A stretch of 64,000 nucleotides of DNA from Gemmatimonadota bacterium (GTDB lineage: Bacteria > Gemmatimonadota > Gemmatimonadetes > Gemmatimonadales > GWC2-71-9). The DNA is taken from contig PNAE01000007.1 of the NCBI GenBank assembly GCA_003169895.1, forward strand, positions 337,603-401,602, read 5' to 3'. The translations under genes were made by a program, and so were the position numbers. This document shows, one piece after another, positions 1-64,000 of this stretch (positions are counted from its first letter, which is position 1; each line of letters begins with the position of its first letter). The notes below the pieces were generated by a model that saw only the letters and a program-made list of their open reading frames with translations, searched no databases and was not told where the DNA came from.

Positions 1-203
1 GTATCGAACGGCAGCGTTCCGCGCGGGCTCACCCGCAGCTGGTACCCGCGGCTCACCAGCAGGCGCCCGAACGATCGCTCGATGCCGCCGCTTAGCAGCA
101 CCATGTCGAGCAGCAGCGCCGTCGCAATGGCGACGCCGAGCAGCGACAGCGCGGTTCGCACTCGATGGCGCAGGAGGTCCCGCACGGCCCGGCGCCAGCT
201 CAT
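1..203 (-). CDS. FtsX/MacB-type ABC transporter permease, N-terminal part (cut by window edge)
   Basis: The frame is open to the left edge, so only the first 67 codons are visible. They read MSWRRAVRDLLRHRVRTALS, then a hydrophobic helix and a short periplasmic start. This N-terminal arrangement, a basic cytoplasmic lead and then one transmembrane helix, is typical of MacB/LolCE-type permeases. Its ATG overlaps the stop of the upstream permease by four bases (ATGA), so the two are translationally coupled and probably form a heteromeric permease pair. The ATPase partner is not in the window and may lie to the left. The substrate cannot be told. Confidence 0.75.
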   Translation of the reverse strand, partial: MSWRRAVRDLLRHRVRTALSLLGVAIATALLLDMVLLSGGIERSFGRLLVSRGYQLRVSPRGTLPFD

Positions 204-1078
204 GCCGCGCGGCTCCACAGTTCGACCGGGGCGGTACGTACCATGCGCCAGGCAGCGAGGGCGCCCGCGGCGAGTCCGAGCAGTACCGACAGCGCCAGCG
301 CAAACAGCATCGTCGTCGACGTGAGTTGTGAGAAGATCAGGGACGTCTCGAACGCCCGCTGGTAGTACGCGTTGACTGCCGCGCTTGCCGCCACCGCGAT
401 GCCGGCGCCGATCATGGAACCGGCAAGGGCGATGATCGCGGCCTCGAACACCAGTGCGATGAATACGGTCCGGCGTGAGATACCGGTGAACCTGAGCATC
501 GCGACGTCACGCCGGCGCTCCTCGACCTTGAGCAGCATCAGGCACAGCAGGAAGACGGTGCTCGCCAGCACCGAGATGACGGCGATGGCGCGATGGAACC
601 GGCTGACCACCACGAATGTCATCGAAGACTGCGAGGCGATCGCGCGCGACGGTGAGACATCATAGCCGAACGCGGTGCGGTTGAGCCTCGTCGCCGCGGT
701 GTCGGGGTCGATTCCCGGTCGGAGCACGATGCCGATGCGATCGACTCGATCGGGCTGGCGCACCAGCGTCGCAAGATCCGAAAGATGCAGGCGGACCTGG
801 TAATCGCGGCGCATGATGCTCGACGGATCGGGCAGCGGCTCGTAGACCGCCACAATCAATGCCATACGCCACCCGGCCGCCTCGGCGGATGACACCTGGA
901 CCGTGTCACCCACGCGTAACCGCGCGGCTTCGGCGAAGCGGCGCTGGACGGCAATGCCGATCGTCGAGTCAGGCGCTGGCGGCCGCAGCTGCGCGAAAGC
1001 CCTCGCCGGCACCAGGCAAGTTGCCGACAGCGTGATTCCGATCGCCACGAGAAATGGCGGCTTCACCGTCCGTTTCAC
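200..1078 (-). CDS. FtsX-type ABC transporter permease subunit
   Basis: The protein has 292 residues. An N-terminal signal-anchor-like helix precedes a periplasmic domain of about 130 residues and three C-terminal hydrophobic helices. The segment KVEERRRDVAMLRFTGISRR is the cytoplasmic loop typical of the FtsX core of MacB/LolC permeases (EERRREIAILRAIG-like). The permease family usually exports lipids, lipoproteins or peptides across the envelope. The protein is shorter than a standard permease of about 400 residues because the periplasmic domain is small. It starts four bases after the outer-membrane barrel gene and overlaps the next permease by ATGA, which places it in the mntR-mntH operon. 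A link to metal transport is inferred from position only. Confidence 0.75.
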   Translation of the reverse strand: MKRTVKPPFLVAIGITLSATCLVPARAFAQLRPPAPDSTIGIAVQRRFAEAARLRVGDTVQVSSAEAAGWRMALIVAVYEPLPDPSSIMRRDYQVRLHLSDLATLVRQPDRVDRIGIVLRPGIDPDTAATRLNRTAFGYDVSPSRAIASQSSMTFVVVSRFHRAIAVISVLASTVFLLCLMLLKVEERRRDVAMLRFTGISRRTVFIALVFEAAIIALAGSMIGAGIAVAASAAVNAYYQRAFETSLIFSQLTSTTMLFALALSVLLGLAAGALAAWRMVRTAPVELWSRAA

Positions 1079-1082
1079 ACTG

Positions 1083-1859
1083 CTAGTGTCTCACCGCAAA
1101 CCCGAACCCCGCGAAATAGCGGTCTGCCGCATGATTCAGCCCGAAACCAATTCGCGCGTCGACTTGCACGCTGTTGGACAGCAGTATGAGCACGCCCGAG
1201 TTCGCATAGTGCTCCGCTCGAGCACCGCTGCCGCCGTTGACCGGCTGCACGGTGAAACCCTCGCCGTAGAGTTGCACTCGCGACGCCGCCTGGTATTGGA
1301 CCGACAATGAACCGACTGCCTGGACGTGATCGTCAGCGGTCCGGGTGCCGAATGCCTCGATCCCGGCCGACCACGGACCGCGCGTCTCCCAACCCAGCAG
1401 GAGGGCACCACCGGGCAGCGTGCGGTGCGCCGAAATCAGGTCGCTACCAGTCGACAGGTTGATCTTCAGTTCAAACGACGTGGCAGGTATCCCCCCGTGC
1501 TGCGCCGTCGCGCTGATCTTGGTGGCCACGTAGGTGTCATCGAACCCGTGAACCGACGGGACGCCGGGCCCATCCGGCCGCACCACGAGGAAGTTCTCGC
1601 CAAGTCGGACCTCTACGCGTGGCGTCACGCCGAATCGTACCAGCGCTTCCGGCAGCGAATGCGAATGCGCCGCATCGGTCCCGCGCCCCTGCTGGTAGGT
1701 GTAGCCGCTTTCGAACTGGATGTGTCCGTGAGGCACGGTATGCACGCCGTCAGTGAAGTCCGGTCGATCGGTGTCGATCGGAGGAAGTGAATCCGGCTTC
1801 TGCGCCCCAGCCGCCGGGGCGACCAGGAGCAATAGGCCGAGCGCGGCCGGCACCATCAT
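1083..1859 (-). CDS. outer-membrane beta-barrel protein (Phenol_MetA_deg-like transporter)
   Basis: The preferred start is the ATG at 1859, giving MMVPAALGLLLLVAPAAGAQ, a clear signal peptide ending in an AQ cleavage site. This start overlaps the mntH stop as ATGA; a longer reading frame from 1895 would place 12 residues before the signal sequence. The mature part opens with DTDRPDFTDGVHTVPHGHIQ, typical of the MetA-pathway/transporter family of barrels. It continues as alternating amphipathic strands and ends in an aromatic-rich strand. The function is likely passage or binding of a small solute at the outer membrane. Tight coupling to mntH and the Mn regulator suggests a role in metal uptake; this is inferred, not known for the family. 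Confidence 0.7.
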   Translation of the reverse strand: MMVPAALGLLLLVAPAAGAQKPDSLPPIDTDRPDFTDGVHTVPHGHIQFESGYTYQQGRGTDAAHSHSLPEALVRFGVTPRVEVRLGENFLVVRPDGPGVPSVHGFDDTYVATKISATAQHGGIPATSFELKINLSTGSDLISAHRTLPGGALLLGWETRGPWSAGIEAFGTRTADDHVQAVGSLSVQYQAASRVQLYGEGFTVQPVNGGSGARAEHYANSGVLILLSNSVQVDARIGFGLNHAADRYFAGFGFAVRH

Positions 1860-3256
1860 GCGAGCAGCTGCTTTGCCATCCCGACCAGGAGCCATCCATT
1901 GAGCGCCGCGATGGCAATCGCGGTGGTCCAGGCGAGCACCACGGTCACCGGGCGATTGGCGAACTCACCCATCTTCGCCTTCGACGAGGTGAACAGAACC
2001 AGCGGTACCACCGCGAACGACAGTTGCAGCGCGAGGATGACCTGGCTCAGGATGATCAGCGCGCCGATGCCGTGCTCGCCGGACACGGCAGTGACGATGA
2101 CCGCGGGGATGATCGCCAGGAGCCGGGTGATCATCCGCCGCAACCACGGGGGGAGCGAGATGTCGAGGAACCCCTCCATCACGATCTGGCCGGCCAGCGT
2201 TCCAGTGATCGTCGAGTTCTGCCCGGAAGCTAGCAATGCGATGGCGAACAGCAGGCTGGCGAGCGACGTGCCGAGCAGCGGCGAGAGGAGCTTGTACGCG
2301 TCGCCGATATCTGCGACCGACTCATGACCGGTGCCATGGAAGGTCGCCGAAGCCATCACCAGGATTGCGCCATTGATCACGAAGGCGATGGACAGCGCCG
2401 CGGTGGAGTCGATCGTGGCATGGCGAATCGCCAAGCGCTTCGACGGCGCGTCCTCGCCCACGTTCCGCGTCTGCACGATCGCCGAGTGCAGATAGAGATT
2501 GTGCGGCATCACCGTCGCCCCGATAATGCCGATCGCGATGTACAGCATGCTGGGGTCGGTGATGATCTGCGTCGAGGGAACCAGCCCGCTCATGATACCG
2601 GCGAACGCCGGCCGTGAGAACACGATTTCGGCCGCGAAACAGAGGCCGATCGTGATGATCAAGGCGACGATGAACGCTTCGAGTCGCCGGAATCCCTTCT
2701 GCTGCAGGACGAGGATCAGCAGAACGTCCAGCGATGTCGCCACCACGCCCCAGATGAGTGGAACGCCGAAAAGCAGCTGCAGTGCGATCGCGGAACCGAT
2801 CACCTCGGCCAGGTCGCATGCGGCGATGGCGATCTCGCAGCCCACCCAGAGCGCAAATGAAGTCGGGCGCGAGTAGTGGTCGCGGCACGCCTGGGCGAGG
2901 TCGCGCCCGGTGACGATGCCGAGCTTGAGCGCCAACGCCTGGAGCAGCATCGCCATGAGGTTCGACAGCAGGATCACGCTGATCAGCGTGTAGCCGAATC
3001 GCGCGCCACCCGCGAGATCGGTGGCCCAGTTGCCCGGATCCATATAGCCGACCGCGACCATGTAGCCCGGACCGGCAAACGCCAGTGCCGTGCGCCACCA
3101 CGACCCGCCGGGTGGCACGTTGATGCTGCGGAACGATTCCGGGAGCGATGGCCGTCGGCGTGGCGAATGCCAGCCGTTGGCCAGCGCGTCCCGGTCGCTG
3201 AGACCGGGCCCGTCAGCAGCGGGCCGCTCGATTGGCGGAGTCGACGCCGAATCCAT
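1856..3256 (-). CDS. mntH: NRAMP-family divalent metal (Mn2+/Fe2+) transporter MntH
   Basis: This 466-residue integral membrane protein has about 11 hydrophobic helices. The NRAMP signature is visible: YMDPGNWATD in helix 1, which carries the metal-binding Asp and Asn, and GATVMPHNLYLHS in helix 6, with the conserved MPHN. The family imports Mn2+ or Fe2+ with protons across the cytoplasmic membrane. The N-terminus has about 45 extra polar residues before the first helix. The start codon overlaps the stop of the upstream DtxR-type regulator as TGATG, and the stop overlaps the outer-membrane barrel gene as ATGA. This supports a manganese-responsive operon. Confidence 0.93.
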   Translation of the reverse strand: MDSASTPPIERPAADGPGLSDRDALANGWHSPRRRPSLPESFRSINVPPGGSWWRTALAFAGPGYMVAVGYMDPGNWATDLAGGARFGYTLISVILLSNLMAMLLQALALKLGIVTGRDLAQACRDHYSRPTSFALWVGCEIAIAACDLAEVIGSAIALQLLFGVPLIWGVVATSLDVLLILVLQQKGFRRLEAFIVALIITIGLCFAAEIVFSRPAFAGIMSGLVPSTQIITDPSMLYIAIGIIGATVMPHNLYLHSAIVQTRNVGEDAPSKRLAIRHATIDSTAALSIAFVINGAILVMASATFHGTGHESVADIGDAYKLLSPLLGTSLASLLFAIALLASGQNSTITGTLAGQIVMEGFLDISLPPWLRRMITRLLAIIPAVIVTAVSGEHGIGALIILSQVILALQLSFAVVPLVLFTSSKAKMGEFANRPVTVVLAWTTAIAIAALNGWLLVGMAKQLLA

Positions 3257-3933
3257 CAGACTTGCCTGGTGCAGAGGAGTTGGAGCGCGAGATCCCGACC
3301 GATGACCCGTCGCGTCCCATCCAGCGACACCGTTACTGGTCCGTTGAACGGCTGCTGATCGAGCACCGTGATACGCACACCGGGCACCAGCCCCGCGTCG
3401 GCGAGCCAGCGCAGGCGGTCGGCTGCACCGGTGCCCACCCGCGCGATGTTGACCGTTTCGCCCACGGCGATCGCGGGGAGCGGCGTGGTGGTGACATCGA
3501 CGATGTGGCCGTCCAACGCCGGGATCGGATCGCCGTGGGGATCGAAGTGCGGGTCGCCGAGCGCGCGCGACATCCGCTCGATCAGGTCGTCGGACACGGC
3601 ATGTTCCAGCTTCTCCGCCTCGTCATGCACGTTGTCCCAGGTGTACCCGAGACACGAAACGAGGTAGGTCTCCATGATCCGGTGGCGCCGGAGAATGCGG
3701 AGCGCGGCGCGACGGCCACGATGGGTGAGCCTGACGCCCTTGTAGGGGAGGTGTTCGACCAGGGCGGCTTCCGCGAGCCGCTTGACCATGCCGCTCACCG
3801 ATGGGGCGGCAAGAACGAGCGCGTCGGCAATCGCCGTCGTGGTCGCGGATTCACCCGTCTCGGTCAGGTGGTAGATGACCTTGAGATAGTCTTCGACCGA
3901 CCGCGAGAGGTGGCTGGCGAGTGATTTAGTCAC
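3256..3933 (-). CDS. mntR: DtxR/MntR-family metal-dependent transcriptional regulator
   Basis: The protein has 225 residues: an N-terminal winged helix (SRSVEDYLKVIYHL, then ATTTAIADALVLAAPSVSGM), a dimerisation and metal-binding domain with HDEAEKLEHAVSDDLIERM, and a C-terminal SH3-like FeoA domain from about residue 145. The three-domain layout is that of DtxR/IdeR/MntR repressors, which bind DNA when loaded with Fe2+ or Mn2+. The GTG at 3933 is preferred because the reading frame begins directly with the conserved N-terminus and a -10 element lies five bases upstream. It is the first gene of the operon and probably represses itself and mntH. Confidence 0.9.
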   Translation of the reverse strand: MTKSLASHLSRSVEDYLKVIYHLTETGESATTTAIADALVLAAPSVSGMVKRLAEAALVEHLPYKGVRLTHRGRRAALRILRRHRIMETYLVSCLGYTWDNVHDEAEKLEHAVSDDLIERMSRALGDPHFDPHGDPIPALDGHIVDVTTTPLPAIAVGETVNIARVGTGAADRLRWLADAGLVPGVRITVLDQQPFNGPVTVSLDGTRRVIGRDLALQLLCTRQV

Positions 3934-3973
3934 GACTAACTATAAACATTTGCTCCAGTTAGGTCAACTGGAG
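3926..3973 (-). promoter_or_regulatory. mntR-mntH promoter with overlapping DtxR-type operator
   Basis: On the minus strand TTGACC (3967-3962) and TATAGT (3944-3939) stand 17 bases apart. The -10 box ends five bases before the GTG start, so the mRNA is probably leaderless. The palindrome TTAGTCACGACTAA (3926-3939) has perfect 6-bp arms, TTAGTC and GACTAA, and covers the start codon and the expected transcription start; its outer TTAG/CTAA resembles DtxR-family boxes. A second inverted repeat, CTCCAGTT/AACTGGAG with a 5-base spacer (3953-3973), overlaps the -35 region. Confidence 0.6.
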
Positions 3974-3984
3974 TGTGTACTAAT

Positions 3985-4035
3985 CGCACCGGGAGTATGT
4001 ACTTCGCGCACCAGGAGTATGTACTTCGCGCACAG
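3985..4035. repeat. two tandem copies of a 20-bp repeat (22-bp period)
   Basis: GGAGTATGTACTTCGCGCAC occurs at 3992-4011 and again at 4014-4033, separated by two bases, so the unit repeats with a 22-bp period. The same 20-mer recurs at 8592-8611 and, inverted, at 8560-8579. Both locations lie about 12-20 bp past the stop codon of paralogous lipoprotein genes. The copies could mark the end of a mobile unit. Confidence 0.85.
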
Positions 4036-4045
4036 GGGGGGGCGC

Positions 4046-4414
4046 TCAACTGCTCGGTCCGCCGTAGTGTGCCGCAAATTCGAGCCCGATAAAAAGCACA
4101 ATCCCGAACACGACGGCGAAAACGCTGACCAGCGAGGGAAACGTTCGGGTCTTTGGCCTGGTAATCTCTTCCAGCGCGTATGCCACTCGCTTGCAGCAGA
4201 GCGACGGTTCATGCCACGGAACTCCCGAGACAGAGTCGTGAGTAAATCGTACTGAGTCGAGTTGAACCTTCGCCCCGCGATAGTAAAACTCTACCAGGTC
4301 ATTCGGTTGGAGCTTCGGACGGGCCGACTCGTCGATTACGCGCGTACCACCGCACCCAACGATTACGACGAGGAAGCCGACAGCCAGCGCGCGCCGCGCC
4401 GGGGGGTGCTTCAC
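4046..4414 (-). CDS. small lipoprotein with C-terminal membrane helix (transposon passenger, copy 1)
   Basis: The protein has 122 residues. The N-terminus has a lipoprotein-type signal (LAVGFLVVIVGCGG, with a lipobox-like VGC). A short polar domain contains DSVSGVPWHEPSLCCKRVAY, and a C-terminal hydrophobic helix (SVFAVVFGIVLFIGL) precedes the end. I recognise no named family. A clear paralogue sits at 8631-8966 with the same DSVSG-PWHEPSLCCKRVAYALE core. The ATG overlaps the transposase stop by four bases (ATGA), so it is co-translated with the transposase. The two vicinal cysteines could be redox-active or metal-binding; that is a guess. Confidence 0.6.
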   Translation of the reverse strand: MKHPPARRALAVGFLVVIVGCGGTRVIDESARPKLQPNDLVEFYYRGAKVQLDSVRFTHDSVSGVPWHEPSLCCKRVAYALEEITRPKTRTFPSLVSVFAVVFGIVLFIGLEFAAHYGGPSS

Positions 4415-5403
4415 TTCGCCACCGCTGACCTGTACCGCAACCGCTTGCCTTCGCCGCCCTGAATCGCTGCCACCGTGCGCTCCCCGTCTTCCATCTTCCG
4501 CGTGTTGTGCTTGAACGCGACTTCCGCAACATAGCGGTGCAGGTGCTTCGGGCTGACCGCGTGGTGCGTCCCGTACATCTGGCGTTTCAACCGCGAGAAG
4601 AACGACTCGGCGGTATTGATGTGCGCGTCGCCGCGCACGTACTCAAACGCACCGTGGCAGACCGTCTGATGATCGTCGAATGGCCGTCCCACCTTGGTGT
4701 ACAGCGGGGACTCGTCGGTCATCAGCGTGGCCGACCGCTCGACCGATGCCAGGATGATCTGACGGACATTCGCTGCTGTTACGGTCGGAACGACCATCGC
4801 TCGCACGTCACCGCCACGCGCCAGCACCGCGAGAACCGGGATTTTCTCCTTGTACCGGCGCGGGAGACGGCCCTTCGCCCCGGCATCTCGGAGCGCGCGA
4901 CGCTCGCCCCGTGAGCGACGCGGGGGCGTGCCGCCGACGTACGTCTCATCAACCTCGACCGTCCCCGTCAGCTTCGACTCTGGTGCGGCATCCGGCGTCA
5001 TGGCGTACCGGATACGGTGCATGAGGAAAAGGGCCGACTTGTAGCTCAGGCCGGTCTGCCGTTTGATCTGGAGGGCCGCGACGCCCTTCTTGCTCGCACA
5101 GGCCGCCCAGAACGCATAGCACCAATGGCGCAGCGGAATCTTGCTGTCCCCGAAGATCGTCCCGATGCGGACGGTGAACTGCTGCTTGCATCCATGGCAG
5201 CGCCACAGGTAGCGCGGGCCGCGCTGGCCGTCCTTCCCAAGGACCATCTTCACGTCCAGGTCCCCGCAGCGCGGGCAACCCGGCGTGGAGCCCCACCGCT
5301 GGCGCTCGATGAAGGCCACGGCGGCATCCTCGCTGGCACAGGCCACTGGCAGCTCGGCCACAATGGGCGACTTGTCTTGGGCGTTCTTTGGCGTCTTGGT
5401 CAT
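4411..5403 (-). CDS. IS1595-family (ISXO2-like) transposase
   Basis: The protein has 330 residues from the ATG at 5403. The N-terminal zinc ribbon has CPRCGDLD and later WRCHGCKQQF (CxxC pairs). The DDE-type ISXO2 catalytic domain follows, with EVDETYVGG, LMTDESPLYTKVG and HINTAESFFSRLKRQMYGTHH giving the Asp/Asp/(Asn)Glu-like acidic positions. The domain order and length fit IS1595-family transposases. A longer frame from 5445 exists, but a perfect TATAAT box lies inside that extension, so 5403 is favoured. It runs head-to-tail into the coupled lipoprotein gene. The protein looks intact, so the element may still move. Confidence 0.9.
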   Translation of the reverse strand: MTKTPKNAQDKSPIVAELPVACASEDAAVAFIERQRWGSTPGCPRCGDLDVKMVLGKDGQRGPRYLWRCHGCKQQFTVRIGTIFGDSKIPLRHWCYAFWAACASKKGVAALQIKRQTGLSYKSALFLMHRIRYAMTPDAAPESKLTGTVEVDETYVGGTPPRRSRGERRALRDAGAKGRLPRRYKEKIPVLAVLARGGDVRAMVVPTVTAANVRQIILASVERSATLMTDESPLYTKVGRPFDDHQTVCHGAFEYVRGDAHINTAESFFSRLKRQMYGTHHAVSPKHLHRYVAEVAFKHNTRKMEDGERTVAAIQGGEGKRLRYRSAVAK

Positions 5404-5438
5404 GGAATAATTATACATAACGCACAGACGTTTGTCAA
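5401..5438 (-). promoter_or_regulatory. consensus sigma-70-type promoter of the transposase, leaderless
   Basis: On the minus strand TTGACA (5438-5433) and TATAAT (5415-5410) are separated by exactly 17 bases. The ATG at 5403 begins six bases after the -10 box, so transcription should start at or next to the start codon. No Shine-Dalgarno sequence is present. Confidence 0.75.
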
Positions 5439-5482
5439 GGTACATTGCCTTCGCAAATCGTCAACCCTAACTCGGGGGTGGG

Positions 5483-6226
5483 GTGCCGACGACGATACCG
5501 CACGTTCCACTTGGAACCGGGATTTACTATCCGGCTGAAGCGGCACGGCTCATACACCTTCACCCATCGCGACTGCGCCGGTGGGTGCGTGGATACACAT
5601 ACTGGAGCCATCAGCGGCGAACCGACCAGCGGCATCGCCTACCCCCGGTCCTCGTTACGGTCGGCACAAGTGATCTTCCTGTCATCGACCGAACCGCGGC
5701 CCTCAGCTTCCTTGAGCTCATGGAATTGCGAGTCGTTGCCAGTTTGGTCGATGAGCATGAAATCCCGCTTCAGACGGTCCGGCGTGCGGCCGACGCAGCG
5801 AAGCGATTGTTTGAAACGAAATACCCATTCGCATCGCGTCGGATCTGGGTAGAGCGTCGTCGCATTTTTGCGTCGCTCTCCCGCACGGACCAGGAGGAAA
5901 TCGCCGAAATCACCCGCCATGCAAATGGTCAACTTGGGTGGTCGACCATCTTGCAGCCGCTTCTACGTGACGTTGAATTTGACGTTGCGACGTTTCTCAC
6001 GAAGCGGTGGTGGCCGCTTGGACCATCCGAGCCGATTGTACTCGATCCGGCAATCTGTTTTGGCGCTCCCTGTGTCAACGGAACACGAGTGCGGACTGTC
6101 GTCGTCGCTGGCATGGTCGCGGCTTCCTCTGTCACGGAGGCGGCAGAGGCTTACGATATTAGCCGTGAGGCTGTCGCCGCCGCGTGCCGGTTTGAGGTCG
6201 AGCTGCACCGCCACGCCAGCATGTGA
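5483..6226 (+). CDS. DUF433-domain antitoxin with N-terminal HTH-like region
   Basis: The protein has 247 residues. The N-terminal GTGIYYPAEAARLIHLHP followed by RLRRWVRGYTYW resembles the MerR-like DNA-binding part of full-length DUF433 antitoxins. The C-terminus carries DUF433 itself (ICFGAPCVNGTRVRTVVVAG, then TEAAEAYDISREAVAAACRF). The DUF433 family pairs with PIN-like toxins and neutralises them while repressing the operon. Here the stop overlaps the start of a PIN-like toxin gene (GTGA). The start is GTG at 5483, directly after a G-rich stretch (GGGGGTGGG). Base composition looks less GC-rich than the flanking core genes, consistent with acquisition. Confidence 0.82.
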   Translation: MPTTIPHVPLGTGIYYPAEAARLIHLHPSRLRRWVRGYTYWSHQRRTDQRHRLPPVLVTVGTSDLPVIDRTAALSFLELMELRVVASLVDEHEIPLQTVRRAADAAKRLFETKYPFASRRIWVERRRIFASLSRTDQEEIAEITRHANGQLGWSTILQPLLRDVEFDVATFLTKRWWPLGPSEPIVLDPAICFGAPCVNGTRVRTVVVAGMVAASSVTEAAEAYDISREAVAAACRFEVELHRHASM

Positions 6227-6627
6227 CATTCTTCTTCGATGAGCAGCTACCACCGGCAATCGTCACTGCACTCGGTGAAACTGAACAAGCAGCCAAGCAC
6301 GTCGTTCACGAGGGATTGCGCGGCAAGAGCGATGAGGAAGTGATTCAATACGCTGGGGCACGCGGCTGGTTTTTCGTGACATCGAACACTGACATTCTTA
6401 GAAAGCCGCAGGAGCGGGCGGCAATCATACAGCACGGAGTTGGGGCATTCTTTTTTACCGGTCGGGCGAATCGCGATCGCTTCGATTGGCTGCAACTAAT
6501 CGTGAATCGCTGGAAGGACATGCAAGCGTTCGCCGAAAGCACTCCCAAGCCGTTCACCGCCCAAGTGCCTGACCGCGGTGCAATCAAGCTGATCAGCAAC
6601 CGGAGGATCAGACGGCCGCGAAGCTAA
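6223..6627 (+). CDS. PIN-like toxin (VapC45/DUF5615-like)
   Basis: The protein has 134 residues and begins TFFFDEQLPPAIVTALGE, the start of a PIN-like ribonuclease fold with an early acidic residue. Further acidic positions lie at KSDEEVIQYAGARGWFFVTS and NTDIL. GVGAFFFTG near residue 75 is typical of the VapC45-like clade. The predicted role is an RNA-cleaving toxin held in check by the coupled DUF433 protein. It starts with GTG inside the antitoxin stop. It ends one base before the stop of the small convergent gene at 6628. Confidence 0.75.
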   Translation: MTFFFDEQLPPAIVTALGETEQAAKHVVHEGLRGKSDEEVIQYAGARGWFFVTSNTDILRKPQERAAIIQHGVGAFFFTGRANRDRFDWLQLIVNRWKDMQAFAESTPKPFTAQVPDRGAIKLISNRRIRRPRS

Positions 6628-6759
6628 TCATGCGCGGCGTTGCGGCGGCGGTTTCCTGACTGCCTTCCCAACCGCCTTCTCCCACGGCCCTTCCAGCTTC
6701 AGTGTCTCAGCCTTCGGCCCCCGTTTCTTGGGGGCTGATTTCTTTGTCTTCTTCTTCAC
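6628..6759 (-). CDS. 43-residue basic protein, translationally coupled to the wHTH-like gene
   Basis: The frame runs from GTG (6759-6757) to TGA (6630-6628). The sequence is lysine-rich and begins VKKKTKKSAPKKRGPKAETL, with KLEGPWEKAVGKAVRK after it. The G-P-K-x-E-T-L-K-L-E-G-x-W-E pattern recalls a family of tiny conserved proteins often seen beside mobile genes; I know of no function. The GTG overlaps the stop of the upstream gene (GTGA), which supports real translation. The C-terminal end nearly touches the toxin gene on the other strand. Confidence 0.6.
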   Translation of the reverse strand: MKKKTKKSAPKKRGPKAETLKLEGPWEKAVGKAVRKPPPQRRA

Positions 6760-7595
6760 GGCTCCGGTTCCACCTTCGGCACTATTGGATCGCGCACGAG
6801 CGCCTTCCGCAATGCCTTCAGATTCGCATCGAGGAATGCCACCATGTGGTCGTAGTCTTCGCCAGAAATCGGTCGTGGCATCCGCAGGGTCGCTGTTCCA
6901 CCTCCGATCAGCGGCACCGGAAGATCGAACGGCTGAGCGTCTGGCTGACCAACTGCGGCCATGGGTTTCTCCTTGATAGGAGGTGGCGTCCGGTGACCTT
7001 CGCCCGCGTTCCCTTCGGGTTGGGTCGAAGCCGTGAACTCGCCACTCTCAGCAACAAGTATAGCCGAAAGTCCGGGCTTGGCAAACTCCATCGTTGCCCG
7101 GAAGTCCTTGATAAACCCCTTGACTGAGTCTGGGTTGAACTCATGCTCCCGCAAAAGGTCATACTCTAAAGTATTGTCAGAAGGTAGCTTACCGCCGTAC
7201 TTGGTCCAAAGTGCGGCATACAGCTTGGGCCTGATGGCCGCAGCCCGAAGGGCTGCATTGCGTTCTTCGGCGCGTTCATCTGGCGCCAGGGCGATAGTCT
7301 TCCCGGCTTCCGAGAGCTTGACCCGGCGACCAGAGCCTGAACCTGACTGTATCAACAGGCCGAAATGGATCAACGCGGCGAGAGCCCGCAGCCCAGTGCT
7401 CCCGGTCGGCGTAAACCCCAGCGTCTTGATTGCCACGTCGGCGGGTACATCAACAAACCCCTCGACCGCATTGAAGATCTTGGCCTTTTCGACCGCCTCC
7501 TTGAGCCCGAAGGACGGATAGGCCGGGCTCCTATTCCTTGCCTTCTTGTCAGGCGTCTCACCTGCCGCCTTCAAACCATCCACTGCATCAGCCAT
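6756..7595 (-). CDS. hypothetical protein with winged-helix-like N-terminal domain (DUF5343-like)
   Basis: From the ATG at 7595, preceded by GGGGGCGCC, the protein has 279 residues. Residues about 25-110 read PSFGLKEAVEKAKIFNAV and later GSTGLRALAALIHFGLL and VKLSEAGKTIAL. This pattern matches the DUF5343-type winged-helix fold seen in some regulators and phage-linked proteins. The C-terminal half is polar, with a Pro-rich linker (HRTPPPIKEKP) and a final helix. It is coupled to a 43-residue basic protein. A DNA-binding role is inferred from fold resemblance only. Confidence 0.55.
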   Translation of the reverse strand: MADAVDGLKAAGETPDKKARNRSPAYPSFGLKEAVEKAKIFNAVEGFVDVPADVAIKTLGFTPTGSTGLRALAALIHFGLLIQSGSGSGRRVKLSEAGKTIALAPDERAEERNAALRAAAIRPKLYAALWTKYGGKLPSDNTLEYDLLREHEFNPDSVKGFIKDFRATMEFAKPGLSAILVAESGEFTASTQPEGNAGEGHRTPPPIKEKPMAAVGQPDAQPFDLPVPLIGGGTATLRMPRPISGEDYDHMVAFLDANLKALRKALVRDPIVPKVEPEP

Positions 7596-7692
7596 GGCGC
7601 CCCCGTTAATTGCTAGCATCACTCACCGACAATGAGTATCGCCATATATCGGCTTTACCGCAAGGTCGCTGTCACGGCTTGCGCGGCTTGGG

Positions 7693-7759
7693 CGATACGG
7701 TGTATCGTTCCAGTGCTTGGATATGCCAACGGCCACGGGGATGATGGCCGTGGCCGTTG
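7693..7759. other. two inverted repeats upstream of the tRNA-like gene
   Basis: CGATAC-GGT-GTATCG (7693-7707) is a perfect 6-bp inverted repeat. CAACGGCCACGG (7727-7738) pairs perfectly with 7748-7759 across a 9-base loop, a 12-bp stem that ends 11 bases before the tRNA-like gene. Neither is followed by a T-run, so a simple intrinsic terminator is unlikely. The rest of 7596-7770 holds no gene I can support. Confidence 0.6.
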
Positions 7760-7770
7760 ACCGGAATCAA

Positions 7771-7861
7771 GCGGCGGTGCTGGAGTTGGTAGACAGGCCG
7801 GGAGTTGGGTCCCGGTGGGATGAGCAACCATCCCGCGTGCGTTCGAACCGCACCCGCCGCA
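7771..7861 (+). tRNA. leucine-type (class II) tRNA-like gene with an 8-nt anticodon loop
   Basis: The cloverleaf is clear. Acceptor arms GCGGCGG (7771-7777) and CCGCCGC (7854-7860) pair perfectly, with A73 at 7861. The D-stem is CTG/CAG, the long variable arm is GGGATG/CATCCC, and the T-arm is GTGCG-TTCGAAC-CGCAC. The anticodon stem CCGGG (7798-7802) / CCCGG (7811-7815) encloses eight bases, AGTTGGGT, instead of seven. The scaffold and A73 are those of tRNA-Leu, but no Leu anticodon is present: taking either T as U33 gives TGG or GGG, both proline. CCA is not encoded (ACCC follows). It could be a non-canonical or frameshift-type tRNA, or a decayed gene. Confidence 0.7.
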
Positions 7862-7875
7862 CCCACAGTACGTCG

Positions 7876-8002
7876 CCGGACCACGCTGGCAAGCGGAGTC
7901 GGTCCGGTAGAAACAGTCAGCCGAGAGAGGGGGAAGCGATGCCACACCCGCCACCATAATCCGATGATGCCGGAGGGGGTTGGTTCGCGCCAACCCCTCC
8001 GG
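7876..8002. other. two strong hairpins downstream of the tRNA-like gene
   Basis: CCGGACC (7876-7882) pairs perfectly with GGTCCGG (7901-7907) and encloses a smaller CGCT/AGCG hairpin. CCGGAGGGGGTTGG (7970-7983) pairs with CCAACCCCTCCGG (7990-8002) around TTCGCG, with one unpaired G. Neither has a following T-tract. They may be part of a structured transcript with the tRNA-like gene. No protein gene is supportable between 7862 and 8092. Confidence 0.55.
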
Positions 8003-8015
8003 GTACCACCCTCAC

Positions 8016-8066
8016 GGCGCCCGAACATTACGGCTCTGTTAGCGGATTAACAAGGCCACGGGCGCC
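8016..8066 (+). promoter_or_regulatory. structured 5' leader of the small gene at 8093
   Basis: GGCGCCCG (8016-8023) pairs with CGGGCGCC (8059-8066), and inside it TGTTA (8037-8041) pairs with TAACA (8047-8051). The nested stem ends 12 bases before the Shine-Dalgarno AGGTGG (8079-8084) of the next gene. It could be a translational control element; no known riboswitch class is recognised. Confidence 0.4.
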
Positions 8067-8092
8067 CAACCAACACCTAGGTGGACACGAAC

Positions 8093-8269
8093 ATGGGCAA
8101 GAACGAAAAGACCTCTCCGCCGGTGGCCAGTCTTGCGGCCGCCGTCCTTGCCGGGAAGAAGCCGAGCCCGGCGCAAATTCTCACCCTGGCTGGTGCGGCG
8201 CTTACTCAGGCCCCCGACCATCGTCCGCCACCGCGGACGCCGCCAAGGGCTCCGGCTAAGAAGCGGTAG
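8093..8269 (+). CDS. 58-residue conserved small basic protein
   Basis: The ATG at 8093 is chosen because AGGTGG stands eight bases upstream; a GTG at 8081 is in frame but overlaps that site. The protein begins MGKNEKTSPPVASLAAAVLA and continues with GKKPSPAQILTLAGAALTQA before a proline/lysine-rich tail. This layout, short N-K-T-S motif, Ala-rich helix and LAGAALTQ, matches a widespread family of tiny uncharacterised proteins in proteobacterial and phage genomes, to my recollection. Its last 14 bases overlap the convergent gene at 8256. Function unknown. Confidence 0.6.
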   Translation: MGKNEKTSPPVASLAAAVLAGKKPSPAQILTLAGAALTQAPDHRPPPRTPPRAPAKKR

Positions 8270-8546
8270 GCTCGGCGCTCACCTGCGGGATCGTCTCTGT
8301 CAACGGGACGACCCGCAGGACCGCGCCAACAGGGATCGTGATGATGCCGCTCCCCTGAAGCGGCACGCCCGATTCTGCAGTATTCAGGTGCGGCGCGAGC
8401 ACCTTAGCTCGCTCACCGTCCAACATCAGCCAACCTACCGACCGGCATACTAGCGCCCGGTCCTCAAACGTCCCGTCGATCTGTTGCCAACCGACCGGCG
8501 AGTGCGAGTCCTCCCATTCAATCAGAACCAGCTTCGGATCGGTCAT
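8256..8546 (-). CDS. hypothetical protein, 96 residues
   Basis: The sequence begins MTDPKLVLIEWEDSHSPVGW, followed by several short beta-like segments (ALVCRSVGWLML, GIITIPVGAVLRVVPL). It has no signal peptide or membrane helix. I recognise no named family, but the opening resembles small phage or plasmid proteins that start with an x-V-x-I-x-W-x-D-S motif. It overlaps the convergent small basic gene by 14 bases at its end. Its start lies just before the 23-bp-arm hairpin at 8558. Confidence 0.5.
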   Translation of the reverse strand: MTDPKLVLIEWEDSHSPVGWQQIDGTFEDRALVCRSVGWLMLDGERAKVLAPHLNTAESGVPLQGSGIITIPVGAVLRVVPLTETIPQVSAEPTAS

Positions 8547-8557
8547 TTACCCCGCCC

Positions 8558-8613
8558 CTGTGCGCGAAGTACATACTCCCGTCGCGCACCGGGAGTATGT
8601 ACTTCGCGCACAG
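8558..8613. repeat. inverted pair of the 20-bp island repeat forming a 23-bp perfect stem
   Basis: GTGCGCGAAGTACATACTCC (8560-8579) and GGAGTATGTACTTCGCGCAC (8592-8611) are exact inverse copies. The match extends to 23 bases per arm (8558-8580 and 8591-8613) with a 10-base loop, GTCGCGCACC. The right arm has the same orientation and the same following CACAG as the copies at 3992-4033. It ends 17 bases past the stop of the second lipoprotein copy. Confidence 0.85.
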
Positions 8614-8630
8614 CGCCGGTGGCTCAGTCG

Positions 8631-8966
8631 CTAGGTAATGGAAAGGTGCGTCGCGACCTCGTATACGAAGAGCAGGAAAATCGCGAACACCACGCCGAGA
8701 ATGACGCCTAGCGTCGGAAACGCTCGGATCTTCGGCTTGGTAATGTCTTCGAGCGCGTACGCTACTCGCTTGCAGCAAAGCGACGGCTCATGCCAGGGAA
8801 TCCCGGACACCGAGTCACGAGTGAACAGCACCGAGTCGATCTGAACCTTCGCGCCACGGTACTCGAACTCGACCATGTTGTCCGGTCGGAGCTTCGGTTG
8901 GGCAGCAACGTCGATCGGTTGCGAGCCGCCGCAACCGGCTGTTACGGCGAGGGAGCCGACAGCCAA
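8631..8966 (-). CDS. small lipoprotein with C-terminal membrane helix (copy 2, weak start)
   Basis: This is a paralogue of the gene at 4046-4414. It keeps LAVTAGCGGSQ (lipobox-like), FTRDSVSGIPWHEPSLCCK and a C-terminal helix (GVILGVVFAIFLLFVY). The two genes remain clearly alignable at DNA level, so the duplication is not ancient. The best start available is TTG at 8966; the ATG used by copy 1 is not preserved (the corresponding codons read ATT GCC CTC), so expression may be reduced. No transposase precedes it. The same 20-bp repeat lies just beyond its stop. Confidence 0.5.
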   Translation of the reverse strand: MAVGSLAVTAGCGGSQPIDVAAQPKLRPDNMVEFEYRGAKVQIDSVLFTRDSVSGIPWHEPSLCCKRVAYALEDITKPKIRAFPTLGVILGVVFAIFLLFVYEVATHLSIT

Positions 8967-9027
8967 CCCACGGATCGCGCGTGCTCGGAGGGCAATGTTC
9001 TGATCTACCTGGTTATCGGCCCGGTCA

Positions 9028-9177
9028 TCACGGCCGCTTGCGACCGATCTTCTTGATCGGCGCTCGCGGAGCCTTCTTGACGCCCGGCGACCCCGGCCGG
9101 GTCCGTTGCCCCGGAATGGTCAACGTGTCGGGCACGGGTCCCTTTCGCTTGGTCGGTCCGTCATTCGAGGGTTTCAT
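9028..9177 (-). CDS. 49-residue basic hypothetical protein
   Basis: The frame runs from ATG (9177-9175) to TGA (9030-9028) and reads MKPSNDGPTKRKGPVPDTLT, then a Pro/Lys/Arg-rich tail ending KKIGRKRP. The composition is similar to the 43-residue protein at 6628 and the tail of the gene at 8093, which suggests a shared class of tiny basic proteins in this island. No Shine-Dalgarno at ideal distance is seen (AGGAGAGG stands about 17 bases upstream). It lies directly upstream of the second lipoprotein copy. Moderate to low certainty. Confidence 0.4.
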   Translation of the reverse strand: MKPSNDGPTKRKGPVPDTLTIPGQRTRPGSPGVKKAPRAPIKKIGRKRP

Positions 9178-9279
9178 CGTGTACGAACCCGCCTCTCCTG
9201 GATTGTTGGTCGCTCGGCTTGAGTACTGAATATGTACCGCGTTCCGCGCCCGCAGAACAGGCAGCAGACGCTCAGCACA

Positions 9280-9876
9280 TCACCCAGAGCCACCACCCGG
9301 CCGGCCAGACCCCGCGAACTCCTTCCATAGCAACAGGACGGGTGCAACGATTTGCGCAGACATTCCCCAGAGGAATCCCTCGGCAAGCTGGTATCCCTGG
9401 ACCACCCGGGGTTCGCCTCGGATCTCGATCGAGCGAGCACCATATACCCCGTCCGCCGCCAAACGAGCCAACGGCAGCCAACTGGAATCGGTCACCTCGT
9501 TGCTCACACCCGGCGCGACCGCTTCGGGCAGCAGCAGCACGAAAGGTCGCACCAGGATCGGTGGCAGCGTCGGCGTCTGTGGCAGCAGGTCGTCCAGCTG
9601 GGTGCGACACCAGGATCGCTCGAGATGAATTCCGGTTTCCTCTGCCGTCTCGCGAATCGCCGTCGCCAACAAATCGACATCACCAGCTTGGCGCCTGCCA
9701 CCCGGGAAGGCGAGGTGACCCGACCAGGGGTCGCCCTCGCGTTCGGCCCTCCTGATCACCAGCAGACGATCGGGGTCAGGCGCCAGCAGCAGCGCGACGG
9801 CGGCCTCTGGACGGTCGGACGCCACAACCTGTCGAGGTGGACGGCGCGCCAGCTCGGCCAGCAAGAGATTCAGCAC
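9280..9876 (-). CDS. Nudix hydrolase, CoA pyrophosphatase-like
   Basis: The protein has 198 residues. The CoA-pyrophosphatase-type motif before the Nudix box is visible as LLVIRRAEREGDPWSGHLAF followed by PGG. The Nudix box itself includes TAIRETAEETGIHL, with the REtaEEtG core that binds divalent metal. The family hydrolyses CoA or related nucleoside diphosphate derivatives. In the first part of the box the usual Glu after G-x5 is Asp (GDVD). It starts three bases after the alpha/beta hydrolase stop, so the two are probably co-transcribed. Confidence 0.82.
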   Translation of the reverse strand: MLNLLLAELARRPPRQVVASDRPEAAVALLLAPDPDRLLVIRRAEREGDPWSGHLAFPGGRRQAGDVDLLATAIRETAEETGIHLERSWCRTQLDDLLPQTPTLPPILVRPFVLLLPEAVAPGVSNEVTDSSWLPLARLAADGVYGARSIEIRGEPRVVQGYQLAEGFLWGMSAQIVAPVLLLWKEFAGSGRPGGGSG

Positions 9877-9879
9877 GCA

Positions 9880-10716
9880 TCAATCCAGGTGGCGCGTCAG
9901 GAATCGCACGGTCGCGTCGAACAACAATTCGGTTTGGCGCGTCGGACCAGCCCAGGGATGCCGAGCGCCGAACATATGTCCGGCATCCTGGATGAAGTGC
10001 GACTCGAAGCGGGGATCCGTCGCGAGACCGGCAAGTTCATGTGCCTCCGCTATCGGAACCGTCTCGTCATCGGTGCCGTGCAGCAACAACCAGGGACGTT
10101 CGAGCACTGCCGCGGCCTTGCGGATGTCGAAACGATCGGCGTGCGCCAGCGCATCCTCCACAATTTCGTAATGCATCGGCAGTTGCTGGCCGGTTCGAGC
10201 GTTCGCGATCTCGATGGTGCCCAGCCGGCGCCACAGAGCGACCTCGGCGTCGGAGTAACGGCGAATTGTCGAGATCGGCGCCCAGGTGACCACCGCTTGC
10301 ACGGCTGGCGTCTCGCGCGCCACGCAGAGCGTCACGCCGCCGCCACGCGAGTGCCCGATGATGCCGACCGACGTGGGCGGCACCGAGCCGAGTTCACCAG
10401 CAAGCAGCTTGCTGATCACCAGTTCGATGTCGCCGACCTCGCGGGTGTACGTGTTGCGCGCAAAGCGGTCCAACCACGAAAAGTCGCCGTGCTCGTCGAC
10501 ACCCGATCCGCTGACGGACAGGCTCACGGCGGTAAAGCCGGCGCGCGACAGGCGTTCGGCAATCGGCGGGAGGAAGGCGTAGTCCTTGAATCCCTTGAAG
10601 CCATGCACGATCAACACCGCCGGCTGGGGCGCGGTGCGCGATGCGCCCCGCACATCGATGAGGATCGGGCCCAGGGCACCGGGGAGTGTGTGGCGCGTCA
10701 GGTAAGCCGTGGCCAT
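9880..10716 (-). CDS. alpha/beta hydrolase (dienelactone hydrolase/prolyl oligopeptidase-like)
   Basis: The protein has 278 residues from the ATG at 10716; a TTG six bases upstream is also in frame. The fold is shown by PAVLIVHGFKGFKDYAFLPP (oxyanion HG), the nucleophile elbow GIIGHSRGGG (Ser), the acid in LLLHGTDDETVP and the His in FIQDAGHMFGARHP. The natural substrate is unknown; the family cleaves esters, thioesters or peptides. It has no signal peptide, so it is cytoplasmic. A heptamer repeat array lies in the 115 bases upstream of its start. Confidence 0.75.
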   Translation of the reverse strand: MATAYLTRHTLPGALGPILIDVRGASRTAPQPAVLIVHGFKGFKDYAFLPPIAERLSRAGFTAVSLSVSGSGVDEHGDFSWLDRFARNTYTREVGDIELVISKLLAGELGSVPPTSVGIIGHSRGGGVTLCVARETPAVQAVVTWAPISTIRRYSDAEVALWRRLGTIEIANARTGQQLPMHYEIVEDALAHADRFDIRKAAAVLERPWLLLHGTDDETVPIAEAHELAGLATDPRFESHFIQDAGHMFGARHPWAGPTRQTELLFDATVRFLTRHLD

Positions 10717-10766
10717 AACCAAACCTAAAGGACAGGTAAGCGGGACGAGGTGACCGGTGAGACGGA

Positions 10767-10829
10767 CCTTTCACCTTTCACCTTTCACCGGTCACCTGTC
10801 ACCTTTCACCTTTCACGTCTTGCGTCTCA
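10767..10829. repeat. heptamer tandem array (CCTTTCA family)
   Basis: Nine consecutive 7-bp units can be read: CCTTTCA three times, CCGGTCA, CCTGTCA, CCTTTCA twice, CGTCTTG and CGTCTCA. They fill the gap between the LD-carboxypeptidase stop (10832) and the hydrolase start. Just left, GGTGACC GGTGAGA (10749-10762) is a pair of heptamers of opposite sense that could fold back on the TCACC units. Confidence 0.8.
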
Positions 10830-10831
10830 CG

Positions 10832-11791
10832 TCATCTCACCGCCGCCTCCAGTAACGTCAGTTCGCCATTCGTCGCGTCGAATTCCGCCATCACGCCGAT
10901 CGGCAGCGTCCACTGTTCCGGGACGTGACCGATGGGAAATCCATGTGCGACCGGAATGCGGTCCGGCTCGAAGTAGGTGCGCAGTACTTCATCCAGGCCC
11001 AGTCCGCCTTCGAAAGTCGCATGGCGCATCCGGGAAAAATGCCCGATCGCCACTCCCGCCAGTAACGCAAGCGCGCCGGCCAGTCGCAGGTGCCCCAGCA
11101 TCCGGTCGATGCGATAGAGATCCTCGCCGATGTCTTCGAGAAACAGGATCGCGCCGTCGAGGTCAGGGAAGTATCGAGTTCCGATCAATGCCTGCAGCAA
11201 CGTGAGATTGCCGCCCACGAGCCGGCCGGCGCCGCGCCCAGCGACGATCGTGGCGATGCGGCCGCGTTCAGGCACCAGTACGTCAGGCCGCACCGGCACC
11301 CGGCCAAGCGGCCCCGGTGCGGTGACATTGCCGAGCACGAGATCAAAGTGACGCCGCGAGAATTCCGGCATCGCGAAGCGCGCCATCGGACCATGGAACG
11401 TGACGACGCCGGTTTCTGCGGTGAGCGCGAGCAGCAGGACCGTGATATCGGAGTACCCGATTACCGGCTTGGGATGCGCCGCGAAGCCGCCGAAGTCCAC
11501 GCGATCGACGATCCGGTTCATGCCGTTGCCGCCACGCAGGCACCACACCGCGTCAATGCCCGGATCGGCCAAAGCGGCATTGAGGTCGGCCAGTCGTTCG
11601 TCGTCGGTGCCGCCCAGATACCCGTGCGCCTTTCCGGTATTCGGCGCCAGCACCGGCTCGAACCCGAGGGCGCGGCAGAGTTCGATGCCGCGCGTGCAAT
11701 GGTCGCGTTCGAGCAGCGGACCCGACGGCGTGAGGAGCGCCACGCGGGCGCCGGGACGGAGCCGGGGAGGAAGGATCGGCTTGGGTAGCAT
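10832..11791 (-). CDS. ldcA: LD-carboxypeptidase (peptidase family S66)
   Basis: The ATG at 11791 is chosen (MLPKPILPPRLRPGARVALL) because S66 enzymes begin close to the PG-x-R/K-V-A-L/V-x-x-P-S segment; the longer frame to 11851 would overlap the divergent gene. The protein has 319 residues. GYSDITVLL carries the nucleophilic Ser, FLEDIGEDLYRIDRM the Glu region and GVAIGHFSRM the His region of the S66 triad. These cytoplasmic enzymes release the terminal D-Ala from murein tetrapeptides during peptidoglycan recycling. Divergent from the RsbRD-N-like gene, with 45 bases between the two starts. Confidence 0.85.
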   Translation of the reverse strand: MLPKPILPPRLRPGARVALLTPSGPLLERDHCTRGIELCRALGFEPVLAPNTGKAHGYLGGTDDERLADLNAALADPGIDAVWCLRGGNGMNRIVDRVDFGGFAAHPKPVIGYSDITVLLLALTAETGVVTFHGPMARFAMPEFSRRHFDLVLGNVTAPGPLGRVPVRPDVLVPERGRIATIVAGRGAGRLVGGNLTLLQALIGTRYFPDLDGAILFLEDIGEDLYRIDRMLGHLRLAGALALLAGVAIGHFSRMRHATFEGGLGLDEVLRTYFEPDRIPVAHGFPIGHVPEQWTLPIGVMAEFDATNGELTLLEAAVR

Positions 11792-11836
11792 TCTGGCTCC
11801 GATTACGATTGATCCACTCTGCTCTGGAGACGGCCA

Positions 11837-12391
11837 TTGCGTTTGTCCCACCCGACCCAGCTGGCGGCCGCCAAGGCCACGCTCGACGCGCGCGACGCGA
11901 TGGCCGCCGAATGGGCCGATTGGCTCGTCGACCGCGCCGGTTCCCGCAGCATCCCACGTGACACGGTTGAGCGCCAGTTTCGCCTGGTGATCGGAACGCT
12001 GGTGGAAATGCTAGGTCCCCTCAAGCGCGAAGCCAAGCTCGTCTGGCAGCACGTGATGGAGCACTACGGCAGGACCGCCGCCGCACGTGGACTCGCCGCA
12101 GGTGAAGTGGTGGAAGAATTGCAGCAGCTCCGCGTGCTGCTGATCAAGTACATTGGCGGTTCCGTCGCCGCGATGCGCCCGCGCCGGGCCGTGGCCGTCT
12201 TTCTCCGGCTGAACGCGATCGTCGATCGCGGCATCGCCGCCGCCGTCGTCGGCTACACCGACGCGCTGGTGGCGTCGCTCCTGCTCATCGATCGCGAGAC
12301 GCAGCTGCTCACCGCCGCGAATGCGGATGACCTCGGCAAGCAGCTCGGCGGCCTGGAGGCTGAACTCGAGCCGTTGGCGGTGAAGCGGTAA
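11837..12391 (+). CDS. RsbRD N-terminal-domain-like protein
   Basis: The protein has 184 residues starting with TTG at 11837, with GGAGA six bases upstream. It is all-helical, with WADWLVDRAGSRSIPRDTVE, WQHVMEHYGRTAAARG and VVEELQQLRVLLIKYIG, matching the RsbRD_N sensory helical domain (PF14361) from memory. In other proteins this domain precedes a STAS or HAMP/kinase module; here no second domain follows. A role in sensing or partner-switch signalling is plausible but unproven. The C-terminal end abuts a truncated antisense secreted-protein remnant. Confidence 0.6.
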   Translation: MRLSHPTQLAAAKATLDARDAMAAEWADWLVDRAGSRSIPRDTVERQFRLVIGTLVEMLGPLKREAKLVWQHVMEHYGRTAAARGLAAGEVVEELQQLRVLLIKYIGGSVAAMRPRRAVAVFLRLNAIVDRGIAAAVVGYTDALVASLLLIDRETQLLTAANADDLGKQLGGLEAELEPLAVKR

Positions 12392-12392
12392 C

Positions 12393-12578
12393 CCGCGCCT
12401 TCTCGGGCGTGCCGAATGCAGCCGCGACGCGCTGCGCTTCGGCAATCTGATCCCGCGCCTGCTGGGTCAAGGCGGCCGGCATTGCCATGTGATCGTGTTG
12501 ATCCATCGGCATCGGAATGGTCTGCGCGTGCACCAGGGCCGGCAGCAACACGATCAATCCCGATCGGCAGAACCGCAC
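12393..12578 (-). pseudogene. truncated secreted protein remnant
   Basis: From a GTG at 12578 the minus strand encodes a signal peptide, VRFCRSGLIVLLPALVHAQ. It continues with a Met/His-rich start of a mature protein (MPMDQHDHMAMP, then RDQIAEAQRVAAAF and GTPEKAR). After TPEKAR the frame runs into the antisense of the RsbRD-N-like gene and no longer looks like protein. I read it as the 5' end of a lost gene. Beyond it, 12579-12761 holds nothing I can support except the start region of the methyltransferase. Confidence 0.4.
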
Positions 12579-12761
12579 TGACAGTCTCCTGATCTTGAGG
12601 TCATCTGTCCTGGGTCGTGCGACCGGGAACAGCCTCAGAACTGTCGCCGGCCCCGCTCGTACCGCTGCAGTTCGTGTCGCGTCGTCCGGTACCGTCCACA
12701 ACTGAATCGAGCCAGTAACCATCCCGCCGCGTGTGAATCTATCGCCGTGGCTACGGCGTGC

Positions 12762-15695
12762 ATGTCCCAGACACCTTCGGTCGATTTCGGCCGCCTGGTC
12801 CGTCATCTCGGCGGCGAGGCGTTTGCGCTGCCCATGCCTGCCGGCGATGGTGGTGAGCTGCTGCAAGTCGGACTGCTCGCAGGATTGCCGGTCTGGACCT
12901 GCACCACTCGACCTCTGGAGACGCTGCGTCACGCCCGACGTTTCGCCCGGCACGGCAAACTCGGCATAGTCCTTGGCTGCAACGTTCCGGCGGACCGGTG
13001 GCTGCTCGCGGTCACAGTGAACCCGGTCCATCTTGCGATGGTTGCGCGCGGGGACGCCGACGCGTTGCCGCTCCGACGGCTGGTCCGCGCCGCCCGGATC
13101 CCGCACACGACCCCGCTGGAGCGCGCCATCGCCTTGGCCGAGGCACTCGATGTTGATGCCGCTGGGCGGCGGACTTTTCGCCTGCTGCATCAGCTGATCG
13201 ATCGCGGCGTGTCCTTGCTGCCGACATGCGTCTCGCCGGACGACCGACACGCCTGGACGCTCGCGCAGATCACCCGGCTGCTGTTTCTCCGCTTTGTCGA
13301 ATCGGAGGGCTGGCTCGACGGCAATCCGCGATTTCTCGCCGCCGCATTCGATCGCTGCCTGATCGCCCGGCGTGATCCGACCCGTCACCTGCTGCACCCA
13401 CTGTTCTTCGGTACGCTGAACCGGGAATGGGGGCAGCGTTCCCGCTTCGCGCGCGCATTCGGCTCAGTGCCGTTCCTGAACGGCGGCTTGTTCGAGCCGC
13501 ATCCCATCGAACGGATGCACCGTTTCCGCCTACCGGTGGAGTTCTGGCGCACCGCATTTGCCGCACTGGTTGATCGTGTCGACGTCACGCTGGACGCCGG
13601 TGCGGAGGATGGCCGAGTCACGCCGGAATTGCTCGGTCGCGTGTTCGAGGGTGTGATGCATCCGGTCGAGCGGAAGCAACAAGGGACCTTCTTCACGCCA
13701 CCGGCGCTGGTCGGGGCAGTGCTGCGTGAAGCGCTGGCGTGCCATCTGGCACCGAAACTCGGGCAGAGTGAGGCCGCGGTCGAGAAATCGCTCGCCGACC
13801 CTGATGCCGGCCTGCGGCGCGTGCTGCTCGACGTGACGGTGCTCGATCCCGCGGTCGGCTCGGGCGCATTTCTGATCGGTACCCTTGAACTACTGCATGG
13901 CCCCGGCCCGCGACTGCCCGGGCGCGTGCGCCACCTGGTCACCCGGCGGCTATTCGGCGTCGACCGGCATCCGGTCGCCGTGCGAATCTGCGAGCTCCGG
14001 CTCTGGCTGGAGGTGCTGCGCACCATGCGGGGTCGTCCGGCCGGGCGGATACCGCCGCTGCCCAACCTCGACGCGAGCATCCGTGCCGGCGACGCACTCA
14101 TCGATCCGCTGTTCGGCAGCGCGATGAATGCACTAACGGCGCGTGACATTCACCACCGCCAGCGCGTCATTCTTGGCACCCATGGCGCCGCCAAGCGCGC
14201 TGCCATCGCGGACGCACGCAACGCGGAGCGCCGCGCGGTGGTGCGCTCGCTGCGCGAGCAGGAAGCCGCCGTCGAACATGGCATCGCCGAGTTGATGGCG
14301 GCAGCGCGAGCGCCAACGCTGTTCGGCGATCATCCCCGCATCAGCGCCACGCTGCGGCGTGAGCTCGAAGCGCGACGGCGACATCGAATGCAGCTACGGG
14401 TCGAACGGCGGCGCCTCGCGCGCGATCAGGCGGCGGTGCCGTTCGCCATTGCCGCCGCTTTCGCACCGATCATCGCGCAACGCGGCGGATTCGACCTCGT
14501 CGTTGGCAACCCACCCTGGGTGCGCGCCGAACGCTTGCCGCCGGCGATGCGCCGCGCGCTCGCGGGTCGCTACCGCTGGTGGCGCGGCGGGAGCGGCCCC
14601 GGATGGCGGCACCTGCCCGACCTCGCGGTGGCGTTTGTCGAACGCGGTTTCTCGCTGCTCGCACCAGGCGGAACGCTGGCATTCCTCGTCCCGGCCAAGC
14701 TTGCAACGGCGGGCTACGCCGAAACATGCCGATCGGTGCTGGCCGCGCGGTCCACCATTCATCGCGTCGCCGACCTCGGCCGCGATCCGCGCGCGGGCTT
14801 CGAGGCAACCACCTATCCGCTCGCGCTGGTCGTGTCGCGACGCCTTCCGCCACCGGGGCACGCGGTAACACTGGGACTCGGTGACGACGCGCCGGTTCAA
14901 CCGCAGTCGCTGTGGCGCGACGTCCCCGCGTGGATGACGGCGCCTGCCGAGGTGCAGCGGATCGCCGCACGGCTTGGTCGCGAACACCCCCGCCTCATCG
15001 AGCAGGTGAGTCCACAGCTCGGGATCAAGACCGGGGCCAATCTCGCCTTTCTTGACCCGCCCGAGGAACTGCGCGACTGGTGTCGCCCCGCGGTCCGCGG
15101 CCGCGACGTCCGCCCATTCCATGCTTCCGCGGGAGCGCTCCTGCTCTGGTCGGCGGATGACCGCGGCGTGCCGTGGGTACGCCTGCCGGTACCGGTGGCG
15201 CGCCATCTTGCCGAACACATCGTCCGACTACAGCGACGCGCGGACCAGCACGGCGGACCGTGGTGGCAGCTGTTCCGCACCGGCGCGTCAACCGCCGCGC
15301 ACCGGGTCGTGTGGCGAGACCTCGCCCGCGAGTTGCAGGCTTCCCTGCTGCCCGACCCGCGCGTCGTGCCGCTCAACAGCTGCTACGTCGCGGCAGTGTC
15401 GTCAGCGGCGATCGCCGAATCCCTCGTGGCGTGGCTCAACTCCGGACCGATTCGTGCGTTGGCCCGCCTGTCCGCGGAACCCGCGGCCGGCGGCTGTTCG
15501 CGATTCGCGGGACGCGCGATCGGCAACCTGCCGCTGCCAGCCGCGGTGCTCGGTCATCCGGTGCTCGCAGCATTCACCCATGCCGCCGCCGATCATGACG
15601 TCCAATCCGCGTTGGACGATTGCGCCACCGAGTTGCTCGAGCTGTCGGACGGCGAACGCGATGTGCTAATTGGCGTGGCCGCGGATCGTCGCTGA
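12762..15695 (+). CDS. class I adenine-specific DNA methyltransferase (Eco57I/DrmMI-like)
   Basis: About 977 residues from the ATG at 12762; GTG at 12747 is also possible. The SAM-binding motif I is VLDPAVGSGAFLIG (about residue 365 of the longer reading) and the catalytic motif IV is VVGNPPWVRAE (about residue 588), NPPW being the N6-adenine type. The TFFTPPALVGAVLREAL stretch before motif I is typical of type IIG/Eco57I and DISARM class-1 methyltransferases. A target-recognition-like region follows (about residues 740-960). The N-terminal 170 residues contain no PD-(D/E)xK nuclease motif I can find. Its 3' end overlaps the helicase gene by 26 bases, so the two act together. Confidence 0.82.
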   Translation: MSQTPSVDFGRLVRHLGGEAFALPMPAGDGGELLQVGLLAGLPVWTCTTRPLETLRHARRFARHGKLGIVLGCNVPADRWLLAVTVNPVHLAMVARGDADALPLRRLVRAARIPHTTPLERAIALAEALDVDAAGRRTFRLLHQLIDRGVSLLPTCVSPDDRHAWTLAQITRLLFLRFVESEGWLDGNPRFLAAAFDRCLIARRDPTRHLLHPLFFGTLNREWGQRSRFARAFGSVPFLNGGLFEPHPIERMHRFRLPVEFWRTAFAALVDRVDVTLDAGAEDGRVTPELLGRVFEGVMHPVERKQQGTFFTPPALVGAVLREALACHLAPKLGQSEAAVEKSLADPDAGLRRVLLDVTVLDPAVGSGAFLIGTLELLHGPGPRLPGRVRHLVTRRLFGVDRHPVAVRICELRLWLEVLRTMRGRPAGRIPPLPNLDASIRAGDALIDPLFGSAMNALTARDIHHRQRVILGTHGAAKRAAIADARNAERRAVVRSLREQEAAVEHGIAELMAAARAPTLFGDHPRISATLRRELEARRRHRMQLRVERRRLARDQAAVPFAIAAAFAPIIAQRGGFDLVVGNPPWVRAERLPPAMRRALAGRYRWWRGGSGPGWRHLPDLAVAFVERGFSLLAPGGTLAFLVPAKLATAGYAETCRSVLAARSTIHRVADLGRDPRAGFEATTYPLALVVSRRLPPPGHAVTLGLGDDAPVQPQSLWRDVPAWMTAPAEVQRIAARLGREHPRLIEQVSPQLGIKTGANLAFLDPPEELRDWCRPAVRGRDVRPFHASAGALLLWSADDRGVPWVRLPVPVARHLAEHIVRLQRRADQHGGPWWQLFRTGASTAAHRVVWRDLARELQASLLPDPRVVPLNSCYVAAVSSAAIAESLVAWLNSGPIRALARLSAEPAAGGCSRFAGRAIGNLPLPAAVLGHPVLAAFTHAAADHDVQSALDDCATELLELSDGERDVLIGVAADRR

Positions 15696-17805
15696 GTCGC
15701 TGCGTGTCCTGCGCCAGCCGGCGCCGACCGGCACGCAGCGTCCGGTCGTGGCCGGCGTCGATGCCACGCTGATCGCGCTGCGCGCGCTCGAGGCACCATC
15801 TCGGTATGCGCCGTCGCCGCCGTCGTTCCTTCAGCCGCACCAGCACGACCCCTGGCGCCGGATCATGAGCGCACTCGAAACCTGGCATGGCGCGTTGTTG
15901 CTGGAACGGGTGGGAACCGGCAAGACCTGGATCGCGCTCGGTGTGGCGGCGTGCGAACATCGGCCCGCCGTCGTGATCGTGCCAGCCATTCTGCAGGAGC
16001 AATGGCGCGATGCTGCGCGCCGCGCCGGAGTGACGCTGCAAATCTCGACTCACGAGCGCGCCAGCCGGGGCAACATACCGGGCACGAAAGCCGCGCTGGT
16101 CATCATCGACGAAGCGCACCGCCTGCGCGACCACGGAACCCGCCGGGTGCAGACCATCGCGCCGTGGCTCGTGGGCCGACGCGTCCTGCTGCTCACGGCG
16201 ACGCCGATCGTGAATCGCCTCGCCGACCTGATCGCCCTGCTGCGCCTGGCTGTTTCCGAGGACGCACTCGCCCTGGACGGCATCCCGCGGCTGGGCGACC
16301 TCGAACTGTTGAGCCGACCTGCCGCGGCACTGCGGCGGGTTGCGATACGGTCGTCCGGAACGGTGCCGGGAATGGCTCACCGCCGCGTGATCCCGATCAC
16401 GCCCGACGCCGACGAAAACCGCCGCGGTGCAAGTGCCGTCGCCGCAATCCGGCAGCTCGAGTTGAGCACCTGCACGGCCATCCGCCGCCTGCTTACAGTG
16501 GTGCTGCTGGACGCGGCCGCATCGAGCGACGCGGCGTTCCATCAGGCGCTCAAGCGATATCGCGCCTTGTTATTGCAGGCGCAGGATGCGGGCGGCGCGT
16601 CCCGCGCCATGCTTCGCCGGTTTGCCGGTGAAGCGCTCGATCAACTCGTGCTATGGCCGCTGCTGGCAACGGACGACCCGACCAGCGAGCTACCACTGGT
16701 GGATATCCCTCGAGTCGAACAGCTGCTCGCCGTCGGACCGAGAGATGACCACTGGATCAAGGCAGTCACGGAGCGATGCGACGACACCATCCCGACCATC
16801 TGCTTCAGTCGTCATCGCGCCACCGCGCGCCGCCTTCGCGAAGCGCTTGGCGAAGCGACCGCCTGGATTACCGGCAGTGACGCCGGCATCGGTCCACATC
16901 GGGTGGCCCGTGACGCACTGCTGACGGCGTTCGGGCCGCATCGCGGGACATGGCGTGTGCGACGGGAGGCACCGCGAATGCTCGTGGCGACCGACGTGGC
17001 GGCGGAAGGTTTGGACTTGCATGCCGCAGGCAGGATTGTGCATGTCGACCTGCCGTGGACCGCGACGCGGGTCGAGCAACGCGAAGGACGGCTGGTCAGG
17101 CTGGGCCAGCAACACGACAATGTCGAGGTCGTCGTCCGGATGCCGGCGGCGCCCATCGAGAGTGCGTTGGCACCACACGCCCGCGTCCGCCGCAAGCGCC
17201 GCGTGGCGGACGAGTGGCTTGGCGCGATCGAAATCGACGATGCTGCTGCTGGGTGCAGCGGCGATGCCGGCCCGATGGTGGCCTGCCTCCGGGACGACGG
17301 CGAGCCGGTAACACTCGTCGCGGTACGGCTGCAACGCGATGGACGCGCCGGTGCCATGCTCATGGTCCAGCGACATGGCGAGCGCTGGTTCTCCGACAGC
17401 ATTCTTGCCGACGACATCCTGCAGCGAGCGCGAACCGCGACCTCGGTGACGATCGACCCTGACCGAATCGCGGTCCAGCTCGCCGCCGCCAGTCGCGCGG
17501 CATTGGCGGCATGCGTCGCGGCCGAGCCGAATGCGTCGCCAGCTCTCGTGAACCGGATTCACCGCCTGGCGAGGGGGGCCGCGGCGAGTCGTGATGGCGC
17601 CGCCCTGCAACGCTTGGATCGCCTGCTCCGGTTTGTCGCGGCCTCACCGACCGCTGGCGCGCGGATGATCATCGCGCGCCTCGCCGATCTGGGCGACCGT
17701 GAGTTCCTCCATGCCGAAGTGCATGAGCTCGCGGTGCGCGGGTCAGTGCTGGCGACGCCGATCGCTGCGTTGCTCTTCCGTTCAGCCACATCGCCACTAC
17801 GTTGA
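15670..17805 (+). CDS. SNF2/DEAD-like superfamily 2 helicase (DrmD-like)
   Basis: The protein has 711 residues. Motifs seen are Walker A VGTGKTWIAL (81-90), Walker B IIDEAHRLRD (near 147-150), motif III LLTATPIVNRL, motif V VATDVAAEGLDL and motif VI QREGRLVRLGQ (470-480), the last being characteristic of SNF2-type ATPases. The C-terminal 220 residues lack a recognisable nuclease. It begins with TTG inside the methyltransferase gene, a strong sign of a two-component unit. The family translocates on double-stranded DNA; in DISARM class 1 a SNF2 protein (DrmD) accompanies an adenine methylase (DrmMI). No drmA, drmB or drmC homologue is present. Confidence 0.8.
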   Translation: MAWPRIVAESLRVLRQPAPTGTQRPVVAGVDATLIALRALEAPSRYAPSPPSFLQPHQHDPWRRIMSALETWHGALLLERVGTGKTWIALGVAACEHRPAVVIVPAILQEQWRDAARRAGVTLQISTHERASRGNIPGTKAALVIIDEAHRLRDHGTRRVQTIAPWLVGRRVLLLTATPIVNRLADLIALLRLAVSEDALALDGIPRLGDLELLSRPAAALRRVAIRSSGTVPGMAHRRVIPITPDADENRRGASAVAAIRQLELSTCTAIRRLLTVVLLDAAASSDAAFHQALKRYRALLLQAQDAGGASRAMLRRFAGEALDQLVLWPLLATDDPTSELPLVDIPRVEQLLAVGPRDDHWIKAVTERCDDTIPTICFSRHRATARRLREALGEATAWITGSDAGIGPHRVARDALLTAFGPHRGTWRVRREAPRMLVATDVAAEGLDLHAAGRIVHVDLPWTATRVEQREGRLVRLGQQHDNVEVVVRMPAAPIESALAPHARVRRKRRVADEWLGAIEIDDAAAGCSGDAGPMVACLRDDGEPVTLVAVRLQRDGRAGAMLMVQRHGERWFSDSILADDILQRARTATSVTIDPDRIAVQLAAASRAALAACVAAEPNASPALVNRIHRLARGAAASRDGAALQRLDRLLRFVAASPTAGARMIIARLADLGDREFLHAEVHELAVRGSVLATPIAALLFRSATSPLR

Positions 17806-17809
17806 GCCC

Positions 17810-18490
17810 ATGCCCCACTTCCAGACCGTGCTGTTCGATCTTGACGGCACGCTGATCGATTCGGTGGACCTGATCGTCGACAGTTATCATCACGTCTATC
17901 AGGTGCACGGCCTCTCGCCACGCTCGCGCGACGACATCCTCGCCGGCATGGGCACGCCGCTGCGGGTCGTGTTCGGGACCATCACCGATGACACTGGCGA
18001 GATCGATGCCTGGATCGCCACCTATCGCGCGTACAACCTCACTCACCACGACGCGCGCGTGCGTGCCTACCCGGGCACCGTCGACATGGTGAACCGGATC
18101 AAGGCGGCCGGCCACCGAGTGGGGCTCGTCACCAGCAAGAACCGCCTGGGCGCCGCGCGCGGCCTCGCGCTCGTCGGCCTCGGCGATACCATGGAAGTCA
18201 TCGTCGGCGCGGATGATGTCGTCAACCCGAAGCCGCACCCCGAACCGGTCGAACGGGCCCTCAACCAGCTCGGCATGCCCGCAGAGACCTGTCTCTTTGT
18301 CGGCGATTCGCACCATGACATCCACTGTGGCCGCAGTGCGGGTGTCTGGACCGCCGGTGTCACGTGGGGCCCGTTCGATCGCCGCCATCTTGAGATGGTC
18401 GTACCCGACTACTACTGCGATACGCCGGAGGAACTCGTCCAGCTGACTGGCGCCGCCAGCCGGCCAGGCGAGCTGCGACTAGAAGCGTAA
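17810..18490 (+). CDS. HAD-family phosphatase (phosphoglycolate phosphatase/PpaX-like)
   Basis: The ATG at 17810 lies five bases after the helicase stop; the longer frame from 17699 would overlap the helicase and lacks family similarity. The protein has 226 residues. Motif I is VLFDLDGTLIDSVDL with the nucleophile and acid/base Asp, motif II is GLVTSKNR, and motif III/IV is NPKPHPEP then LFVGDSHHDIHC. The cap helix is of subclass IA type. Such enzymes hydrolyse phosphoglycolate, pyrophosphate or sugar phosphates. Its tail meets argR convergently with 27 bases between stops. Confidence 0.82.
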   Translation: MPHFQTVLFDLDGTLIDSVDLIVDSYHHVYQVHGLSPRSRDDILAGMGTPLRVVFGTITDDTGEIDAWIATYRAYNLTHHDARVRAYPGTVDMVNRIKAAGHRVGLVTSKNRLGAARGLALVGLGDTMEVIVGADDVVNPKPHPEPVERALNQLGMPAETCLFVGDSHHDIHCGRSAGVWTAGVTWGPFDRRHLEMVVPDYYCDTPEELVQLTGAASRPGELRLEA

Positions 18491-18517
18491 GAGGACATGG
18501 CTTCCCCTTCTCACGTC

Positions 18518-18976
18518 TCATGCGACTCCGGCCATCAGCCCGCGTAATTGGCGAACGATGTGCGCCTGGGCGCCGGCATTACGCGTCGCAACAAAGATGG
18601 TGTCGTCCCCGCCGATCGTCCCGACCACCTCCGGCCAAGCCAGCAGGTCCAGTGCACTCCCAACACGTTGTGCCTCGCCCGGTGGCGTATGCAACACCAG
18701 CAGCGCATCGCCGGCGGCTTCCACCGACAGCAATGACTCTGCGATCCGGCGCAGGTTCGGGTCCACGATTTCATGGATGTGAGCGGCGGCCGGTCGCTGA
18801 TAGATACCGTCGATCTTGATCAGTCCCAGCACCGCGATGTCACGACTCACCGAACTCTGCGTCACCTCCCAGCCTTCCCGGCGGAGCGCGTCCGCAAGCT
18901 CGTCCTGGGTGCGGAGCGGCCTGGTCGCCACCAGCTCGAGAATCTTCAGATGCCGCTGGCGGCGTTCGTGGCTCAA
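18518..18976 (-). CDS. argR: arginine repressor ArgR
   Basis: The protein has 152 residues: an N-terminal winged helix (MSHERRQRHLKILELVATRP, then VTQSSVSRDIAVLGLIKIDG) and a C-terminal hexamerisation and arginine-binding domain ending in EVVGTIGGDDTIFVATRNA, the GT-x-x-GDDT motif that binds arginine. The SSVSRDI recognition helix is canonical. The start is TTG overlapping the argH stop (TTGA), making it the last gene of the operon that it probably controls through the ARG box before argG. Confidence 0.93.
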   Translation of the reverse strand: MSHERRQRHLKILELVATRPLRTQDELADALRREGWEVTQSSVSRDIAVLGLIKIDGIYQRPAAAHIHEIVDPNLRRIAESLLSVEAAGDALLVLHTPPGEAQRVGSALDLLAWPEVVGTIGGDDTIFVATRNAGAQAHIVRQLRGLMAGVA

Positions 18977-20349
18977 CGCAGCGTCCTCGCAGTGAGGTGC
19001 GCCAGCGCGCGGTCGAAACGTCGTTGTGCCGCTACGCGCCAGCGTCGGGAAGCACGCAAGCGCGTGCCAAGTGCCGATAGCGGCAGGTTGCCCAGGCCCC
19101 CGCTGCTGCCCCGCGTCGCCGCGAGGGCCGCGCCGGTGACCGCCGGCATCCGCTCGCCGCGCTCGAGGTCGGCGGCCACGTCGCGATACGCTCGCCGGAA
19201 TGGCGTGCCGCCGCGCACTCGACGCATGACCTCGTCCGTCGCGAACACCTCCGGCCGGAGTGCCGCGAGGCCGCGGGCCGCGTCAACGCCGAGCACCGGT
19301 AGCGCTGCACCCAACACCGCGAGCATATCGCGGGTACGATCGACACCGCGCCACAATGGCGCCTTGAGCAACTGGAAGTCGCGATGATACCCACTGGCGA
19401 GTTTTGCCTTGAGTGCCATCACCGTGGCAAGGTCACCCTCCAGCGCGGCCGCACGACCACGGGTCAATTCAAATAGGTCGGGATTGCGCTTCTGCGGCAT
19501 GATGCTCGACCCGGTCGACCATGCCGCCGGGAGGACGAGCCACCCGAACTCATCGGAGCTGAACAGGATTACGTCGGTCGACAACTTGGCACATTCGTGC
19601 GCCGCACCGGCACACCAGAACAGGACCTGCGCCTCCAGGACTCCACGCCCGTTCTGCGTCGTCGTCACCACCTGGTCGATACCGGCGAACCCCAGCGCCC
19701 GGGCGGCAGCTTCGCGGGCAAGCGGCAACGGGACACCGTAACCGGCTGCACTGCCGAGTGGTGATCGATCGAGCTGCGGCCAGAAGCCGACCACGCCGTC
19801 GGCGGCATCGAGGAGGCCTTCCGCGTACGCGGCGGCCCACAACCCGGCGGACGATGGCATCGCCATGCGCTGGTGCGTGTAACCCGGCCACACGGCCCGT
19901 CGGTGCTGCCGGGCGAATGCGAGCAGGGTGGCGCCGAGATCGGTCATCAGCGTGTGAAGGTCCAGCACCGTCTTCTTGAGGTAAAGACGCAGGTCCACAG
20001 CGACCTGGTCGTTGCGCGACCTGCCGGTGTGGATCCGCTCGCCGGCGGCACCGAAATGCCGCGTCAGCCAGAATTCGACGGCGCTGTGCACGTCCTCGTG
20101 CGCGGTACCAATCGCGAGCTTCCCCGCGTCGACGGCCCGCAGTGCCGCCAGGAGCGCACGGCGCATCCGGCCGCGCTCTCGCTGGGAGATGATGCGCCCC
20201 TTCGCCAGCGCCTCGACATGGCCCAGCGACCCGATCACATCCCAGCGCAGCAGTCGCGCATCAACCTCACGATCATCGCCCACCGTGTACGCCATCATCT
20301 GCCGGTCGGGTGTAGTGGTGGGTGACCAGAGCGTCTCGGCGCGTTTCAT
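18973..20349 (-). CDS. argH: argininosuccinate lyase
   Basis: The protein has 458 residues. The superfamily signature GSSIMPQKRNPD, which holds the flexible catalytic loop and Ser, is present, as are TGRSRNDQVAVDLRLYL and EDVHSAVEFWLTR. The enzyme splits argininosuccinate into arginine and fumarate, the last step of arginine synthesis. The start overlaps the argE stop (ATGA) and the stop overlaps the argR start (TTGA). Length is normal for the family. Confidence 0.95.
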   Translation of the reverse strand: MKRAETLWSPTTTPDRQMMAYTVGDDREVDARLLRWDVIGSLGHVEALAKGRIISQRERGRMRRALLAALRAVDAGKLAIGTAHEDVHSAVEFWLTRHFGAAGERIHTGRSRNDQVAVDLRLYLKKTVLDLHTLMTDLGATLLAFARQHRRAVWPGYTHQRMAMPSSAGLWAAAYAEGLLDAADGVVGFWPQLDRSPLGSAAGYGVPLPLAREAAARALGFAGIDQVVTTTQNGRGVLEAQVLFWCAGAAHECAKLSTDVILFSSDEFGWLVLPAAWSTGSSIMPQKRNPDLFELTRGRAAALEGDLATVMALKAKLASGYHRDFQLLKAPLWRGVDRTRDMLAVLGAALPVLGVDAARGLAALRPEVFATDEVMRRVRGGTPFRRAYRDVAADLERGERMPAVTGAALAATRGSSGGLGNLPLSALGTRLRASRRWRVAAQRRFDRALAHLTARTLR

Positions 20350-21386
20350 GTGAGGTACCGCTCCGCGACATCGGCGTAGAACGTCCGCGCCGCCGTCACC
20401 TCCGCGAGGTCAACCGCTTCATCGGGCGTGTGCGAGCGGCGCGACGTCCCCGGGCCGACCTTGATGGCGTCGAGGTGACGAAGAAAGCACCAATCGGAAC
20501 AAGTGGGCGACCCATATACGATCGCGTCCGGTGCCACCGCTCGCGCCACTCTGAGCAGCGCGGAATCGGGCGGAGTTTCGCACGGTACCAGGCGCTTCGA
20601 GGTCACGATCACCTCGCTCGACAATCGCTCGCGCAAGGCGGCCTCCAGCTCATCGTGCGTCCACGCGGGGGTCGAACGCACATCAAGCACCGCCTTCGCG
20701 GTGGCCGGCGTGACGTTGCGTGACACACCGGCCTCGAGCATGGTCGGCGTAACCGTGGTGACGCCGAGCACCGGATGCACGCGCTCGCCGACGATACCAT
20801 CCAACCGGACCAGGTCCGTCGCCAGCGCCGTGATGGCGTTGGGAGCACCCGGCTCGGCGTAGCCGGCGTGGCGCTGCGTGCCGTGCGCGATCAAGTCGAC
20901 CATCATCAGCCCCCGTTGTGCTACGGCGAGTTGCAGGTTGGTGGGTTCGCCCACCAGCGCCGCATCCAGTCGGCCCGCGCGCTGAACCGCCTCGGGCATG
21001 GTGGCGTGACGCGTTTCCTCACGGTACGAGAATATCGCCAGCAGGCGGCCTCGCTTCGGTCCCCCGCGCCTGGCAACATCAGCGAGCGCGTGCAACATGG
21101 CGCTCACCGACGCCTTCGCGTCACCCGAACCGCGGCCGTAGAGCCGGCCGCCCTCGATCACCGGCGCAAACGGGTCGCGCGTCCATCCATCGCCGGGCGG
21201 CACAACGTCGAGGTGTGATGCCAGCGCGAGCGTACGGCCACTCGCCTCGTCGCCCGTGCTCACTCGCACACTCGTTTCGTCCCGCACGACGTCGAGTCCG
21301 AGCTGCCGCGCCCGCAACTCGACCAACTCGGCGGCCGGTCCCTCACTCCCGCTGATCGACGGGATGGCGACCAGTTCGCGAAGCAG
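20346..21386 (-). CDS. argE: M20 metallopeptidase, N-acylcitrulline/acylornithine deacylase (ArgE-like)
   Basis: Metal ligands and catalytic residues of family M20 are seen: ALASHLDVVPPGDGW (His), YGRGSGDAKASVSAML (bridging Asp), FSYREETRH (catalytic Glu), LVGEPTNLQLAV (Glu) and GTSRRSHTPDEAVDL (His). The usual start, TTG at 21326, would remove the conserved N-terminal helix; the open frame upstream encodes IELLRELVAIPSISGSEGP. No ATG, GTG or TTG lies between that part and the upstream stop, so CTG at 21386 is proposed, eight bases after the argB stop. In a pathway with an N-acylornithine carbamoyltransferase this enzyme should release citrulline from N-acylcitrulline. Confidence 0.8.
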   Translation of the reverse strand: MLRELVAIPSISGSEGPAAELVELRARQLGLDVVRDETSVRVSTGDEASGRTLALASHLDVVPPGDGWTRDPFAPVIEGGRLYGRGSGDAKASVSAMLHALADVARRGGPKRGRLLAIFSYREETRHATMPEAVQRAGRLDAALVGEPTNLQLAVAQRGLMMVDLIAHGTQRHAGYAEPGAPNAITALATDLVRLDGIVGERVHPVLGVTTVTPTMLEAGVSRNVTPATAKAVLDVRSTPAWTHDELEAALRERLSSEVIVTSKRLVPCETPPDSALLRVARAVAPDAIVYGSPTCSDWCFLRHLDAIKVGPGTSRRSHTPDEAVDLAEVTAARTFYADVAERYLT

Positions 21387-21393
21387 CTCGATT

Positions 21394-22329
21394 TCAGCCG
21401 GCCAGGTCGACGCCGAGATAGGTCGCCTTCTCCTTCCGTCCGACGATCATGGTGCCGCAACCCGAGCCGGTGAACACCTCGAGCAGCAGTGCATCGGGCA
21501 CCCGCCCGTCGATGATGTGCGTACGCTCCACCCCGCCCGTTGCCGCGCGAACGCATGCCTCGACCTTGGGCCGCATCCCGCCCGCAAGCGCTCCGCTCGC
21601 CATCAGTTCCGCGAGGTCGTCAGGATCCGCGAACGTGACCAGGGTCGCGGGGTCGTTCCGGTCACGCAACACTCCGCCGGTGCCGGTGAGGAAGACCAGC
21701 TTCTGGGCCTGCAATGCGATGGCGATCGATTCGGCGACCGTGTCCGCATTGACGTTGTAGACGTTGCCCTCCCGATCACCAGCGAGCGACGACACGACCG
21801 GGACGAACCGTGCCTCCATCAGTGTCCGCAGCACCCGCGGATCTACGACGTCGATGTCGCCCACGTGGCCATAGTCCACCAGGCGCTGGACGCCCGCGTC
21901 ATCGGTGACCATGACGGGACGGCGTCGACGCGCGGTGAGCAACTCCGCGTCGACCCCAGATAATCCGGTAGCCTGCACGCCGGCCCGATGCAGCGCCGAC
22001 ACCAGCTTGGTGTTGAGCAGGCCGCGATACACCATGGTGACGACCTCGAGCGCGCTGTCGTCCGTCACGCGACGCCCGGCGATCATCTCCGGCTCAAGCC
22101 CGAGTCGCCGGGACAGCGCCGATGCTTGGGGCCCGCCGCCATGCACCACGACCAGCCGGATCGACAGTGACGCCAGCAGCGCCAGCTGTTCCGCCACCTG
22201 ATCGAGCTGGTGCTGGTCGGCGAGCAGCTCGCCGCCGAGCTTCACGACGAACACATGGTCGCGATAAGCACGCACATAGCGCAGTGCGCCCCTCAGACCG
22301 GTGATGCCTTTGGTTGAGTCGATGGTCAA
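21394..22329 (-). CDS. argB: N-acetyl(acyl)glutamate kinase
   Basis: The protein has 311 residues. FVVKLGGELLADQHQ gives the phosphate-binding Lys-Leu-Gly-Gly, and LVVVHGGGPQASALS the acylglutamate-binding glycine loop. Later NVYNVNADTVAESIAIAL and VFLTGTGGVL are typical of amino-acid kinases. The enzyme phosphorylates N-acylglutamate at the gamma-carboxylate. The start is TTG at 22329 and the N-terminus carries about 28 residues before the kinase core. About 100 bases separate it from argF', filled by an inverted heptamer repeat. The 3' end meets the argE gene with no canonical start codon. Confidence 0.92.
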   Translation of the reverse strand: MTIDSTKGITGLRGALRYVRAYRDHVFVVKLGGELLADQHQLDQVAEQLALLASLSIRLVVVHGGGPQASALSRRLGLEPEMIAGRRVTDDSALEVVTMVYRGLLNTKLVSALHRAGVQATGLSGVDAELLTARRRRPVMVTDDAGVQRLVDYGHVGDIDVVDPRVLRTLMEARFVPVVSSLAGDREGNVYNVNADTVAESIAIALQAQKLVFLTGTGGVLRDRNDPATLVTFADPDDLAELMASGALAGGMRPKVEACVRAATGGVERTHIIDGRVPDALLLEVFTGSGCGTMIVGRKEKATYLGVDLAG

Positions 22330-22354
22330 GATGGCGCCCTCAAGAACAGCTGTT

Positions 22355-22445
22355 AGCCATGGGCCATGAGCCCCAGGCGGTCAGCTCGTTGATCAACGTC
22401 AGGGTTCTGGCCGCGACTACCGTCAACGGCTCATGGCTCATGGCT
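22355..22445. repeat. inverted heptamer repeat between argF' and argB
   Basis: AGCCATGGGCCATGAGCC (22355-22372) is the inverse complement, with one mismatch, of GGCTCATGGCTCATGGCT (22428-22445). Each arm is itself a run of 7-bp units (AGCCATG GGCCATG; GGCTCAT GGCTCAT). The right arm covers the argF' stop codon. The pair could fold into an 18-bp stem around a 55-base loop and tune expression within the operon. Confidence 0.75.
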
Positions 22446-23456
22446 GTAGTTCCCAACCAGCTCCAGCAACAACGCCCGCTGCACATGCAGCCGATTCTCC
22501 GCCTGGTCCACCACCACGCTCTGCGGACCGTCCAATACATCGCCGTCGATCTCGACGTTGCGACGAACCGGCAGGCAGTGCAGCGCGATGCCCTTGCCGC
22601 CGGCGGTGCGCCGCATTCGATCGCTGGTAAGCCGCCAGTCACGCTGGTCCGCACGCAGCAACCGTTCGGCATCCGGGTTGCCAAAATGCAACAGCGAGCC
22701 CCACGCCTTGGGATACAGTGCGTGCGCGCCATCGATGGCGCCATCGAGATCATCCGTCACGTCGAGACTGCCACCGCGCTGTTCCGCGAGTGCGCGGATT
22801 GCGCGGTAGTCGTCGGGGTCCAGATCGTACCCTGCAGGCCGCGCAATGCTGATCTGCATGCCCAGGTGTGCAGCGGCGATTGCAGCGCTGGCTGGCACGG
22901 CGGTCGGCAGCGCCTTGGGGTGCCAGGCCCACATCAGCACCAGGCGCTTGCCGCGGGTGTCACCCAGATGCTCCCGTATGGTGAGCGCATCCGCGAGTCC
23001 CTGGCATGGGTGGCGGCGTGACGATTCGAGATTGATGACCGGCTTATCGCTGTATCGCGCAAAGTTGCGGATGGTCCGATCCTCGCGCTCGACCGTCCAA
23101 TCGTCGCCTTTCGGGAAGGTCCGCACCGCCAACGCATCAGCATATCGGCTCAATACTCTCGCCGCCTCGATGATATGCTCCACAGTGGCGCCGTCCATCA
23201 CCGCATCGAGGTCGGTCTCCATCGCCCAGCTGCCTTTGCCCGGCTCGAGGCAGAGCGCATGCCCGCCGTGGAGGTACATGGCGGTCTCCATCGATGCACG
23301 GGTGCGAAGTGACGGGTCCATGAACACCATCGCGAGGACCTTCTTCGCCAGCCCGCCATCGATCTCGCCACGCTTGCATCGGGTCGCAAGTGCGAGCAGA
23401 GCGTCGACATCGTCGGGCGACCATTCCTCCATCGCGATGAAGTCACGCTTGGTCAC
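22431..23456 (-). CDS. argF': N-acylornithine (probably N-succinylornithine) carbamoyltransferase
   Basis: The protein has 341 residues. The start is GTG at 23456, overlapping the argD stop as GTGA; the longer frame runs into argD antisense. The carbamoyl-phosphate loop is FMDPSLRTRASME, and the C-terminal motif is HCLPVRRNVEI instead of the HCLPAH-type of ordinary ornithine carbamoyltransferase. Both mark the AOTCase/SOTCase branch. The segment VMDGATVEHIIEAARVL has Val where Xanthomonas AOTCase has Glu92 and Bacteroides SOTCase has Pro90 (alignment from memory). The enzyme makes N-acylcitrulline, so the pathway bypasses free ornithine. Confidence 0.88.
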   Translation of the reverse strand: MTKRDFIAMEEWSPDDVDALLALATRCKRGEIDGGLAKKVLAMVFMDPSLRTRASMETAMYLHGGHALCLEPGKGSWAMETDLDAVMDGATVEHIIEAARVLSRYADALAVRTFPKGDDWTVEREDRTIRNFARYSDKPVINLESSRRHPCQGLADALTIREHLGDTRGKRLVLMWAWHPKALPTAVPASAAIAAAHLGMQISIARPAGYDLDPDDYRAIRALAEQRGGSLDVTDDLDGAIDGAHALYPKAWGSLLHFGNPDAERLLRADQRDWRLTSDRMRRTAGGKGIALHCLPVRRNVEIDGDVLDGPQSVVVDQAENRLHVQRALLLELVGNYSHEP

Positions 23457-24607
23457 ATGAGTACCGCGCGCAACGCCTGCAAGAGCAGGTCGGCTTCGCT
23501 TTCCGCCAACGAAAGGGGTGGCAACAGCCGCAACGTCCGTGGGTCGGTGGACGTTCCGGTCAGGACCCGGTGCGCCCACAAGCCGCGCTGCACGTCCGCC
23601 GCCGGGCGATCGAGTTCGAGCCCCAGCAGGAATCCCCGGCCATGCACCTGGACTACATGCGGCAGCTGGCTCGCCGCGGCGACGAGCTGCGCGCTGACCT
23701 GACGGACGTTGGCCAGGAGATCCTCGCGCTCGATCACGCCGATGTTAGCCAGCGCCGCGGCACACGGCACCGGACCGCCACCGAACGTCGAGCCCAGGTC
23801 GCCGACCTTGATGTCGTCGACCAGCGACGGTACCACGATCACCGCTCCGATCGGCAGGCCGGCGGCCAGTCCCTTGGCCATCGCGATGGCGTCGGGCGTC
23901 ACACCGAAATGCTCGGCGGCGGTGAACGCGCCGGTCCGGCCAACGCCGCACTGGACCTCGTCGAACAGCAGCTTGGCGCCGTGGCGGTCACACAGCGCAC
24001 GAGCGGATTGCAGGAACTCTGGCGTCGCGGCGCGCGCACCGCTGAAACCCTGCACCGGCTCGAGCAGGATCGCCGCGACGGTGTCGTCCATCGCCTGCTC
24101 CAGCGCCGCGATATCGTTGAAGCGCACCTTCCGCGACAACGGCACCCCGGCGCGGCGCGCACCGGCTTCGTAGCGTTCACCGTCGGTACAGGCGAGGGTT
24201 GCCGCGGTGCGGCCGTGCCATCCGCCAAGCATGGTGACGACTGTGGTACGCCCGGTCCTGCGCCGGGCGAGGTTGAGCTGGTTCTCGTTTGCTTCCGCGC
24301 CGGAATTGCAGAAGAACACCTTGCCGAGCGGCTCGGGAGAGAGCCGCACTAGCGTATCCGCGAGTTGCTCACGCCCGGCATGCGGCACAGCGGTCGAATA
24401 GAAGATGAGCTTGGCCGCCTGTTCGGCGATCGCGGCAACGACGTCCGGATGGGAGTGTCCCGAGCTCGCCACCGCGTGCCCGCCGTACGCATCCAGCCAT
24501 TCGTTGCCTTCATCGTCCACCAGCCACGACCCGTGTCCAGCCACCGCTCGCAACGGGAACGTGGCGTACACCGGCAGCAGCGTGTCGGTGGGCGCCTCGA
24601 TCAGCAT
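23453..24607 (-). CDS. argD: acetylornithine/succinylornithine aminotransferase
   Basis: The ATG at 24607 gives 384 residues and has GGAG about seven bases upstream; the longer frame is antisense to argC. This class III PLP aminotransferase shows FFCNSGAEANENQLNLAR, LLFDEVQCGVGRTG, and AMAKGLAAGLPIGAV containing the PLP-binding Lys. The enzyme converts N-acylglutamate semialdehyde to N-acylornithine. Its start overlaps the argC stop by seven bases and its stop overlaps the argF' start. Length and motifs are normal for ArgD. Confidence 0.92.
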   Translation of the reverse strand: MLIEAPTDTLLPVYATFPLRAVAGHGSWLVDDEGNEWLDAYGGHAVASSGHSHPDVVAAIAEQAAKLIFYSTAVPHAGREQLADTLVRLSPEPLGKVFFCNSGAEANENQLNLARRRTGRTTVVTMLGGWHGRTAATLACTDGERYEAGARRAGVPLSRKVRFNDIAALEQAMDDTVAAILLEPVQGFSGARAATPEFLQSARALCDRHGAKLLFDEVQCGVGRTGAFTAAEHFGVTPDAIAMAKGLAAGLPIGAVIVVPSLVDDIKVGDLGSTFGGGPVPCAAALANIGVIEREDLLANVRQVSAQLVAAASQLPHVVQVHGRGFLLGLELDRPAADVQRGLWAHRVLTGTSTDPRTLRLLPPLSLAESEADLLLQALRAVLM

Positions 24608-25626
24608 GGGAATACTCCTGGCGCGGCCAACCCGGCGCACTCGTCGAGGCCAAGGGCCAGATTCATCGCCTGCACGGCCTGGCCGCCGCCACCCTTGATC
24701 AGGTTGTCTATTACGCACATCACCTGGACCTCGCGCCCGTCGTCGGACGCCATCGCGTGCAACAGCGCAAGGTTCGATCCGACCACCTGGGTTAGTTGCG
24801 GCGGCGCGTCGAGCACCCGCACGAACGGACGGTGCGAAAACCGCCGCGCAACGTGCCCGTTCACGTCGCGCCACGGCTCCGCAAGTTGCGCGTGCAGCGT
24901 GGCGTGGATGCCGCGCACGAACGGGCCGGAATGGCAAATCAGGCGCGCATGGGCCGCCGGATCGTGGCGCCATGCACGCCATTGCTCCAGCATCTCACCC
25001 TCGTGACGGTGACCCATTCCGGTGTAGGCGAACATGTTGTGCGCCCGGGCGGGATGATGAGTCGTCGCCGTGAGGCTCTGGCCCGCGCCGCTGGACCCGG
25101 TTACGGCGAAAATGGCCGGTGGCGCGGCCAGCGGCAGGTCGACGATCGCATGGAGCGCCAGCTGTGCGGCCGTCGCAAAGCAGCCTGGTGCGGCGATCGC
25201 CGACGCACCGCGTAACTCATGGCCGCGGATATCAGCAAGGCCGTAGGCGAATCGATGCACCAGTTCGGGCGCCGGATGACCGCCATAGTACCGCTCGTGG
25301 AGCCGGCCGTCGTGAATCCGGAAATCCGCCGCGAGGTCGATGATCATCCCCGGCCCGGCGTCGATCAGCGCTCCCATGATCTGTGACGACTCGCCGTGCT
25401 CCAGTGCCAGGAACACTACGTTCTTGCCGCGTGCCACGTCTGCCGGCGCGTGGGCGGCGAAACGGGCATCGGTAAGGAGGGCCATAGCCGGATGCACGTC
25501 GGCGATCGGCTTGCCCGCCTGCGACCGCGAGGTCGCGGTGACCTCCGTCACGTCGGGATGCTGCAGCACCAGCCGGAGCAGTTCGCCACCCATATAACCG
25601 GCAGCGCCGATCACGACGACTTTCAT
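24601..25626 (-). CDS. argC: N-acetyl-gamma-glutamyl-phosphate reductase
   Basis: From the ATG at 25626 the protein has 341 residues. The Rossmann start is MKVVVIGAAGYMGGELLRLV, the catalytic cysteine lies in AIAAPGCFATAAQLAL, and HNMFAYTGMGHRHEGEM is the family's substrate-site histidine region. The enzyme reduces N-acylglutamyl phosphate with NADPH. The start overlaps the stop of the P-loop gene (ATGA) and the stop overlaps argD. The frame can be read much further upstream, but that part is antisense to the neighbouring gene. Confidence 0.93.
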   Translation of the reverse strand: MKVVVIGAAGYMGGELLRLVLQHPDVTEVTATSRSQAGKPIADVHPAMALLTDARFAAHAPADVARGKNVVFLALEHGESSQIMGALIDAGPGMIIDLAADFRIHDGRLHERYYGGHPAPELVHRFAYGLADIRGHELRGASAIAAPGCFATAAQLALHAIVDLPLAAPPAIFAVTGSSGAGQSLTATTHHPARAHNMFAYTGMGHRHEGEMLEQWRAWRHDPAAHARLICHSGPFVRGIHATLHAQLAEPWRDVNGHVARRFSHRPFVRVLDAPPQLTQVVGSNLALLHAMASDDGREVQVMCVIDNLIKGGGGQAVQAMNLALGLDECAGLAAPGVFPC

Positions 25627-26711
25627 GCGGCGACTTCTCTTGACGCGCGCCAACTGTCCATGGCCGTGCGGGCGCAGGCCATCAGGCCCAGGGCGTCGAG
25701 GCGGGCGTTGTGCGCCGAGAGGCCAAGTTCCTCGAGGATGTACCGCCGGCCGACCTCGTTGTCGGTCGCCGGCCCGGTGATCACGGTGATCGGGAGATTG
25801 AAATCCCTGCTCATCAGTTGCTGCGCGCCCCAGCATGCCACCGGATCGGGCGCCGCCACGACGTATGCGGCACCGAGCGCCATCAGGTCGGGCGCCCGCA
25901 GGATATCCTGCACGCCATATTCGCCAAGAATGCCGTCGCCAAGCTCCGCCACGATCACGTCGGGCCGCGCGCCACGGGGATCGACCAGTCGATTCAACAA
26001 TCCGCGCGCCACCGGTACCGTCATCCCGGCGTGGGTGCTGGCCGCACCGGCGTCGTTGAACGTCAACGCCGCGATGGCGCCGGCGTCCTGCATCGACAAC
26101 GCGTCGCGCATCAGCGAGACGCCGGTCAACTTGACCGCGGCCACACGAAAGCCGGACCGCCACAACCCGCGCACCAGCTCGGTCGCCGCCACCGTCTTGC
26201 CGGCGCTCATGCAGGTGCCCGCCACGTAGATCACCGGCAATTCGCACTGCAGTTCGTCCGCCGGCGGCACGGCGCGATCGCGAATGTGCGCCGGCCGGCC
26301 CACGCGATCCCCCAGTTCGGGGAACGCCAGCACCGCGCCGAGTACCTCGGCCTGAAACGGCGGACCGATTTCCGGATTCTCCGACGTACAGCGGCCAAGA
26401 ATCCCGCCGAGATTGAGCACGTTGATGACGTCGCCGACCGCGATGCTCGCCGGCACATCCCCCGCGTAGCCTCGCAGTGCCCGGCGAACGCCGAGGGTCC
26501 CGGCCAGCACGTCGCCTGCCCGCAACGAAACCATCCGCCCGCTCAGGTCCTCGACGTGGTTATAGGTGCTCTTGTCCGTGAGGATGCGCACCGCCACCAC
26601 GTAGCCTTCGGCCGCCACGACTTCGTCGCCGAGGATGACTTCCCGTGCCAGGGCGGCGTTCCTCGTGGATGAGGCGATCCGGTCGAGCCGTACCCGCGTC
26701 GTCACGACCAT
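25623..26711 (-). CDS. P-loop NTPase-fold protein, possibly DUF1611/DgcN-like, within the arginine operon
   Basis: The protein has 362 residues. The N-terminal 160 residues form a beta-rich domain (EVVAAEGYVVAVRILTDKST, SLRAGDVLAGTLGVRRAL). The C-terminal part opens with a P-loop, VIYVAGTCMSAGKTVAATEL, followed by RVAAVKLTGVSL and PDVIVAELGDGILGEYGVQD. This layout resembles the DUF1611 family, whose member DgcN is a D-glutamate N-acetyltransferase (recalled, not searched); MobB-like proteins are an alternative. It is coupled to argG (TGATG) and argC (ATGA). The operon lacks a visible argA or argJ, so a role in N-acylglutamate formation is an attractive inference. Confidence 0.55.
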   Translation of the reverse strand: MVVTTRVRLDRIASSTRNAALAREVILGDEVVAAEGYVVAVRILTDKSTYNHVEDLSGRMVSLRAGDVLAGTLGVRRALRGYAGDVPASIAVGDVINVLNLGGILGRCTSENPEIGPPFQAEVLGAVLAFPELGDRVGRPAHIRDRAVPPADELQCELPVIYVAGTCMSAGKTVAATELVRGLWRSGFRVAAVKLTGVSLMRDALSMQDAGAIAALTFNDAGAASTHAGMTVPVARGLLNRLVDPRGARPDVIVAELGDGILGEYGVQDILRAPDLMALGAAYVVAAPDPVACWGAQQLMSRDFNLPITVITGPATDNEVGRRYILEELGLSAHNARLDALGLMACARTAMDSWRASREVAA

Positions 26712-27913
26712 CAGGCGTCACGGACCGCGCGCGCTTCCGCACGCATCGCCAGCAGCTCGGGAATCGCACCAACCCGGGCGAAGGCCTTCGCTTCGTCGCC
26801 GGTCCAGAGCCGGTTCTCCTCGCCATAGGTCGCTACCGCACGATCGAGCATCGAATACGGCGAGCGCGTCCCAGTCACCAAGAACCGGCCGGGCATCAGG
26901 TGCACCCTCGTTTCGCCGGACACGTTGCGTTGCGACGACGTCACCAGCGCCTCGATGTCCCGGAGCGCTGGGTCGAAGTAGTGCCCTTCGTGCAGCCGGT
27001 CGCCGTAGAAGCGGCCCAGTTGGTCCTTCCAGAAGCTCTGCCACTTGGTGAGCACCAGTTTTTCGAGTTCCCGGTGCGCAGCGATCAACATCAGCGCGCT
27101 GCCGGCCTCGAAACCGATCCGACCCTTGATGCCGAGCGCCGTCTCACCGACGTGGATCCCGTGGCCAATGCCAAATCCGGCCGCTCGCTGGGCCAGGCCG
27201 TCGACGATTTCGTGACCAACCATGCTGACGCCGTCGAGTGCAACGGGAACGCCGTGCTTCCATGCGATGATGATGTCGACCGGTTCCGTCGCGCTGGCCG
27301 GCATCTCGAGAAATTCGTCCGGCGGAGAAGCCCACGTGTCGTGCGTCCAGCCGCCGCCCCATGTGGTCCCCCAGAGCCCTCGATTGATCGAGAACGCACC
27401 CGACCCCGCCGGCACCGGCAGGCCACGCGCCACGAGGTATGCAATTGAGTCGTCGCGAGACAGCGACTCTTCGCGAATTGGGGTTACGATGTCGAGCTCG
27501 GGTGCGAGCACGCGCAATGCGGTGTCGAACCTGATCTGATCGTTGCCGGCGCCCGTGGATCCGTGTGCGACCGCCCCCGCACCGATGGAACGCGCCACTT
27601 CGATCGCCGAGATTGCCTGCTGCGTGCGCTCGGCGGCGACTGACAGCGGATAGACCTCGCCGCGCAAGACGTTGGCCTGGATCAGTACCCGCACGAAGCG
27701 GTCGAACACCGCAGCCCGCGCGTCGACCTCATGGTGCTCAACGGCGCCCACCGCCATCGCCTGCGCCCTGATCGCCGTTCGCTGCACAGCCGAGGTGCCG
27801 CCCGTGTTCACAAAGACCGTGTGCACCACGTATCCGCGTTCAGTCAACCGCGGAACGCAATAGGACGTGTCCAGGCCGCCGGAGAAAGCGAGCGCGACTA
27901 CGGGGTTCTGCAT
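26711..27913 (-). CDS. argG: argininosuccinate synthase
   Basis: The protein has 400 residues. The N-type ATP pyrophosphatase loop is LAFSGGLDTSYCV, and the family's HGSTGAGNDQIRFD motif follows (the usual form is HG-x-T-G-K-GNDQ), together with GAFSINRGLWGTTWGGGW. The enzyme joins citrulline and aspartate. It is the first gene of the operon: an ARG box and a -10 element lie immediately before its ATG, and no Shine-Dalgarno is seen. The stop overlaps the start of the P-loop gene as TGATG. The GAGND variant in place of GKGND is notable but keeps the fold motif. Confidence 0.93.
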   Translation of the reverse strand: MQNPVVALAFSGGLDTSYCVPRLTERGYVVHTVFVNTGGTSAVQRTAIRAQAMAVGAVEHHEVDARAAVFDRFVRVLIQANVLRGEVYPLSVAAERTQQAISAIEVARSIGAGAVAHGSTGAGNDQIRFDTALRVLAPELDIVTPIREESLSRDDSIAYLVARGLPVPAGSGAFSINRGLWGTTWGGGWTHDTWASPPDEFLEMPASATEPVDIIIAWKHGVPVALDGVSMVGHEIVDGLAQRAAGFGIGHGIHVGETALGIKGRIGFEAGSALMLIAAHRELEKLVLTKWQSFWKDQLGRFYGDRLHEGHYFDPALRDIEALVTSSQRNVSGETRVHLMPGRFLVTGTRSPYSMLDRAVATYGEENRLWTGDEAKAFARVGAIPELLAMRAEARAVRDA

Positions 27914-27948
27914 ATTGCATAAATATGCAGTAAGCTCAATCCCCGCAA
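27911..27948 (-). promoter_or_regulatory. arginine operon promoter with ARG box over the -10, leaderless
   Basis: On the minus strand TTGCGG (27948-27943), a 17-base spacer and TATTTA (27925-27920) precede the argG ATG by six bases. The palindrome TGCATAAATATGCA (27916-27929) matches the ARG-box plan TGNAT-WWWW-ATNCA and covers the -10 element, so arginine-loaded ArgR would block RNA polymerase. The absence of a ribosome site and the six-base spacing indicate a leaderless mRNA. Confidence 0.7.
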
Positions 27949-27957
27949 GGGGGACGA

Positions 27958-28647
27958 CTATTTCGGCCTGCCCTGGAGTGACAGCCCGTATTGCAGGTGC
28001 AGCGCAACATTGGTGGTGATCGCATGCCCGTTGGCGATATGCACGCGCATGTAGCCACCGGTGGCCTTGAGCGAGAGCGACCCATACATGAACGGAAGCA
28101 GGCGGATGCGGCGGCCCAGGTTCGCCTGCAGCACCGCACCGGCCAGTTCATACTGCGAATGGAAAATGCCGTGGGCATTGTTGTAGACGAGCCCGCGGAC
28201 CGAGCTGACGGGGACCGCGTAGATCGCACCCGCACCGGCGCCGTATTCCCAGCCATTCTTCCGCCACAGGCGCTCGGCGAGGAGATAATTGACACCGTTG
28301 GTGACACGGAAGAACTGCACCCCCGGCGGCGGGTTGTCGAGGTAGATCTTGTGGTGCATGTACTCGAACGCCCACGCGGCGTCGCCGGCCCATTTCGCGA
28401 CGCGCCCGGAGTAGTACCACGTCGGGTCGAACGGCCGCGTCGACCAATTGCCGTTGACCCTGATGGCCGGCTGATTGAACTGCGAGAATGTCACCGGGGT
28501 CGGCAGGCTCCACGCATCGCCCAACCAGGTCTCCAGGCGCCACTGGGCGGCCACCGGCGCCACAGCCAGGGCCGTGAGAATTAAGGTCCCAACGAACGCC
28601 GAGGCAGCAGCGGGACGGAATCCGGGTACAGTTGTGGGGCAAACCAT
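27958..28647 (-). CDS. secreted/outer-membrane beta-barrel protein of unknown function
   Basis: The protein has 229 residues. An N-terminal signal peptide (SAFVGTLILTALAVAPVAAQ) is followed by aromatic-rich amphipathic strands: WRLETWLGDAWSLPTPVTFS, WAFEYMHHKIYLDNPPPGVQ, GWEYGAGAGAIYAVPVSSV. Strand periodicity and the final aromatic strand (LHLQYGLSL) suggest an eight-stranded barrel. I recognise no enzyme motif with certainty; the size is compatible with PagL-like or OmpW-like barrels. It lies 44 bases upstream of argG, so its mRNA would read toward the arginine promoter. Confidence 0.55.
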   Translation of the reverse strand: MVCPTTVPGFRPAAASAFVGTLILTALAVAPVAAQWRLETWLGDAWSLPTPVTFSQFNQPAIRVNGNWSTRPFDPTWYYSGRVAKWAGDAAWAFEYMHHKIYLDNPPPGVQFFRVTNGVNYLLAERLWRKNGWEYGAGAGAIYAVPVSSVRGLVYNNAHGIFHSQYELAGAVLQANLGRRIRLLPFMYGSLSLKATGGYMRVHIANGHAITTNVALHLQYGLSLQGRPK

Positions 28648-28697
28648 TTCTAAACCGTCGTTAGGGCATGAGCGGCACCAATGTAACCCGAGTCCGG

Positions 28698-28714
28698 GCC
28701 CGCTTCATGCGGGC
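28698..28714. other. small GC hairpin in the divergent intergenic region
   Basis: GCCCGC (28698-28703) pairs with GCGGGC (28709-28714) across TTCAT, followed by TCTTGAG. It lies between the divergent barrel gene and the OmpA-family gene. The remaining 28648-28870 must contain two promoters, but I cannot assign boxes with confidence. Confidence 0.35.
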
Positions 28715-28870
28715 TCTTGAGACGCTCCACGGACGGTGATACTGGTAGCTCTCTTGCGATTATCTGTCCGACATGTTTCCATAGTACACGTTCTAGTACG
28801 TTGAAGCAGCTTGACTTACGTCATTTGCCCCAGACCCGCGGGTCGACAGGGGCGGCAACCAGGAGGATCG

Positions 28871-30121
28871 ATGCGTCGCGTCGGGTTAGTGATGATCGCC
28901 TCGTTCGTGGCGGCCGGTACGCTGGCCGCACAGGACAAAGGCATCGACAAGGGCACACTGGAAATCGGCGGCTTCGGGCGGGTGCCCAAGTACACGACCG
29001 CCTACCAGATCCACGGCTCCACATTGAACCACACTGGCGCGGGCGGACGTATCGGCTTCTTCGTCGCCCGCAACTGGGCGATCGAAGTCGATGGTTCTTA
29101 CAACGAACCCGATCTCGTTGAGAACCAGCCCCTCATTCCAGCGACGCTCAACTATCCGGTGGCACGGCTGAGGTACCTGCCGTTCCATCTGGATGTGGTG
29201 TACAACGCGCCACTCAGCGACAAGTTCTTCTGGATGTTCGGTGCCGGCGGTAACTACACCATGCTGAGAGCATCCATCAAGCGAGATGATGTCGGTGTTG
29301 GCGGGATGACCGGTCTGCGCTGGCGGCCGGCGCGGCACTTGAGCTTCCGCCTCGACGGCACGGTCGATTACATCCCGAGCGGGTTCGCCAGCGTGAGCAA
29401 CACCTATCTCAGCGCCCAACTCGGTGTGTCGCTGTTGCTTGGCGGTCGGGGCTGCAATCACTCGACCGACATGATCAGCATCCGGCCCACCTCGGCCACC
29501 CTGCAACCGGGTCAGACCCAGACGTTCACGGCCACGGCGACGTACTGCGGCGAGCCTGATCAGGTCGTGTACCGCCTGAGCGGCGTCGGTATCCTCGATT
29601 CAATGTCGGGCCTCTATACCGCGACCACCATTGGCACGGCACAGGTCACCGCCTACAGCCGCAAGGGCAAGATGACGTCGGCCGCGAGCATCACCGTGGC
29701 TGCACCAACTCCGCTGCCACCGCCGCCGCCGGCACCAGCACCTCCGCCACCACCGCCGCCACCACCGGCGCCGGCACCGCGGTACACGTTCGACATGCAG
29801 ATGGTGCACTTCCGCTTCGATCACGCGGACCTGACCAAGGGCGGCCAGGACTCGGTGAAGGTCATCGCCGAGACGCTCAAGGCGCATCCGGAGGTGGCTG
29901 TCGACGTGGTGGGCCACTGCGACTGGATTGGCACCGAGGCGTACAACATGAAGCTGTCGCGGGCGCGGGCTGAGACGGTCCGTCGGCTGCTGATCGCCTC
30001 CGGCGTCGCCGCAGACCGGATCACGGTCAAGTGGCGCGGCAAGGATGAACCGATCGCGGACAATCACACGACGAGCGGTCGCGCGATGAATCGACGGGCG
30101 GAAGTCAAGCAGAACAACTGA
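28871..30121 (+). CDS. OmpA-family outer-membrane protein with barrel, Ig-like and peptidoglycan-binding domains
   Basis: The ATG at 28871 is fixed by AGGAGG five bases upstream; a longer frame from 28811 is not needed. The protein has 416 residues. Signal peptide MRRVGLVMIASFVAAGTLAA is followed by an N-terminal barrel of about 185 residues, then a bacterial Ig-like domain (ISIRPTSATLQPGQTQTF), a proline-alanine linker near residue 280, and a C-terminal OmpA domain (VHFRFDHADLTKGGQDSV, with NMKLSRARAETVRRLL) that binds meso-DAP. It should tether the outer membrane to peptidoglycan. A strong terminator follows. Confidence 0.88.
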   Translation: MRRVGLVMIASFVAAGTLAAQDKGIDKGTLEIGGFGRVPKYTTAYQIHGSTLNHTGAGGRIGFFVARNWAIEVDGSYNEPDLVENQPLIPATLNYPVARLRYLPFHLDVVYNAPLSDKFFWMFGAGGNYTMLRASIKRDDVGVGGMTGLRWRPARHLSFRLDGTVDYIPSGFASVSNTYLSAQLGVSLLLGGRGCNHSTDMISIRPTSATLQPGQTQTFTATATYCGEPDQVVYRLSGVGILDSMSGLYTATTIGTAQVTAYSRKGKMTSAASITVAAPTPLPPPPPAPAPPPPPPPPPAPAPRYTFDMQMVHFRFDHADLTKGGQDSVKVIAETLKAHPEVAVDVVGHCDWIGTEAYNMKLSRARAETVRRLLIASGVAADRITVKWRGKDEPIADNHTTSGRAMNRRAEVKQNN

Positions 30122-30180
30122 TCGAACGAAACGGAAGAGGCAGTCCGGATACGAACGAAAGACTGACTGCTGCGAAGTAG

Positions 30181-30210
30181 AAACGGGGGCTCCGAGTGGA
30201 GCCCCCGTTT
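30181..30210. terminator. bidirectional intrinsic terminator
   Basis: AAACGGGGGCTCC (30181-30193) pairs perfectly with GGAGCCCCCGTTT (30198-30210) around GAGT, a 13-bp stem. The arms end in TTT on both strands. It sits between the convergent OmpA-family gene and the AI-2E transporter gene and can serve both. Confidence 0.85.
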
Positions 30211-30222
30211 CGCTTCATGTCG

Positions 30223-31224
30223 TTATTTACTTCGCGCCAGGTACTCCTTCTGGTACATCGTCAATAGCTCGAAGAAGTATGACAGCGCCAATGGACCGAT
30301 CAGCAGGCCGATGATGCCGAGATAGCTCACGCCGGCAATGGCACCGGCAAGTGTGATCAACGGATGAATCTGGGCGTAGCGGTTCGACACGTATGGCCGG
30401 ATCAGGTAATCGACCATGACACCCATGATGATGCCCCAGATCACCATGCCAACGGCCGCACCGGCGCGGCCATCCGAGAACAGCACCAATGCGGCCGGCG
30501 CCCATACCAGGCCGCTGCCCACGACTGGCAACAGCGAGAACATCACCACGACCGCGCCCCAGAACACCGCATTCGGCAGCCCGAACACCGTGAACGCCAG
30601 CCACATCAGCGTCCCCTGGATGAGAGCCGAAAGGCCGGTCCCGATGATTGTGGCGTTGGTGACCGCAGCGAAGCGGTCACGGAGGATTGCGACGTTCGCA
30701 TCCGAGAACGGGATGAACGGCCGCAGTCCTCCCCATGCCGCTCCGGGGTCCATCAACAGGTAGTACAGGCCGAACATCGTGAGCAAAAGGTTGATCGTGA
30801 TGCGGGTCGCGGTGCCGAGCAGCGAGAATGCACTACCGGCCAGAAACGAGACCACTTCCGATCCGGCCTGCTTGAGCTGGGGCCCGACGTCGAAAGTACC
30901 GACTTGCAGCGCGCCAATGCGTTGCAGCAGCGGTGACGCGAGGATCGCGCTGGCCGCGCCGTGCGCCTGTCCGACGAGCAGCGTGACCAGCCACACCATC
31001 GGCAGCACCAGGCCAACGAGCACGAGCACGATGATGATGATCGCTGCCAGCGGGCGGATCTTGATGTGACGCACGAGGCGCTCATGGAGTCGGGCAACGG
31101 CAACGTACAGGACCGGCGCACCGAGTAGCCCGGATGCATATGGAAAGAGCGCGACGATGAGGATCACGCCGAGGATCGCCACCAGCCATGCCGCGCGCTG
31201 GTGTTTGGTGTCAAAGACGGGCAT
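30223..31224 (-). CDS. AI-2E/PerM-family transporter
   Basis: The protein has 333 residues with about eight hydrophobic helices. An N-terminal pair (AAWLVAILGVILIVALFPYA) is followed by a soluble stretch of about 80 residues and then the helical core with GTLMWLAFTVFGLPNAVFWG and PVVGSGLVWAPAALVLF. The PxxG(S/P)xxVWxPAA pattern is characteristic of the PerM/AI-2E exporter family (DUF20), which includes Na+/H+ antiporters and possible autoinducer exporters. Its first 14 bases overlap the end of the esterase gene, so the two are co-transcribed. Confidence 0.85.
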   Translation of the reverse strand: MPVFDTKHQRAAWLVAILGVILIVALFPYASGLLGAPVLYVAVARLHERLVRHIKIRPLAAIIIIVLVLVGLVLPMVWLVTLLVGQAHGAASAILASPLLQRIGALQVGTFDVGPQLKQAGSEVVSFLAGSAFSLLGTATRITINLLLTMFGLYYLLMDPGAAWGGLRPFIPFSDANVAILRDRFAAVTNATIIGTGLSALIQGTLMWLAFTVFGLPNAVFWGAVVVMFSLLPVVGSGLVWAPAALVLFSDGRAGAAVGMVIWGIIMGVMVDYLIRPYVSNRYAQIHPLITLAGAIAGVSYLGIIGLLIGPLALSYFFELLTMYQKEYLARSK

Positions 31225-31894
31225 GCGCCTCCCGCTCCAGTGAGTCGAGGACCGGATGCAACATACGCCAGACGTTGTCCGCCACGCGCCGCGATCCTGC
31301 CGAGTTCGGATGGATCCCGTCGGCCTGGTTCAAGGAGTCGACGCCGGCAACGCCGGCGAGCAGAAAGGGCAGATAGTGCGCATGGTGTTCCCGCGCAGCC
31401 GCCGGGAAGATCCGCCTGAAACTGTCGCCGTATTCCCGGCCGAGATTGGGAAGTGCTTCCATGCCTGCGACCACGATCACCGGCCGTGGCCGCAGCGTGT
31501 CGAGTCGCGCAAGGATCGCGTCGACGTTGGCCCGGACCGCGTCCAGCGGCTGTCCCCGCAGCGCATCGTTCGCGCCCGTTTCCACCACGATGACGGCGGG
31601 CGTGCCCTGGGAGAGCAGCCAGTCGATTCGGTGCAGCACATCGGCCGATGTCTCACCGCTGACGCCGGCGTTCACCACGTGAAACGGGAGGCCACTCGAA
31701 GCGATCTTCTGCTGCAGGCGAGTGGACCATGCATCGGCTGGGTCGAGCCCGTAGCCCGCGGTCAACGAGGTTCCCACCAGCAGCACGGCCGGCACCGCCG
31801 GGGAGGGTGCGACGCGGCTATCCTTCGCGGATGCCGGCACCGAACGATTGTCGCGGCTGCACGCTGCCACGATGAAACCCGACACCACAATCAT
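31211..31894 (-). CDS. tesA: SGNH/GDSL arylesterase-lysophospholipase (TesA-like)
   Basis: The ATG at 31894 gives MIVVSGFIVAACSRDN, a lipoprotein-type signal; a frame from 31924 adds ten residues. Block I is VLLVGTSLTAGYGLD (GTSLT in place of GDSLT), block III is VETGANDALRGQ (GAND), and block V is DGIHPNSAG (D-x-x-H). TesA hydrolyses thioesters and lysophospholipids at the periplasmic side. The gene is divergent from a YbbA/YbbP pair, the classical tesA-ybbAP layout. The first-block Asp to Thr change is unusual, but the Ser remains. Confidence 0.85.
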   Translation of the reverse strand: MIVVSGFIVAACSRDNRSVPASAKDSRVAPSPAVPAVLLVGTSLTAGYGLDPADAWSTRLQQKIASSGLPFHVVNAGVSGETSADVLHRIDWLLSQGTPAVIVVETGANDALRGQPLDAVRANVDAILARLDTLRPRPVIVVAGMEALPNLGREYGDSFRRIFPAAAREHHAHYLPFLLAGVAGVDSLNQADGIHPNSAGSRRVADNVWRMLHPVLDSLEREAHARL

Positions 31895-31908
31895 CCGGTA
31901 AGCATCCC

Positions 31909-32625
31909 GTGCCCAGAATCGCACCCGATCCCGCCTCCGCGCCGGATACCATCATGCTCGCCTGTGAATCGCTGCATCACGAATATCTCTCCGGTGGCAA
32001 GCAGCTCACCGTGCTCAAGGATATCACCTTTCAGCTTGAAGCCGGTGGTTTCCTGGCGATCATCGGACCATCCGGAAGCGGCAAGACCACGCTGCTTGGG
32101 CTGCTGGCCGGACTGGATCGCCCCACGGCGGGCCGCGTGGTCCTGGATGGTGTGGACCTCGGTCCGCTCGACGAAGACGCCCGGGCCCGATTCCGGCGGC
32201 AACGCGTGGGGTTTGTGTTCCAGTCATTTCAGTTGATTCCGACGCTCACCGCGCGCGAGAATGTCCAGGTCCCGCTGGAACTGGCCGGCAGCAATGACGC
32301 CGGACCGCGCGCCGACGAACTGTTGCATCGGGTGGGGCTCAGCGAGCGGAGTCATCACTACCCGTCACAGTTGTCCGGCGGCGAGCAGCAGCGAGTCGCC
32401 GTGGCACGAGCGTTCAGCACCCGGCCACGCATTCTCTTCGCCGATGAGCCGACCGGCAACCTCGATGCCGCCAACGGGGCCATCGTGATCGAGACCATGA
32501 CCGCGCTCAACGTGGAGTATGGCACGACCCTCGTCCTCGTTACCCATGAGCCGGACCTGGCGGCTCTCGCGCGACGCACCATCCGTCTCGCCGACGGCGC
32601 CGTCGTCTCGGACACCGGCCGGTGA
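31909..32625 (+). CDS. ybbA: ABC transporter ATPase (YbbA/LolD type)
   Basis: The protein has 238 residues starting with GTG at 31909. Walker A is IIGPSGSGKTTLLGLL, the signature is QLSGGEQQRVAVARAF, Walker B is ILFADEPTGNLD, and the H-loop is VTHEPD. The FVFQSFQLIPTLTARENVQV Q-loop is typical of the MacB/LolD class. It pairs with the large permease downstream (GTGA overlap) and lies next to the divergent tesA, as in Escherichia coli. The system probably moves hydrophobic compounds out of the membrane. Confidence 0.93.
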   Translation: MPRIAPDPASAPDTIMLACESLHHEYLSGGKQLTVLKDITFQLEAGGFLAIIGPSGSGKTTLLGLLAGLDRPTAGRVVLDGVDLGPLDEDARARFRRQRVGFVFQSFQLIPTLTARENVQVPLELAGSNDAGPRADELLHRVGLSERSHHYPSQLSGGEQQRVAVARAFSTRPRILFADEPTGNLDAANGAIVIETMTALNVEYGTTLVLVTHEPDLAALARRTIRLADGAVVSDTGR

Positions 32626-35219
32626 CCAGCGCTGGGTTCGTGCGGCGCCTCGCGTGGCGCCAGGCACATGCCGCACGCCGCCGGTTGATGCTCTTGACAG
32701 CTTCGGTTGTGGCGGGCGTCGGCGCGCTCGTCGCCGTGAATTCATTCACGAGGAACCTGACCGTCGCGGTCGCGGAGCAGGCCAAGGACCTGCTCGGCGC
32801 CGACCTTTCGCTCGGCAGTCGCTCGCCCACCGACGACATCAAGCCGGCCCGGCGTCTGCTCGATTCGCTTCGGCGGGTCGGCGGCGGCGCGGTGCATGTC
32901 GCAAGCTCCGCCAGCTTCGCCGCGATGGCCTATCACCCGAGCAGCGGCGGCGCGCGGTTAGTGCAGGTCCGCACGGTAGACCCCGGCTGGCCCTATTACG
33001 GCACCATGACGACGTCGCCCGCGCGAATCTGGTCCGGGCTTCAGGCCGGGGGCGTCATCGTTGATCCGTCGCTGCTGACGGCCATCGGCGCCAAGGTCGG
33101 CGACACGCTGGGGCTAGGTGAAGGCCGATTCCGGATACTGGGCACGGTCATCAACGTGCCCGGCGATGTCGGATTACAGATGGCGTTCGGTGCCCGGGTC
33201 TTCATCTCCACCACTTCGCTCCCCGGGACCAAGTTGCTTGCGTTCGGGTCGCGCGCGCAGTACGAAACCTTCATCCAGCTACCGCCGACGATCGATGCCC
33301 AGGCGGTCGCGCGCGCCAATGGCGGCGTGTTGCGTGCTGAACGGATCTCGGTGCACACCATTGCCGACGACCGGGACAACCTCACGCGCGGCCTCATTCG
33401 CCTAGGGAACTACCTTGGCCTGGTCGCGCTCGCCGCCTTGTTGCTCGGCGGCCTCGGCGTTGCGAGTGCCGTGCACGTGTTCATTCGCCAGCAGCTCGAC
33501 AGCATCGCGGTGCTGCGGTGCCTCGGGGCAACCTCGGGGCAGATCTTCGCCGCAAACTTGCTGCAAGCCCTTGCCATGGGATTGCTGGGTTCCGTGCTCG
33601 GCGCCCTGCTGGGCGTGGGACTGCAACAGCTCATGCCACACGTCGTCCATGACTTTCTGCCCCTGAACGTGCGGGTGCTGCCGTCGCCGCATGCGATTCT
33701 GGTCGGAATCGGCAGCGGACTGTGGACCGCTACCGTCTTCGCGCTGTTACCACTGCTGGGCGTTCGCACCGCGCCGCCACTGGCGACCTTGCGCCGGGCC
33801 ACGGACCCGGTCCGGGCCCGGTGGGACCGGCTTCGCGTGGCCGCCGTGCTGGTCCTCATCGCGAGCGTGGTCGGCCTCGCGACGCTTCAGGTCGGCTCGC
33901 TGGTTCACGGGGTTGCATTCGCCGTCGGCTCTGGCAGCGCACTCTTCGTGCTCTGGCTCACGTCGCTTGCGCTGATCCGCTCAGCACGACGTTGGACACC
34001 GGAATCCTGGCCATACCTCCTGCGCCAGGGGCTCGCCAACCTCCACCGGCCGGCCAACCAGACCATCACGGTGGTGCTTGCCCTCGGGTTCGGCGCGTTC
34101 ATCCTGACGACGCTGTTCACCGCGCAACAGAACCTCCTGCGAACAATCCGCGTCGAAGACGTCGCTGCGCGGCCGAACCTCGTGCTGTTCGACATCCAGA
34201 CCGAACAACAGCCGGTGATCGACTCGGTGTTGACCGCAGAACACCTGCAGCGTGCCGAATACACGGCCATCGTCCCGATGCGGATCCGCGAACTGAAGGG
34301 CCAGGCCCTGGCTGATCTGCTGGCGAAGGACACCGTCGGCCACCGGCGCGGTGAACGGGGCGGGGCGGGCGGACCGCCTTCGTGGACGCTACGGCGCGAA
34401 TTCCGGTCCACGTACCGCGGCGACAAGGGACCCGGCGAACGAGTGACCGTGGGTCACTGGTTCGGCTCCGGTGCGCACGGCAGCGGAAAGAGCGCGAGCG
34501 ATCCGGTCGAGATCTCGGTTGAAGCCGACCTCGCCAAGGATCTCGGCGTCGGCATCGGCGACCCGATCACCTGGGATGTGCAAGGCGTGCCGGTCTACAG
34601 CAGGATCACGTCGCTCCGCGAGGTCAACTGGGCTCGATTCGAACCGAACTTCTTCGTGGTCTTCGCCCCCGGTGCACTCGACCACGCGCCCCAATCGTGG
34701 GTCACCATGGTCCGCGCACCTGATGCGATGGTGCGCGGACGGGTCCAGCGGGAGGTCGCCGAACACGCGGCCAACGTCACGGCAATCGACCTCGGCGAGA
34801 TCCAGCATGCGATCGAGTCAGTCGTCGACCGGATCGTGATGGCGATCCGGTTCATGGCACTCTTTTCTCTCATCACCGGCACGATTGTTCTGATCGGGGC
34901 AATTGCCACCAGTCGGTGGCAACGGATTCGCGAAGGCACGCTGCTGCGAACGCTCGGTGCAACGCGAGGCCAGGTTCTCACGATTCTCTGCACTGAATAC
35001 GCCGCGCTCGGCCTGGCAGCGTCGATCGTCGCATCGATATTGGCCGGCGGCGCTGGCTGGGCACTCGCCAGATGGATCTTCAACGTCCACTTCGTGCTGC
35101 CGCTGGCATCCATGGCAACACTCGCCGTCGGCCTGGTTGCGCTCACAACGACGGTCGGCTTGTGGAATTCGTTGGAGGTGCTGAACAAACCGCCACTGGA
35201 AGTGCTCAGAGCGGAGTAA
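32622..35219 (+). CDS. ybbP: large FtsX-like ABC permease (YbbP type)
   Basis: The protein has 865 residues. Two FtsX cores are seen: LVALAALLLGGLGVASAVHV with LDSIAVLRCLGATSGQIFAA, and ALFSLITGTIVLIGAIATSR with REGTLLRTLGATRGQVLTI. Large periplasmic domains lie between the first helix and the first core and in the middle (about residues 520-700), ten helices in all. The length and double core match YbbP. The start GTG overlaps the ATPase stop. It is followed by a pyrimidine heptamer repeat before fabI. Confidence 0.9.
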   Translation: MTSAGFVRRLAWRQAHAARRRLMLLTASVVAGVGALVAVNSFTRNLTVAVAEQAKDLLGADLSLGSRSPTDDIKPARRLLDSLRRVGGGAVHVASSASFAAMAYHPSSGGARLVQVRTVDPGWPYYGTMTTSPARIWSGLQAGGVIVDPSLLTAIGAKVGDTLGLGEGRFRILGTVINVPGDVGLQMAFGARVFISTTSLPGTKLLAFGSRAQYETFIQLPPTIDAQAVARANGGVLRAERISVHTIADDRDNLTRGLIRLGNYLGLVALAALLLGGLGVASAVHVFIRQQLDSIAVLRCLGATSGQIFAANLLQALAMGLLGSVLGALLGVGLQQLMPHVVHDFLPLNVRVLPSPHAILVGIGSGLWTATVFALLPLLGVRTAPPLATLRRATDPVRARWDRLRVAAVLVLIASVVGLATLQVGSLVHGVAFAVGSGSALFVLWLTSLALIRSARRWTPESWPYLLRQGLANLHRPANQTITVVLALGFGAFILTTLFTAQQNLLRTIRVEDVAARPNLVLFDIQTEQQPVIDSVLTAEHLQRAEYTAIVPMRIRELKGQALADLLAKDTVGHRRGERGGAGGPPSWTLRREFRSTYRGDKGPGERVTVGHWFGSGAHGSGKSASDPVEISVEADLAKDLGVGIGDPITWDVQGVPVYSRITSLREVNWARFEPNFFVVFAPGALDHAPQSWVTMVRAPDAMVRGRVQREVAEHAANVTAIDLGEIQHAIESVVDRIVMAIRFMALFSLITGTIVLIGAIATSRWQRIREGTLLRTLGATRGQVLTILCTEYAALGLAASIVASILAGGAGWALARWIFNVHFVLPLASMATLAVGLVALTTTVGLWNSLEVLNKPPLEVLRAE

Positions 35220-35240
35220 GACAGGAGCGAGACGAACGAC

Positions 35241-35280
35241 TCTCTTCTCTCTTCTCTCGTCCCTCTCGTATATTGTGCCA
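35241..35280 (+). promoter_or_regulatory. fabI leader: pyrimidine heptamer repeats and a -10 box next to the start
   Basis: TCTCTTC (35241-35247), TCTCTTC (35248-35254), TCTCGTC (35255-35261) and CCTCTCG (35262-35268) form a 7-bp-period array. TATATT (35269-35274) follows, five bases before the fabI ATG, with no Shine-Dalgarno, so a leaderless start is likely. No -35 consensus stands 17 bases upstream. Purine-rich GAGCGAGACGA just before can pair loosely with the array. Confidence 0.5.
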
Positions 35281-36191
35281 TGCTTCCAATCGATCTCTCC
35301 GGCAAACGGGCCTTCGTCGCTGGTGTCGCCGACGACGGCGGGTTCGGGTTCGCCATCGCGAAGGCACTGGCCGAAGCAGGCGCCAGCATCTGCGTTGGCA
35401 CCTGGCCACCGGCGATGGCGATCTTCGAAACGTTGCTGGAACGCGGCAAACTGGCAAAGTCGCTCGAGCTGAACCGGGGTGGGTCGCTCGCCTTCGAACG
35501 CATCTATCCGCTCGACGCGGCCTATGACACGCTGGCCGACGTCCCCACCGACGTACGTGAGAGCAAGCGCTATCGCGACCGCGGTGACTTCAGCATCGCC
35601 GGTGTCACGGGCCGCCTGCGCGACGATTTTGGCGATCGTCCGCTCGATATCGTGGTGCACTCGCTCGCCAATGGCTCCGAAGTGAAGAAGCCGCTGATCG
35701 ATACCTCACGTGCCGGATACCTTGGCGCTGTCAGCGTGTCCGCCTACAGCAATGTCGCCTTTGTCCGTGAGTTTGGCGCCACGATGCGGCCGGGTGGCTG
35801 CTTTCTGTCGCTGACCTACATCGCCGGCGAGCGCGCCATTCCAGGATATGGCGGGGGCATGTCGTCCGCCAAGGCGGCGCTGGAAGCCGACACCCGCACC
35901 CTTGCGTTCGAAGCCGGACGACGCTTCGGCGTCCGCGTGAATACCATCTCTGCCGGCCCATATGCGTCGCGGGCGGCGTCGGCAATCGGCATCATCGAGG
36001 CGATGGTCCGGTACTGTCGCGACAACTCGCCCCTCGTGCGCAAGCTCGAGGCAGCTGATGTCGGTAACGCAGCCGCGTTCCTGTGCTCGCCTCTGGCTGC
36101 CGCAATCACCGGTGCTACGGTGTATGTCGACAATGGCTACCATGCCATGGGCATGGCAGCGACCCCGCCCACGGCGGAGTCGCCGCCCTGA
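35280..36191 (+). CDS. fabI: enoyl-[acyl-carrier-protein] reductase, plant/Chlamydia-type FabI
   Basis: The protein has 303 residues, longer than the 260 of Escherichia coli FabI. The nucleotide loop is AGVADDGGFGFAIAKALAEA, and the active-site Tyr/Lys lie in IPGYGGGMSSAKAALEADTR, which has the extra glycine typical of plant and Chlamydia enzymes. An insertion after strand 2 (KSLELNRGGSLAFERIYPLD, DVRESKRYRDRGDFSI) is also shared with that group. The enzyme performs the last reduction of fatty acid elongation. No ribosome site is visible. Confidence 0.92.
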   Translation: MLPIDLSGKRAFVAGVADDGGFGFAIAKALAEAGASICVGTWPPAMAIFETLLERGKLAKSLELNRGGSLAFERIYPLDAAYDTLADVPTDVRESKRYRDRGDFSIAGVTGRLRDDFGDRPLDIVVHSLANGSEVKKPLIDTSRAGYLGAVSVSAYSNVAFVREFGATMRPGGCFLSLTYIAGERAIPGYGGGMSSAKAALEADTRTLAFEAGRRFGVRVNTISAGPYASRAASAIGIIEAMVRYCRDNSPLVRKLEAADVGNAAAFLCSPLAAAITGATVYVDNGYHAMGMAATPPTAESPP

Positions 36192-36213
36192 GCGCGGCGA
36201 CGGACCTGCTCGG

Positions 36214-36588
36214 ATGACAAGCAAGCTCGCCGCCGCCATCGGCGCTTGCCTCGGCGCCAGCGGCGTCATTCTCGGCGCCTTCGGCGCCCACGCATTGCGG
36301 TCGCGCCTGGAACCTCGCGACCTCGAGGCGTTCGAGACTGCGGTCCGCTACCAGATGTACCACGCGTTTGCCTTGCTGGCCACTGCATGGCTGCTGTCGC
36401 GCAACGCCCCGTACGCTTCGCTTGCCGCATGGGCGTTCACCGTCGGCGTGGCGATCTTCTCCGGATCGCTCTATCTCCTGGTTGTGAGCGGCCAGCGTTG
36501 GCTCGGCGCCGTGACCCCGCTCGGTGGCCTGGCGATGATCATAGGATGGCTGCTGCTCGCGTTGGCAGCGATCAAACAACCGGCATGA
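36214..36588 (+). CDS. DUF423-family membrane protein
   Basis: The protein has 124 residues with four hydrophobic helices. The family opening GASGVILGAFGAHALRSRLE and the YQMYHAFALLATAWLLS segment are both present and identify DUF423 (YgdD-like) proteins. Function is unknown. The ATG at 36214 lies 22 bases after the fabI stop, and the stop overlaps the next start (ATGA). The longer frame from 35962 would run inside fabI and is discarded. Confidence 0.85.
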   Translation: MTSKLAAAIGACLGASGVILGAFGAHALRSRLEPRDLEAFETAVRYQMYHAFALLATAWLLSRNAPYASLAAWAFTVGVAIFSGSLYLLVVSGQRWLGAVTPLGGLAMIIGWLLLALAAIKQPA

Positions 36589-37175
36589 GCTACCTGACGC
36601 TCCTCGGCGAACTCGACGCGTGGTTCGCACGCGGAGTGGCCGAGGCAGGACCCGGGGTGGTGCTCTGCGCCCACGGTTGTTCGGCTTGCTGCTTCGGACC
36701 CTTCGACATCTCCCCAGCCGATGCCGAGATCGTCGCCGGCGCCGTCGACCGGTTGGACCCTGTCGTCCGGGCAGCGGTGCGTGCCCGCGCCGCCGAACAA
36801 CTGGCCCGATATGCCGCCATGGCACCGACGTGGAGGGCGCCGTGGGATGTCGATGACATGGGGGACGACGCGTTCGATTGCCTCACCGAGGGCCTCGCCA
36901 ATCTCCCCTGCCCCGCGCTGAGTCCCGAAGGAAGTTGCCTGATCTACGAGGATCGTCCGGCAACGTGTCGGATGACCGGGCTATCGATGGAAACGACGGA
37001 ACACGCGGTCATCGACAATGTCTGCCCAATCCTCGACACCAGCGCCCGTTACGCCGAGCTGGCGCCGACGCGCTTCAACCTGTCAGGGTTCGAAGCGGCC
37101 GCGGAAGATTTCGACGTCACGGCGCTGGCGGCGGGGTGGACACGAACGACCATCGCGGGAGCGATCGGCCGGTAA
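36585..37175 (+). CDS. YkgJ-like cysteine-cluster (metal-binding) protein
   Basis: The protein has 196 residues. Cysteines cluster as CAHGCSACCFGPFDIS near the N-terminus and as CLTEG, CPALSPEGSCLIYEDRP and ATCR later; this is the pattern of the YkgJ (Fe/Zn-chelating) family. The core is followed by a helical tail (GFEAAAEDFDVTALAAGW). The family is thought to bind zinc or iron-sulfur; a specific role is unknown. The start overlaps the DUF423 stop. Convergent with the oxidase operon, with 32 bases between stops. Confidence 0.8.
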   Translation: MSYLTLLGELDAWFARGVAEAGPGVVLCAHGCSACCFGPFDISPADAEIVAGAVDRLDPVVRAAVRARAAEQLARYAAMAPTWRAPWDVDDMGDDAFDCLTEGLANLPCPALSPEGSCLIYEDRPATCRMTGLSMETTEHAVIDNVCPILDTSARYAELAPTRFNLSGFEAAAEDFDVTALAAGWTRTTIAGAIGR

Positions 37176-37207
37176 CGCACCAGGACTCAACCCGCCATCG
37201 TCCCCTG

Positions 37208-37588
37208 CTACCAGGTTCCACTCCACCACCACAACGTGCGGTTGTAGGTGAAGAGTACGAACAGCGCGCAGATGACCACAAACGCGATCATCAGCGAGAA
37301 TCCGAACAGCCATGACAGGATCTTGATGTCGAACTTGAGGTGCATGTAGAACATGGCCACGAACCAGAACTTCATGGCCGAGAGAATCAGCAGCACCGAG
37401 ACGAAGTGCGGCGCCAGCGCCACGCTGAAGGAGCCCATGCCCTCGCGCAGGTGGCCGAAGCAAACCTCGTATAGCAGGACCTCCATGGCCGTCAGCAAGA
37501 ACAGGATCGAGGCGATCTGCACGTACTTGCCCGCGCTTGCGTGAGGAATGTCGTGCGCGTGGTGCACAATGGCGGTATCGGCGATCAT
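37208..37588 (-). CDS. ctaF: cytochrome c oxidase subunit IV (CtaF/CyoD-like)
   Basis: The protein has 126 residues with three hydrophobic helices: YVQIASILFLLTAMEVLLYE, the central SVLLILSAMKFWFVAMFYMH and a C-terminal one. The W-F-V-A-M-F-Y-M-H-L-K pattern is typical of prokaryotic subunit IV. It helps assemble the oxidase. Four bases separate it from ctaE. It ends the operon. Confidence 0.85.
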   Translation of the reverse strand: MIADTAIVHHAHDIPHASAGKYVQIASILFLLTAMEVLLYEVCFGHLREGMGSFSVALAPHFVSVLLILSAMKFWFVAMFYMHLKFDIKILSWLFGFSLMIAFVVICALFVLFTYNRTLWWWSGTW

Positions 37589-37592
37589 AGGT

Positions 37593-38213
37593 TCAGCGCC
37601 CCAGGCTCATCAGGTATACGACCGGGAAGATGATGATCCACACCACGTCGACAAAATGCCAGTACAGCGCGGCGATCTCCAGGTTCACAGCCTTCGTCGG
37701 GGGGATCCGTCCCTTGTACGCGTCCTTGAGCAACGTGCCGAGCCACAGGGTGCCGATCGCGACGTGGGTGCCATGGAAGCCCGTCAGCGTGAAGAAGCTC
37801 GACGCAAACAGGTTGGTAGTATAGCCCATGCCTTCATGGACGAAGTGGGTGAACTCGTAGACCTGCATGCCAACGAAGAACATCCCGCACAACACGGTGA
37901 GCGTCAGCCAGGTCAGCAGCTTCTTGCGATTGCCCTGTTGTGCCCCGTTGAGCGCCATGACCACGAAGAATGACGAAAAGAGCAGCACGGCGGTGCCGGC
38001 GGTGACCAGCGGGACGCCGAAGACATCCTTCGGCCCCGGTCCCTTCGCGTGCGAATCGCGGTAGATCACGAACGTCGTGATCAGTGAGGCGAAGAACATG
38101 CACTCCGAGCCGATGAAGGTCCAGATCGCCAGCTTCCGGCTGTTGACCGGCAGCGACGTATGGTGCTCCTCATGCGCGTGCGCGGAGTCGTGATCGAGAA
38201 CGGCAGCGGTCAT
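37593..38213 (-). CDS. ctaE: cytochrome c oxidase subunit III
   Basis: The protein has 206 residues with five helices. Family features are WTFIGSECMFFASLITTFVI, the TGFHGTHVAIGTLWLG motif in the fourth helix, and WHFVDVVWIIIFPVVY at the end. Subunit III stabilises the catalytic core and proton uptake. It lies 13 bases after ctaD and shares the operon. Confidence 0.92.
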   Translation of the reverse strand: MTAAVLDHDSAHAHEEHHTSLPVNSRKLAIWTFIGSECMFFASLITTFVIYRDSHAKGPGPKDVFGVPLVTAGTAVLLFSSFFVVMALNGAQQGNRKKLLTWLTLTVLCGMFFVGMQVYEFTHFVHEGMGYTTNLFASSFFTLTGFHGTHVAIGTLWLGTLLKDAYKGRIPPTKAVNLEIAALYWHFVDVVWIIIFPVVYLMSLGR

Positions 38214-38226
38214 CGAGCGCGCTTCC

Positions 38227-40104
38227 TCAGTGAGGCGTGTGAGTCGTAGGGTGGTCGACCGGCTCGTACGACCACTTGAAGATGGAAAGCGCAGTGAGCA
38301 GCACGCCGGCCACCGACACCAGTCCGAACGGGAAGCCGTGCGTCACCGGTCCCTTGACCAAGATGCCGACCATGAACGCCAGGATCCCGCTCGCGGTCAA
38401 CAGCGGCCACCAGCTTGGCGACGGGAGGTGAATGCCCTTGCCGCTCACGCGCGCCGGCTCGGGCAGCGTCCGCACGCCCGCAGCGCGCTTCATCGCCCAC
38501 AACACATCCTTCTCGGCCACCACCGGCTCGACGGCGAAATTCCACTCCTGCGGCGGTGACGGGATCGACCACTCCAGCGTCGCGCCGCCCCACGGATCGG
38601 CTGGCGCCTGAGCGTCACTCCGCCAGGCCCGGATCACGTTGTAGATGAACACCAGGAAGCCGGCGGCGAGAATCAGCGCCCCGATCGTCGACGCCATGTT
38701 TAACCCGTCGAGGCCGAGCCCCGCGGGATAGGTATAGATACGGCGCGGCATTCCGAGCAGGCCGGACAGGTGCATCGGGAAGAACGTCAGGTTGAAGCCG
38801 ATGAGCATCAGCCAGAAGTGCAGTTTGCCGAGCCCCTCATCCAGCATCTTCCCGAACATCTTGGGCCACCAGTAGTACGCGCCAGCCGTGAGCGAGAAGA
38901 TGGACCCGCCGAACAAGACGTAGTGGAAATGTGCCACCACGAAGTACGTATCCGTCTGCTGCAGGTCCGCCGGTTGCACCGCGTGCATCACCCCGGAAAG
39001 GCCGCCTATGATGAACATCGCGATGAAGCCCAGCGCGAAGTACAGCGGCGTCTTGAACTGCAATGATCCGCCCCATATCGTGCCGATCCAGTTGAAGATC
39101 TTCACGCCGGTGGGAATCGCGATCAACATCGTCGCCAGCGAAAAGAACGAGTCGGCCAGCGGTCCCATCCCTGTGGCGAACATGTGGTGCGACCATACGC
39201 CGAAGCCAAGGAACGCGATGAATGCCATCGAAAACACCATCGCGCTGTAGCCGAACAGCGGCTTGCGAGAGAACACCGGCAGGATCTCGGACACGATGCC
39301 GAACGCCGGCAGGATCAGGATGTACACCTCCGGGTGGCCGAACACCCAGAACAGGTGCTGCCAGAGCATCGGGTCGCCACCGGCCGTGGTGTACGAAAAG
39401 AAGCTCGAACCGAAGGTGCGGTCCGCCGTGAGCAGGATCAGCGCCACCGTGATGACCGGGAACGACAGCAGCACCAGCACCTGCGTCACCAGCACTGACC
39501 AGGCGAACATCGGCATGCGCATCAGCGTCATGCCCGGGGCGCGCATGTTGAGGATGGTGGTGAAGAAGTTGACGCCGGCGGCCAACGACGCGATGCCCAG
39601 GATCTGGAGGCCAAGCATCCAGAAATCCATGTTCACGCCGGTCGAGAACTGCCGCGACGACAGTGGTGCGTACCCGAACCAGCCGCCATTCGGCGCGGCG
39701 CCCAGGAGGAACGAGAAGTTGATGAACAGCCCGCCGAGGATGAACACCCACAGGCTCATCGCATTGAGCCGCGGGAACGCGACATCGCGCGCACCGATCA
39801 GGAGCGGTACGAAGAAGTTGAAGAACATCGCGCTGATCGGCATCACGGCGAGGAAGATCATCGACGTGCCGTGCATCGTGAATAGCTGGTTATAGAACTC
39901 GGGAGACACGAGGTGATTGTCCGGCTTCATCAGCTGCAGCCGGATGATTTCCGCCTCGAGTCCACCGATGAGGAAGAAGACGAACGCCGAGGCACCGTAC
40001 AGGATGCCGACCTTCTTGTGGTCGACCGTCGTCAGCCATTCCACCAGGACGCTGCGTTTGGCGTAGGCGGCGGCGTGTGCGGGTTCGAGAATGGTAGTAG
40101 CCAT
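38227..40104 (-). CDS. ctaD: cytochrome c oxidase subunit I (heme-copper oxidase)
   Basis: The protein has 625 residues with about 13 helices. MHGTSMIFLAVMP holds the low-spin heme His, WVFGHPEVYILILPAFG the CuB His and cross-linked Tyr, and VWSHHMFATGMGP the CuB His pair. THPxPPxE-type and YFVVAHFHYVLFGG segments supply the remaining heme ligands. The YILILPAFG motif with HPEVY marks A-type oxidases. The C-terminus adds a 100-residue extension with two helices (ASGILAFMVGILVKG). It reduces O2 to water while pumping protons. Confidence 0.95.
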   Translation of the reverse strand: MATTILEPAHAAAYAKRSVLVEWLTTVDHKKVGILYGASAFVFFLIGGLEAEIIRLQLMKPDNHLVSPEFYNQLFTMHGTSMIFLAVMPISAMFFNFFVPLLIGARDVAFPRLNAMSLWVFILGGLFINFSFLLGAAPNGGWFGYAPLSSRQFSTGVNMDFWMLGLQILGIASLAAGVNFFTTILNMRAPGMTLMRMPMFAWSVLVTQVLVLLSFPVITVALILLTADRTFGSSFFSYTTAGGDPMLWQHLFWVFGHPEVYILILPAFGIVSEILPVFSRKPLFGYSAMVFSMAFIAFLGFGVWSHHMFATGMGPLADSFFSLATMLIAIPTGVKIFNWIGTIWGGSLQFKTPLYFALGFIAMFIIGGLSGVMHAVQPADLQQTDTYFVVAHFHYVLFGGSIFSLTAGAYYWWPKMFGKMLDEGLGKLHFWLMLIGFNLTFFPMHLSGLLGMPRRIYTYPAGLGLDGLNMASTIGALILAAGFLVFIYNVIRAWRSDAQAPADPWGGATLEWSIPSPPQEWNFAVEPVVAEKDVLWAMKRAAGVRTLPEPARVSGKGIHLPSPSWWPLLTASGILAFMVGILVKGPVTHGFPFGLVSVAGVLLTALSIFKWSYEPVDHPTTHTPH

Positions 40105-40129
40105 GGGTTTGAGTAGCCTCGTCCCGGCG

Positions 40130-41275
40130 TCAGCGCATGGTGCGAAGGTAGGCGATCAATGCCGCCGCTTCGCTGTCAGAAATCGGTCCGATCACCATCT
40201 TGACGTCCGGCTTCACCTTCTGGGTGTGCTCCAGCCAGTCCTTGAGGTTCGCGTCGGTGTTCGGCAACCAGCCTCCGGCGATCATCTTGCGTGTGGCGAT
40301 TCCGCCCAGGTTGGGACCGATCTGGCCCTTCAGCGGATTCATCGACGACAGCGAGTGACACCCGATGCAGCCCTTCGCGGTGAACAGTTGCTTGCCCTTC
40401 GCCACCAGCGGATCGACCGCGACGGTCACAACCGTGTCCTTCGCGGACACGGGCACGGCGGCCTTGCCCGGTGCGACGGCGGGCGCCGCCGCGGCGACCG
40501 GGTGCATCGGTGCACCGTCGAACCGCATGGTCGAGTCGGCGCGACGGTGGTCGACCCATGCCTGAAAATCCGCCGACTTCTGGACCATCAGGTAGAAGTC
40601 CATCCGCGCGTGTTCGGTCCCACAGAACTCGGCGCACGCGCCGGGAAACTCGCCCGTCACCTTGGCGGTGAACCAGAGCCGCGTTTCACGATTCGGAAAG
40701 ACGTCGCGCTTGCCGGCGAACTGCGGCACCCAGAACGAGTGGATGACGTCGAAGGACTTCATCCGGAGGTCAACCGTGCGGTCGACCGGGACGTGCAACT
40801 CGTTTGCCGTCGTGATCCCCAACTCGGGATAGCGGAACTCCCAGTACCACTGATGCCCGATGACCTCGACCTTCAGCGGCGGCTGGCCGTCCGCCGACGT
40901 CATCGGCACCTTCGCCGTCGCGAAGATCGTTTGCACCGTCGGGACCGCCACGATCGCCAGCACAACCGCGGGAATGATGGTCCACACGATCTCGACCACC
41001 GTGCTGCCGTGAATCTGGTGCGGCTGCGGATCGTCTGGCTTGCCGCGGAACTTGAACACCGCCCAGAGCAGCGCGCCTTCCACCAGGATGAACACGATCG
41101 TGGCGAGGTAGACCGTCTTCATGAAGACGGAATCCACCATCTGGGAGAAGTCGCCGCGTGGTTCCAGCGTGGACTGCGGGTAGGGGCCGCCGCAACCGGC
41201 CACGAGCAGCACGGCGAAGGCGCACATCAGGCCGAGCGGTACACACCATCGTCGCGGCACGCGCGAATGTCGCAT
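40130..41275 (-). CDS. ctaC: cytochrome c oxidase subunit II fused to cytochrome c (caa3 type)
   Basis: The ATG at 41275 gives 381 residues beginning MRHSRVPRRWCVPLGLMCAF and a lipobox-like VAGCG. Two transmembrane helices follow (TVYLATIVFILVEGALLWAV, then EIVWTIIPAVVLAIVAVPTV). The cupredoxin domain holds the CuA ligands in GACAEFCGTEHARMDF. A C-terminal cytochrome c domain has GCIGCHSLSS (CxxCH) and later a heme Met region (GNxxWLPNTD-like). The fusion delivers electrons directly, a caa3 trait. A longer frame from 41416 is not used. Confidence 0.93.
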   Translation of the reverse strand: MRHSRVPRRWCVPLGLMCAFAVLLVAGCGGPYPQSTLEPRGDFSQMVDSVFMKTVYLATIVFILVEGALLWAVFKFRGKPDDPQPHQIHGSTVVEIVWTIIPAVVLAIVAVPTVQTIFATAKVPMTSADGQPPLKVEVIGHQWYWEFRYPELGITTANELHVPVDRTVDLRMKSFDVIHSFWVPQFAGKRDVFPNRETRLWFTAKVTGEFPGACAEFCGTEHARMDFYLMVQKSADFQAWVDHRRADSTMRFDGAPMHPVAAAAPAVAPGKAAVPVSAKDTVVTVAVDPLVAKGKQLFTAKGCIGCHSLSSMNPLKGQIGPNLGGIATRKMIAGGWLPNTDANLKDWLEHTQKVKPDVKMVIGPISDSEAAALIAYLRTMR

Positions 41276-41388
41276 CAGGAAAGCATCCCGGCCTCGGGGG
41301 TTGTCGCTGGTGAAGCGTTTCAGCGCAGGGTTTTCGCGGTACAGGATACCAGATACGACAAGGTGGGTCAAGCGAATACCCACTTGGC

Positions 41389-43401
41389 TTATGGCGTGAA
41401 TCCGACGCTGCGCCACAGCGGCTTCGGATCGTACCGCCGCCCGGCGGACACCACCAGCCGCACGTTGCGCAGGTCCTCGATGTGTTCGAGCGGGTTCCCG
41501 TCAACCACGATCAGGTCAGCCCGCTTGCCGGCGGTGACCGTGCCGACCTCCTGGTCGAGGCCCATCACGCGTGCCGGCACGATCGTCGCCGCCTGTATCG
41601 CCGCCAGCGGCGTGAAACCGGCCTTGACGTACAGCTCGATTTCCCGGTGCAGCGAATAGCCCGGCACCACCTGATCGGTACCTGCGACAACCGGAATGCC
41701 GGCACGATGCAGGGCGCCCACCGCCTGCAGCATCTCGTCGAATCGGATCTTCGCGATACCCTCCGCCGCCTGCGAAACGCCGGTATTGAGCAGCTGCGGA
41801 CGCAGTTCCGGCGCGACCTTCAACACACCGGGCTCGATCTCCGAAAACGGAACCCTCGCCGGATGATACGACCACTCGAACACAACGAGCGTCGGATCGA
41901 CGACGGTGTGATGGTCCTTGAGGAACGCCAGCGCGCGCTGGGCATCTGTGCTGTTGAGATCAAGGGCTGGCGCCCGCACACCCGGCACTGCTGCCGGCTT
42001 CATCATCGGAACGATGTATTGCGCGTGGTTGATCTGGTCCATGCCGGCTTCGATCGCCTGGAATGTCGTCATCCCCTGCGGCACGTGTCCCGTCACCGTC
42101 ATCCCGAGACGGTGCGCCTCGGCGGTAATCGCCTGGAGCACCGGCAGTGACATGCTGCTGTAGATCTTGATCTGTTCAAAGTGCGCCGCATGGTATTGAC
42201 GCACCAGTTCCACGCCGTGCTCGGGCGTCGCCGCCTGCTGCACGCCCAGCGCCTGGGTTCCCACACCGTCGATGATGCCGGCAAGCAGCAACCGCGGCCC
42301 GATCCCCTTGCCGCTCGCTACCGCGTCCCGCACGCTCGTGATGAACTCCATCTCGTTGCCGACATCCCGTGCGGTCGTGACACCCGCCGCGAGATAGATC
42401 GGTCCCCACTCGACCTGCTCGTAGTGCGCGTGCATGTCCCACAGGCCCGGCAGGACCGACTTCCCCCGGGCATTGATCCGCACGACGCCGGTGGGGACGT
42501 GGACCCGGTCGCGTGGGCCGGCCGCGACGATCTTCCCGTCGCGCACCACGACCACGGCGTCGGGGATCGCGCCGGCGTCGGTGCCGTCGATCAACGTCGC
42601 ACCAACGAGTGCGAACGCACCACTGCTGGATGTCGCGCTCCGCGCCAGCGCGGCAAGCGCCTCGGCGCCATCGGCGGCAGCCCTTGATACCAACACGCTC
42701 AATGCCGGCTCGTATTCGTCCCGAACCGCCTCGAAATGGTCAAACTCGGCGTCGATGCTGATCAGGGCCGTCAGTTGCCCCGCCGCGTTGCGCCAAGCGG
42801 TTTCGCGGCCCCAGATCAGCCCGTCAATCCCGTACCGGCGCAACGCTTCCCGCCGACCGCCGATGGTCACGGTGTCGACCCCGCGCAGCGTGATCGCGAC
42901 GTGACCGGCGGGAAGCGTCGTCAGCCTGCCGGGCCTGCCGTGCGTGTCCCAGTAATCCAGCAGCGCCTGCTGCATCGCGACCGGCGAATACCCCGCGATG
43001 GTGAAAGTCGGTCCGCGCAACGGCAGCGTGCGCACGCTGCTGTCCACCCGGACGATGGCGACGCCGCCAGTGATCCTCACCGTGTCGTCGATCGTGGAGA
43101 AACGCGAGGTGTTCCCCTTGATCGCAAAGAATCGCGGCGTGAGATCGGGGGATCCGCGCCATGAAGTGGTCAGCGGGACTGCCCTGCCACGGTCGGTGAA
43201 CTTGAATGTCGACGCGATCGCCACACCACTGCTATCACTCTTAATACTATAGTGCTCCTCGCCAATCGCCTGCTCGAACTTGTGCAGCCGGAACACACCG
43301 GAGTCCGCCCGCTGTGCGTGCGCCACGATGGGAAGCGCCAGCAGCAGGGCGAAGCCGGTGGCGCAGCACCGGTTCATCGCGATTCGGCAGTTCTCATTCA
43401 T
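41389..43401 (-). CDS. secreted amidohydrolase-family protein (imidazolonepropionase/prolidase-like)
   Basis: From the ATG at 43401 (TGATG overlap with the dipeptidase stop) the protein has about 670 residues with a signal peptide ending in AHAQ. Residues about 30-255 form a beta-rich domain of unknown role. The metallo-hydrolase domain begins at GATLIDGTDAGAIPD and holds the metal ligands LWDMHAHYEQ (HxH), MTVTGHVPQG (His), INHAQYI (His) and AGTDQVVP (Asp). The carboxylated Lys may be in EQIKIYSS. It may cleave peptides or cyclic amides outside the cytoplasm. Confidence 0.8.
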   Translation of the reverse strand: MNENCRIAMNRCCATGFALLLALPIVAHAQRADSGVFRLHKFEQAIGEEHYSIKSDSSGVAIASTFKFTDRGRAVPLTTSWRGSPDLTPRFFAIKGNTSRFSTIDDTVRITGGVAIVRVDSSVRTLPLRGPTFTIAGYSPVAMQQALLDYWDTHGRPGRLTTLPAGHVAITLRGVDTVTIGGRREALRRYGIDGLIWGRETAWRNAAGQLTALISIDAEFDHFEAVRDEYEPALSVLVSRAAADGAEALAALARSATSSSGAFALVGATLIDGTDAGAIPDAVVVVRDGKIVAAGPRDRVHVPTGVVRINARGKSVLPGLWDMHAHYEQVEWGPIYLAAGVTTARDVGNEMEFITSVRDAVASGKGIGPRLLLAGIIDGVGTQALGVQQAATPEHGVELVRQYHAAHFEQIKIYSSMSLPVLQAITAEAHRLGMTVTGHVPQGMTTFQAIEAGMDQINHAQYIVPMMKPAAVPGVRAPALDLNSTDAQRALAFLKDHHTVVDPTLVVFEWSYHPARVPFSEIEPGVLKVAPELRPQLLNTGVSQAAEGIAKIRFDEMLQAVGALHRAGIPVVAGTDQVVPGYSLHREIELYVKAGFTPLAAIQAATIVPARVMGLDQEVGTVTAGKRADLIVVDGNPLEHIEDLRNVRLVVSAGRRYDPKPLWRSVGFTP

Positions 43402-44102
43402 CACCATCGCTCCAGCGGCAGGTCGAACGGCATCGGATCCGGCACGTCGAACGAAAAGTGCCACCACTCATCGACATAGTTGACAAATCCCGCGTGACGC
43501 ATGGCATCACCCAGTATTCTGCGATTGGCGGCGACCGGTCCGGCCGCGTTTGCCGTGTGCGCCCGTTCGGAGAACTCGTCGAACCCGGTCCCCATATCGA
43601 GCTCCCGTCCGGTCTTGAGGTCCACGACGGTCAGGTCGATGGCCACGCCCTGATTGTGACGCGAGCGTCGCGCGATGTAACCCTGATCGAGCAGCTCCGT
43701 GCGCTGATTCCGCTCGCACCAGGCGACCATCCCGAGCGTGGCACGCACCGGCCGATAGGCATCCCAGACCTTGAGACCGAGGCCCTGGGCCTCGAGTTCC
43801 TGCTGCACCTGGGTCAGCGCAGTCGCCGCCTCCCGCCGCAACAGCGGTGTTGGCGCGCCGTAGCCGGGCAGCACCGCCCCGGTGAAGTTGCGGCTGGTCG
43901 CGTAGCGGAGCTCGAATCGCGCGCCGGGCACCGCCGCCGCCACGTCGGCCAGCTTCATGCGGGCGACGGAATCGGGGGCCGTCGGCTGTTCGGGCGCGTT
44001 CGCCTGCGTGGCACGACCGGCCTGTGATGCCGTCGGCGGGGACACCCGCTGGTGGCAGCCGGACAGCCCTGTCAGCAGCGCAAGCAGAACCGTGGCACGC
44101 AT
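43401..44102 (-). CDS. D-alanyl-D-alanine dipeptidase (VanX/DdpX-like lipoprotein)
   Basis: The protein has 233 residues. The N-terminus MRATVLLALLTGLSGC has a lipobox. The zinc site of family M15D is visible as SRHNQGVAIDLTVVD (His and Asp) and VDEWWHFSFD (His, with the catalytic Glu next to it). VWDAYRPVRATLGMV supplies the transition-state Arg. These enzymes split D-Ala-D-Ala during peptidoglycan recycling; here the protein is envelope-anchored, not an obvious resistance factor, as no vanH or vanA genes are present. Confidence 0.88.
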   Translation of the reverse strand: MRATVLLALLTGLSGCHQRVSPPTASQAGRATQANAPEQPTAPDSVARMKLADVAAAVPGARFELRYATSRNFTGAVLPGYGAPTPLLRREAATALTQVQQELEAQGLGLKVWDAYRPVRATLGMVAWCERNQRTELLDQGYIARRSRHNQGVAIDLTVVDLKTGRELDMGTGFDEFSERAHTANAAGPVAANRRILGDAMRHAGFVNYVDEWWHFSFDVPDPMPFDLPLERW

Positions 44103-44300
44103 GCCGCCAATCTAGCGTCCCGTGCCAAACGACGGATGACCCCGTGAGCATCCCCTTTTCTGCCGAGTCGCAGTAAGTTCAGGTCATCCAGCGGTCCATC
44201 CGGCCGGAAGCCGAATGGGCCGTACCTTGTTTTCGACCTGCCCTGAGCGAGGCCCGCTGCCACGGATGCCCCGCCACAGGACCATGACCGGGATCCACCC

Positions 44301-44780
44301 ATGATCAGGGAGATGCGCGAGAAGCTGGGGAAGGAGATCGAAGAGCTCAGTCATGAGCTCGCCGTGACCCTTCCGCAGGCAATCGCCACAGCTGTCGAAA
44401 TGGGTGACCTCCGTGAGAACTCCGAATACAAATCGGCACTCGAACGGCAGCAGTTCGTGCAGGCGCGCCTCGGGCAACTGCATGCGCGGCTGAATCAGCT
44501 CACCCAGCTGGCGAATACCGAGGCGCCGGTAGATCGCGTTGGTCTCGGTTCCCGGGTCAAGGTCGAGGATTTGAAGACCGGTGAGGAAGAGGAGTACATC
44601 CTCGTGCTCGCCGAAATGATGGACATCGATGCGGGGCACATCTCACTCGCCTCGCCGTTGGGACGCGCCCTGAAGGACCGCCGGGTCGGCGAGGAAGTCG
44701 TGCTTCAGTTGCCCACCATGCGCCGGAAGCTGCGGGTGACCCGGCTCATCACCGTACACATGCAGGTCGAAGGGAATTGA
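44301..44780 (+). CDS. greA: transcription elongation factor GreA
   Basis: The protein has 159 residues: an N-terminal coiled coil (MREKLGKEIEELSHELAVTL) with tip EMGDLRENSEYKSALERQQF, keeping the acidic residues that reach the polymerase active site, and a C-terminal FKBP-like domain (DAGHISLASPLGRALKDRR). It rescues stalled RNA polymerase. ATG at 44301 or at 44313 could serve as start. It is followed four bases later by a GroES-like gene. The preceding 198 bases hold no gene; I could not assign promoter boxes with confidence. Confidence 0.9.
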   Translation: MIREMREKLGKEIEELSHELAVTLPQAIATAVEMGDLRENSEYKSALERQQFVQARLGQLHARLNQLTQLANTEAPVDRVGLGSRVKVEDLKTGEEEEYILVLAEMMDIDAGHISLASPLGRALKDRRVGEEVVLQLPTMRRKLRVTRLITVHMQVEGN

Positions 44781-44784
44781 CGGC

Positions 44785-45159
44785 GTGGATTCTCTTCCGA
44801 AGGAACTGATCGTCGTCGGCGATCGGGTCCTCATCGCGCCGGAAGACGGCGAGGAACAGCGCACCCGAGTCGGACTGTATCTGCCGGCGACGGCGGTCGA
44901 CAGTCTCGCCGTGCAGACCGGCCTGATCGTGGCGACCGGGCCGGGAGATCCGTTGCCGGACCCCACCGCGTTCGAGAACGAGCCGTGGAAGGTCGAGGAG
45001 CGCGTGCCCCGTCATCGACCGCTGCAGGCTCGCGTCGGCGACCATGCCACTTTCTTCCGCAAGGCTGCGGTCGAAATTACCTTCGAGGACAAGCACTATC
45101 TCGTGGTGCCGCTGGCTGCAATCCTCGTGCTTGTGCGGAACGCGAGGCCGCTGCCGTAG
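44785..45159 (+). CDS. GroES-like co-chaperonin
   Basis: The protein has 124 residues starting with GTG. The chaperonin-10 fold is indicated by ELIVVGDRVLIAPEDGEEQR, GLYLPATAVDSLAVQTGLIV (in the position of the mobile loop) and GDHATFFRKAAVEITFEDKH. It is longer than GroES (about 97) because of an insertion after the mobile loop (DPLPDPTAFENEPWKVEERV). No groEL is adjacent. It may be a second, specialised co-chaperonin. Its last 64 bases overlap the convergent hydrolase gene. Confidence 0.75.
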   Translation: MDSLPKELIVVGDRVLIAPEDGEEQRTRVGLYLPATAVDSLAVQTGLIVATGPGDPLPDPTAFENEPWKVEERVPRHRPLQARVGDHATFFRKAAVEITFEDKHYLVVPLAAILVLVRNARPLP

Positions 45160-46142
45160 GATTCTTCGCCCGCCATGCTCGCCGGCTTTGCCGCACCTGC
45201 CGAGCTGCCATTCGAAAGAAATGCACGATAGTGACGGGCGACTTCCGCCGCCCGGGTCGCCGGGCAAAGGTGGCCGCAGTCCAGCAGCAGGATGAACTCT
45301 GCCCGTGGCACCCGCGCGGCGAGCCGCCGGCCACCTGATACCGGAAATAGCGGATCGTGAGCACCCCACAGCACCAGCGTTCGGGTCGTGATCCGCGGTG
45401 CAATCGAGTCAAGCAGATACAGCGTCGCGGACTCCGTCAGCTGGCGAAAGACGGTGTCCCACTGCGGATTGCGCGCCCGGTATTCCATCACCATCGCACG
45501 CTTCATGATCGTGGGTAGTGCCATCCCGGAATCGGCGATCAGCGCGATCAGCGTATCGAGAGTCGCTCCATTGGTGACATGGAACACGTCGTCACCCGCG
45601 ATGATGCGGCGCCCGAGCAGTGTGATGGTGTCGGGCCGGACGCCGGCCGCGCTGAATAGCGCCAGCGACAGTATCGCGCCTGGATACTGCGCCGCATACA
45701 CGCCGGCAATTTCCCCGCCCATCGACACACCGGCCAGGTGCACGGCAGGAATACCGATGGCCGCAAGAAAGCCGTGGACCCGCTCCGCTTGAGCCAGAGG
45801 CCGGTAATCGCCGTTTGTCGCCGCATGATTCTCGCCGAATCCGTGCAGGTCGGGGATCAGTACTCGGTACCGATCGGTCAGGTGGCCGGCGAGCTCGAGC
45901 CAGGTGTCCTTCTGATCCTGGTAGCCGTGGAGCAGCACGACGACCGGGCCGGCGCCGCCATCGAGGTACGGCACCAGCCCGAACGCCGTCGCGATCTCAT
46001 GGCGTGAGAATCCTGCGGTGCGCCGCTGTATCAGTACGACGCCATGCAGCAGCACCGCAGGAAACCAGAAATAGAGGATCGCGACCACGACCACGATCGC
46101 GCCAAGGGCGGCGCCCGCGATCCGGATCACCACTGCTCTCAC
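45096..46142 (-). CDS. membrane-anchored alpha/beta hydrolase
   Basis: The protein has 348 residues with one N-terminal helix (GAALGAIVVVVAILYFWFPA). The fold is shown by VVVLLHGYQDQKDTWLELAG, the nucleophile elbow LAGVSMGGEIAGVYA (Ser), VLWGAHDPLFPVSG (Asp) and LLLDCGHLCPA (His). The C-terminal 35 residues are low in structure and are encoded in the 64-base overlap with the GroES-like gene, so the true end could once have been shorter. Substrate unknown. Confidence 0.75.
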   Translation of the reverse strand: MRAVVIRIAGAALGAIVVVVAILYFWFPAVLLHGVVLIQRRTAGFSRHEIATAFGLVPYLDGGAGPVVVLLHGYQDQKDTWLELAGHLTDRYRVLIPDLHGFGENHAATNGDYRPLAQAERVHGFLAAIGIPAVHLAGVSMGGEIAGVYAAQYPGAILSLALFSAAGVRPDTITLLGRRIIAGDDVFHVTNGATLDTLIALIADSGMALPTIMKRAMVMEYRARNPQWDTVFRQLTESATLYLLDSIAPRITTRTLVLWGAHDPLFPVSGGRRLAARVPRAEFILLLDCGHLCPATRAAEVARHYRAFLSNGSSAGAAKPASMAGEESYGSGLAFRTSTRIAASGTTR

Positions 46143-46185
46143 GGCTCACCCATGACTGCGCAAGCCGGCACCTCCAGCTCGTGAC

Positions 46186-46698
46186 TCACAGATAACGCGC
46201 TGTCGCCATTGCCAGTATTGCAATCACGATGAAGAGCGAGCCCACCATTCCGAACGCGATCAGCCGTGCTCGCGCAGCATCCGCCCGCGGCGCAATGGCT
46301 GCGCGGGCATCGGGCGAACCGGCCTGCGCCATTTCCGCACCGAGGGCCGAGAGGCGCTTTATCGCCGGCTTGATCAGCAGCCAGCCGACCAGAAACGCAA
46401 CGATCGCGGCGATCATCCCGGTCGACAGGCCGATGCCGACGGGCGAATGGAACCATGGCGCGGCAAAGCCGCCCGAGTCACGGCGCATCAAATCCAGGCC
46501 GGAGAGGATTGTCAGCAATGCGGCGCCCAGGATAATGTCGAAATAGCGCCGGCGATTGAGTTCCTGCATCACGCGAAAACCTTCCGGCCCTGCAGCGCCG
46601 AGCGCCGGACCAACGATGAAGTTCATGAAGAGGACCCCGCCGGCCCAGAACACTCCCGCTCCGATATGTACGATCCGCAACACCATGATGGCACCCAT
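46186..46698 (-). CDS. four-helix membrane protein (DUF2269/CopD-like)
   Basis: The protein has 170 residues with four hydrophobic helices. RIVHIGAGVFWAGGVLFMNF, with His in helix 1, resembles CopD/DUF2269-type integral membrane proteins. The loop between helices 3 and 4 is charged and helical (RLSALGAEMAQAGSPDARAA). Function unknown. It lies 42 bases after the flotillin gene and 43 bases before the hydrolase gene, so it may belong to their operon. Confidence 0.6.
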   Translation of the reverse strand: MGAIMVLRIVHIGAGVFWAGGVLFMNFIVGPALGAAGPEGFRVMQELNRRRYFDIILGAALLTILSGLDLMRRDSGGFAAPWFHSPVGIGLSTGMIAAIVAFLVGWLLIKPAIKRLSALGAEMAQAGSPDARAAIAPRADAARARLIAFGMVGSLFIVIAILAMATARYL

Positions 46699-46740
46699 GC
46701 AGCCTCCGTCGGTGGGAGAATGGCTACTTCTGCTTAGCGG

Positions 46741-48102
46741 TCATCGTGCCTTGGCGGCCGGTGGCGGAGCCTCGGTGGATCCGGTTTCGGCGCGCACCGC
46801 GGCTGCGGCCGGAGTACCGTCGAGCAGGCCGCCGCGAGTCACCAGCTGCGCAGCCAGCACCGTCTGGATGACGCTGGTGATGTTGTTCGTCGTGGTTTCC
46901 GCGGCGCCGGCGCCTCCACCACCCGAAATGGTGACCATCCTCGCCGCCGAAAGGGCCTCCGCGATTGCGGGAACAATCTGCGGCAGCATTTCGATCTGCC
47001 GATAGCGGAAATAACTCTCGCCGCCCGCCGCGATCGCCTGATTCACCTTCTGGATGCTTTCCGCGGTCGCATCGGCGATGCGGCGAATCCGGATCGCATC
47101 GGCGTCGGCCGATGCTTCCGCGGCCAGTCGCACTCGCGCCGCGTCGGCCTTGGCCTGCGCGATCTGGGTCGCGTCAAGCTCGGCCACGCGTTGCAGCCCT
47201 TGCGCTTCCTGGCGTTTGGCCTCGGCCTGCGCGACCAGCGCCGCGTTCGACGCCTTGGTTTGCTCCAGCTCGCGCTGCTTGTCGGAAATCGCACGCTCGG
47301 CATCGAGCTGCGCTTCCTTGGCACGGCGCGCCTGCATTGCCGCGACGATCTCCGAGTTGGCCTGGGCCTCCGCCGCCGACTGGCGCCGGCGTGCTTCCGC
47401 CACTTCCGACTGGACGATCTTGATGTTCAGCGAGTTGAAGATCAGCCCCAGGTCCGTGAGTTCGCGTGAGCACGCCTTGCGGATGATCACCGCGAGCGGA
47501 TCATCATCGTCCTCGATCACGGCGACCTCGGCGGCGGTCATCCCGGTCGTGGCGTGCGCGCGGATTGGTGCCACCGGAACGACCGGCGCGACGGCCACCG
47601 GTGACGGCAGGAGCGACCGGGAGGCACTTGGCGTCGCTTTCGCCGAAAACAGCTGGTCGTGGGTCAGCAGGTTGATCGCGCGCCGCCCGGAGCTCGACAG
47701 CAGGTCGGTGAGGGTGCTGAGCTGGTCGCCATCACTCTTGGAGAAGAACCGGTTCGCGGCCGTCCGGATCAGCACATCGCTGTCACCGACCGACACGATC
47801 GCGCTCGCGAGCACGCGAACCTTGATCGGCCGCGGTGTGCCGGTGTCGTCGATGTCGGCAGTCTGGTCGGTGATGTCGAGGTCGACGTTGATGACCTTGC
47901 TCGAAATCGTCGTCCCGGTAGTGAGCAGCGGGATTTCCTTCGACTTGCCGGGACCCCGGTAGATCACCGTGCCCCCCTGCAGCCAGCTCACCATGCGGAT
48001 CGTTCCCGCTTCGACGTTGCGCAGGAAACTCGCAACGATGACCGGCACCACGATCACGACGAACACCACCACGCCGACAATCGGGATCAAGAGCGAACTC
48101 AT
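46741..48102 (-). CDS. flotillin-like SPFH-domain protein
   Basis: The protein has 453 residues. An N-terminal helix (IPIVGVVVFVVIVVPVIVA) is followed by the SPFH/band 7 domain (about residues 30-230) with STLTDLLSSSGRRAINLLTH. A long Ala/Glu/Arg coiled coil of the flotillin type follows (EARRRQSAAEAQANSEIVAA, AEASADADAIRIRRIADATA). Flotillins build membrane microdomains. The start is 35 bases after the NfeD-like gene; NfeD and flotillin often act as a pair. An insertion rich in Pro/Ala/Val (about residues 160-190) interrupts the SPFH domain. Confidence 0.87.
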   Translation of the reverse strand: MSSLLIPIVGVVVFVVIVVPVIVASFLRNVEAGTIRMVSWLQGGTVIYRGPGKSKEIPLLTTGTTISSKVINVDLDITDQTADIDDTGTPRPIKVRVLASAIVSVGDSDVLIRTAANRFFSKSDGDQLSTLTDLLSSSGRRAINLLTHDQLFSAKATPSASRSLLPSPVAVAPVVPVAPIRAHATTGMTAAEVAVIEDDDDPLAVIIRKACSRELTDLGLIFNSLNIKIVQSEVAEARRRQSAAEAQANSEIVAAMQARRAKEAQLDAERAISDKQRELEQTKASNAALVAQAEAKRQEAQGLQRVAELDATQIAQAKADAARVRLAAEASADADAIRIRRIADATAESIQKVNQAIAAGGESYFRYRQIEMLPQIVPAIAEALSAARMVTISGGGGAGAAETTTNNITSVIQTVLAAQLVTRGGLLDGTPAAAAVRAETGSTEAPPPAAKAR

Positions 48103-48137
48103 GCGCTACTCCGTGACTCGAAAAGTTGGATTCCCCA

Positions 48138-48758
48138 TCAAAGCAACGACACGCTGCAACGCTGCCGTTCGCCATCGACTTCGGCAATGCGCAGCCGTTG
48201 GCCCGCACGGACCGTGGCGCCAGCGGCGCGATCGGCGGGCAGCAGTGTCGCGAGCACCTGCTGGACGTGACCGTCGACCTCGACCGCAATGATGCCCTGT
48301 CCATTCCGGTCGAAATTCGACACGGCGACCGCCTCGCTTTCGATCATGGCGTCGAGCGTCGTAGCAGGGTTCGAGGCGAAGCGCAGCGCGAAGTTCCAGA
48401 GCGGATTCACCAACAGCCGCTCGAGGACGATGCCGCCGGCGATTGCGGTGAGCAGCAGGACCGGCCCGCCCAGCCATGACTGCAGCGACACGCCTGCGAC
48501 ACCAAACCCGAGCAGCCCGGCAAACAGGAACCGGGGCGACATCAGCATCCATGTCGCTGCTCGCGATGCGCCTCCCGCCAGCGCGCCGTGACCGGGTCCG
48601 CCGACGTGAGCATGCCCGGCGCCATGGCCATGCGCCGGTGGGCCATGACCGTGAACATGACCATGCGCGCCGCCGTGGCCGTGACGGCCCAGGCCGGTGG
48701 CGGCCATCGCGAGCATCCCGCCGGCGCCAAGAATCAGGCTGATCAGATAGACACTCAT
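48138..48758 (-). CDS. NfeD/YuaF-like membrane protein with a histidine-rich loop
   Basis: The ATG at 48758 gives 206 residues; a frame from 48815 adds 19 residues without support. One N-terminal helix (MSVYLISLILGAGGMLAMAA) is followed by a Gly/His-rich stretch with 11 histidines within about 35 residues. Two more helices (FLFAGLLGFGVAGVSL, VLLLTAIAGGIVLERLL) precede the OB-fold domain (QGIIAVEVDGHVQQV, GATVRAGQRLRIAEV). The OB domain and flotillin partner identify YuaF/NfeD. The His-rich loop suggests metal binding and is not typical of the family. Confidence 0.8.
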   Translation of the reverse strand: MSVYLISLILGAGGMLAMAATGLGRHGHGGAHGHVHGHGPPAHGHGAGHAHVGGPGHGALAGGASRAATWMLMSPRFLFAGLLGFGVAGVSLQSWLGGPVLLLTAIAGGIVLERLLVNPLWNFALRFASNPATTLDAMIESEAVAVSNFDRNGQGIIAVEVDGHVQQVLATLLPADRAAGATVRAGQRLRIAEVDGERQRCSVSLL

Positions 48759-49110
48759 GTTGGCACCGAAGCTAACGCGAAACCAATGTTCCCGGGTGAA
48801 ACACAAGCGAATCAATCGCCGGCAAGAGGCCGTGTGACGTCATGTCGTCGTCGCTGTGATTCACTGCGCTGCGGGGCTCCCGCGACGCGCGTTCGCCGAA
48901 TGCGCGCTGAACCAGTCGCCGACCTGTCGTCACCGCGCCGGAAGGAGCAAGCCAGACGGTGGAGGCTGACGTCGTTTGGCATTCACCCGTATTCGGTATA
49001 TATTCGGTTTTGAACCCGAGCATCTACTGATAGCGGGCATTGTGTGTTCTGATCCCATCGAAGCTGAATTGCGAGAAAATACGAGTAAGTCGCCCGAAGC
49101 GCACCCGACA
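48759..49110. other. intergenic region without a supportable gene
   Basis: The 350 bases between the NfeD-like gene and the zinc-ribbon gene hold only antisense-like or very short frames. The AT-richer part near 48985-49015 (GTATTCGGTATATATTCGG) is the best candidate for a promoter reading rightward, but no clear -35 is seen. A frame from 48976 continues into the zinc-ribbon gene; its upstream 45 codons look non-coding. Confidence 0.5.
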
Positions 49111-49245
49111 ATGGCGGCAGAATCGTCAATTCCCGGCAGCAATAGCTACCAGTTCCGCCGGAAGTGTCCGGAATGCGGCGCTCAGGTCATGTTCGCCTCG
49201 GCATGTGTCGCCTGCCCGGCGTGCGGCTGGGGACGCTGTGGCTGA
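49111..49245 (+). CDS. 44-residue zinc-ribbon protein
   Basis: The sequence starts MAAESSIPGSNSYQFRRKCP and contains CPECGAQVMF and CPACGWGRCG, two CxxC knuckles that form a zinc ribbon, plus ASACVA between. It has no further domain. Such mini zinc ribbons occur in several bacterial phyla without known role. The ATG at 49111 lies after a purine stretch (CCCGACA) with no strong ribosome site, so a GTG or upstream start remains possible. Convergent with the quinone oxidoreductase gene, 72 bases apart. Confidence 0.65.
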   Translation: MAAESSIPGSNSYQFRRKCPECGAQVMFASACVACPACGWGRCG

Positions 49246-49317
49246 TCCGTGAACTGAGCTTGATCGCCGTGACCGGGACACCTGCTGCAGTTGCGGCTTT
49301 GGAAGTGAGAAGCTCGC

Positions 49318-50286
49318 TCACCACTCCACGATCACTTTGCCGAACGTTGCATTGCTCTCCAGCGCCCGGTGCGCGTCCGCGATCTCCCGCATCGGCACCA
49401 CCCGGTCCACGATTGGAGTGACGCGGCCGTCGCCGAACATCGGCAGGACGTCTCGGACAAACCGCGCGACAAGATCGATCCGTTCGTCGAGGCTCCGCAC
49501 TCGCATCGCCGTGCCGATGATCTCCAGGCGATTGCGCAGCACCGCGCTCAAGTCGATGCCGGGCGCCCTCCCGCCGGTCATCGTGCCGAGCACGACCAGA
49601 CGGCCGCGCGGCGAGAGCAGGCCGATGTTGTGCTCCAGCGCCTGTGCGCCGAGCGTGTCGATGATCACCTGCACCGGGTCGCCGACGCGCGCGGGCCAGT
49701 CCGGTGAGGTCGTAAGCACGCCATGCATCATTCCGAGGACGCGACACCGTTCGAGCTTTTCCGCCGTTCGCGATGTTCCGATGACACTCAGTTGCAGCGC
49801 CCGACCGAGTTGCGCCACCGCCGTACCAACGCCGCTTCCGATGGCATGCATCAACAGCCGGTCTCCAGCGACCGTGCGACCTCGCAGCACCATTGCATCC
49901 CACGCCGTGAGGAATGCTTCGGGAATCGCCGCGGCATCGGCGAATCGCATGCCGGGAGGAATCGGCATCGCCTCACGCTCGTCGACCGCGACCAACTCCG
50001 CGTGGGCACCGCCGCCGACCAGCCCCATCACGCGATCGCCGATGTGCCACCGCGTTACGGCCGATCCCATCGCCTGAACGTCGCCCGCATATTCGAGCCC
50101 CGGAATGTCCACCGGCCATCCGGGAGGCGCAGGATACTTGCCCGCGCGTTGCAGCAGGTCGGCTCGGTTGAGTCCCGCAGCGCGCACCGCGACCAGGATC
50201 TGGCGATCACCGATAGTCGGATCGGGCCGGGTCGCAAGTTCAAGGACGCCGGGCGCCGGGTGTGTGATGGCGAGCATGGGATGCAA
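49318..50286 (-). CDS. NADPH:quinone oxidoreductase-like zinc-free MDR protein
   Basis: The protein has 322 residues; ATG at 50277 is an alternative start. The MDR fold is shown by NRADLLQRAGKYPAPPGWPV, IPGLEYAGDVQAMGS, the Rossmann segment GSGVGTAVAQLGRALQLSVI and GRLVVLGTMTGGRA. The catalytic zinc ligands of alcohol dehydrogenases are missing, as in quinone oxidoreductase (QOR/TP53I3-like) enzymes. It reduces quinones or enones with NADPH in the cytoplasm. Confidence 0.85.
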   Translation of the reverse strand: MHPMLAITHPAPGVLELATRPDPTIGDRQILVAVRAAGLNRADLLQRAGKYPAPPGWPVDIPGLEYAGDVQAMGSAVTRWHIGDRVMGLVGGGAHAELVAVDEREAMPIPPGMRFADAAAIPEAFLTAWDAMVLRGRTVAGDRLLMHAIGSGVGTAVAQLGRALQLSVIGTSRTAEKLERCRVLGMMHGVLTTSPDWPARVGDPVQVIIDTLGAQALEHNIGLLSPRGRLVVLGTMTGGRAPGIDLSAVLRNRLEIIGTAMRVRSLDERIDLVARFVRDVLPMFGDGRVTPIVDRVVPMREIADAHRALESNATFGKVIVEW

Positions 50287-50436
50287 AGTCTACGGTCGCG
50301 GGCCCGGAGTCGAGGGCAGCACGTGTCGCCCACTGCCACCGACCGGTAGGTTTCGCCACAACGCAACCTGAAACACGTTCCCCTCGTACTACGCTGTGAC
50401 GACCTGCATGTTTGCATTGGCCTTGGAGACCGCTTG

Positions 50437-51099
50437 ATGATCGGCCGTATTGTTCGATTCATGGCTGCTGCACTCATGGTCCCTGGCGTAGCGTTGGCGC
50501 AGGCGCCCGGCCGTGGCCCCCGCAAGCCGGCCGCTGCCATGGCATCGCCGGCGCCGCCGGTGCACTTCGTGCTCGCCTCGACCGGGAACGAGGCCCGGTT
50601 CGTCGTGCGGGAACAGCTGATGATCTTCGAAACGCCCAACGATGCAATCGGTGCCACCACGGCGATCGCCGGCAGCATCACCATGACGCCCACCGGCAAG
50701 GTCGATCCGGCGGGATCCCGGATCACGATCATCATGGATTCGCTCAAGAGCGACAAGGAAAACCGCGACTCGTGGATCAAGAGCCATACGCTGCGGACGG
50801 ATTCGTTTCCGATCACTTCCATAGTCGTGAGGGAAATCCAGGGCCTCCCGGCGAAGCTTCCGACGTCCGGCACGCTGTCGGTCAAGCTGCTCGGCGACCT
50901 GACCATCCATGGTGTGACGAGGCCGTGGACCTGGGATGTCGCGCTGAAGGTGAATGGCAACGACTATTCCGGCACCGCCACGACGCACATCAAGTTCGGA
51001 GACTTCGGCATGGAACAGCCTCGCCTGATGATCGTCATGAGCGTAGTCGACGACATAAAGCTGCAGTACGATTTCCATTTTGTGAAGACTGATGGCTGA
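50437..51099 (+). CDS. YceI-family periplasmic lipocalin-like protein
   Basis: The ATG at 50437 has GGAGA about ten bases upstream. The protein has 220 residues with signal peptide MIGRIVRFMAAALMVPGVAL. YceI features are KENRDSWIKSHTLRTDSFPI (the D-x-x-L/IxSxxFF-like loop), VKLLGDLTIHGVTRPWTWDV and the C-terminal VDDIKLQYDFHFV. The family binds isoprenoid-type lipids in a beta-barrel. The linker after the signal is rich in Pro and Ala. Confidence 0.85.
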   Translation: MIGRIVRFMAAALMVPGVALAQAPGRGPRKPAAAMASPAPPVHFVLASTGNEARFVVREQLMIFETPNDAIGATTAIAGSITMTPTGKVDPAGSRITIIMDSLKSDKENRDSWIKSHTLRTDSFPITSIVVREIQGLPAKLPTSGTLSVKLLGDLTIHGVTRPWTWDVALKVNGNDYSGTATTHIKFGDFGMEQPRLMIVMSVVDDIKLQYDFHFVKTDG

Positions 51100-51114
51100 C
51101 AATATTGACACAGA

Positions 51115-51180
51115 ATGCTGGGGCTCGCAGGATTACCTGACTTCACGCTGGAATACGACTTTCAGCTGGTGAGTCGATAG
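51115..51180 (+). pseudogene. possible remnant of a YceI-like C-terminus
   Basis: A 21-codon frame reads MLGLAGLPDFTLEYDFQLVS and then Arg before the stop. Its end resembles the C-terminus of the upstream YceI-like protein (IKLQYDFHFV against FTLEYDFQLV). It starts 16 bases after the YceI stop. It could be the tail of a lost duplicate; it may also be chance. Confidence 0.25.
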
Positions 51181-51192
51181 CCGGCGGTCAGT

Positions 51193-51741
51193 TTACGGCA
51201 GGTGCGAGATCAGTGGAACATCGGCGGACCACAGAATCTGGCGTGCACGCTTCACCACGAGACGAACCATCGGGGTTGACGACCGGAGCGCCATGGTGAG
51301 CCACTGGCTGTCGACGATGCCGATCTCGAGCCGGCCATTCACGTCGCGTACCAGGCCGCGCGCTGGACGGTCACAGTCGAGCACCAGATCACTGCGCTGG
51401 CACGATCGGAGGTCGCCCGCGAGGTAGGCTGCCTTGATAGTCGCGTAATGATGGATCACCAGACTGTCGTTGGGCGGGATTACCAATGCGGTGAGCATCG
51501 CCTGCTCGCGGCCAAGCAGGATCACCCGCCATTCGTACCCCGAAAACAGGTCCCCCACCGGCATTTCCCGGGTGATCGAGTCCGGCGACATGAATCGGGG
51601 AAAGCGGACGACGATTCCAGAATCGCTCAATGTGGCCGTGGCAGCGCTATCGGGTGCCTGGCCCGCGCTGCCGCTGAACCCGGTCACCAGCATCATACCC
51701 GTCAGTGCCGTCCATCGCGCCACCCGGTGAACTCCCCTCAT
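51193..51741 (-). CDS. secreted hypothetical protein
   Basis: The protein has 182 residues with signal peptide WTALTGMMLVTGFSGSAGQA. The mature part has beta-like segments (GIVVRFPRFMSPDS, GYEWRVILLGREQAMLTALV) and two cysteines (SCQRSDLVLDCDRP) that could form a disulfide. I recognise no family. It is divergent from the DUF72 gene, with about 100 bases between the two starts. Confidence 0.5.
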   Translation of the reverse strand: MRGVHRVARWTALTGMMLVTGFSGSAGQAPDSAATATLSDSGIVVRFPRFMSPDSITREMPVGDLFSGYEWRVILLGREQAMLTALVIPPNDSLVIHHYATIKAAYLAGDLRSCQRSDLVLDCDRPARGLVRDVNGRLEIGIVDSQWLTMALRSSTPMVRLVVKRARQILWSADVPLISHLP

Positions 51742-51845
51742 GCCGGGTAATCTTACCGGCCTTCGGTCCGGCGGCTATCCCGCCAAGCGGCCCGGTGACA
51801 CTTTACGGGTTCCTTGGGCCGGACCTCACCAGGCGGCGGCAACAC

Positions 51846-52826
51846 GTGACAGATCGTCCCGACACACCATTGCATCCGAGTTGGCCATCGCCCCGGTACG
51901 TCGAATCGCTGGCCGCGCGCATGTCGCCGCTGCTGCGTTTTGGCACCTCGTCGTGGACCTATCCCGCCTGGCAAGGCCTCGTGTACCACCATGGATATCC
52001 GGCGACGCGAGCATCGACCAAGCTGCTCGCCGAGTATGCGTGCTGGCCGCTGTTTCGCACCGTCGGCATCGACTCATTCTTCTATGCGCCGCCGACCGTC
52101 GCGATGCTTGCCGGCTACGCTGCCGCGTTACCGACAGGGTTTCCCTGCGTCAGCAAGGTCTGGAACCGGATTACGGCCCGCACGTTCGACTCGCCTCGCG
52201 AGAAAGCGCGCCGGGGCGAGCGCAACCCGGACTGGCTCAACGCCGGCCTGTTCGCCGACGAAGTGCTTGGCCCGATGAGGGAACATTTCGCCGACCATCT
52301 CGGGCCACTCGTCTTCGAGTTCCAGTCCATCGGGAAGCACGATGGCGTTTCAGTCGACGACTTTGTCCAGGCGCTGGACCGGTTCTTCAGCGCGTTGCCG
52401 GACGGCGTGCCCTATGCGGTCGAGGTGCGCAACCCGGAGTTCCTCTCGCCGCCCTACTTTGCCGTCCTGCGCGATCACGGCGTGGCGCACGTGTTCAACT
52501 CCTGGACCCGGATGCCGCCGGTCGGCGAGCAGTTGCTTCTGCACGACTCGGTTACTGCCGGTTTCGTCGTGGCGCGGGCGTTGCTCCGTCCCGGACGAAC
52601 GTACGCGCAGGCCGTGGATGCATTCGCGCCCTACGATCATATTCAGGACGCGAGCTCGGCCTTGCGTCAGGACCTGGCGGCACTGGCCCGCACCGCGATC
52701 AATTTGCGCATCCCCGCCTACGTCATCGCCAACAATCGGGCGGAGGGCTGTGCGCCGCTGACCGTCGTCGCCGTCGCCGAGTTGCTGCTCGACGACGGAC
52801 CGTCGCCGGGCCTGGGCGAGCCATGA
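51846..52826 (+). CDS. DUF72-family (YecE-like) protein
   Basis: The GTG at 51846 is preferred (VTDRPDTPLHPSWPSP); the longer frame from 51705 overlaps the divergent gene's signal sequence. The protein has 326 residues. DUF72 features are LRFGTSSWTYPAWQGLVYHH, GIDSFFYAPPTVAMLAGYAA, FEFQSIG, YAVEVRNPEFLSPPYFAVLR and FNSWTRMPPVGEQLLLHDSV, of a TIM-barrel type. Function is unknown, possibly nucleic-acid related. The stop overlaps the next start (ATGA). Confidence 0.85.
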   Translation: MTDRPDTPLHPSWPSPRYVESLAARMSPLLRFGTSSWTYPAWQGLVYHHGYPATRASTKLLAEYACWPLFRTVGIDSFFYAPPTVAMLAGYAAALPTGFPCVSKVWNRITARTFDSPREKARRGERNPDWLNAGLFADEVLGPMREHFADHLGPLVFEFQSIGKHDGVSVDDFVQALDRFFSALPDGVPYAVEVRNPEFLSPPYFAVLRDHGVAHVFNSWTRMPPVGEQLLLHDSVTAGFVVARALLRPGRTYAQAVDAFAPYDHIQDASSALRQDLAALARTAINLRIPAYVIANNRAEGCAPLTVVAVAELLLDDGPSPGLGEP

Positions 52827-53512
52827 CCGCTTCGACTGCGCCTCGCCGCACCATTGTGTTCCTGCTCGATGTCGACAACACGCTCCTTGACAACGATCGC
52901 ATCGTCACGGACCTGAAGGAAATACTGATCCGTGAAATGGGAATCACCCGCCAGCAACGCTATTGGACCATCTTCGAATCGGTCCGTGCCGAACTTGGAT
53001 ATGCCGACTATCTCGGCACGTTGCAGCGCTATCGCCTCGAGAATCCGCGCGATCCGAGCCTGCTGGCGATCTCGTCGTTCCTGCTCAACTATCCATTCGG
53101 CGACCGTCTCTTCACCGGCGTGCTCGACGTAATCGCCCGGTTGAACACCCTCGGCAAGAGCGTCATACTCACCGATGGGGACGTGGTGTTCCAGCCGCTC
53201 AAGATCGAGCGCTCCGGGCTGGCCAAGGCCGTCGATGGCCGGATCCTGCTGTACGTACACAAGGAACACGAGCTGGACGATGTCGAGCGACGATATCCCG
53301 CGGACCACTATGTGCTCGTCGACGACAAGGTCCGGATCCTGACGGCAGTCAAGGCTTCCTGGGGTGAACGAGTCACGACCGTTTTTCCGCGGCAAGGCCA
53401 CTATGCGTTCGATCCGCAGGTGGCCGCCCTTCCGCGGCCGGACATCACGATCGAGCACATCAACGACCTGCTCGGCGTGGACATCGGGCGCACCGGCGAC
53501 CGACCCGGCTGA
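52823..53512 (+). CDS. HAD-superfamily hydrolase-like protein
   Basis: The protein has 229 residues. Motif I is FLLDVDNTLLDNDRIVTD (DxDxT variant with DVDNT), motif II is SVILTDGDVVFQP and motif IV-like acidic residues are in YVLVDDKVRILTAV. Cap and core sizes fit a HAD phosphatase or a related protein without known substrate. It is coupled to the DUF72 gene, so the two may act in the same process. A GGCGCC inverted repeat lies just past its stop, between it and the convergent ribonuclease gene. Confidence 0.75.
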   Translation: MTASTAPRRTIVFLLDVDNTLLDNDRIVTDLKEILIREMGITRQQRYWTIFESVRAELGYADYLGTLQRYRLENPRDPSLLAISSFLLNYPFGDRLFTGVLDVIARLNTLGKSVILTDGDVVFQPLKIERSGLAKAVDGRILLYVHKEHELDDVERRYPADHYVLVDDKVRILTAVKASWGERVTTVFPRQGHYAFDPQVAALPRPDITIEHINDLLGVDIGRTGDRPG

Positions 53513-53545
53513 CGCCGTCGCGCGGCGCCCTGACTGGCGCCAACT

Positions 53546-55054
53546 TCACCGCGCGAAGTCGATGAAACCCCAAGCCGGGTTGGCGCCGACCAACCGCACG
53601 GTCACCTTGTCGCCAACATCCATTCCCTGCTGCCCACGCACGACCATGCCTTCAGCGGGCGGATGGATCGTGCGCACGAAGGTGCCGCTGGCCGATCTGC
53701 CCGTGACGATCGCGTCGAAACTTTCGCCCACTCGGCCGGCGAGCAATTCCGCCGCGGCCTGCTTCCGGCACGTCCGTTCGACCTTCCGCGCCGCGTCCTC
53801 CATCGTCGTGCACCGGGCGGCAATCTGTTCCAGCGCGTCATCGGTGAATGCCGGCTTGGCACCGGCCAGCACCGCCTTGAGGAGGCGCTGCGTGGTCAGG
53901 TCGGCGAAGCGCCGGTTAGGCGCGGTCGAATGAGTGTAGTCGTGCACAGCGAGGCCGAAATGTCCTTCACCCGGCTGACCTGGCTTCTCGAGCACATACA
54001 CGCCCGGGCCCATGAGCTTGACGACGGAGAGCGAGAGATCGGGAAAATGGTCGGGATCTGCGGCGCGCCGCTTCGCCAGAAAGTCCGCCAGCGCGCCCGA
54101 ATCAGGCGCGGCTGGCAGCGTTTCTCCCAGCGCCGCTGCCAGAGCAACGATGCGATCCCAGCGTTCCGGCACTTTCACTACGCGACGAATCGACGACGAT
54201 CCCTTCTCGTCGAGGAACGTGGCCATTGCACCATTCGCTGCGATCATGAAGTCCTCGATCAGTTGCGTCGCGTGATTCTGCGGGCGCACGACGAGGTCGG
54301 TGACGCGACCATCCTGTGATACCGCGGTTGCTTCGATCGTCTCAAGGTCGAGCGCGCCGGCGCGATGGCGCTTGGCCCGGAGTACTTGTGCCACCCGATC
54401 CTGCAGCCGGAGCTGCTGTTCCAGCTGAGCAGACGCTCGCACCTTCGCCGGCGCCTCAGCGCGCGATTCCAGCCAGGCGCCGACGCTCGGATAGTCGAGT
54501 TGCGCTGCATTGCGAAGGCGTGCCCGGTACACGTCGTGGGAGCGAATCATGCCATCGGGCGCAACAACGAAGTCGATCACGACCGCCAGCCTCTCAACGT
54601 TTTCGTTGAGTGAGGTCAGGTCGGTGGAAAGCCGCTCCGGGAGCATCGGGAACACAACGACCCCGCAATAGACCGACGTCGTATTCTGCGCGGCGTGGCG
54701 ATCGATGGCCGACCCGGTGCGAACCAGCGAATCGACGTCGGCAATGCCAACCAGCACCCTGATGTCACCGTTGGGCAGGAGCTCGGCGACCTCGACCTGA
54801 TCCAGGTCGCGGGATTCTGGATTGTCGATCGATGACCAGTCGAAGCTCCGCAAGTCGCGCACACTGGCGTCAATCGCCCCCAGGTTTGCCGCGTGTGCGG
54901 GCAGAACGCCCACCTCGTGCGCGGCGTCAGGTGGAAGGTCCGGTTCAAAGCCGTCGCGAATCATTTCCTGCCGTGCGGCAGCTTTCAGGTCGATCGCAGC
55001 GGGCATCGGTTCTTCCGGGTGCGGATCCATGAACGAGCCATCAGTATCCCGCAT
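53546..55054 (-). CDS. RNB-domain (RNase II/R-type) ribonuclease
   Basis: The protein has 502 residues. The RNB catalytic segment is VLVGIADVDSLVRTGSAIDR with aspartates, followed by AAQNTTSVYCGVVVFPMLPE (the GTSVYF-like motif) and, later, HDYTHSTAPNRRFADLTTQR (the H-x-T-S-P-I-R-R-Y/F-A/D-D-L-x-x-H/Q motif). A C-terminal S1-like strand set ends the protein. The N-terminal cold-shock domains are missing, as in short RNB proteins. It digests RNA from the 3' end. The ATG follows immediately after the stop of the nucleotidyltransferase gene. Confidence 0.87.
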   Translation of the reverse strand: MRDTDGSFMDPHPEEPMPAAIDLKAAARQEMIRDGFEPDLPPDAAHEVGVLPAHAANLGAIDASVRDLRSFDWSSIDNPESRDLDQVEVAELLPNGDIRVLVGIADVDSLVRTGSAIDRHAAQNTTSVYCGVVVFPMLPERLSTDLTSLNENVERLAVVIDFVVAPDGMIRSHDVYRARLRNAAQLDYPSVGAWLESRAEAPAKVRASAQLEQQLRLQDRVAQVLRAKRHRAGALDLETIEATAVSQDGRVTDLVVRPQNHATQLIEDFMIAANGAMATFLDEKGSSSIRRVVKVPERWDRIVALAAALGETLPAAPDSGALADFLAKRRAADPDHFPDLSLSVVKLMGPGVYVLEKPGQPGEGHFGLAVHDYTHSTAPNRRFADLTTQRLLKAVLAGAKPAFTDDALEQIAARCTTMEDAARKVERTCRKQAAAELLAGRVGESFDAIVTGRSASGTFVRTIHPPAEGMVVRGQQGMDVGDKVTVRLVGANPAWGFIDFAR

Positions 55055-55702
55055 TCAGGACGACAGCAATTCCTCCAACGCCGTCCCGGCCAGCAATTCG
55101 GATTCCCGCACGCTGTGCATGGCAGCTGGCGTGCGCGTGTGCCACATCGCGCGGGCGGTCGCAACGTCGTAGGTGATCAGCTTGATCGGTACACCGAAGC
55201 GTGCCGTCATCCCGTCAACCGCGGCCGCGAATCGGTCGCGACATCGCGAGACCGCGTCCGAGTCGCGTGCGATCAGCACGACATCGAGATCGCTGCCGAG
55301 CGTCTCTTCTCGCCGCGCCGCTGCACCGACGATCGCCGCGGCAAGAAGCCCATCACGCTGACTGGCTGCGGCGACCGCCCGCAGTTCTACTCGAAACGAA
55401 GCATAAAAGTCAGCATCCACCTGCAGGAGGCTGCTGATCGCGGCCGCCAACCGGTGCCCGGCCCGCAACCGCATCCGCCGCTCCCGGCCCCCTTCGAGTT
55501 GTTCGACGACGCCGGTCGCCGCAAGCTCACCGAGCGCCAGATCAATGCTGCGATACGCCATTCCTGACCGCCGGACGACTTCACGATACGCCAATGGAGT
55601 CGAAGCTCGCCAGAGGATCCGCAGGACGGCGATCTTCCCGCGGGTACCCATGACTGCGGCCAAGGGTTCGTGCATCCAGCCAACAATTGGTTCTTTAGCC
55701 AT
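55055..55702 (-). CDS. winged-helix protein with C-terminal nucleotidyltransferase-like domain
   Basis: The protein has 215 residues. A MarR/ArsR-like winged helix (TRGKIAVLRILWRASTPLAY, YRSIDLALGELAATGVVEQL) precedes a Pol-beta-type nucleotidyltransferase domain, AAIVGAAARREETLGSDLDV, where the usual G-S is G-A but the SDLD metal-binding pair is kept. The layout occurs in MNT-like antitoxins and regulators. A 26-bp perfect palindrome lies five bases before its start, a likely operator for self-regulation. It is followed at once by the RNB gene. Confidence 0.7.
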   Translation of the reverse strand: MAKEPIVGWMHEPLAAVMGTRGKIAVLRILWRASTPLAYREVVRRSGMAYRSIDLALGELAATGVVEQLEGGRERRMRLRAGHRLAAAISSLLQVDADFYASFRVELRAVAAASQRDGLLAAAIVGAAARREETLGSDLDVVLIARDSDAVSRCRDRFAAAVDGMTARFGVPIKLITYDVATARAMWHTRTPAAMHSVRESELLAGTALEELLSS

Positions 55703-55706
55703 ATCT

Positions 55707-55746
55707 ATAAAGTAGGCAATTGCCTACTTTATGCAATTACAATTGC
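55707..55746. promoter_or_regulatory. 26-bp perfect palindrome plus a second short palindrome before the wHTH gene
   Basis: The sequence 55707-55732 is a perfect palindrome with half-site ATAAAGTAGGCAA. Next to it GCAATT-AC-AATTGC (55733-55746) is another perfect inverted repeat. They lie in the 68 bases between ispH and the winged-helix/nucleotidyltransferase gene, directly upstream of the latter's ATG. Confidence 0.75.
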
Positions 55747-55770
55747 TGTTTCGCCGGAATTGCCTGGCGC

Positions 55771-57021
55771 TCAGCTCGCATTGATCTGCTCCCCAGCTGT
55801 TTCGGTCACCCGTACCACGGTCTCACCAATCTTATTGTTGGGTGTCGACGCACCGGCGGTAACGCCAATCCGAGTCGCCGACCCGAGCCAGCCATGCTCG
55901 GTGACTTCGTGCTTGGTGCGCACCGGCTGATGGCGAATCGTCGCCGCCGCCACATCGATGTTCTCCGCGTCCTCGATGTGATAGGTCCGGACCCCATGAC
56001 TCTCGGCGAGTGCCGCCAGGGCGCAGGTGTTTGATGAGTTGTAGCCCCCGATCACCAGCATCAGATCGATGGGCTCCTCGAGCAGCTTGACCACCGCGTC
56101 CTGGCGTTCCTGTGTTGCGGAGCAGATCGTGTCGAAAGAGCGGAAGTGCTCCGCAATCCGGTCCTCCCCAAAGCGCGTCGTGAGCGATTTCCGGAACTCC
56201 GCCGCGATCGCCAACGACTCGCCCGACAGCATCGTCGTCTGATTGGCGACGCCAATCCGCTCCAGATCCCGCTCGAAGTCGAACCCCGCTGGGCCGGCGC
56301 TCGCGAACCGGGCCTCGAGCTGCTGCACGTCGCCGCGCCCTTCAATCCAGTCGCATACTAGCCGCGCCTCGGCCATGTCAAAGACGATCAGGTACTTCCC
56401 GCCGGCATGGCGGCTGACCTGGCTTGCGGTCGCCTTCGTCTCTTCGTGGTAGTGCTTGCCATGGATCACCGATGTGAACCCGTCGCGGGCATAGCTCTCG
56501 ACCCGCTTCCACACATTGAGGACCGAGCCGCACGTCGTGTCCACGACCACACAGCCGACGTCGCGCAACCGCTGAAAGTCGCGCATCGTGACGCCGAACG
56601 CGGGGATGATGACGGCGTCATCCGCAGTGAGTCCGGAGAAATCGAATTCCCCGGGGTTGCTGACCTGCGTGTCGGCGGCGAATGCGCCCTCGGCAAGGGA
56701 AGGCACTTCAGCCCGGTGGAGGAACGTCACTCCCATCCGCGCCAGATTCGCATTGACATGAGGATTGTGAATGATCTCACCTACCAGAAACAACCGCCGG
56801 TCGGGGAACTTCGCGCGGGTCTCATAGGCGTAGTCGACGGCGCGGTCGACGCCATAGCAGAAGCCGAACTCCTGCGCGAGTCGAAAACTCAACCGGCCTG
56901 CCGTGAGCCGGTTGCCCTGGCTGCGCATCGATTCCACGATAGCGCTGTGATAATCGGTCGAGAGCTGTCCTTCAATCGCCGCCTTGAGCCCGAACCCCCG
57001 ACGAAAATAGGTCGATTCCAT
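55771..57021 (-). CDS. ispH: 4-hydroxy-3-methylbut-2-enyl diphosphate reductase, long form
   Basis: The protein has 416 residues, matching the long cyanobacterial/plant-type IspH, not the 310-residue form. The three cysteines for the [4Fe-4S] cluster are in EFGFCYGVDRAVDYAYE, VVDTTCGSVLNVWKRVE and FDTICSATQERQDAV. HNPHVNANL and the C-terminal GVTAGASTPNNKIGE complete the active site. It makes IPP and DMAPP in the last step of the MEP pathway. It lies in a minus-strand run with the antigen and small membrane protein genes upstream. Confidence 0.93.
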   Translation of the reverse strand: MESTYFRRGFGLKAAIEGQLSTDYHSAIVESMRSQGNRLTAGRLSFRLAQEFGFCYGVDRAVDYAYETRAKFPDRRLFLVGEIIHNPHVNANLARMGVTFLHRAEVPSLAEGAFAADTQVSNPGEFDFSGLTADDAVIIPAFGVTMRDFQRLRDVGCVVVDTTCGSVLNVWKRVESYARDGFTSVIHGKHYHEETKATASQVSRHAGGKYLIVFDMAEARLVCDWIEGRGDVQQLEARFASAGPAGFDFERDLERIGVANQTTMLSGESLAIAAEFRKSLTTRFGEDRIAEHFRSFDTICSATQERQDAVVKLLEEPIDLMLVIGGYNSSNTCALAALAESHGVRTYHIEDAENIDVAAATIRHQPVRTKHEVTEHGWLGSATRIGVTAGASTPNNKIGETVVRVTETAGEQINAS

Positions 57022-57066
57022 GGCTGCAAGATAAGAGCAGCAACAACCGGGCGTTGCGGTTGCGCT

Positions 57067-57603
57067 TCAGGCGCACCCGATGGCCGCCGTGGTCACCGGC
57101 ACATCCCGGAATACTCCCCGGACGACGAGCGTATCGGTTCCGGTCACCGACCGCATCCGTGCGTTGATGTCTCCGGAGATCTTCCCCGGTGCTAACTGGA
57201 TGTGGACAACGCCACCGATCGAACGGAAGCCCGCCAGTGCGGTGTCCTTTTCGAGTCGCATCCACCGTATCGCCGCCATGGCACCCGGCCGTGGAGCCGC
57301 TGCGGCCATGTCCGGACTGATCACCGGGTGGGGCACTGCGGTGAGGGCATCGTGCTCGTACAACACGATGGCCACCCCACTGTCGCCGGACACGGCTTCG
57401 AGCACTGCAATTCGAGTCACCGGACACCAGTTGATCTTCGCCGGCAGTATCATCCGCCCGCGATACTTGCCGCGCCATTCGATCGCCAGCCGCGCCGGAG
57501 CGGCGCGTAACGGCCCGGTGGTGGCGGACCCGCGCATGAACCAGGCGGCCGCTCCCAGCACGACTGCGCCGGCGATGGCTACGGCGGCCATCGGTCGCCT
57601 CAT
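57067..57603 (-). CDS. hypothetical protein with N-terminal membrane anchor
   Basis: The ATG at 57603 overlaps the stop of the antigen gene (ATGA); longer frames are antisense to it. The protein has 178 residues with one helix (MAAVAIAGAVVLGAAAWFMR) and a periplasmic beta-rich domain (ARLAIEWRGKYRGRMILPAK, GGVVHIQLAPGKISGDINAR). A cysteine pair (INWCPVTRI and the C-terminal GCA) might form a disulfide. No family recognised; the coupling suggests a role with the outer-membrane antigen. Confidence 0.55.
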   Translation of the reverse strand: MRRPMAAVAIAGAVVLGAAAWFMRGSATTGPLRAAPARLAIEWRGKYRGRMILPAKINWCPVTRIAVLEAVSGDSGVAIVLYEHDALTAVPHPVISPDMAAAAPRPGAMAAIRWMRLEKDTALAGFRSIGGVVHIQLAPGKISGDINARMRSVTGTDTLVVRGVFRDVPVTTAAIGCA

Positions 57604-59849
57604 CGAGCGGAGCCGAACAGCAGGTCGAACCGCAGCCCGCGCCCGGTGGTTGCCGTGATGGGATAGCTCAACTCTGCGCGAACCAGTCCGCCAAGAACGG
57701 ACACCCCGGCACCCGCCCCGGACAGCAGTCGCGCCGCGCCAAGGTTCGAGCGATTCCCCGCCTGCCCCGCGTCGATGAACATCACGAACTTTACTGCGTT
57801 GCGGTTCGGCCTGCTCAAGTCGAGTTGCGTTGCCCAAAGGGCGTTGCCCTGCGCGACGCCGAAGTCGTAACCGCGAACGGTGTTCTCTCCGCCGGCGCGC
57901 AGCGCGAGTTGCGGCACCGAGTCCGAGCCGATGGCCAGCCCGGCCTTGACGCGTGCCGTCAGCCATCCCCGCGCCAGGCCCGTGAAACGCAACTCGGCAG
58001 CCAGGCGGCCGGCAGCTTCGCTGCGCACCACGAGCCCTTCGCCGTCCAGCGTCCATCGAGCGCGCAGTCCGGTGTGCTCAACCAGCACGCCACCACCACC
58101 GGCGAAACCTTCGCGCACCGGTGCGGTCGCCGGGAAATAGCCGCGCGCGCCAACGATGCGGGGGAAGAATGCCCGCGCTTCGCTGGCGACGCTGCGTTCA
58201 TCCTCGGTGCGGGCGCTGAGCACCAGTTCGGAGCCCGGACCGTGAGACGTCTCGTAGGTGATCCGCGCACCCTGTGCGAGGAGGTAGGCTCCGTCATCAT
58301 GGCCGGTGAAGATGCCGCGCAGCGAGTTGCCGAACGTCAGTCCCGACGCAAATGGATCTCCGTCGGCCAGGTCGCGCGATGCCGCGATAGTCAGGCGGCC
58401 GGCTGGCGCGTCCCGCACCGCCGCTATCCGCGCCATGATCCGCTGATCCGCGAACCCGTAGCGTACCGTGCCAAAGAAATCGGTGAACGAATGGGGCACC
58501 GGAATCCGCCCGCCAATGGAAAGCGTCGTCCCTTCGACGCGATTGTAGCGGAGCATGTCGGAGATCCTTTCCCACGCGACGCCGATTCCCGGCCGGCCCG
58601 TCATCTCCGGCGGCAGCGACTCGGAAAGGTGAGCCAGGTCCGACATCGCCTGTTGCAGCTGTCGGCGATCGCTTTCGTTGTCCTGCAGTACCAGCGAATC
58701 GCCCCAGCCGGCGTAACGCCGCATTGAATCGGCGGGCGGGCGGTGAATCTCATAGCGCCCCCCGCCCGGGAGGTAGCCGGTGCGGTTGCGAAACCGGGAG
58801 CGGAAAGCCAGGGAATCAGTTGCGGTTCGGAGCGAATCGAGCTGGTGACGCACGGAATCCGGGTGGTCCGCCCCAGGCCGACGCTGGCGACCACCACTAC
58901 CGGCGATCACGCGTCCGCTGTTGCGACCGCGCGGGATGGTATCACGCGGGAACGGAACGTCGAAGACGACATGAGCGCCGCCGTTGACCGTGTAGTCGTC
59001 GAACGTCGTCTTGGCCTCGAACGGCATCGCGAAGTCGATGCCGAACGGCATCGAAACGGTGCCCGCGAGCACTTGACGATACGGCATCCAGTAGCGGTTC
59101 GCCTGCAGGGCAAACTCGAGATCGGCGTTCAGCTCGACGATTCGCGAAACGAATCTGCTTTCACGCCGCGCCGCGGCGCTGTCATGCGACGTCTTGCCGT
59201 CCGGCTCGCTCCAGAGTTCAGTACCGACGAAGCGAAAGGTGAAACGCACCACATCGCCGCTTGATACGTCGACCCAGAGGCGCCCCGCCACGTAGGCACC
59301 GTCGGAATACTTCGGCACGACGGCGATACTACGGATCGTGATGCGACGCGCCCCCGACGTGATGATGACCGAATCGCCGGCGGCGTAGCGATAGAACCGC
59401 TCGGCACCGGGAGCGAGTGGGTGCGGCGCGGCACGAGAAGGCGTCTGACTGGCGCCGAATATTCGCAGTGAATCGCCCAGCGTACGCGGGACGAACCACG
59501 GGTGCGAAAACGTCGTAGCCAAATCGACACCCTGAAGCTGGCTGGCACTGCGACGGCCAAGCAGGTCGACACGCAAGTCGTTCGGGAGCTGCCAGGACAC
59601 CGTCGCAGCCTGTTCTTCGACCGCTACCGGGAGCGGGTCACCCCATTTCCGCTTCGCAAATCCGAACGACACGCGGTACCGGAGCTTGGCCTGATAGTCC
59701 TTGACGGTTGAATCCTGCTGAACGTGACGCGCCATCGCCCGGGTCACGAGTTGCTGGGTGGCCCGGTCGGCGTAAGTAGTTGTGTCGGATGGAGAAACGT
59801 CTTGCAGCAGCGCGGCGAGGCTCAGGCAATGGAGGAGTGCTGGTCCCAT
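57600..59849 (-). CDS. BamA/TamA-like surface antigen with a large N-terminal beta domain
   Basis: The ATG at 59849 gives 749 residues with signal-like start MGPALLHCLSLAALLQDVSP. Residues about 30-330 form beta-rich repeats with WPLPNDLRV-type strands. The C-terminal part (about residues 460-749) has barrel strands ending in RAGGENTVRGYDFGVAQGNA, FVMFIDAGQAGNR and GLRFDLLFGS, the bacterial surface antigen pattern with an aromatic final strand. The VRGY-like loop matches the BamA/TamA fold. It overlaps the regulator gene by 28 bases. Confidence 0.75.
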   Translation of the reverse strand: MGPALLHCLSLAALLQDVSPSDTTTYADRATQQLVTRAMARHVQQDSTVKDYQAKLRYRVSFGFAKRKWGDPLPVAVEEQAATVSWQLPNDLRVDLLGRRSASQLQGVDLATTFSHPWFVPRTLGDSLRIFGASQTPSRAAPHPLAPGAERFYRYAAGDSVIITSGARRITIRSIAVVPKYSDGAYVAGRLWVDVSSGDVVRFTFRFVGTELWSEPDGKTSHDSAAARRESRFVSRIVELNADLEFALQANRYWMPYRQVLAGTVSMPFGIDFAMPFEAKTTFDDYTVNGGAHVVFDVPFPRDTIPRGRNSGRVIAGSGGRQRRPGADHPDSVRHQLDSLRTATDSLAFRSRFRNRTGYLPGGGRYEIHRPPADSMRRYAGWGDSLVLQDNESDRRQLQQAMSDLAHLSESLPPEMTGRPGIGVAWERISDMLRYNRVEGTTLSIGGRIPVPHSFTDFFGTVRYGFADQRIMARIAAVRDAPAGRLTIAASRDLADGDPFASGLTFGNSLRGIFTGHDDGAYLLAQGARITYETSHGPGSELVLSARTEDERSVASEARAFFPRIVGARGYFPATAPVREGFAGGGGVLVEHTGLRARWTLDGEGLVVRSEAAGRLAAELRFTGLARGWLTARVKAGLAIGSDSVPQLALRAGGENTVRGYDFGVAQGNALWATQLDLSRPNRNAVKFVMFIDAGQAGNRSNLGAARLLSGAGAGVSVLGGLVRAELSYPITATTGRGLRFDLLFGSAR

Positions 59850-60292
59850 TTCGTCCGCCCGTCGCGGTGGAGACCGTACGCGCGCAGCCGGCGCCAGAGC
59901 GTGGTACGGGAAATTCCCAGCGTCTTGGCGGTTTCGGCAAGGCGCCACGAGTGGGCCTCGAGCGACCGAACAATGGCATCCTTCTCACGCTCGGCGAGCG
60001 TGGTGGGTCCCTCGCGATGGGGCAGGAAGATTGCCTCGCCCAGGTCGAGGCCGCCGACCCGCAACGCGGACAAGCGCCCGCCCAGTGCCGCCAATTCCGG
60101 CAGCAGATCGTCTTTTTCGCCCAACGGATCGAGGCCGGCCTCGTTCAGGACCGCACGGCCAGCCGCGTTGAGATAGATAATTCGCCCCTGCGCATCGAAC
60201 ACCACCACGCCCTCCTGAAAGGAATCGAGGAGTGCCTTGGCGAGCGGGGAAAAGACCGACGGAAGTGTCGTCGCTGGCAGCGGCTGTGTCAT
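59822..60292 (-). CDS. PAS-Fis type DNA-binding regulator without AAA+ domain
   Basis: The protein has 156 residues. An N-terminal PAS domain (LLDSFQEGVVVFDAQGRIIY, LNAAGRAVLNEAGLDP) is joined to a Fis-type helix-turn-helix (EKDAIVRSLEAHSW, ETAKTLGISRTTLWRRLRAY). The AAA+ ATPase of NtrC-type activators is missing, so it should act without sigma-54. It is divergent from the receptor gene at 60385 and overlaps the antigen gene on its own strand. A sensor-regulator of the downstream envelope operon is plausible. Confidence 0.75.
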   Translation of the reverse strand: MTQPLPATTLPSVFSPLAKALLDSFQEGVVVFDAQGRIIYLNAAGRAVLNEAGLDPLGEKDDLLPELAALGGRLSALRVGGLDLGEAIFLPHREGPTTLAEREKDAIVRSLEAHSWRLAETAKTLGISRTTLWRRLRAYGLHRDGRTKWDQHSSIA

Positions 60293-60353
60293 AGTCGGGA
60301 TTACGCCCAGGTGAGGGAAAAGGTTTCAGAAGTTGACGTTATCGGTGCAGGAA

Positions 60354-60371
60354 ATGACCGGCACCGGTCAT
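60354..60371. promoter_or_regulatory. 18-bp palindrome in the divergent promoter region
   Basis: ATGACCGG-CA-CCGGTCAT is a perfect inverted repeat (8-bp arms, 2-base spacer) 14 bases before the receptor ATG and 62 bases before the regulator ATG. It is a likely operator, possibly for the PAS-Fis protein. Confidence 0.55.
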
Positions 60372-60384
60372 ATTGCTCAATTCC

Positions 60385-62406
60385 ATGAGTGATGCCGCGC
60401 CGCCGGATCTCCCCACCCAAACGGTCGACCGCTCCCGGCTGACCTCCGGCTGGCCGATGTTGCTCGCCGTCGCCGTGTGGGCAGTCGGCTTGCCATTGCT
60501 CCCGCGACTCGGCGGCAGCACGGTCACCGGAACCGCTGCTGCCACGCTGGTCGGTTTCGCGGTGATCACGGCCTTGATCGCCGGTGTCGTCTTGCTCCGG
60601 ATGCCGGGCGACCCGATCGCCGCCCCATTCGTCGGCCTGGTCGCGACCGTAGCCACGCTGCTCGCTCTGGCCCCGCTCGACCATCCTGCCGACACGAATG
60701 CGCTCGCGGCCTTTCTTCTCGTTGCCCCTTGGCGATACGCATTGACCCCTCTCGTCGTTCATTTCGCCCTGGAAGTCGGCTGGGCGCACCGGCGCCAGCA
60801 GTGGACCGGCTGGGTTGTGGGGTGGTACGCCGTCCAGCTGGGCATGTTCCTGGTCGTCGCCATTGGCTTGTCGATGAATGAGGTCCCGCTGGTGGACGCG
60901 GTCGATCGGACCTTCCGCGCCACGATAGTCGAGCCGGTCGGCGCGCTGACGGCGGCGATCTGCGCGCTGTTGGCGCTGACGACTCCGGTTCGCGGCCGGG
61001 TCCTGCGGCGGGCACTGCTTTGGACGGTGGCGGCGGTGATTCTCGGGCTCGCACCCCTGCTGCTGGGTGACCTGATCCCCGTGCTGGCCCAACCGCTTGA
61101 CGGCGCGGTGACACCAGCCCGTCTCGCCTTGTTTGCGCTGCCGCTGTTCGGCATGATCGCGATACTGTCACTGCCATTCCGCGACGCCATGTCCCGCGAT
61201 CTCGCGGCCCATCGGCTTGCCGCCGCCCTGCTCGAGGGCGACGATCTCTCGGGCGGCCTGTGGCGGATTGCGGCGGAGTTGCACACCACGTTCAACACGC
61301 GCGGCGTGACGGTGCGCGTCGTCGATCCCGAAACCGTCGTAGCCGTGGGCGAAGTCATACCCACAGCGGCTACCAGCCCAATCGCGCCGGACGTTGAAGG
61401 CGGCGAAGAGCAGCAGACCCTGGTCGCGCCAATCGGGCGTAGCGGCAATCCACTGGGAGAGGTCCGGTTGGAAGCAAGGTTCACCGGCGCGTTTGGTCCG
61501 ACGGAGCAGCAATGGCTCGCAGCGTTCCTGCAACCGATAGCCGCCGTGTTGCGGGTGCGGCGCCGCGAGCTCGGCCAGGCGCGCCGAAGCGATGCTGTGG
61601 CGCGGCAACTCACGGATAGTGTGGGCAGTCTGGCACTCGCGGCGCAGCAGCTGCCGTTCCCACCCGCCGACGAAGGCATCGCATTGCCGCCATTGGTCGA
61701 CGCCCGTGAGGTGCTGGCGCAGTTGAGCGACGGCGTGACTGGTGTGGCCCGCCACGGCGAGGGATTGGCGACCACCGCCAGTGAAGCCCGCGACTCTGCC
61801 CGAGGGACCAGCGACTCCATTGCGCGCGCACTCGATACGTTGAGCGCCTTCAACGCGGACCTCAGCCGGTTGGCTCGGCACAGCGCGGAAATCGCCGCCA
61901 GCAATGACACGATCAGTGGTGTGGCGTTCCGCACCAACCTGGTCGCCAACAATGCCGCGCTGGAAGCGACGCGCGCGGGTGCTGCCGGGCGAACATTCGG
62001 CGTCCTGGCCGAGGAGGTACGTCGCCTCGCAGATACCACCGCCGCCACGTCCGCCGCAATCGCCGAAGGCACGGCGGCGCTCGCGACCGAAGTTGCCGGT
62101 GTGGGCTTCGCGCTCGAGGGCACGCGTCACGCGCTCGCCATCGCGATCCGCGAAGCGGAAGCTGGCGAGACCGCGGCGCAACGACTCTCGGATGCGGCGG
62201 GCGAGCTCGAGGATGCCGTCCGATCGTTGCGTCCGGCGGTCGCCGAAGCGAGTGCCGTAGCCGCACGTCGCTCGGCGCGTGATCAACACCTGACCGCCGC
62301 CATGGAGCGCTTCATGACCGAGCGTGCGGGATTGTCGCGTGCCCTCACGGTACATCGTGACGCCATGGACCGGCTTGCGCGAGCACTGGAGCAGTTGGGT
62401 CGCTAG
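60385..62406 (+). CDS. multi-TM receptor with GAF-like and chemotaxis-type signalling domain
   Basis: The ATG at 60385 is preferred to the TTG at 60373. The protein has 673 residues. Seven to eight helices occupy residues about 20-260 (SGWPMLLAVAVWAVGLPLLP, TGWVVGWYAVQLGMFLVVAI). A GAF-like domain follows (ELHTTFNTRGVTVRVVDPET), then a long helical part with the MCP hairpin tip AFRTNLVANNAALEATRAGA and FGVLAEEVRRLADTTA. There is no periplasmic ligand domain. No che genes are near, so the output may be a distant or non-flagellar pathway. Confidence 0.7.
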   Translation: MSDAAPPDLPTQTVDRSRLTSGWPMLLAVAVWAVGLPLLPRLGGSTVTGTAAATLVGFAVITALIAGVVLLRMPGDPIAAPFVGLVATVATLLALAPLDHPADTNALAAFLLVAPWRYALTPLVVHFALEVGWAHRRQQWTGWVVGWYAVQLGMFLVVAIGLSMNEVPLVDAVDRTFRATIVEPVGALTAAICALLALTTPVRGRVLRRALLWTVAAVILGLAPLLLGDLIPVLAQPLDGAVTPARLALFALPLFGMIAILSLPFRDAMSRDLAAHRLAAALLEGDDLSGGLWRIAAELHTTFNTRGVTVRVVDPETVVAVGEVIPTAATSPIAPDVEGGEEQQTLVAPIGRSGNPLGEVRLEARFTGAFGPTEQQWLAAFLQPIAAVLRVRRRELGQARRSDAVARQLTDSVGSLALAAQQLPFPPADEGIALPPLVDAREVLAQLSDGVTGVARHGEGLATTASEARDSARGTSDSIARALDTLSAFNADLSRLARHSAEIAASNDTISGVAFRTNLVANNAALEATRAGAAGRTFGVLAEEVRRLADTTAATSAAIAEGTAALATEVAGVGFALEGTRHALAIAIREAEAGETAAQRLSDAAGELEDAVRSLRPAVAEASAVAARRSARDQHLTAAMERFMTERAGLSRALTVHRDAMDRLARALEQLGR

Positions 62407-62425
62407 CAGCGAATCGGTTCCGGTG

Positions 62426-64000
62426 CTAACGCCGCGGGCGGCCCCTCGGGCCGCGACCCCGCCAACCACCCGAGCCCCGATGCTTTGCCGGGCGATGCCG
62501 GCCCGCCTGGGGTTCGTTTGCTGACCCGTCGGCGTCGCGTTCCCCGAGCAGTTGCTGCAGAGCATCAAGCGTTTCCGCCTGGACCACGTCGCCTCGACGC
62601 CGAACCGCGAATACCAGCGGACGGTCGAGAGCAGGCAACTCCGCGGGCTTGAGACGGCGGGCCTGGCCCTCGCGCAGGTAGACTCGTACGACCGATTGAC
62701 CGTCGCGGTTTTCGTAAACGAGCGGGACCGCGTCGCCCCGCAGGTGCAGGCTCCGGGGCAATGCGTCGAGGTGCGCCCGCGCCTCGGGCGGTACCAACGC
62801 GGCCACGTCGAACTGGACCGCGGTCCGCTGGACGTCGTCCCATGACCGCACGTCGTCGAGTTGGGCACGGATCAATGCACGCAACGATCCCGGGTCGACA
62901 CCGGTCAAGGCGCCGCCGGACCGCCGCCAGTATTCATCGAGCGACTCGAGCGTGCGAGTAAGCCGTGCCTGTGATGGGTGATCCAGATTGCCGGCCAGCA
63001 ACGCGTCCGTCAGCGCAACCCGCGCGCCATCGAGGAACTCCGCCGGGATCTCACCACGCAGCGGCTCCGTCACGCGCTCGATCTCGAAGCCGAAGTATTG
63101 CAGGCGTCGTGATATCGCGAGTTCCTGGCGCTGCTTATGGCGAGTCAGGACGAGTGTGGCCGGGCCCTGCACAGCGTACCTGCGGATCAGATCGTATGGC
63201 AGCGTCGTACCATCGATGCTGGCGCGCGCGACACCGAAGCGATCGGCGAAATAGCGCAACGTCCCGGCGACCGCTCCCCAATCCCCGGCAACCGAAGTCT
63301 TGGCGATCCGCACTGCCTGCCCGTCCGCCGTCTGCTCGTCCAGCATGAGATCGAACGGCTGAATGCGCGCCATCAGGTCGACAAAACGGGCGCGGCGCTT
63401 GTGATCGGCATATGGCAGAACATCAGGCAGCTGCATGTCGAGCGCGCGGTACGCGGCCGCTAGCCCCAGCGCACCGTCCTCGATTGCCTTCACCAGGACG
63501 CCACGACGCGCGGCCCATTCGGCCAGCCGGGACTCATCGAACACGTGTCGGCGAAGGCCGTGAACCTCACCGATCGCGCCGCACCCGTTCACCGCTTCGA
63601 CGAGAAGGTTGTAGGCGGTGAGATGGTCGCTGCCGGCGACGAGAACGCCGTGCAGGTCGCGCTCCTCCCGGGTCATGCGATGCAGTGAATCGATTCCGCT
63701 GGCGCCCGCCACCACGGGCAGTTGCTCCGCGTCAGCATGCACCAGCAATTCGGCCCACGGCCGTTCGACCGGTAGCGCCTCCACTTCGCGGCCGTACCGC
63801 GTCAAGTGTCCATCCTCGATGAGGCCGCGTCGGGTGAGCCGCTCCACGGCACGCCGGTAGGCGTTGCGATCGAGCGGCACCGGCAACTCCAGGTCACCGG
63901 CATCAACGCCGAGTTCGGCGCACGTCAGCGCGACACGCTCCGCATCTCCAGCGAGCTGAAATTCCGGTGGCCCCGGCCGCAACGACGCAAAATCAAGTTC
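62426..64000 (-). CDS. DEAH-type ATP-dependent helicase (HrpA/HrpB-like), C-terminal part, cut by window edge
   Basis: The frame is open to the right edge, so the ATPase core is missing. The visible 524 codons begin in the helicase-associated region (ERVALTCAELGVDAGDLELP, RLTRRGLIEDGHLTRYGREV) typical of DEAH RNA helicases. They continue with a long basic C-terminal domain (PFDLMLDEQTADGQAVRIAK, RRLQYFGFEIERVTEPLRGE) and end in an Arg/Gly/Pro-rich tail (KHRGSGGWRGRGPRGRPRR). The TTG at 63982 is an internal codon, not the start. It ends 20 bases after the receptor stop, convergently. Confidence 0.7.
   Translation of the reverse strand, partial: ELDFASLRPGPPEFQLAGDAERVALTCAELGVDAGDLELPVPLDRNAYRRAVERLTRRGLIEDGHLTRYGREVEALPVERPWAELLVHADAEQLPVVAGASGIDSLHRMTREERDLHGVLVAGSDHLTAYNLLVEAVNGCGAIGEVHGLRRHVFDESRLAEWAARRGVLVKAIEDGALGLAAAYRALDMQLPDVLPYADHKRRARFVDLMARIQPFDLMLDEQTADGQAVRIAKTSVAGDWGAVAGTLRYFADRFGVARASIDGTTLPYDLIRRYAVQGPATLVLTRHKQRQELAISRRLQYFGFEIERVTEPLRGEIPAEFLDGARVALTDALLAGNLDHPSQARLTRTLESLDEYWRRSGGALTGVDPGSLRALIRAQLDDVRSWDDVQRTAVQFDVAALVPPEARAHLDALPRSLHLRGDAVPLVYENRDGQSVVRVYLREGQARRLKPAELPALDRPLVFAVRRRGDVVQAETLDALQQLLGERDADGSANEPQAGRHRPAKHRGSGGWRGRGPRGRPRR

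Follow-up and report, generated by a model that had tools for sequence, protein, structure and literature searches.

A nuclease-free adenine methyltransferase and SNF2 ATPase gene pair, core to the Gemmatimonadales and most likely descended from a PLD-SNF2 and methylase pair

Restriction-like systems are usually patchy in their distribution and mobile. Dam and CcrM are core orphan adenine methylases, which are found lineage-wide, are inherited vertically and have no partner nuclease. In DISARM class 1, a SNF2 helicase (DrmD) and an Eco57I-class adenine methylase (DrmMI), the same combination as in the locus described here, are accompanied by DrmA, DrmB and DrmC, and DISARM that lacks its PLD protein can defend without an obvious nuclease. 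BREX-related Type 2 systems combine an HKD-Swi2/Snf2 protein with a DUF1156 methylase, DUF499 and DUF3780 (PMC12839542). ARMADA is composed of a BrxHII-like helicase, a PglX-like methylase and a YprA helicase; its protection against phages was validated and needs the enzymatic motifs (PMC12458937). Among the papers searched, none dealt with a methylome or a defence role of the pair in Gemmatimonadota.

The pair is located in a 64,000-nucleotide stretch (the window) of contig PNAE01000007.1 (positions 337,603 to 401,602) from assembly GCA_003169895.1 of a member of the Gemmatimonadales, and its features are collected in Table 1. An earlier note, made from the sequence alone, had described a two-gene methylase and SNF2 helicase locus with overlapping reading frames. 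Both the ORFs and the profile searches (Pfam and PADLOC) agree with that assignment, as the methylase matched Eco57I (2.9e-19) and N6_Mtase (1.4e-6) and the helicase matched SNF2-rel_dom (1.8e-10) and Helicase_C (3.5e-10). The methylase may start at the ATG at 12762 and not at the GTG at 12747. The PAVGSGAF and NPPW motifs given in the note are present with invariant catalytic residues and, in alignments of 30-40 relatives, the key motif residues of both proteins were found to be invariant or nearly so. The structural model of the helicase matches SNF2 chromatin remodellers over 376 aligned residues, with Z 25.4 and rmsd 3.5.

Table 1. Positions of the gene pair, its motifs and regions, and the adjoining gene in the window
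Feature	Position	Strand	Remarks
Adenine-N6 DNA methyltransferase, Eco57I class	12747..15695	+	982 aa; from ORF and Pfam/PADLOC
Methylase N-terminal alpha/beta domain, ~aa 1-125	12747..13121	+	Poor conservation; weakly REase-like arrangement
Motif I DPAVGSGAF, SAM binding, aa 367-375	13845..13871	+	D367, P368, A369, G371, G373 and F375 invariant (31 sequences)
Motif IV NPPW, catalytic adenine-N6, aa 588-591	14508..14519	+	N588-W591 invariant
Putative target-recognition region (TRD), aa 725-935	14919..15551	+	Conservation near that of the catalytic core in the clade
Methylase/helicase overlap, 26 bases	15670..15695	+	In-frame TAA directly 5' of the TTG start
SNF2/SWI2-family ATPase	15670..17805	+	711 aa; N-terminal PLD nuclease of relatives absent
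Walker A GTGKT (helicase motif I), aa 82-86	15913..15927	+	G82, G84 and K85 invariant
Walker B DEAH (helicase motif II), aa 147-150	16108..16119	+	D147, E148 and H150 invariant
Helicase motif VI QREGRLVRLG, aa 470-479	17077..17106	+	Q470, R471, G473, R474 and R477 invariant
Variable helicase C-terminus, ~aa 520-711	17227..17802	+	No conserved nuclease residues
HAD-family phosphatase, PpaX-like	17810..18490	+	Begins 4 nt past the helicase stop

The best PADLOC profiles for the pair are DrmMI and DrmD. Scores of the best-named profiles (DrmD, DrmMI, DpdE and PglX) fall far below the curated cut-offs where such exist: the DrmD equivalog scored 78.8 bits (cut-off 610) and the equivalog for BREX PglX/BrxX 28.4 bits (cut-off 400). 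The absence of drmA, drmB and drmC recorded earlier was borne out, with no drmA or drmC among the scanned neighbours of the pair and no MZB (DrmB-type, DUF1998) domain anywhere in the genome; the control search gave MZB matches in 8 of 14 genomes. Membership in DISARM class 1 was ruled out on these grounds (DrmD score, no MZB, no drmA or drmC beside the pair), and the DISARM connection suggested by the note falls with it.

Genomic analysis revealed that the pair is core to the order and is not a sporadic defence island. A profile search of Gemmatimonadales genomes at least 95% complete recovered the methylase in 93/105 genomes and 41/43 genera, usually as a single copy, and the frames being open in these 93 genomes rules out chance ORFs; both genes are real. 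For comparison, the type I restriction protein HsdR was found in 31 of the same 105 genomes. In a phylum-wide scan, 144/160 genomes of the order (at least 90% complete) contained the methylase, compared with just 18 of the roughly 135 genomes that lie outside it. Both genes occur in nearly all of 60 relatives searched. Among the order genomes (at least 95% complete) tested for both, a hand count gave 66 with both genes, five with neither, two with the methylase only and none with the helicase only; most losses take out both genes. Loss in 12/105 genomes, of which seven are small (1.8-2.8 Mb), shows that the pair is dispensable. PglZ (PF08665) was considered as a second defence-gene control and dropped, since it matches in 90/105 genomes. 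Nearly all of these matches score ~45-80 bits in frames mostly of 520-700 aa, and one is of BREX strength; the protein is probably PorX-like, a core protein with a PglZ domain, and not part of BREX. One such domain, in a 650-aa frame, was observed at G000:C8:189647-190228.

Synteny was studied in 41 loci, the window and 40 others no longer than 20 kb each, by clustering their ORFs. The helicase is present in 40 of these methylase loci and is adjacent to the methylase in 39. An overlap of the two genes is possible in 35/38 loci. Nine loci have exactly 218 nt between the methylase stop and helicase motif I, and nearly all of the remaining loci that lack an N-terminal extension have 159-258 nt. 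The overlap, from which the note suggested a fixed stoichiometry, is a conserved arrangement. In the exceptional locus L109 (genome G051; 3959-15567), ~11.6 kb of apparent insertion separates the genes, and in L086 (genome G107) the methylase is a 1251-aa ORF and the helicase is undetectable. Recurrent neighbours across families are NUDIX, alpha/beta hydrolase and LD-carboxypeptidase genes upstream and a HAD gene downstream, the HAD cluster being a conserved neighbour found in 24/41 loci. An arginine-synthesis cluster with argR at its head (18518-26247, - strand) follows the pair in the window; argR/argH adjoin the pair in close relatives only. Elsewhere in the window, the region 4411-6627 holds an IS1595-family transposase and, next to it, two proteins that resemble a toxin-antitoxin pair (DUF433/HTH and PIN-like DUF5615), and a tRNA-like ARAGORN match with an undefined anticodon (7771-7863) is probably spurious.

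Both genes are under purifying selection, with dN/dS between pairs of relatives of 0.13-0.27 (methylase) and 0.18-0.31 (helicase); these values are rough where dS exceeds 1, as between the window and L090. Most GTDB families come out as single groups in the maximum-likelihood trees of the two proteins, which shows vertical co-inheritance of the pair. One branch of the methylase tree (SH-aLRT 97) parts the rows with an active PLD nuclease from the disarmed rows, and the helicase tree agrees (PLD group SH-aLRT 99, with one change between PLD and disarmed), both trees being without an outgroup root.

In other phyla, Bacteroidota, Cyanobacteriota, Chloroflexota and archaea included, the homologous methylase adjoins or lies near a SNF2 protein of 1050-1170 aa with an N-terminal PLD nuclease. 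Of the helicases submitted to Pfam, PLDc_2 matched 4/4 of the PLD type and 0/5 of those without the domain, HxK and GSSN were present in all 31 tabulated PLD rows, and the best PADLOC profile of the PLD-type helicases is C3a139 'HKD+Snf2'. A sister lineage within the class has an equivalent domain in six loci, where it either is part of the helicase or forms a separate ORF of 179-193 aa that lies between the methylase and helicase genes. When it was compared with the active PLD domain, hhalign gave 97.7% across 170 columns, and 0.2% for the reversed control. In all six, HAK of the active site is changed to SPD, DPD, TPD or RPD, with Lys turned to Asp and His replaced, and the second motif, GSSN, is changed to GAHY, GAHF, GPHY or GALY. 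As both motifs are replaced, catalysis by the PLD mechanism is impossible in this domain. The dead-PLD ORFs (L133:5066-5620 and L195:2962-3498) keep motifs of their own, PDF at the former HxK site and a GxxYF-type motif at the former GSSN site, which suggests a new role and not decay.

The PLD region is absent from the helicases of the Gemmatimonadales, and the strict HxK-x4-D motif was found in 0/39 Gemmatimonadota core helicases. In the window, the stop codon directly before the helicase start leaves at most 81 residues ahead of motif I, into which the PLD domain of the relatives cannot fit. The cutter appears to have decayed in steps, since it is active in the relatives from other phyla, inactivated in the sister lineage and missing here; loss and not gain of the domain is read from the dead domain and the shape of the trees. 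A 155-aa N-terminal extension of some helicases (family f9, L120 and L122) was considered as a candidate eroded PLD domain, but its hhalign match to the active PLD was not significant (0.3%) and that to the dead-PLD set reached only 23.7%. Separately, a four-gene operon was observed in three Gemmatimonadota genomes (L212:2298-11341, L213:8068-17003 and L219:7750-16623), in which a ~1065-aa SNF2 protein is followed by ORFs of ~250, 650 and 1000-1070 aa. The SNF2 protein of L212 scored 360 bits against C3a139, and the operon is apparently a separate accessory system.

Other regions of the two proteins were examined for a nuclease. In the methylase N-terminal domain a conserved D/E/K set is absent from the alignment of relatives, which argues against an active PD-(D/E)xK nuclease. 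The model of this domain is confident (pLDDT 85) and has no clear structural match: Foldseek returned nothing at E <= 0.001, and VIA-align gave weak Z scores of 4.5-4.6 with DrdV (Z 4.5, rmsd 4.7, 100 aligned) and a Holliday-junction resolvase, matches that include PD-(D/E)xK folds. These being too weak, a nuclease fold is not claimed. A loose D...ExK count (20/27 PLD-active and 3/39 disarmed methylases) was set aside as composition-dependent. Nor does the alignment of the helicase C-terminus show a conserved acidic/Lys set; its model is a beta-meander with helices, partly of low confidence, and the region was barely covered by the fold search. The note's statement that neither protein shows a PD-(D/E)xK or PLD motif is correct. 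In the putative TRD, the ratio of TRD to core identity was 0.78-0.96 in disarmed methylases versus 0.57-0.75 in PLD-active ones at equal core identity, a difference that alignment error in the more diverse group may widen. A comparatively constant TRD fits a fixed target motif, although as an argument for constant specificity it is indirect.

What the pair does can be argued in several ways. The chances are about even that it is a disarmed, vertically inherited pair of modification enzyme and motor acting as an epigenetic module, which is likelier than a barrier without a nuclease. The conserved overlap and the co-loss of the genes lead us to infer a complex of methylase and helicase. The methylase would mark one conserved adenine motif chromosome-wide, and the co-translated SNF2 ATPase would travel on double-stranded DNA at or near the marked sites, where it might strip or reposition bound proteins, or locate unmodified sites and pass them on for methylation. 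The pair would thereby mark the genome (control of regulation, replication or repair) and not cut it. A fuller account is more tentative: an order-wide epigenetic writer and remodeller would have arisen when the nuclease of a restriction-like pair was first inactivated and then lost, methylase and SNF2 motor would together mark and remodel chromosomal DNA in a housekeeping role, and the sister lineage would be an intermediate with a repurposed dead-nuclease domain. Against an epigenetic role, BREX can defend without an obvious nuclease, so that the lack of one leaves room for defence; the dN/dS values and vertical inheritance also fit a stable immune barrier, the pair is dispensable, as its loss in 12/105 genomes shows, and an unlinked nuclease could act in trans. 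If the module is epigenetic, it would be a case of a SNF2 motor in bacteria that is linked to a methylase and has been kept in dozens of genera.

The competing idea of an antiviral or anti-plasmid barrier that does not cut is rather unlikely. Methylation would label self, and the SNF2 motor would block replication or expression of unmodified incoming DNA, as BREX is thought to do. The closest profiles are indeed those of defence proteins (DrmMI, IIG, DrmD and DpdE), the ARMADA helicase/methylase system protects against phages (PMC12458937), and BREX-related Type 2 employs an HKD-SNF2 protein with a methylase (PMC12839542). However, the pair is found almost throughout the order, mostly in single copy; it is syntenic and passed on vertically, its TRD is comparatively conserved, and no defence genes were seen among the scanned neighbours in the window (Pfam, PADLOC). 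Moreover, a mark common to all members of the order would not distinguish phages that arrive from related hosts, which tips the balance towards the epigenetic module without proving it. If the pair is defensive after all, it would be a two-gene barrier without a nuclease. An ordinary restriction system whose split effector is supplied in trans is improbable. The separate PLD-like ORF between the genes of the sister lineage could be seen as a precedent, and the genome encodes two PLDc_2 proteins (492 and 757 aa, with two PLD matches each), but that ORF is catalytically dead, the two proteins are roughly 240 and 970 kb away, and no third gene is conserved order-wide besides neighbours of apparently unrelated function. 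Least credible is a decaying remnant of DISARM or another larger defence locus, which the note had entertained and for which the lack of a nuclease and of drmA/B/C nearby, and the SNF2 and methylase content of DISARM class 1, could be cited. Intact motifs, purifying selection in both genes and full-length open frames kept in most genomes of the order (~90%) contradict it, and the nearest nuclease-bearing relatives are PLD-SNF2 and IIG-like pairs, not DISARM. The note's suggestion of a minimal defence or epigenetic system survives in both of its readings, the epigenetic one being graded likelier.

Among known systems, Dam and CcrM resemble the methylase of the pair in that it is lineage-wide, vertically inherited and has no cognate nuclease that could be found. 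Unlike them, it is a large enzyme of the Eco57I/IIG-like type that contains a recognition region of its own, is regularly accompanied by a SNF2 protein and is kin to a restriction-like pair. ARMADA likewise joins a SNF2-type helicase without an obvious DNase to an adenine methylase, whereas the pair has two genes only, with no third helicase recognised among the Pfam-scanned neighbours. BREX-related Type 2 shares the logic of an HKD-SNF2 protein and an N6-methylase with the PLD-active relatives (PMC12839542); in contrast, the window methylase has no DUF1156 match (Pfam), the HKD is absent, and DUF499 and DUF3780 were not found among the scanned neighbours. The closest likeness is to the pairs of a PLD(HKD)-SNF2 protein (PADLOC C3a139 'HKD+Snf2') and a type IIG-like methylase (REase_MTase_IIG, PDLC03596), whose homologous genes lie adjacent or nearly so in many phyla, archaea included, and which form the nearest group beyond the disarmed clade in both trees. 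As in these, a homologous methylase and a SNF2 ATPase are encoded together in the window; the N-terminal PLD nuclease with HxK and GSSN, which they carry, is missing from the window helicase, and whereas they are scattered over phyla, the pair is core and syntenic. Most likely, the locus is a nuclease-free relative and descendant of such a PLD-SNF2 motor and IIG-like adenine methylase pair that became fixed in the ancestor of the Gemmatimonadales, a restriction-like system whose cutter decayed stepwise and which apparently turned core throughout an order of bacteria.

Follow-up and report, generated by a model that had tools for sequence, protein, structure and literature searches.

A P-loop protein of a Gemmatimonadota arginine operon as a candidate first enzyme of arginine synthesis

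Between argG and argC in the arginine operon of a Gemmatimonadota bacterium lies a gene for a P-loop protein, here called X, that is a promising candidate for a first enzyme of arginine synthesis of a kind not yet recognized. We favor, with modest confidence, the reading that X is the acylglutamate-forming enzyme of the pathway, with succinyl as the most likely acyl group. The role is supported by the position of X in two operon designs, by the mutual exclusion of X and ArgJ, and by the lack of a recognized synthase in the searches of the genome. The first-pass annotation had proposed an acylglutamate-forming role from the place of the gene in the operon and a possible resemblance to DUF1611/DgcN; the place and the plausibility of the role are supported, and membership in DUF1611/DgcN is not.

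The X gene and its operon

The stretch of DNA analyzed, here called the window, is 64,000 nucleotides long and comes from a 3.42 Mb genome in 13 contigs, 98.24% complete and kin to Gemmatimonadetes MAGs. Its arg features are as follows.

26711..27913, minus strand: argG, argininosuccinate synthase, upstream of X (Pfam/NCBIfam; 1-base overlap with X)
25623..26711, minus strand: X, candidate N-succinylglutamate (N-acylglutamate) synthase, P-loop protein, 362 aa (ORF, neighbors, fold)
26256..26711, minus strand: beta-rich N-terminal domain of X, about residues 1-152 (AlphaFold2 model of residues 1-150)
25635..26240, minus strand: SIMIBI-type C-terminal P-loop domain of X, about residues 158-359 (AlphaFold2; VIA-align Z 14-17)
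24601..25626, minus strand: argC, N-acyl-gamma-glutamyl-phosphate reductase (TIGR01850, 303 bits, over the cut-off; 4-base overlap with X)
23453..24607, minus strand: argD, acylornithine aminotransferase (NCBIfam)
22431..23456, minus strand: argF', transcarbamylase with N-succinylornithine-type Val92, Pro185 and Glu302, Xanthomonas numbering (NF003384, 403 bits; PDB alignment)
21394..22329, minus strand: argB, acylglutamate kinase without a GNAT domain (Pfam/NCBIfam)
20346..21326, minus strand: argE-like M20 deacylase of the ArgE/DapE group, proposed N-succinylcitrulline desuccinylase (Pfam/NCBIfam)
18973..20349, minus strand: argH, argininosuccinate lyase without a GNAT extension (Pfam/NCBIfam)
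18518..18976, minus strand: argR, arginine repressor (Pfam/NCBIfam)

The nine genes thus run argG, X, argC, argD, argF', argB, argE, argH, argR. The TGA of argG and the ATG of X have one base in common, and the TGA of X overlaps the ATG of argC as ATGA, which puts the argC start at 25626; the argF' start is probably the GTG at 23456. The 1- and 4-base overlaps bear out the earlier description of a P-loop gene inside the operon and coupled to argG and argC. A scan of positions 17500-29000 against Rfam gave no match, and neither ArgB (311 aa) nor ArgH (458 aa) has a GNAT domain by Pfam at E up to 1.

X is a coding gene under selection, as shown by its codon statistics and its pattern of change. 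The third-position GC of X is 0.84, compared with 0.75-0.82 in the six operon genes scored. Between X and its G141 orthologue there are 40, 19 and 155 differences at codon positions 1, 2 and 3, and 135 codons differ synonymously versus 47 non-synonymously. In related genomes X is 69-87% identical and stands next to argG and/or argC.

Search for a first enzyme elsewhere in the genome

The first-pass annotation found no argA or argJ in the operon, and the search of the whole genome agrees. Nothing in the window's genome matches the ArgJ model (PF01960), although 10 of the 14 control genomes do, and nothing matches LysX_preATP_grasp, a marker of the LysW route that is found in 4 of the 14 controls. 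TIGR01890, the model for ArgA, matches the genome once, at the kinase-like part of the window's ArgB. There is a single argC match.

An argA, argJ or GNAT-type synthase elsewhere in the genome had been named beforehand as what would refute the role of X. None was recognized, but nine genes match PF00583, the GNAT Pfam model used for the genome-wide searches, and eight of the nine are unassigned by the NCBIfam cut-offs; only L087, a RimI, scores over its cut-off. L093 resembles the acetyltransferase domain of an IleRS model, and the remaining GNATs have weak NCBIfam matches or none. The strongest of the rival explanations (ALTERNATIVES) is a GNAT encoded elsewhere: the first enzyme would be an unrecognized GNAT, or a protein of another fold, and X would be, for example, an ATPase that regulates or stabilizes the pathway enzymes. 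We consider this possible, though on the unlikely side. There is a precedent in Bacteroides thetaiotaomicron, for which PMC7311316 describes BT3761 as the probable N-succinylglutamate synthase.

To weigh this rival, all 47 PF00583 proteins (9 + 38) of the window's genome (G000) and four other X genomes (G014, G017, G098 and G132) were compared by single linkage at E 1e-8. A loose Acetyltransf_3 (RimJ/RimL-like) group spans all five genomes; G000 and G017 contribute two members apiece, identities are mostly 27-38%, and in G132 one member lies just upstream of argG. The group nevertheless resembles RimJ/RimL-type and IleRS-linked GNATs rather than NAGS models: the NCBIfam models that it matches best, all below their cut-offs, are for IleRS-linked, ribosomal-protein and antibiotic acetyltransferases. 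None of the G000 GNATs finds a reciprocal best hit in every one of the four other genomes. Further, none of the nine GNATs is encoded in the window, and the upstream GNAT of G132 has no match in the window or in the other 24 operon stretches. The best-kept GNAT, L089, is found in 43 of 43 genomes of family f1, whether they have X or not, and in none of the five g59 X genomes. Finally, a GNAT elsewhere would not explain why X keeps so strictly to its place in the operon.

A second alternative starts from D-glutamate. DgcN is a D-glutamate N-acetyltransferase, and in the DgcN-DgcA route the acetylation of D-glutamate is followed by a racemase step that yields N-acetyl-L-glutamate. Because a true DUF1611 gene, over the cut-off, is present elsewhere in the window's genome, its product might acetylate D-glutamate for such a route and X might do something else. 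PMC12363236 describes a D-glutamate racemization route in which dgcN is the key gene. The DUF1611 gene, however, adjoins a PspA gene, and the other neighboring ORFs scanned (five) are not of the enolase superfamily. Among the 200 Gemmatimonadota genomes described below, 92 have a DUF1611 match above the cut-off. The D-glutamate route is unlikely, since DUF1611 proper occurs both with X (G000) and with ArgJ (G002) and has no match in G014, an X genome; as the full explanation, with X left for another task, it is very unlikely.

Distribution of X in Gemmatimonadota

In a sample of 200 Gemmatimonadota genomes, all drafts, X has matches in 36: 26 at 45% identity or more, and ten at 32-37%, which form a group of their own, here called X'. 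Each of the 26 close matches lies next to an arg gene. ArgJ is present in 83 of the 200 genomes, but in none of the 26 with arg-linked X versus 83 of the 174 others (Fisher p 4e-7, kinship ignored). Of the f1 genomes, 21 carry X and 14 carry ArgJ, while none carries both and eight carry neither (Fisher p 6e-6, kinship again ignored). The absence of ArgJ is not special by itself, since ArgJ is also missing from 91 of the 174 genomes in which X is not arg-linked or not present, and part of the exclusion is expected in any case because ArgJ would be of no use in the ArgF' route.

The eight f1 genomes with neither gene are varied. G048 and G105 have fragments of the argG-X operon on contigs that end before the X position; argC has no match in G019, G049, G103 or G130 and a weak one in G065; G198 has a LysX-type cluster. 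Such clusters were seen in G160 and G198 among the few ArgJ-less, X-less genomes examined. Some f2 genomes, such as G020 and G022, have matches to the GNAT part of TIGR01890, and there are none in arg-linked-X genomes among the matches listed (E up to 1e-14). In G016 the single ORF tested beside argC matches no family.

Arg-linked X occurs in two operon designs. Design 1, argG-X-argC-argD-argF'-argB-argE-argH-argR, was found whole or as fragments in twenty f1 genomes. Design 2, argR-X-argC-argD-argB, was found in G014, where argG and argH come next, and in five g59 genomes. No ArgF' match was found in the design-2 stretches searched, and the design-2 genomes each have a single canonical OTCase plus one other carbamoyltransferase match. 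Because design 2 shows no ArgF' in these stretches and goes with a canonical OTCase, X is tied to argC, argD and argB and so to the early steps of the pathway, not to the ArgF' branch, as would be expected of a first-step enzyme. The same observation bears on another proposal, that X serves a different ATP-dependent reaction, for example by making the carbamoyl phosphate that ArgF' uses. The fold class of X does include the ATP-dependent BioD and CTP synthase, but with X also in argR-X-argC-argD-argB operons this proposal is most improbable. In G124 and G175 it is argJ itself that lies between argC and argB.

A separate search of genome contigs gave three loci only, from Gemmatimonadetes. From the 29 arg-linked X loci (the 26 and these three), 24 entered alignment A1; L010 and L018-L021, which are cut, split or carry a stop, were left out, and L002, the window's own copy, was entered as P0001. 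In the tree all 24 rows form one clade (100/98); the G014 row is long and may be misplaced.

Fold and conserved residues of X

X has no Pfam or NCBIfam match over the cut-off. The first-pass annotation had called it a two-domain P-loop protein, possibly DUF1611/DgcN-like, and the predicted structure agrees with the first part of that description. The full-length AlphaFold2 model (34 aligned sequences) has a pLDDT of 93.8 and consists of a beta-rich N-terminal domain and a C-terminal P-loop domain; residues 1-150 modeled alone are again beta-rich, with a pLDDT of 92.3. The N-terminal domain has no Foldseek match at E 0.001 or below (best E 0.62). LexA, UmuD and lambda repressor C-domains gave its best VIA rows, at Z 3.5 or less, and were judged not meaningful.

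The second part of the description was not upheld, as X falls under the cut-offs of both families, DUF1611 and MobB, against which a check had been suggested. DUF1611_C (PF07755) scores 19.5 bits against a Pfam gathering score of 25 and covers residues 154-200 only (47 residues). The lack of a DUF1611 match over the cut-off is one half of the second refuting condition named in the first-pass annotation, the other half being no activity on glutamate. The Rossmann-like DUF1611_N (PF17396) has no match at E up to 1, where X is predicted to be beta-rich. For MobB the scores are 16.3 against 76.2 (TIGR00176) and 14.4 against 26.6 (PF03205), and for BioD 16.6 bits against 83.3 (TIGR00347). Compared with a same-phylum DUF1611 alignment, the X profile gave hhalign probabilities of 54% for alignment A2 and 40% for A1, the latter of arg-linked X only; alignment A4 holds 23 of 30 DUF1611 rows, with L173, L176, L185, L192, L193, L195 and L196 left out. 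The likeness of X to DUF1611/DgcN is distant and confined to the P-loop domain.

By VIA-align, the modeled P-loop domain aligns with DUF1611 2g0t (Z 16.9, rmsd 2.9, 183 aligned), a plant BioD fusion (Z 16.6, rmsd 3.2, 193 aligned), CTP synthase (Z 16.1, rmsd 3.1, 191 aligned), DUF1611 2obn (Z 15.7, rmsd 2.9, 185 aligned) and DgcN 7xrj (Z 14.7, rmsd 3.1, 183 aligned). In the model, membership in the P-loop class of dethiobiotin synthetase, CTP synthase and DUF1611 is clear; the family within the class is not, because the Z values to BioD, CTP synthase and DUF1611 are too close for a choice. The breadth of function in this class, with Z to BioD and CTP synthase equal to those to DUF1611, is a point against a synthase role of X. 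A point on the other side is that the DgcN domain, which aligns at Z 14.7, is from an entry (PDB 7xrj, DUF1611) whose title names an N-acetyltransferase.

The P-loop motif of X, GTCMSAGKT, is at residues 165-173. G165, T166, G171, K172, T173, K194, D203, D209 and E256 are invariant in 34 of 34 rows of A2. A PDB sequence search with X alone gave no match at E up to 1; a search with the X family profile gave five matches at E 0.56-1.3, including BioD, MobB and cyclic 2,3-diphosphoglycerate synthetase. In the profile alignment, the K194 column falls on the BioD lysine at the end of the next strand. At this region the DUF1611 protein of the same genome reads FVATGQTG, as does the DUF1611 consensus of the phylum. 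The match of K194 to the BioD lysine leans toward ATP-using enzymes without deciding the matter.

The ArgF' residues and the acyl group

According to PMC4581275, Glu92, Asn185 and Lys302 are the signature of N-acetylornithine transcarbamylase, and the succinyl equivalents are A, S, P, V or Q at 92, P at 185, and V, I or E at 302. The ArgF' of the window has Val, Pro and Glu at these positions (PDB alignments, hand-counted, chain index minus 20). The same three residues are found in 20 of 20 complete ArgF' relatives. One more relative is truncated by a contig end and shows a single one of the three positions, which is Val. Of these 21 relatives, 19 are encoded on the stretch that also carries X, the exceptions being L136 and L138. 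By these residues, the window's ArgF' is predicted to be an N-succinylornithine-type transcarbamylase, and the acyl group in the window's operon is probably succinyl. Because ArgF' has succinyl-type residues in the window and in all 20 complete relatives, X is best read as an N-succinylglutamate synthase. The prediction applies to the operon design of the window, not to the argR-X design. The first-pass annotation, which leaned on an acetyltransferase and named succinyl-CoA as a second option, probably chose the wrong acyl group; the ArgF' residues point to succinyl.

It might be, instead, that X is the first enzyme but makes N-acetylglutamate, with an ArgF' that tolerates or prefers acetyl, a special case that overlaps the explanation we favor. 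ArgF' aligns best with PDB entries of the Xanthomonas N-acetylornithine transcarbamylase, its closest relative there, and scores over the NF003384 cut-off; the top PDB entry itself has Val at 92. In the argR-X operons, where no ArgF' was found, acetyl is possible. Against these points, the succinyl-type identity of all three specificity residues makes the acetyl reading rather unlikely.

The M20 enzyme of the operon scores 148 bits with the ArgE/DapE group, 125 with succinyl-diaminopimelate desuccinylase and 113 with acetylornithine deacetylase, none over the cut-off. The window's genome also has a separate canonical OTCase. The knotted transcarbamylases of G019, G103, G124 and G130, genomes without arg-linked X, were considered as ArgF' and rejected; they have a gap at the 80's-loop and were read as YgeW-like.

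Relatives of X outside the arg operons

The ten X' loci were inspected on stretches of 6-15 kb, some cut by contig ends; arg neighbors were sought by script in four of them (L028-L031). X' adjoins an M20 peptidase gene in all ten loci, a flavin-reductase-like gene is present in nine, and an enolase-superfamily racemase lies nearby in four. Six of the ten X' genomes have ArgJ. A GNAT-like gene is present in seven of the loci (in L051 Pfam gives 18.6 against 20.7), and so in most X' clusters there is a competing candidate acyltransferase.

Eight plasmid records match X. The plasmid relative in Priestia shares its cluster with an OTCase-like gene, two ATP-grasp genes, an M20 peptidase, thiamine-diphosphate enzymes and a PEP-mutase-family gene. 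Three alphaproteobacterial plasmid relatives, with a hydrolase or hypothetical gene on one side and an ABC transporter on the other, are uninformative, and no usable neighborhood came from records H4, H8 and H2, the last of which is unannotated. Because relatives of X pair with deacylases, the comparison suggests amino-group protection as the common theme of X and X'.

Proposed pathway

In the reading we favor, X would form the first committed intermediate by acylating L-glutamate at its alpha-amino group, most likely with succinyl. The donor may be succinyl-CoA, or succinate with ATP, and the beta-rich N-terminal domain may help in substrate binding. ArgB, ArgC and ArgD would then convert N-succinylglutamate to N-succinylornithine, which ArgF' would carbamoylate to N-succinylcitrulline. 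The M20 enzyme would remove succinate from N-succinylcitrulline, and ArgG and ArgH would complete arginine.

A more specific proposal, which we regard as doubtful, is that X is an ATP-dependent glutamate N-acyl ligase. By analogy with BioD and CTP synthase and their own substrates, the P-loop domain would activate succinate or acetate, and the resulting acyl phosphate would react with the glutamate amino group with no acyl-CoA involved. If so, the X' proteins would be a family whose task is to protect amino groups, in partnership with M20 deacylases.

The first step of arginine synthesis is already known to be carried out by several unrelated enzymes, and a P-loop enzyme would add a new fold. 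If X has the role proposed, a gap in arginine synthesis is filled for part of Gemmatimonadota, and a succinyl route, described in Bacteroidetes by PMC7311316, is indicated outside that group. There would also be a testable function for a wider family whose current annotations are hypothetical, DUF1611 or dethiobiotin synthase. In a literature search with most subscription journals outside its scope, we recognized no paper on X or on a P-loop N-acylglutamate synthase and none on arginine synthesis in Gemmatimonadota, and found none on the structure of DgcN.

Comparison with known systems

X shares with DUF1611/DgcN the fold class of the C-terminal P-loop domain (Z 14.7-16.9), a likeness shared equally with BioD and CTP synthase, and glutamate, which for X is the proposed substrate only. 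X differs from DUF1611/DgcN in its beta-rich N-terminal domain, in having K194 where the phylum's DUF1611 consensus has the motif given above, and in its operon. With BioD and the amidoligase domain of CTP synthase X has the P-loop fold in common (Z about 15-16.6), and with BioD also the aligned motif GT....GKT and the lysine at the end of the next strand. Unlike these proteins, X has an extra N-terminal domain and sits in an arg operon, and it scores far under the BioD cut-off.

As proposed, X resembles ArgJ, ArgA, C-NAGS and LysW/ArgX, as these are described in PMC4490483, in protecting the amino group of glutamate, but X matches none of their models. The step proposed for X is the one assigned to BT3761, the probable N-succinylglutamate synthase (PMC7311316), and to Cabys_1732, an N-acetylglutamate synthase (PMC5317091). 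These proteins are set beside X by their descriptions, not by their sequences, and their gene is, according to PMC5317091, limited to Bacteroidetes and Caldithrix. Like X, Cabys_1732 is encoded in an arg locus, argAGCBEH (PMC5317091), and BT3761, like X as proposed, serves a pathway with a succinyl-type transcarbamylase (PMC7311316).

Arg genes in genomes with and without the X operon

The gene for X, the P-loop protein encoded between argG and argC, is split in the close relative G163 (L018:1274-2346), where two frames make up residues 1-281 and 282-358 of the protein, the result of either a sequencing error or decay. In three genomes of genus g10 (G132, G108 and G040) there is a second strong argC match in addition to the X operon. 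The extra argC of G132 is part of a LysX-type cluster (L134:7725-12280), and this cluster probably serves lysine synthesis. G132 also carries a RimJ/RimL-type GNAT gene upstream of argG (L116:13918-14508), and is the only X genome to do so among the 25 operon stretches and the window.

Transcarbamylases are also found outside the arg operon. The genome of the window encodes, in addition to the succinyl-type ArgF', a canonical ornithine transcarbamylase away from the operon (L206:7947-8852). Four genomes without arg-linked X encode knotted, YgeW-like transcarbamylases (L202-L205), three of which adjoin an ArgE-like M20 match.

The DUF1611 gene, and relatives of X in other surroundings

In the window's own genome, a PspA/IM30 gene directly adjoins the true DUF1611 gene (contig C12, L043:6715-8561), and no enolase-superfamily gene was found among the scanned ORFs neighbouring the latter. 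The X' group of relatives is surrounded by genes for an FeS (CCG) protein, a flavin reductase, an M20 peptidase, a GNAT-like protein, an FAD oxidoreductase and an enolase-superfamily racemase, the set being incomplete to varying degrees.

Loci of the X' cluster in Gemmatimonadota
L048:5871-12233
L051:4089-11476
L054, L055, L053, L050, L049, L046, L047, L052

Further relatives are plasmid-borne. Those on alphaproteobacterial plasmids (L242, L243 and L244), annotated as dethiobiotin synthase or DUF1611, are directly followed by an ABC transporter gene. Another is found in Priestia megaterium:

L241:5700-14388, X relative, plasmid NZ_CP085446.1

It is accompanied by a PEP-mutase-family gene, genes for thiamine-diphosphate enzymes, two ATP-grasp genes, an M20 peptidase gene and an OTCase-like gene, and the whole looks like a phosphonate-type biosynthetic cluster.
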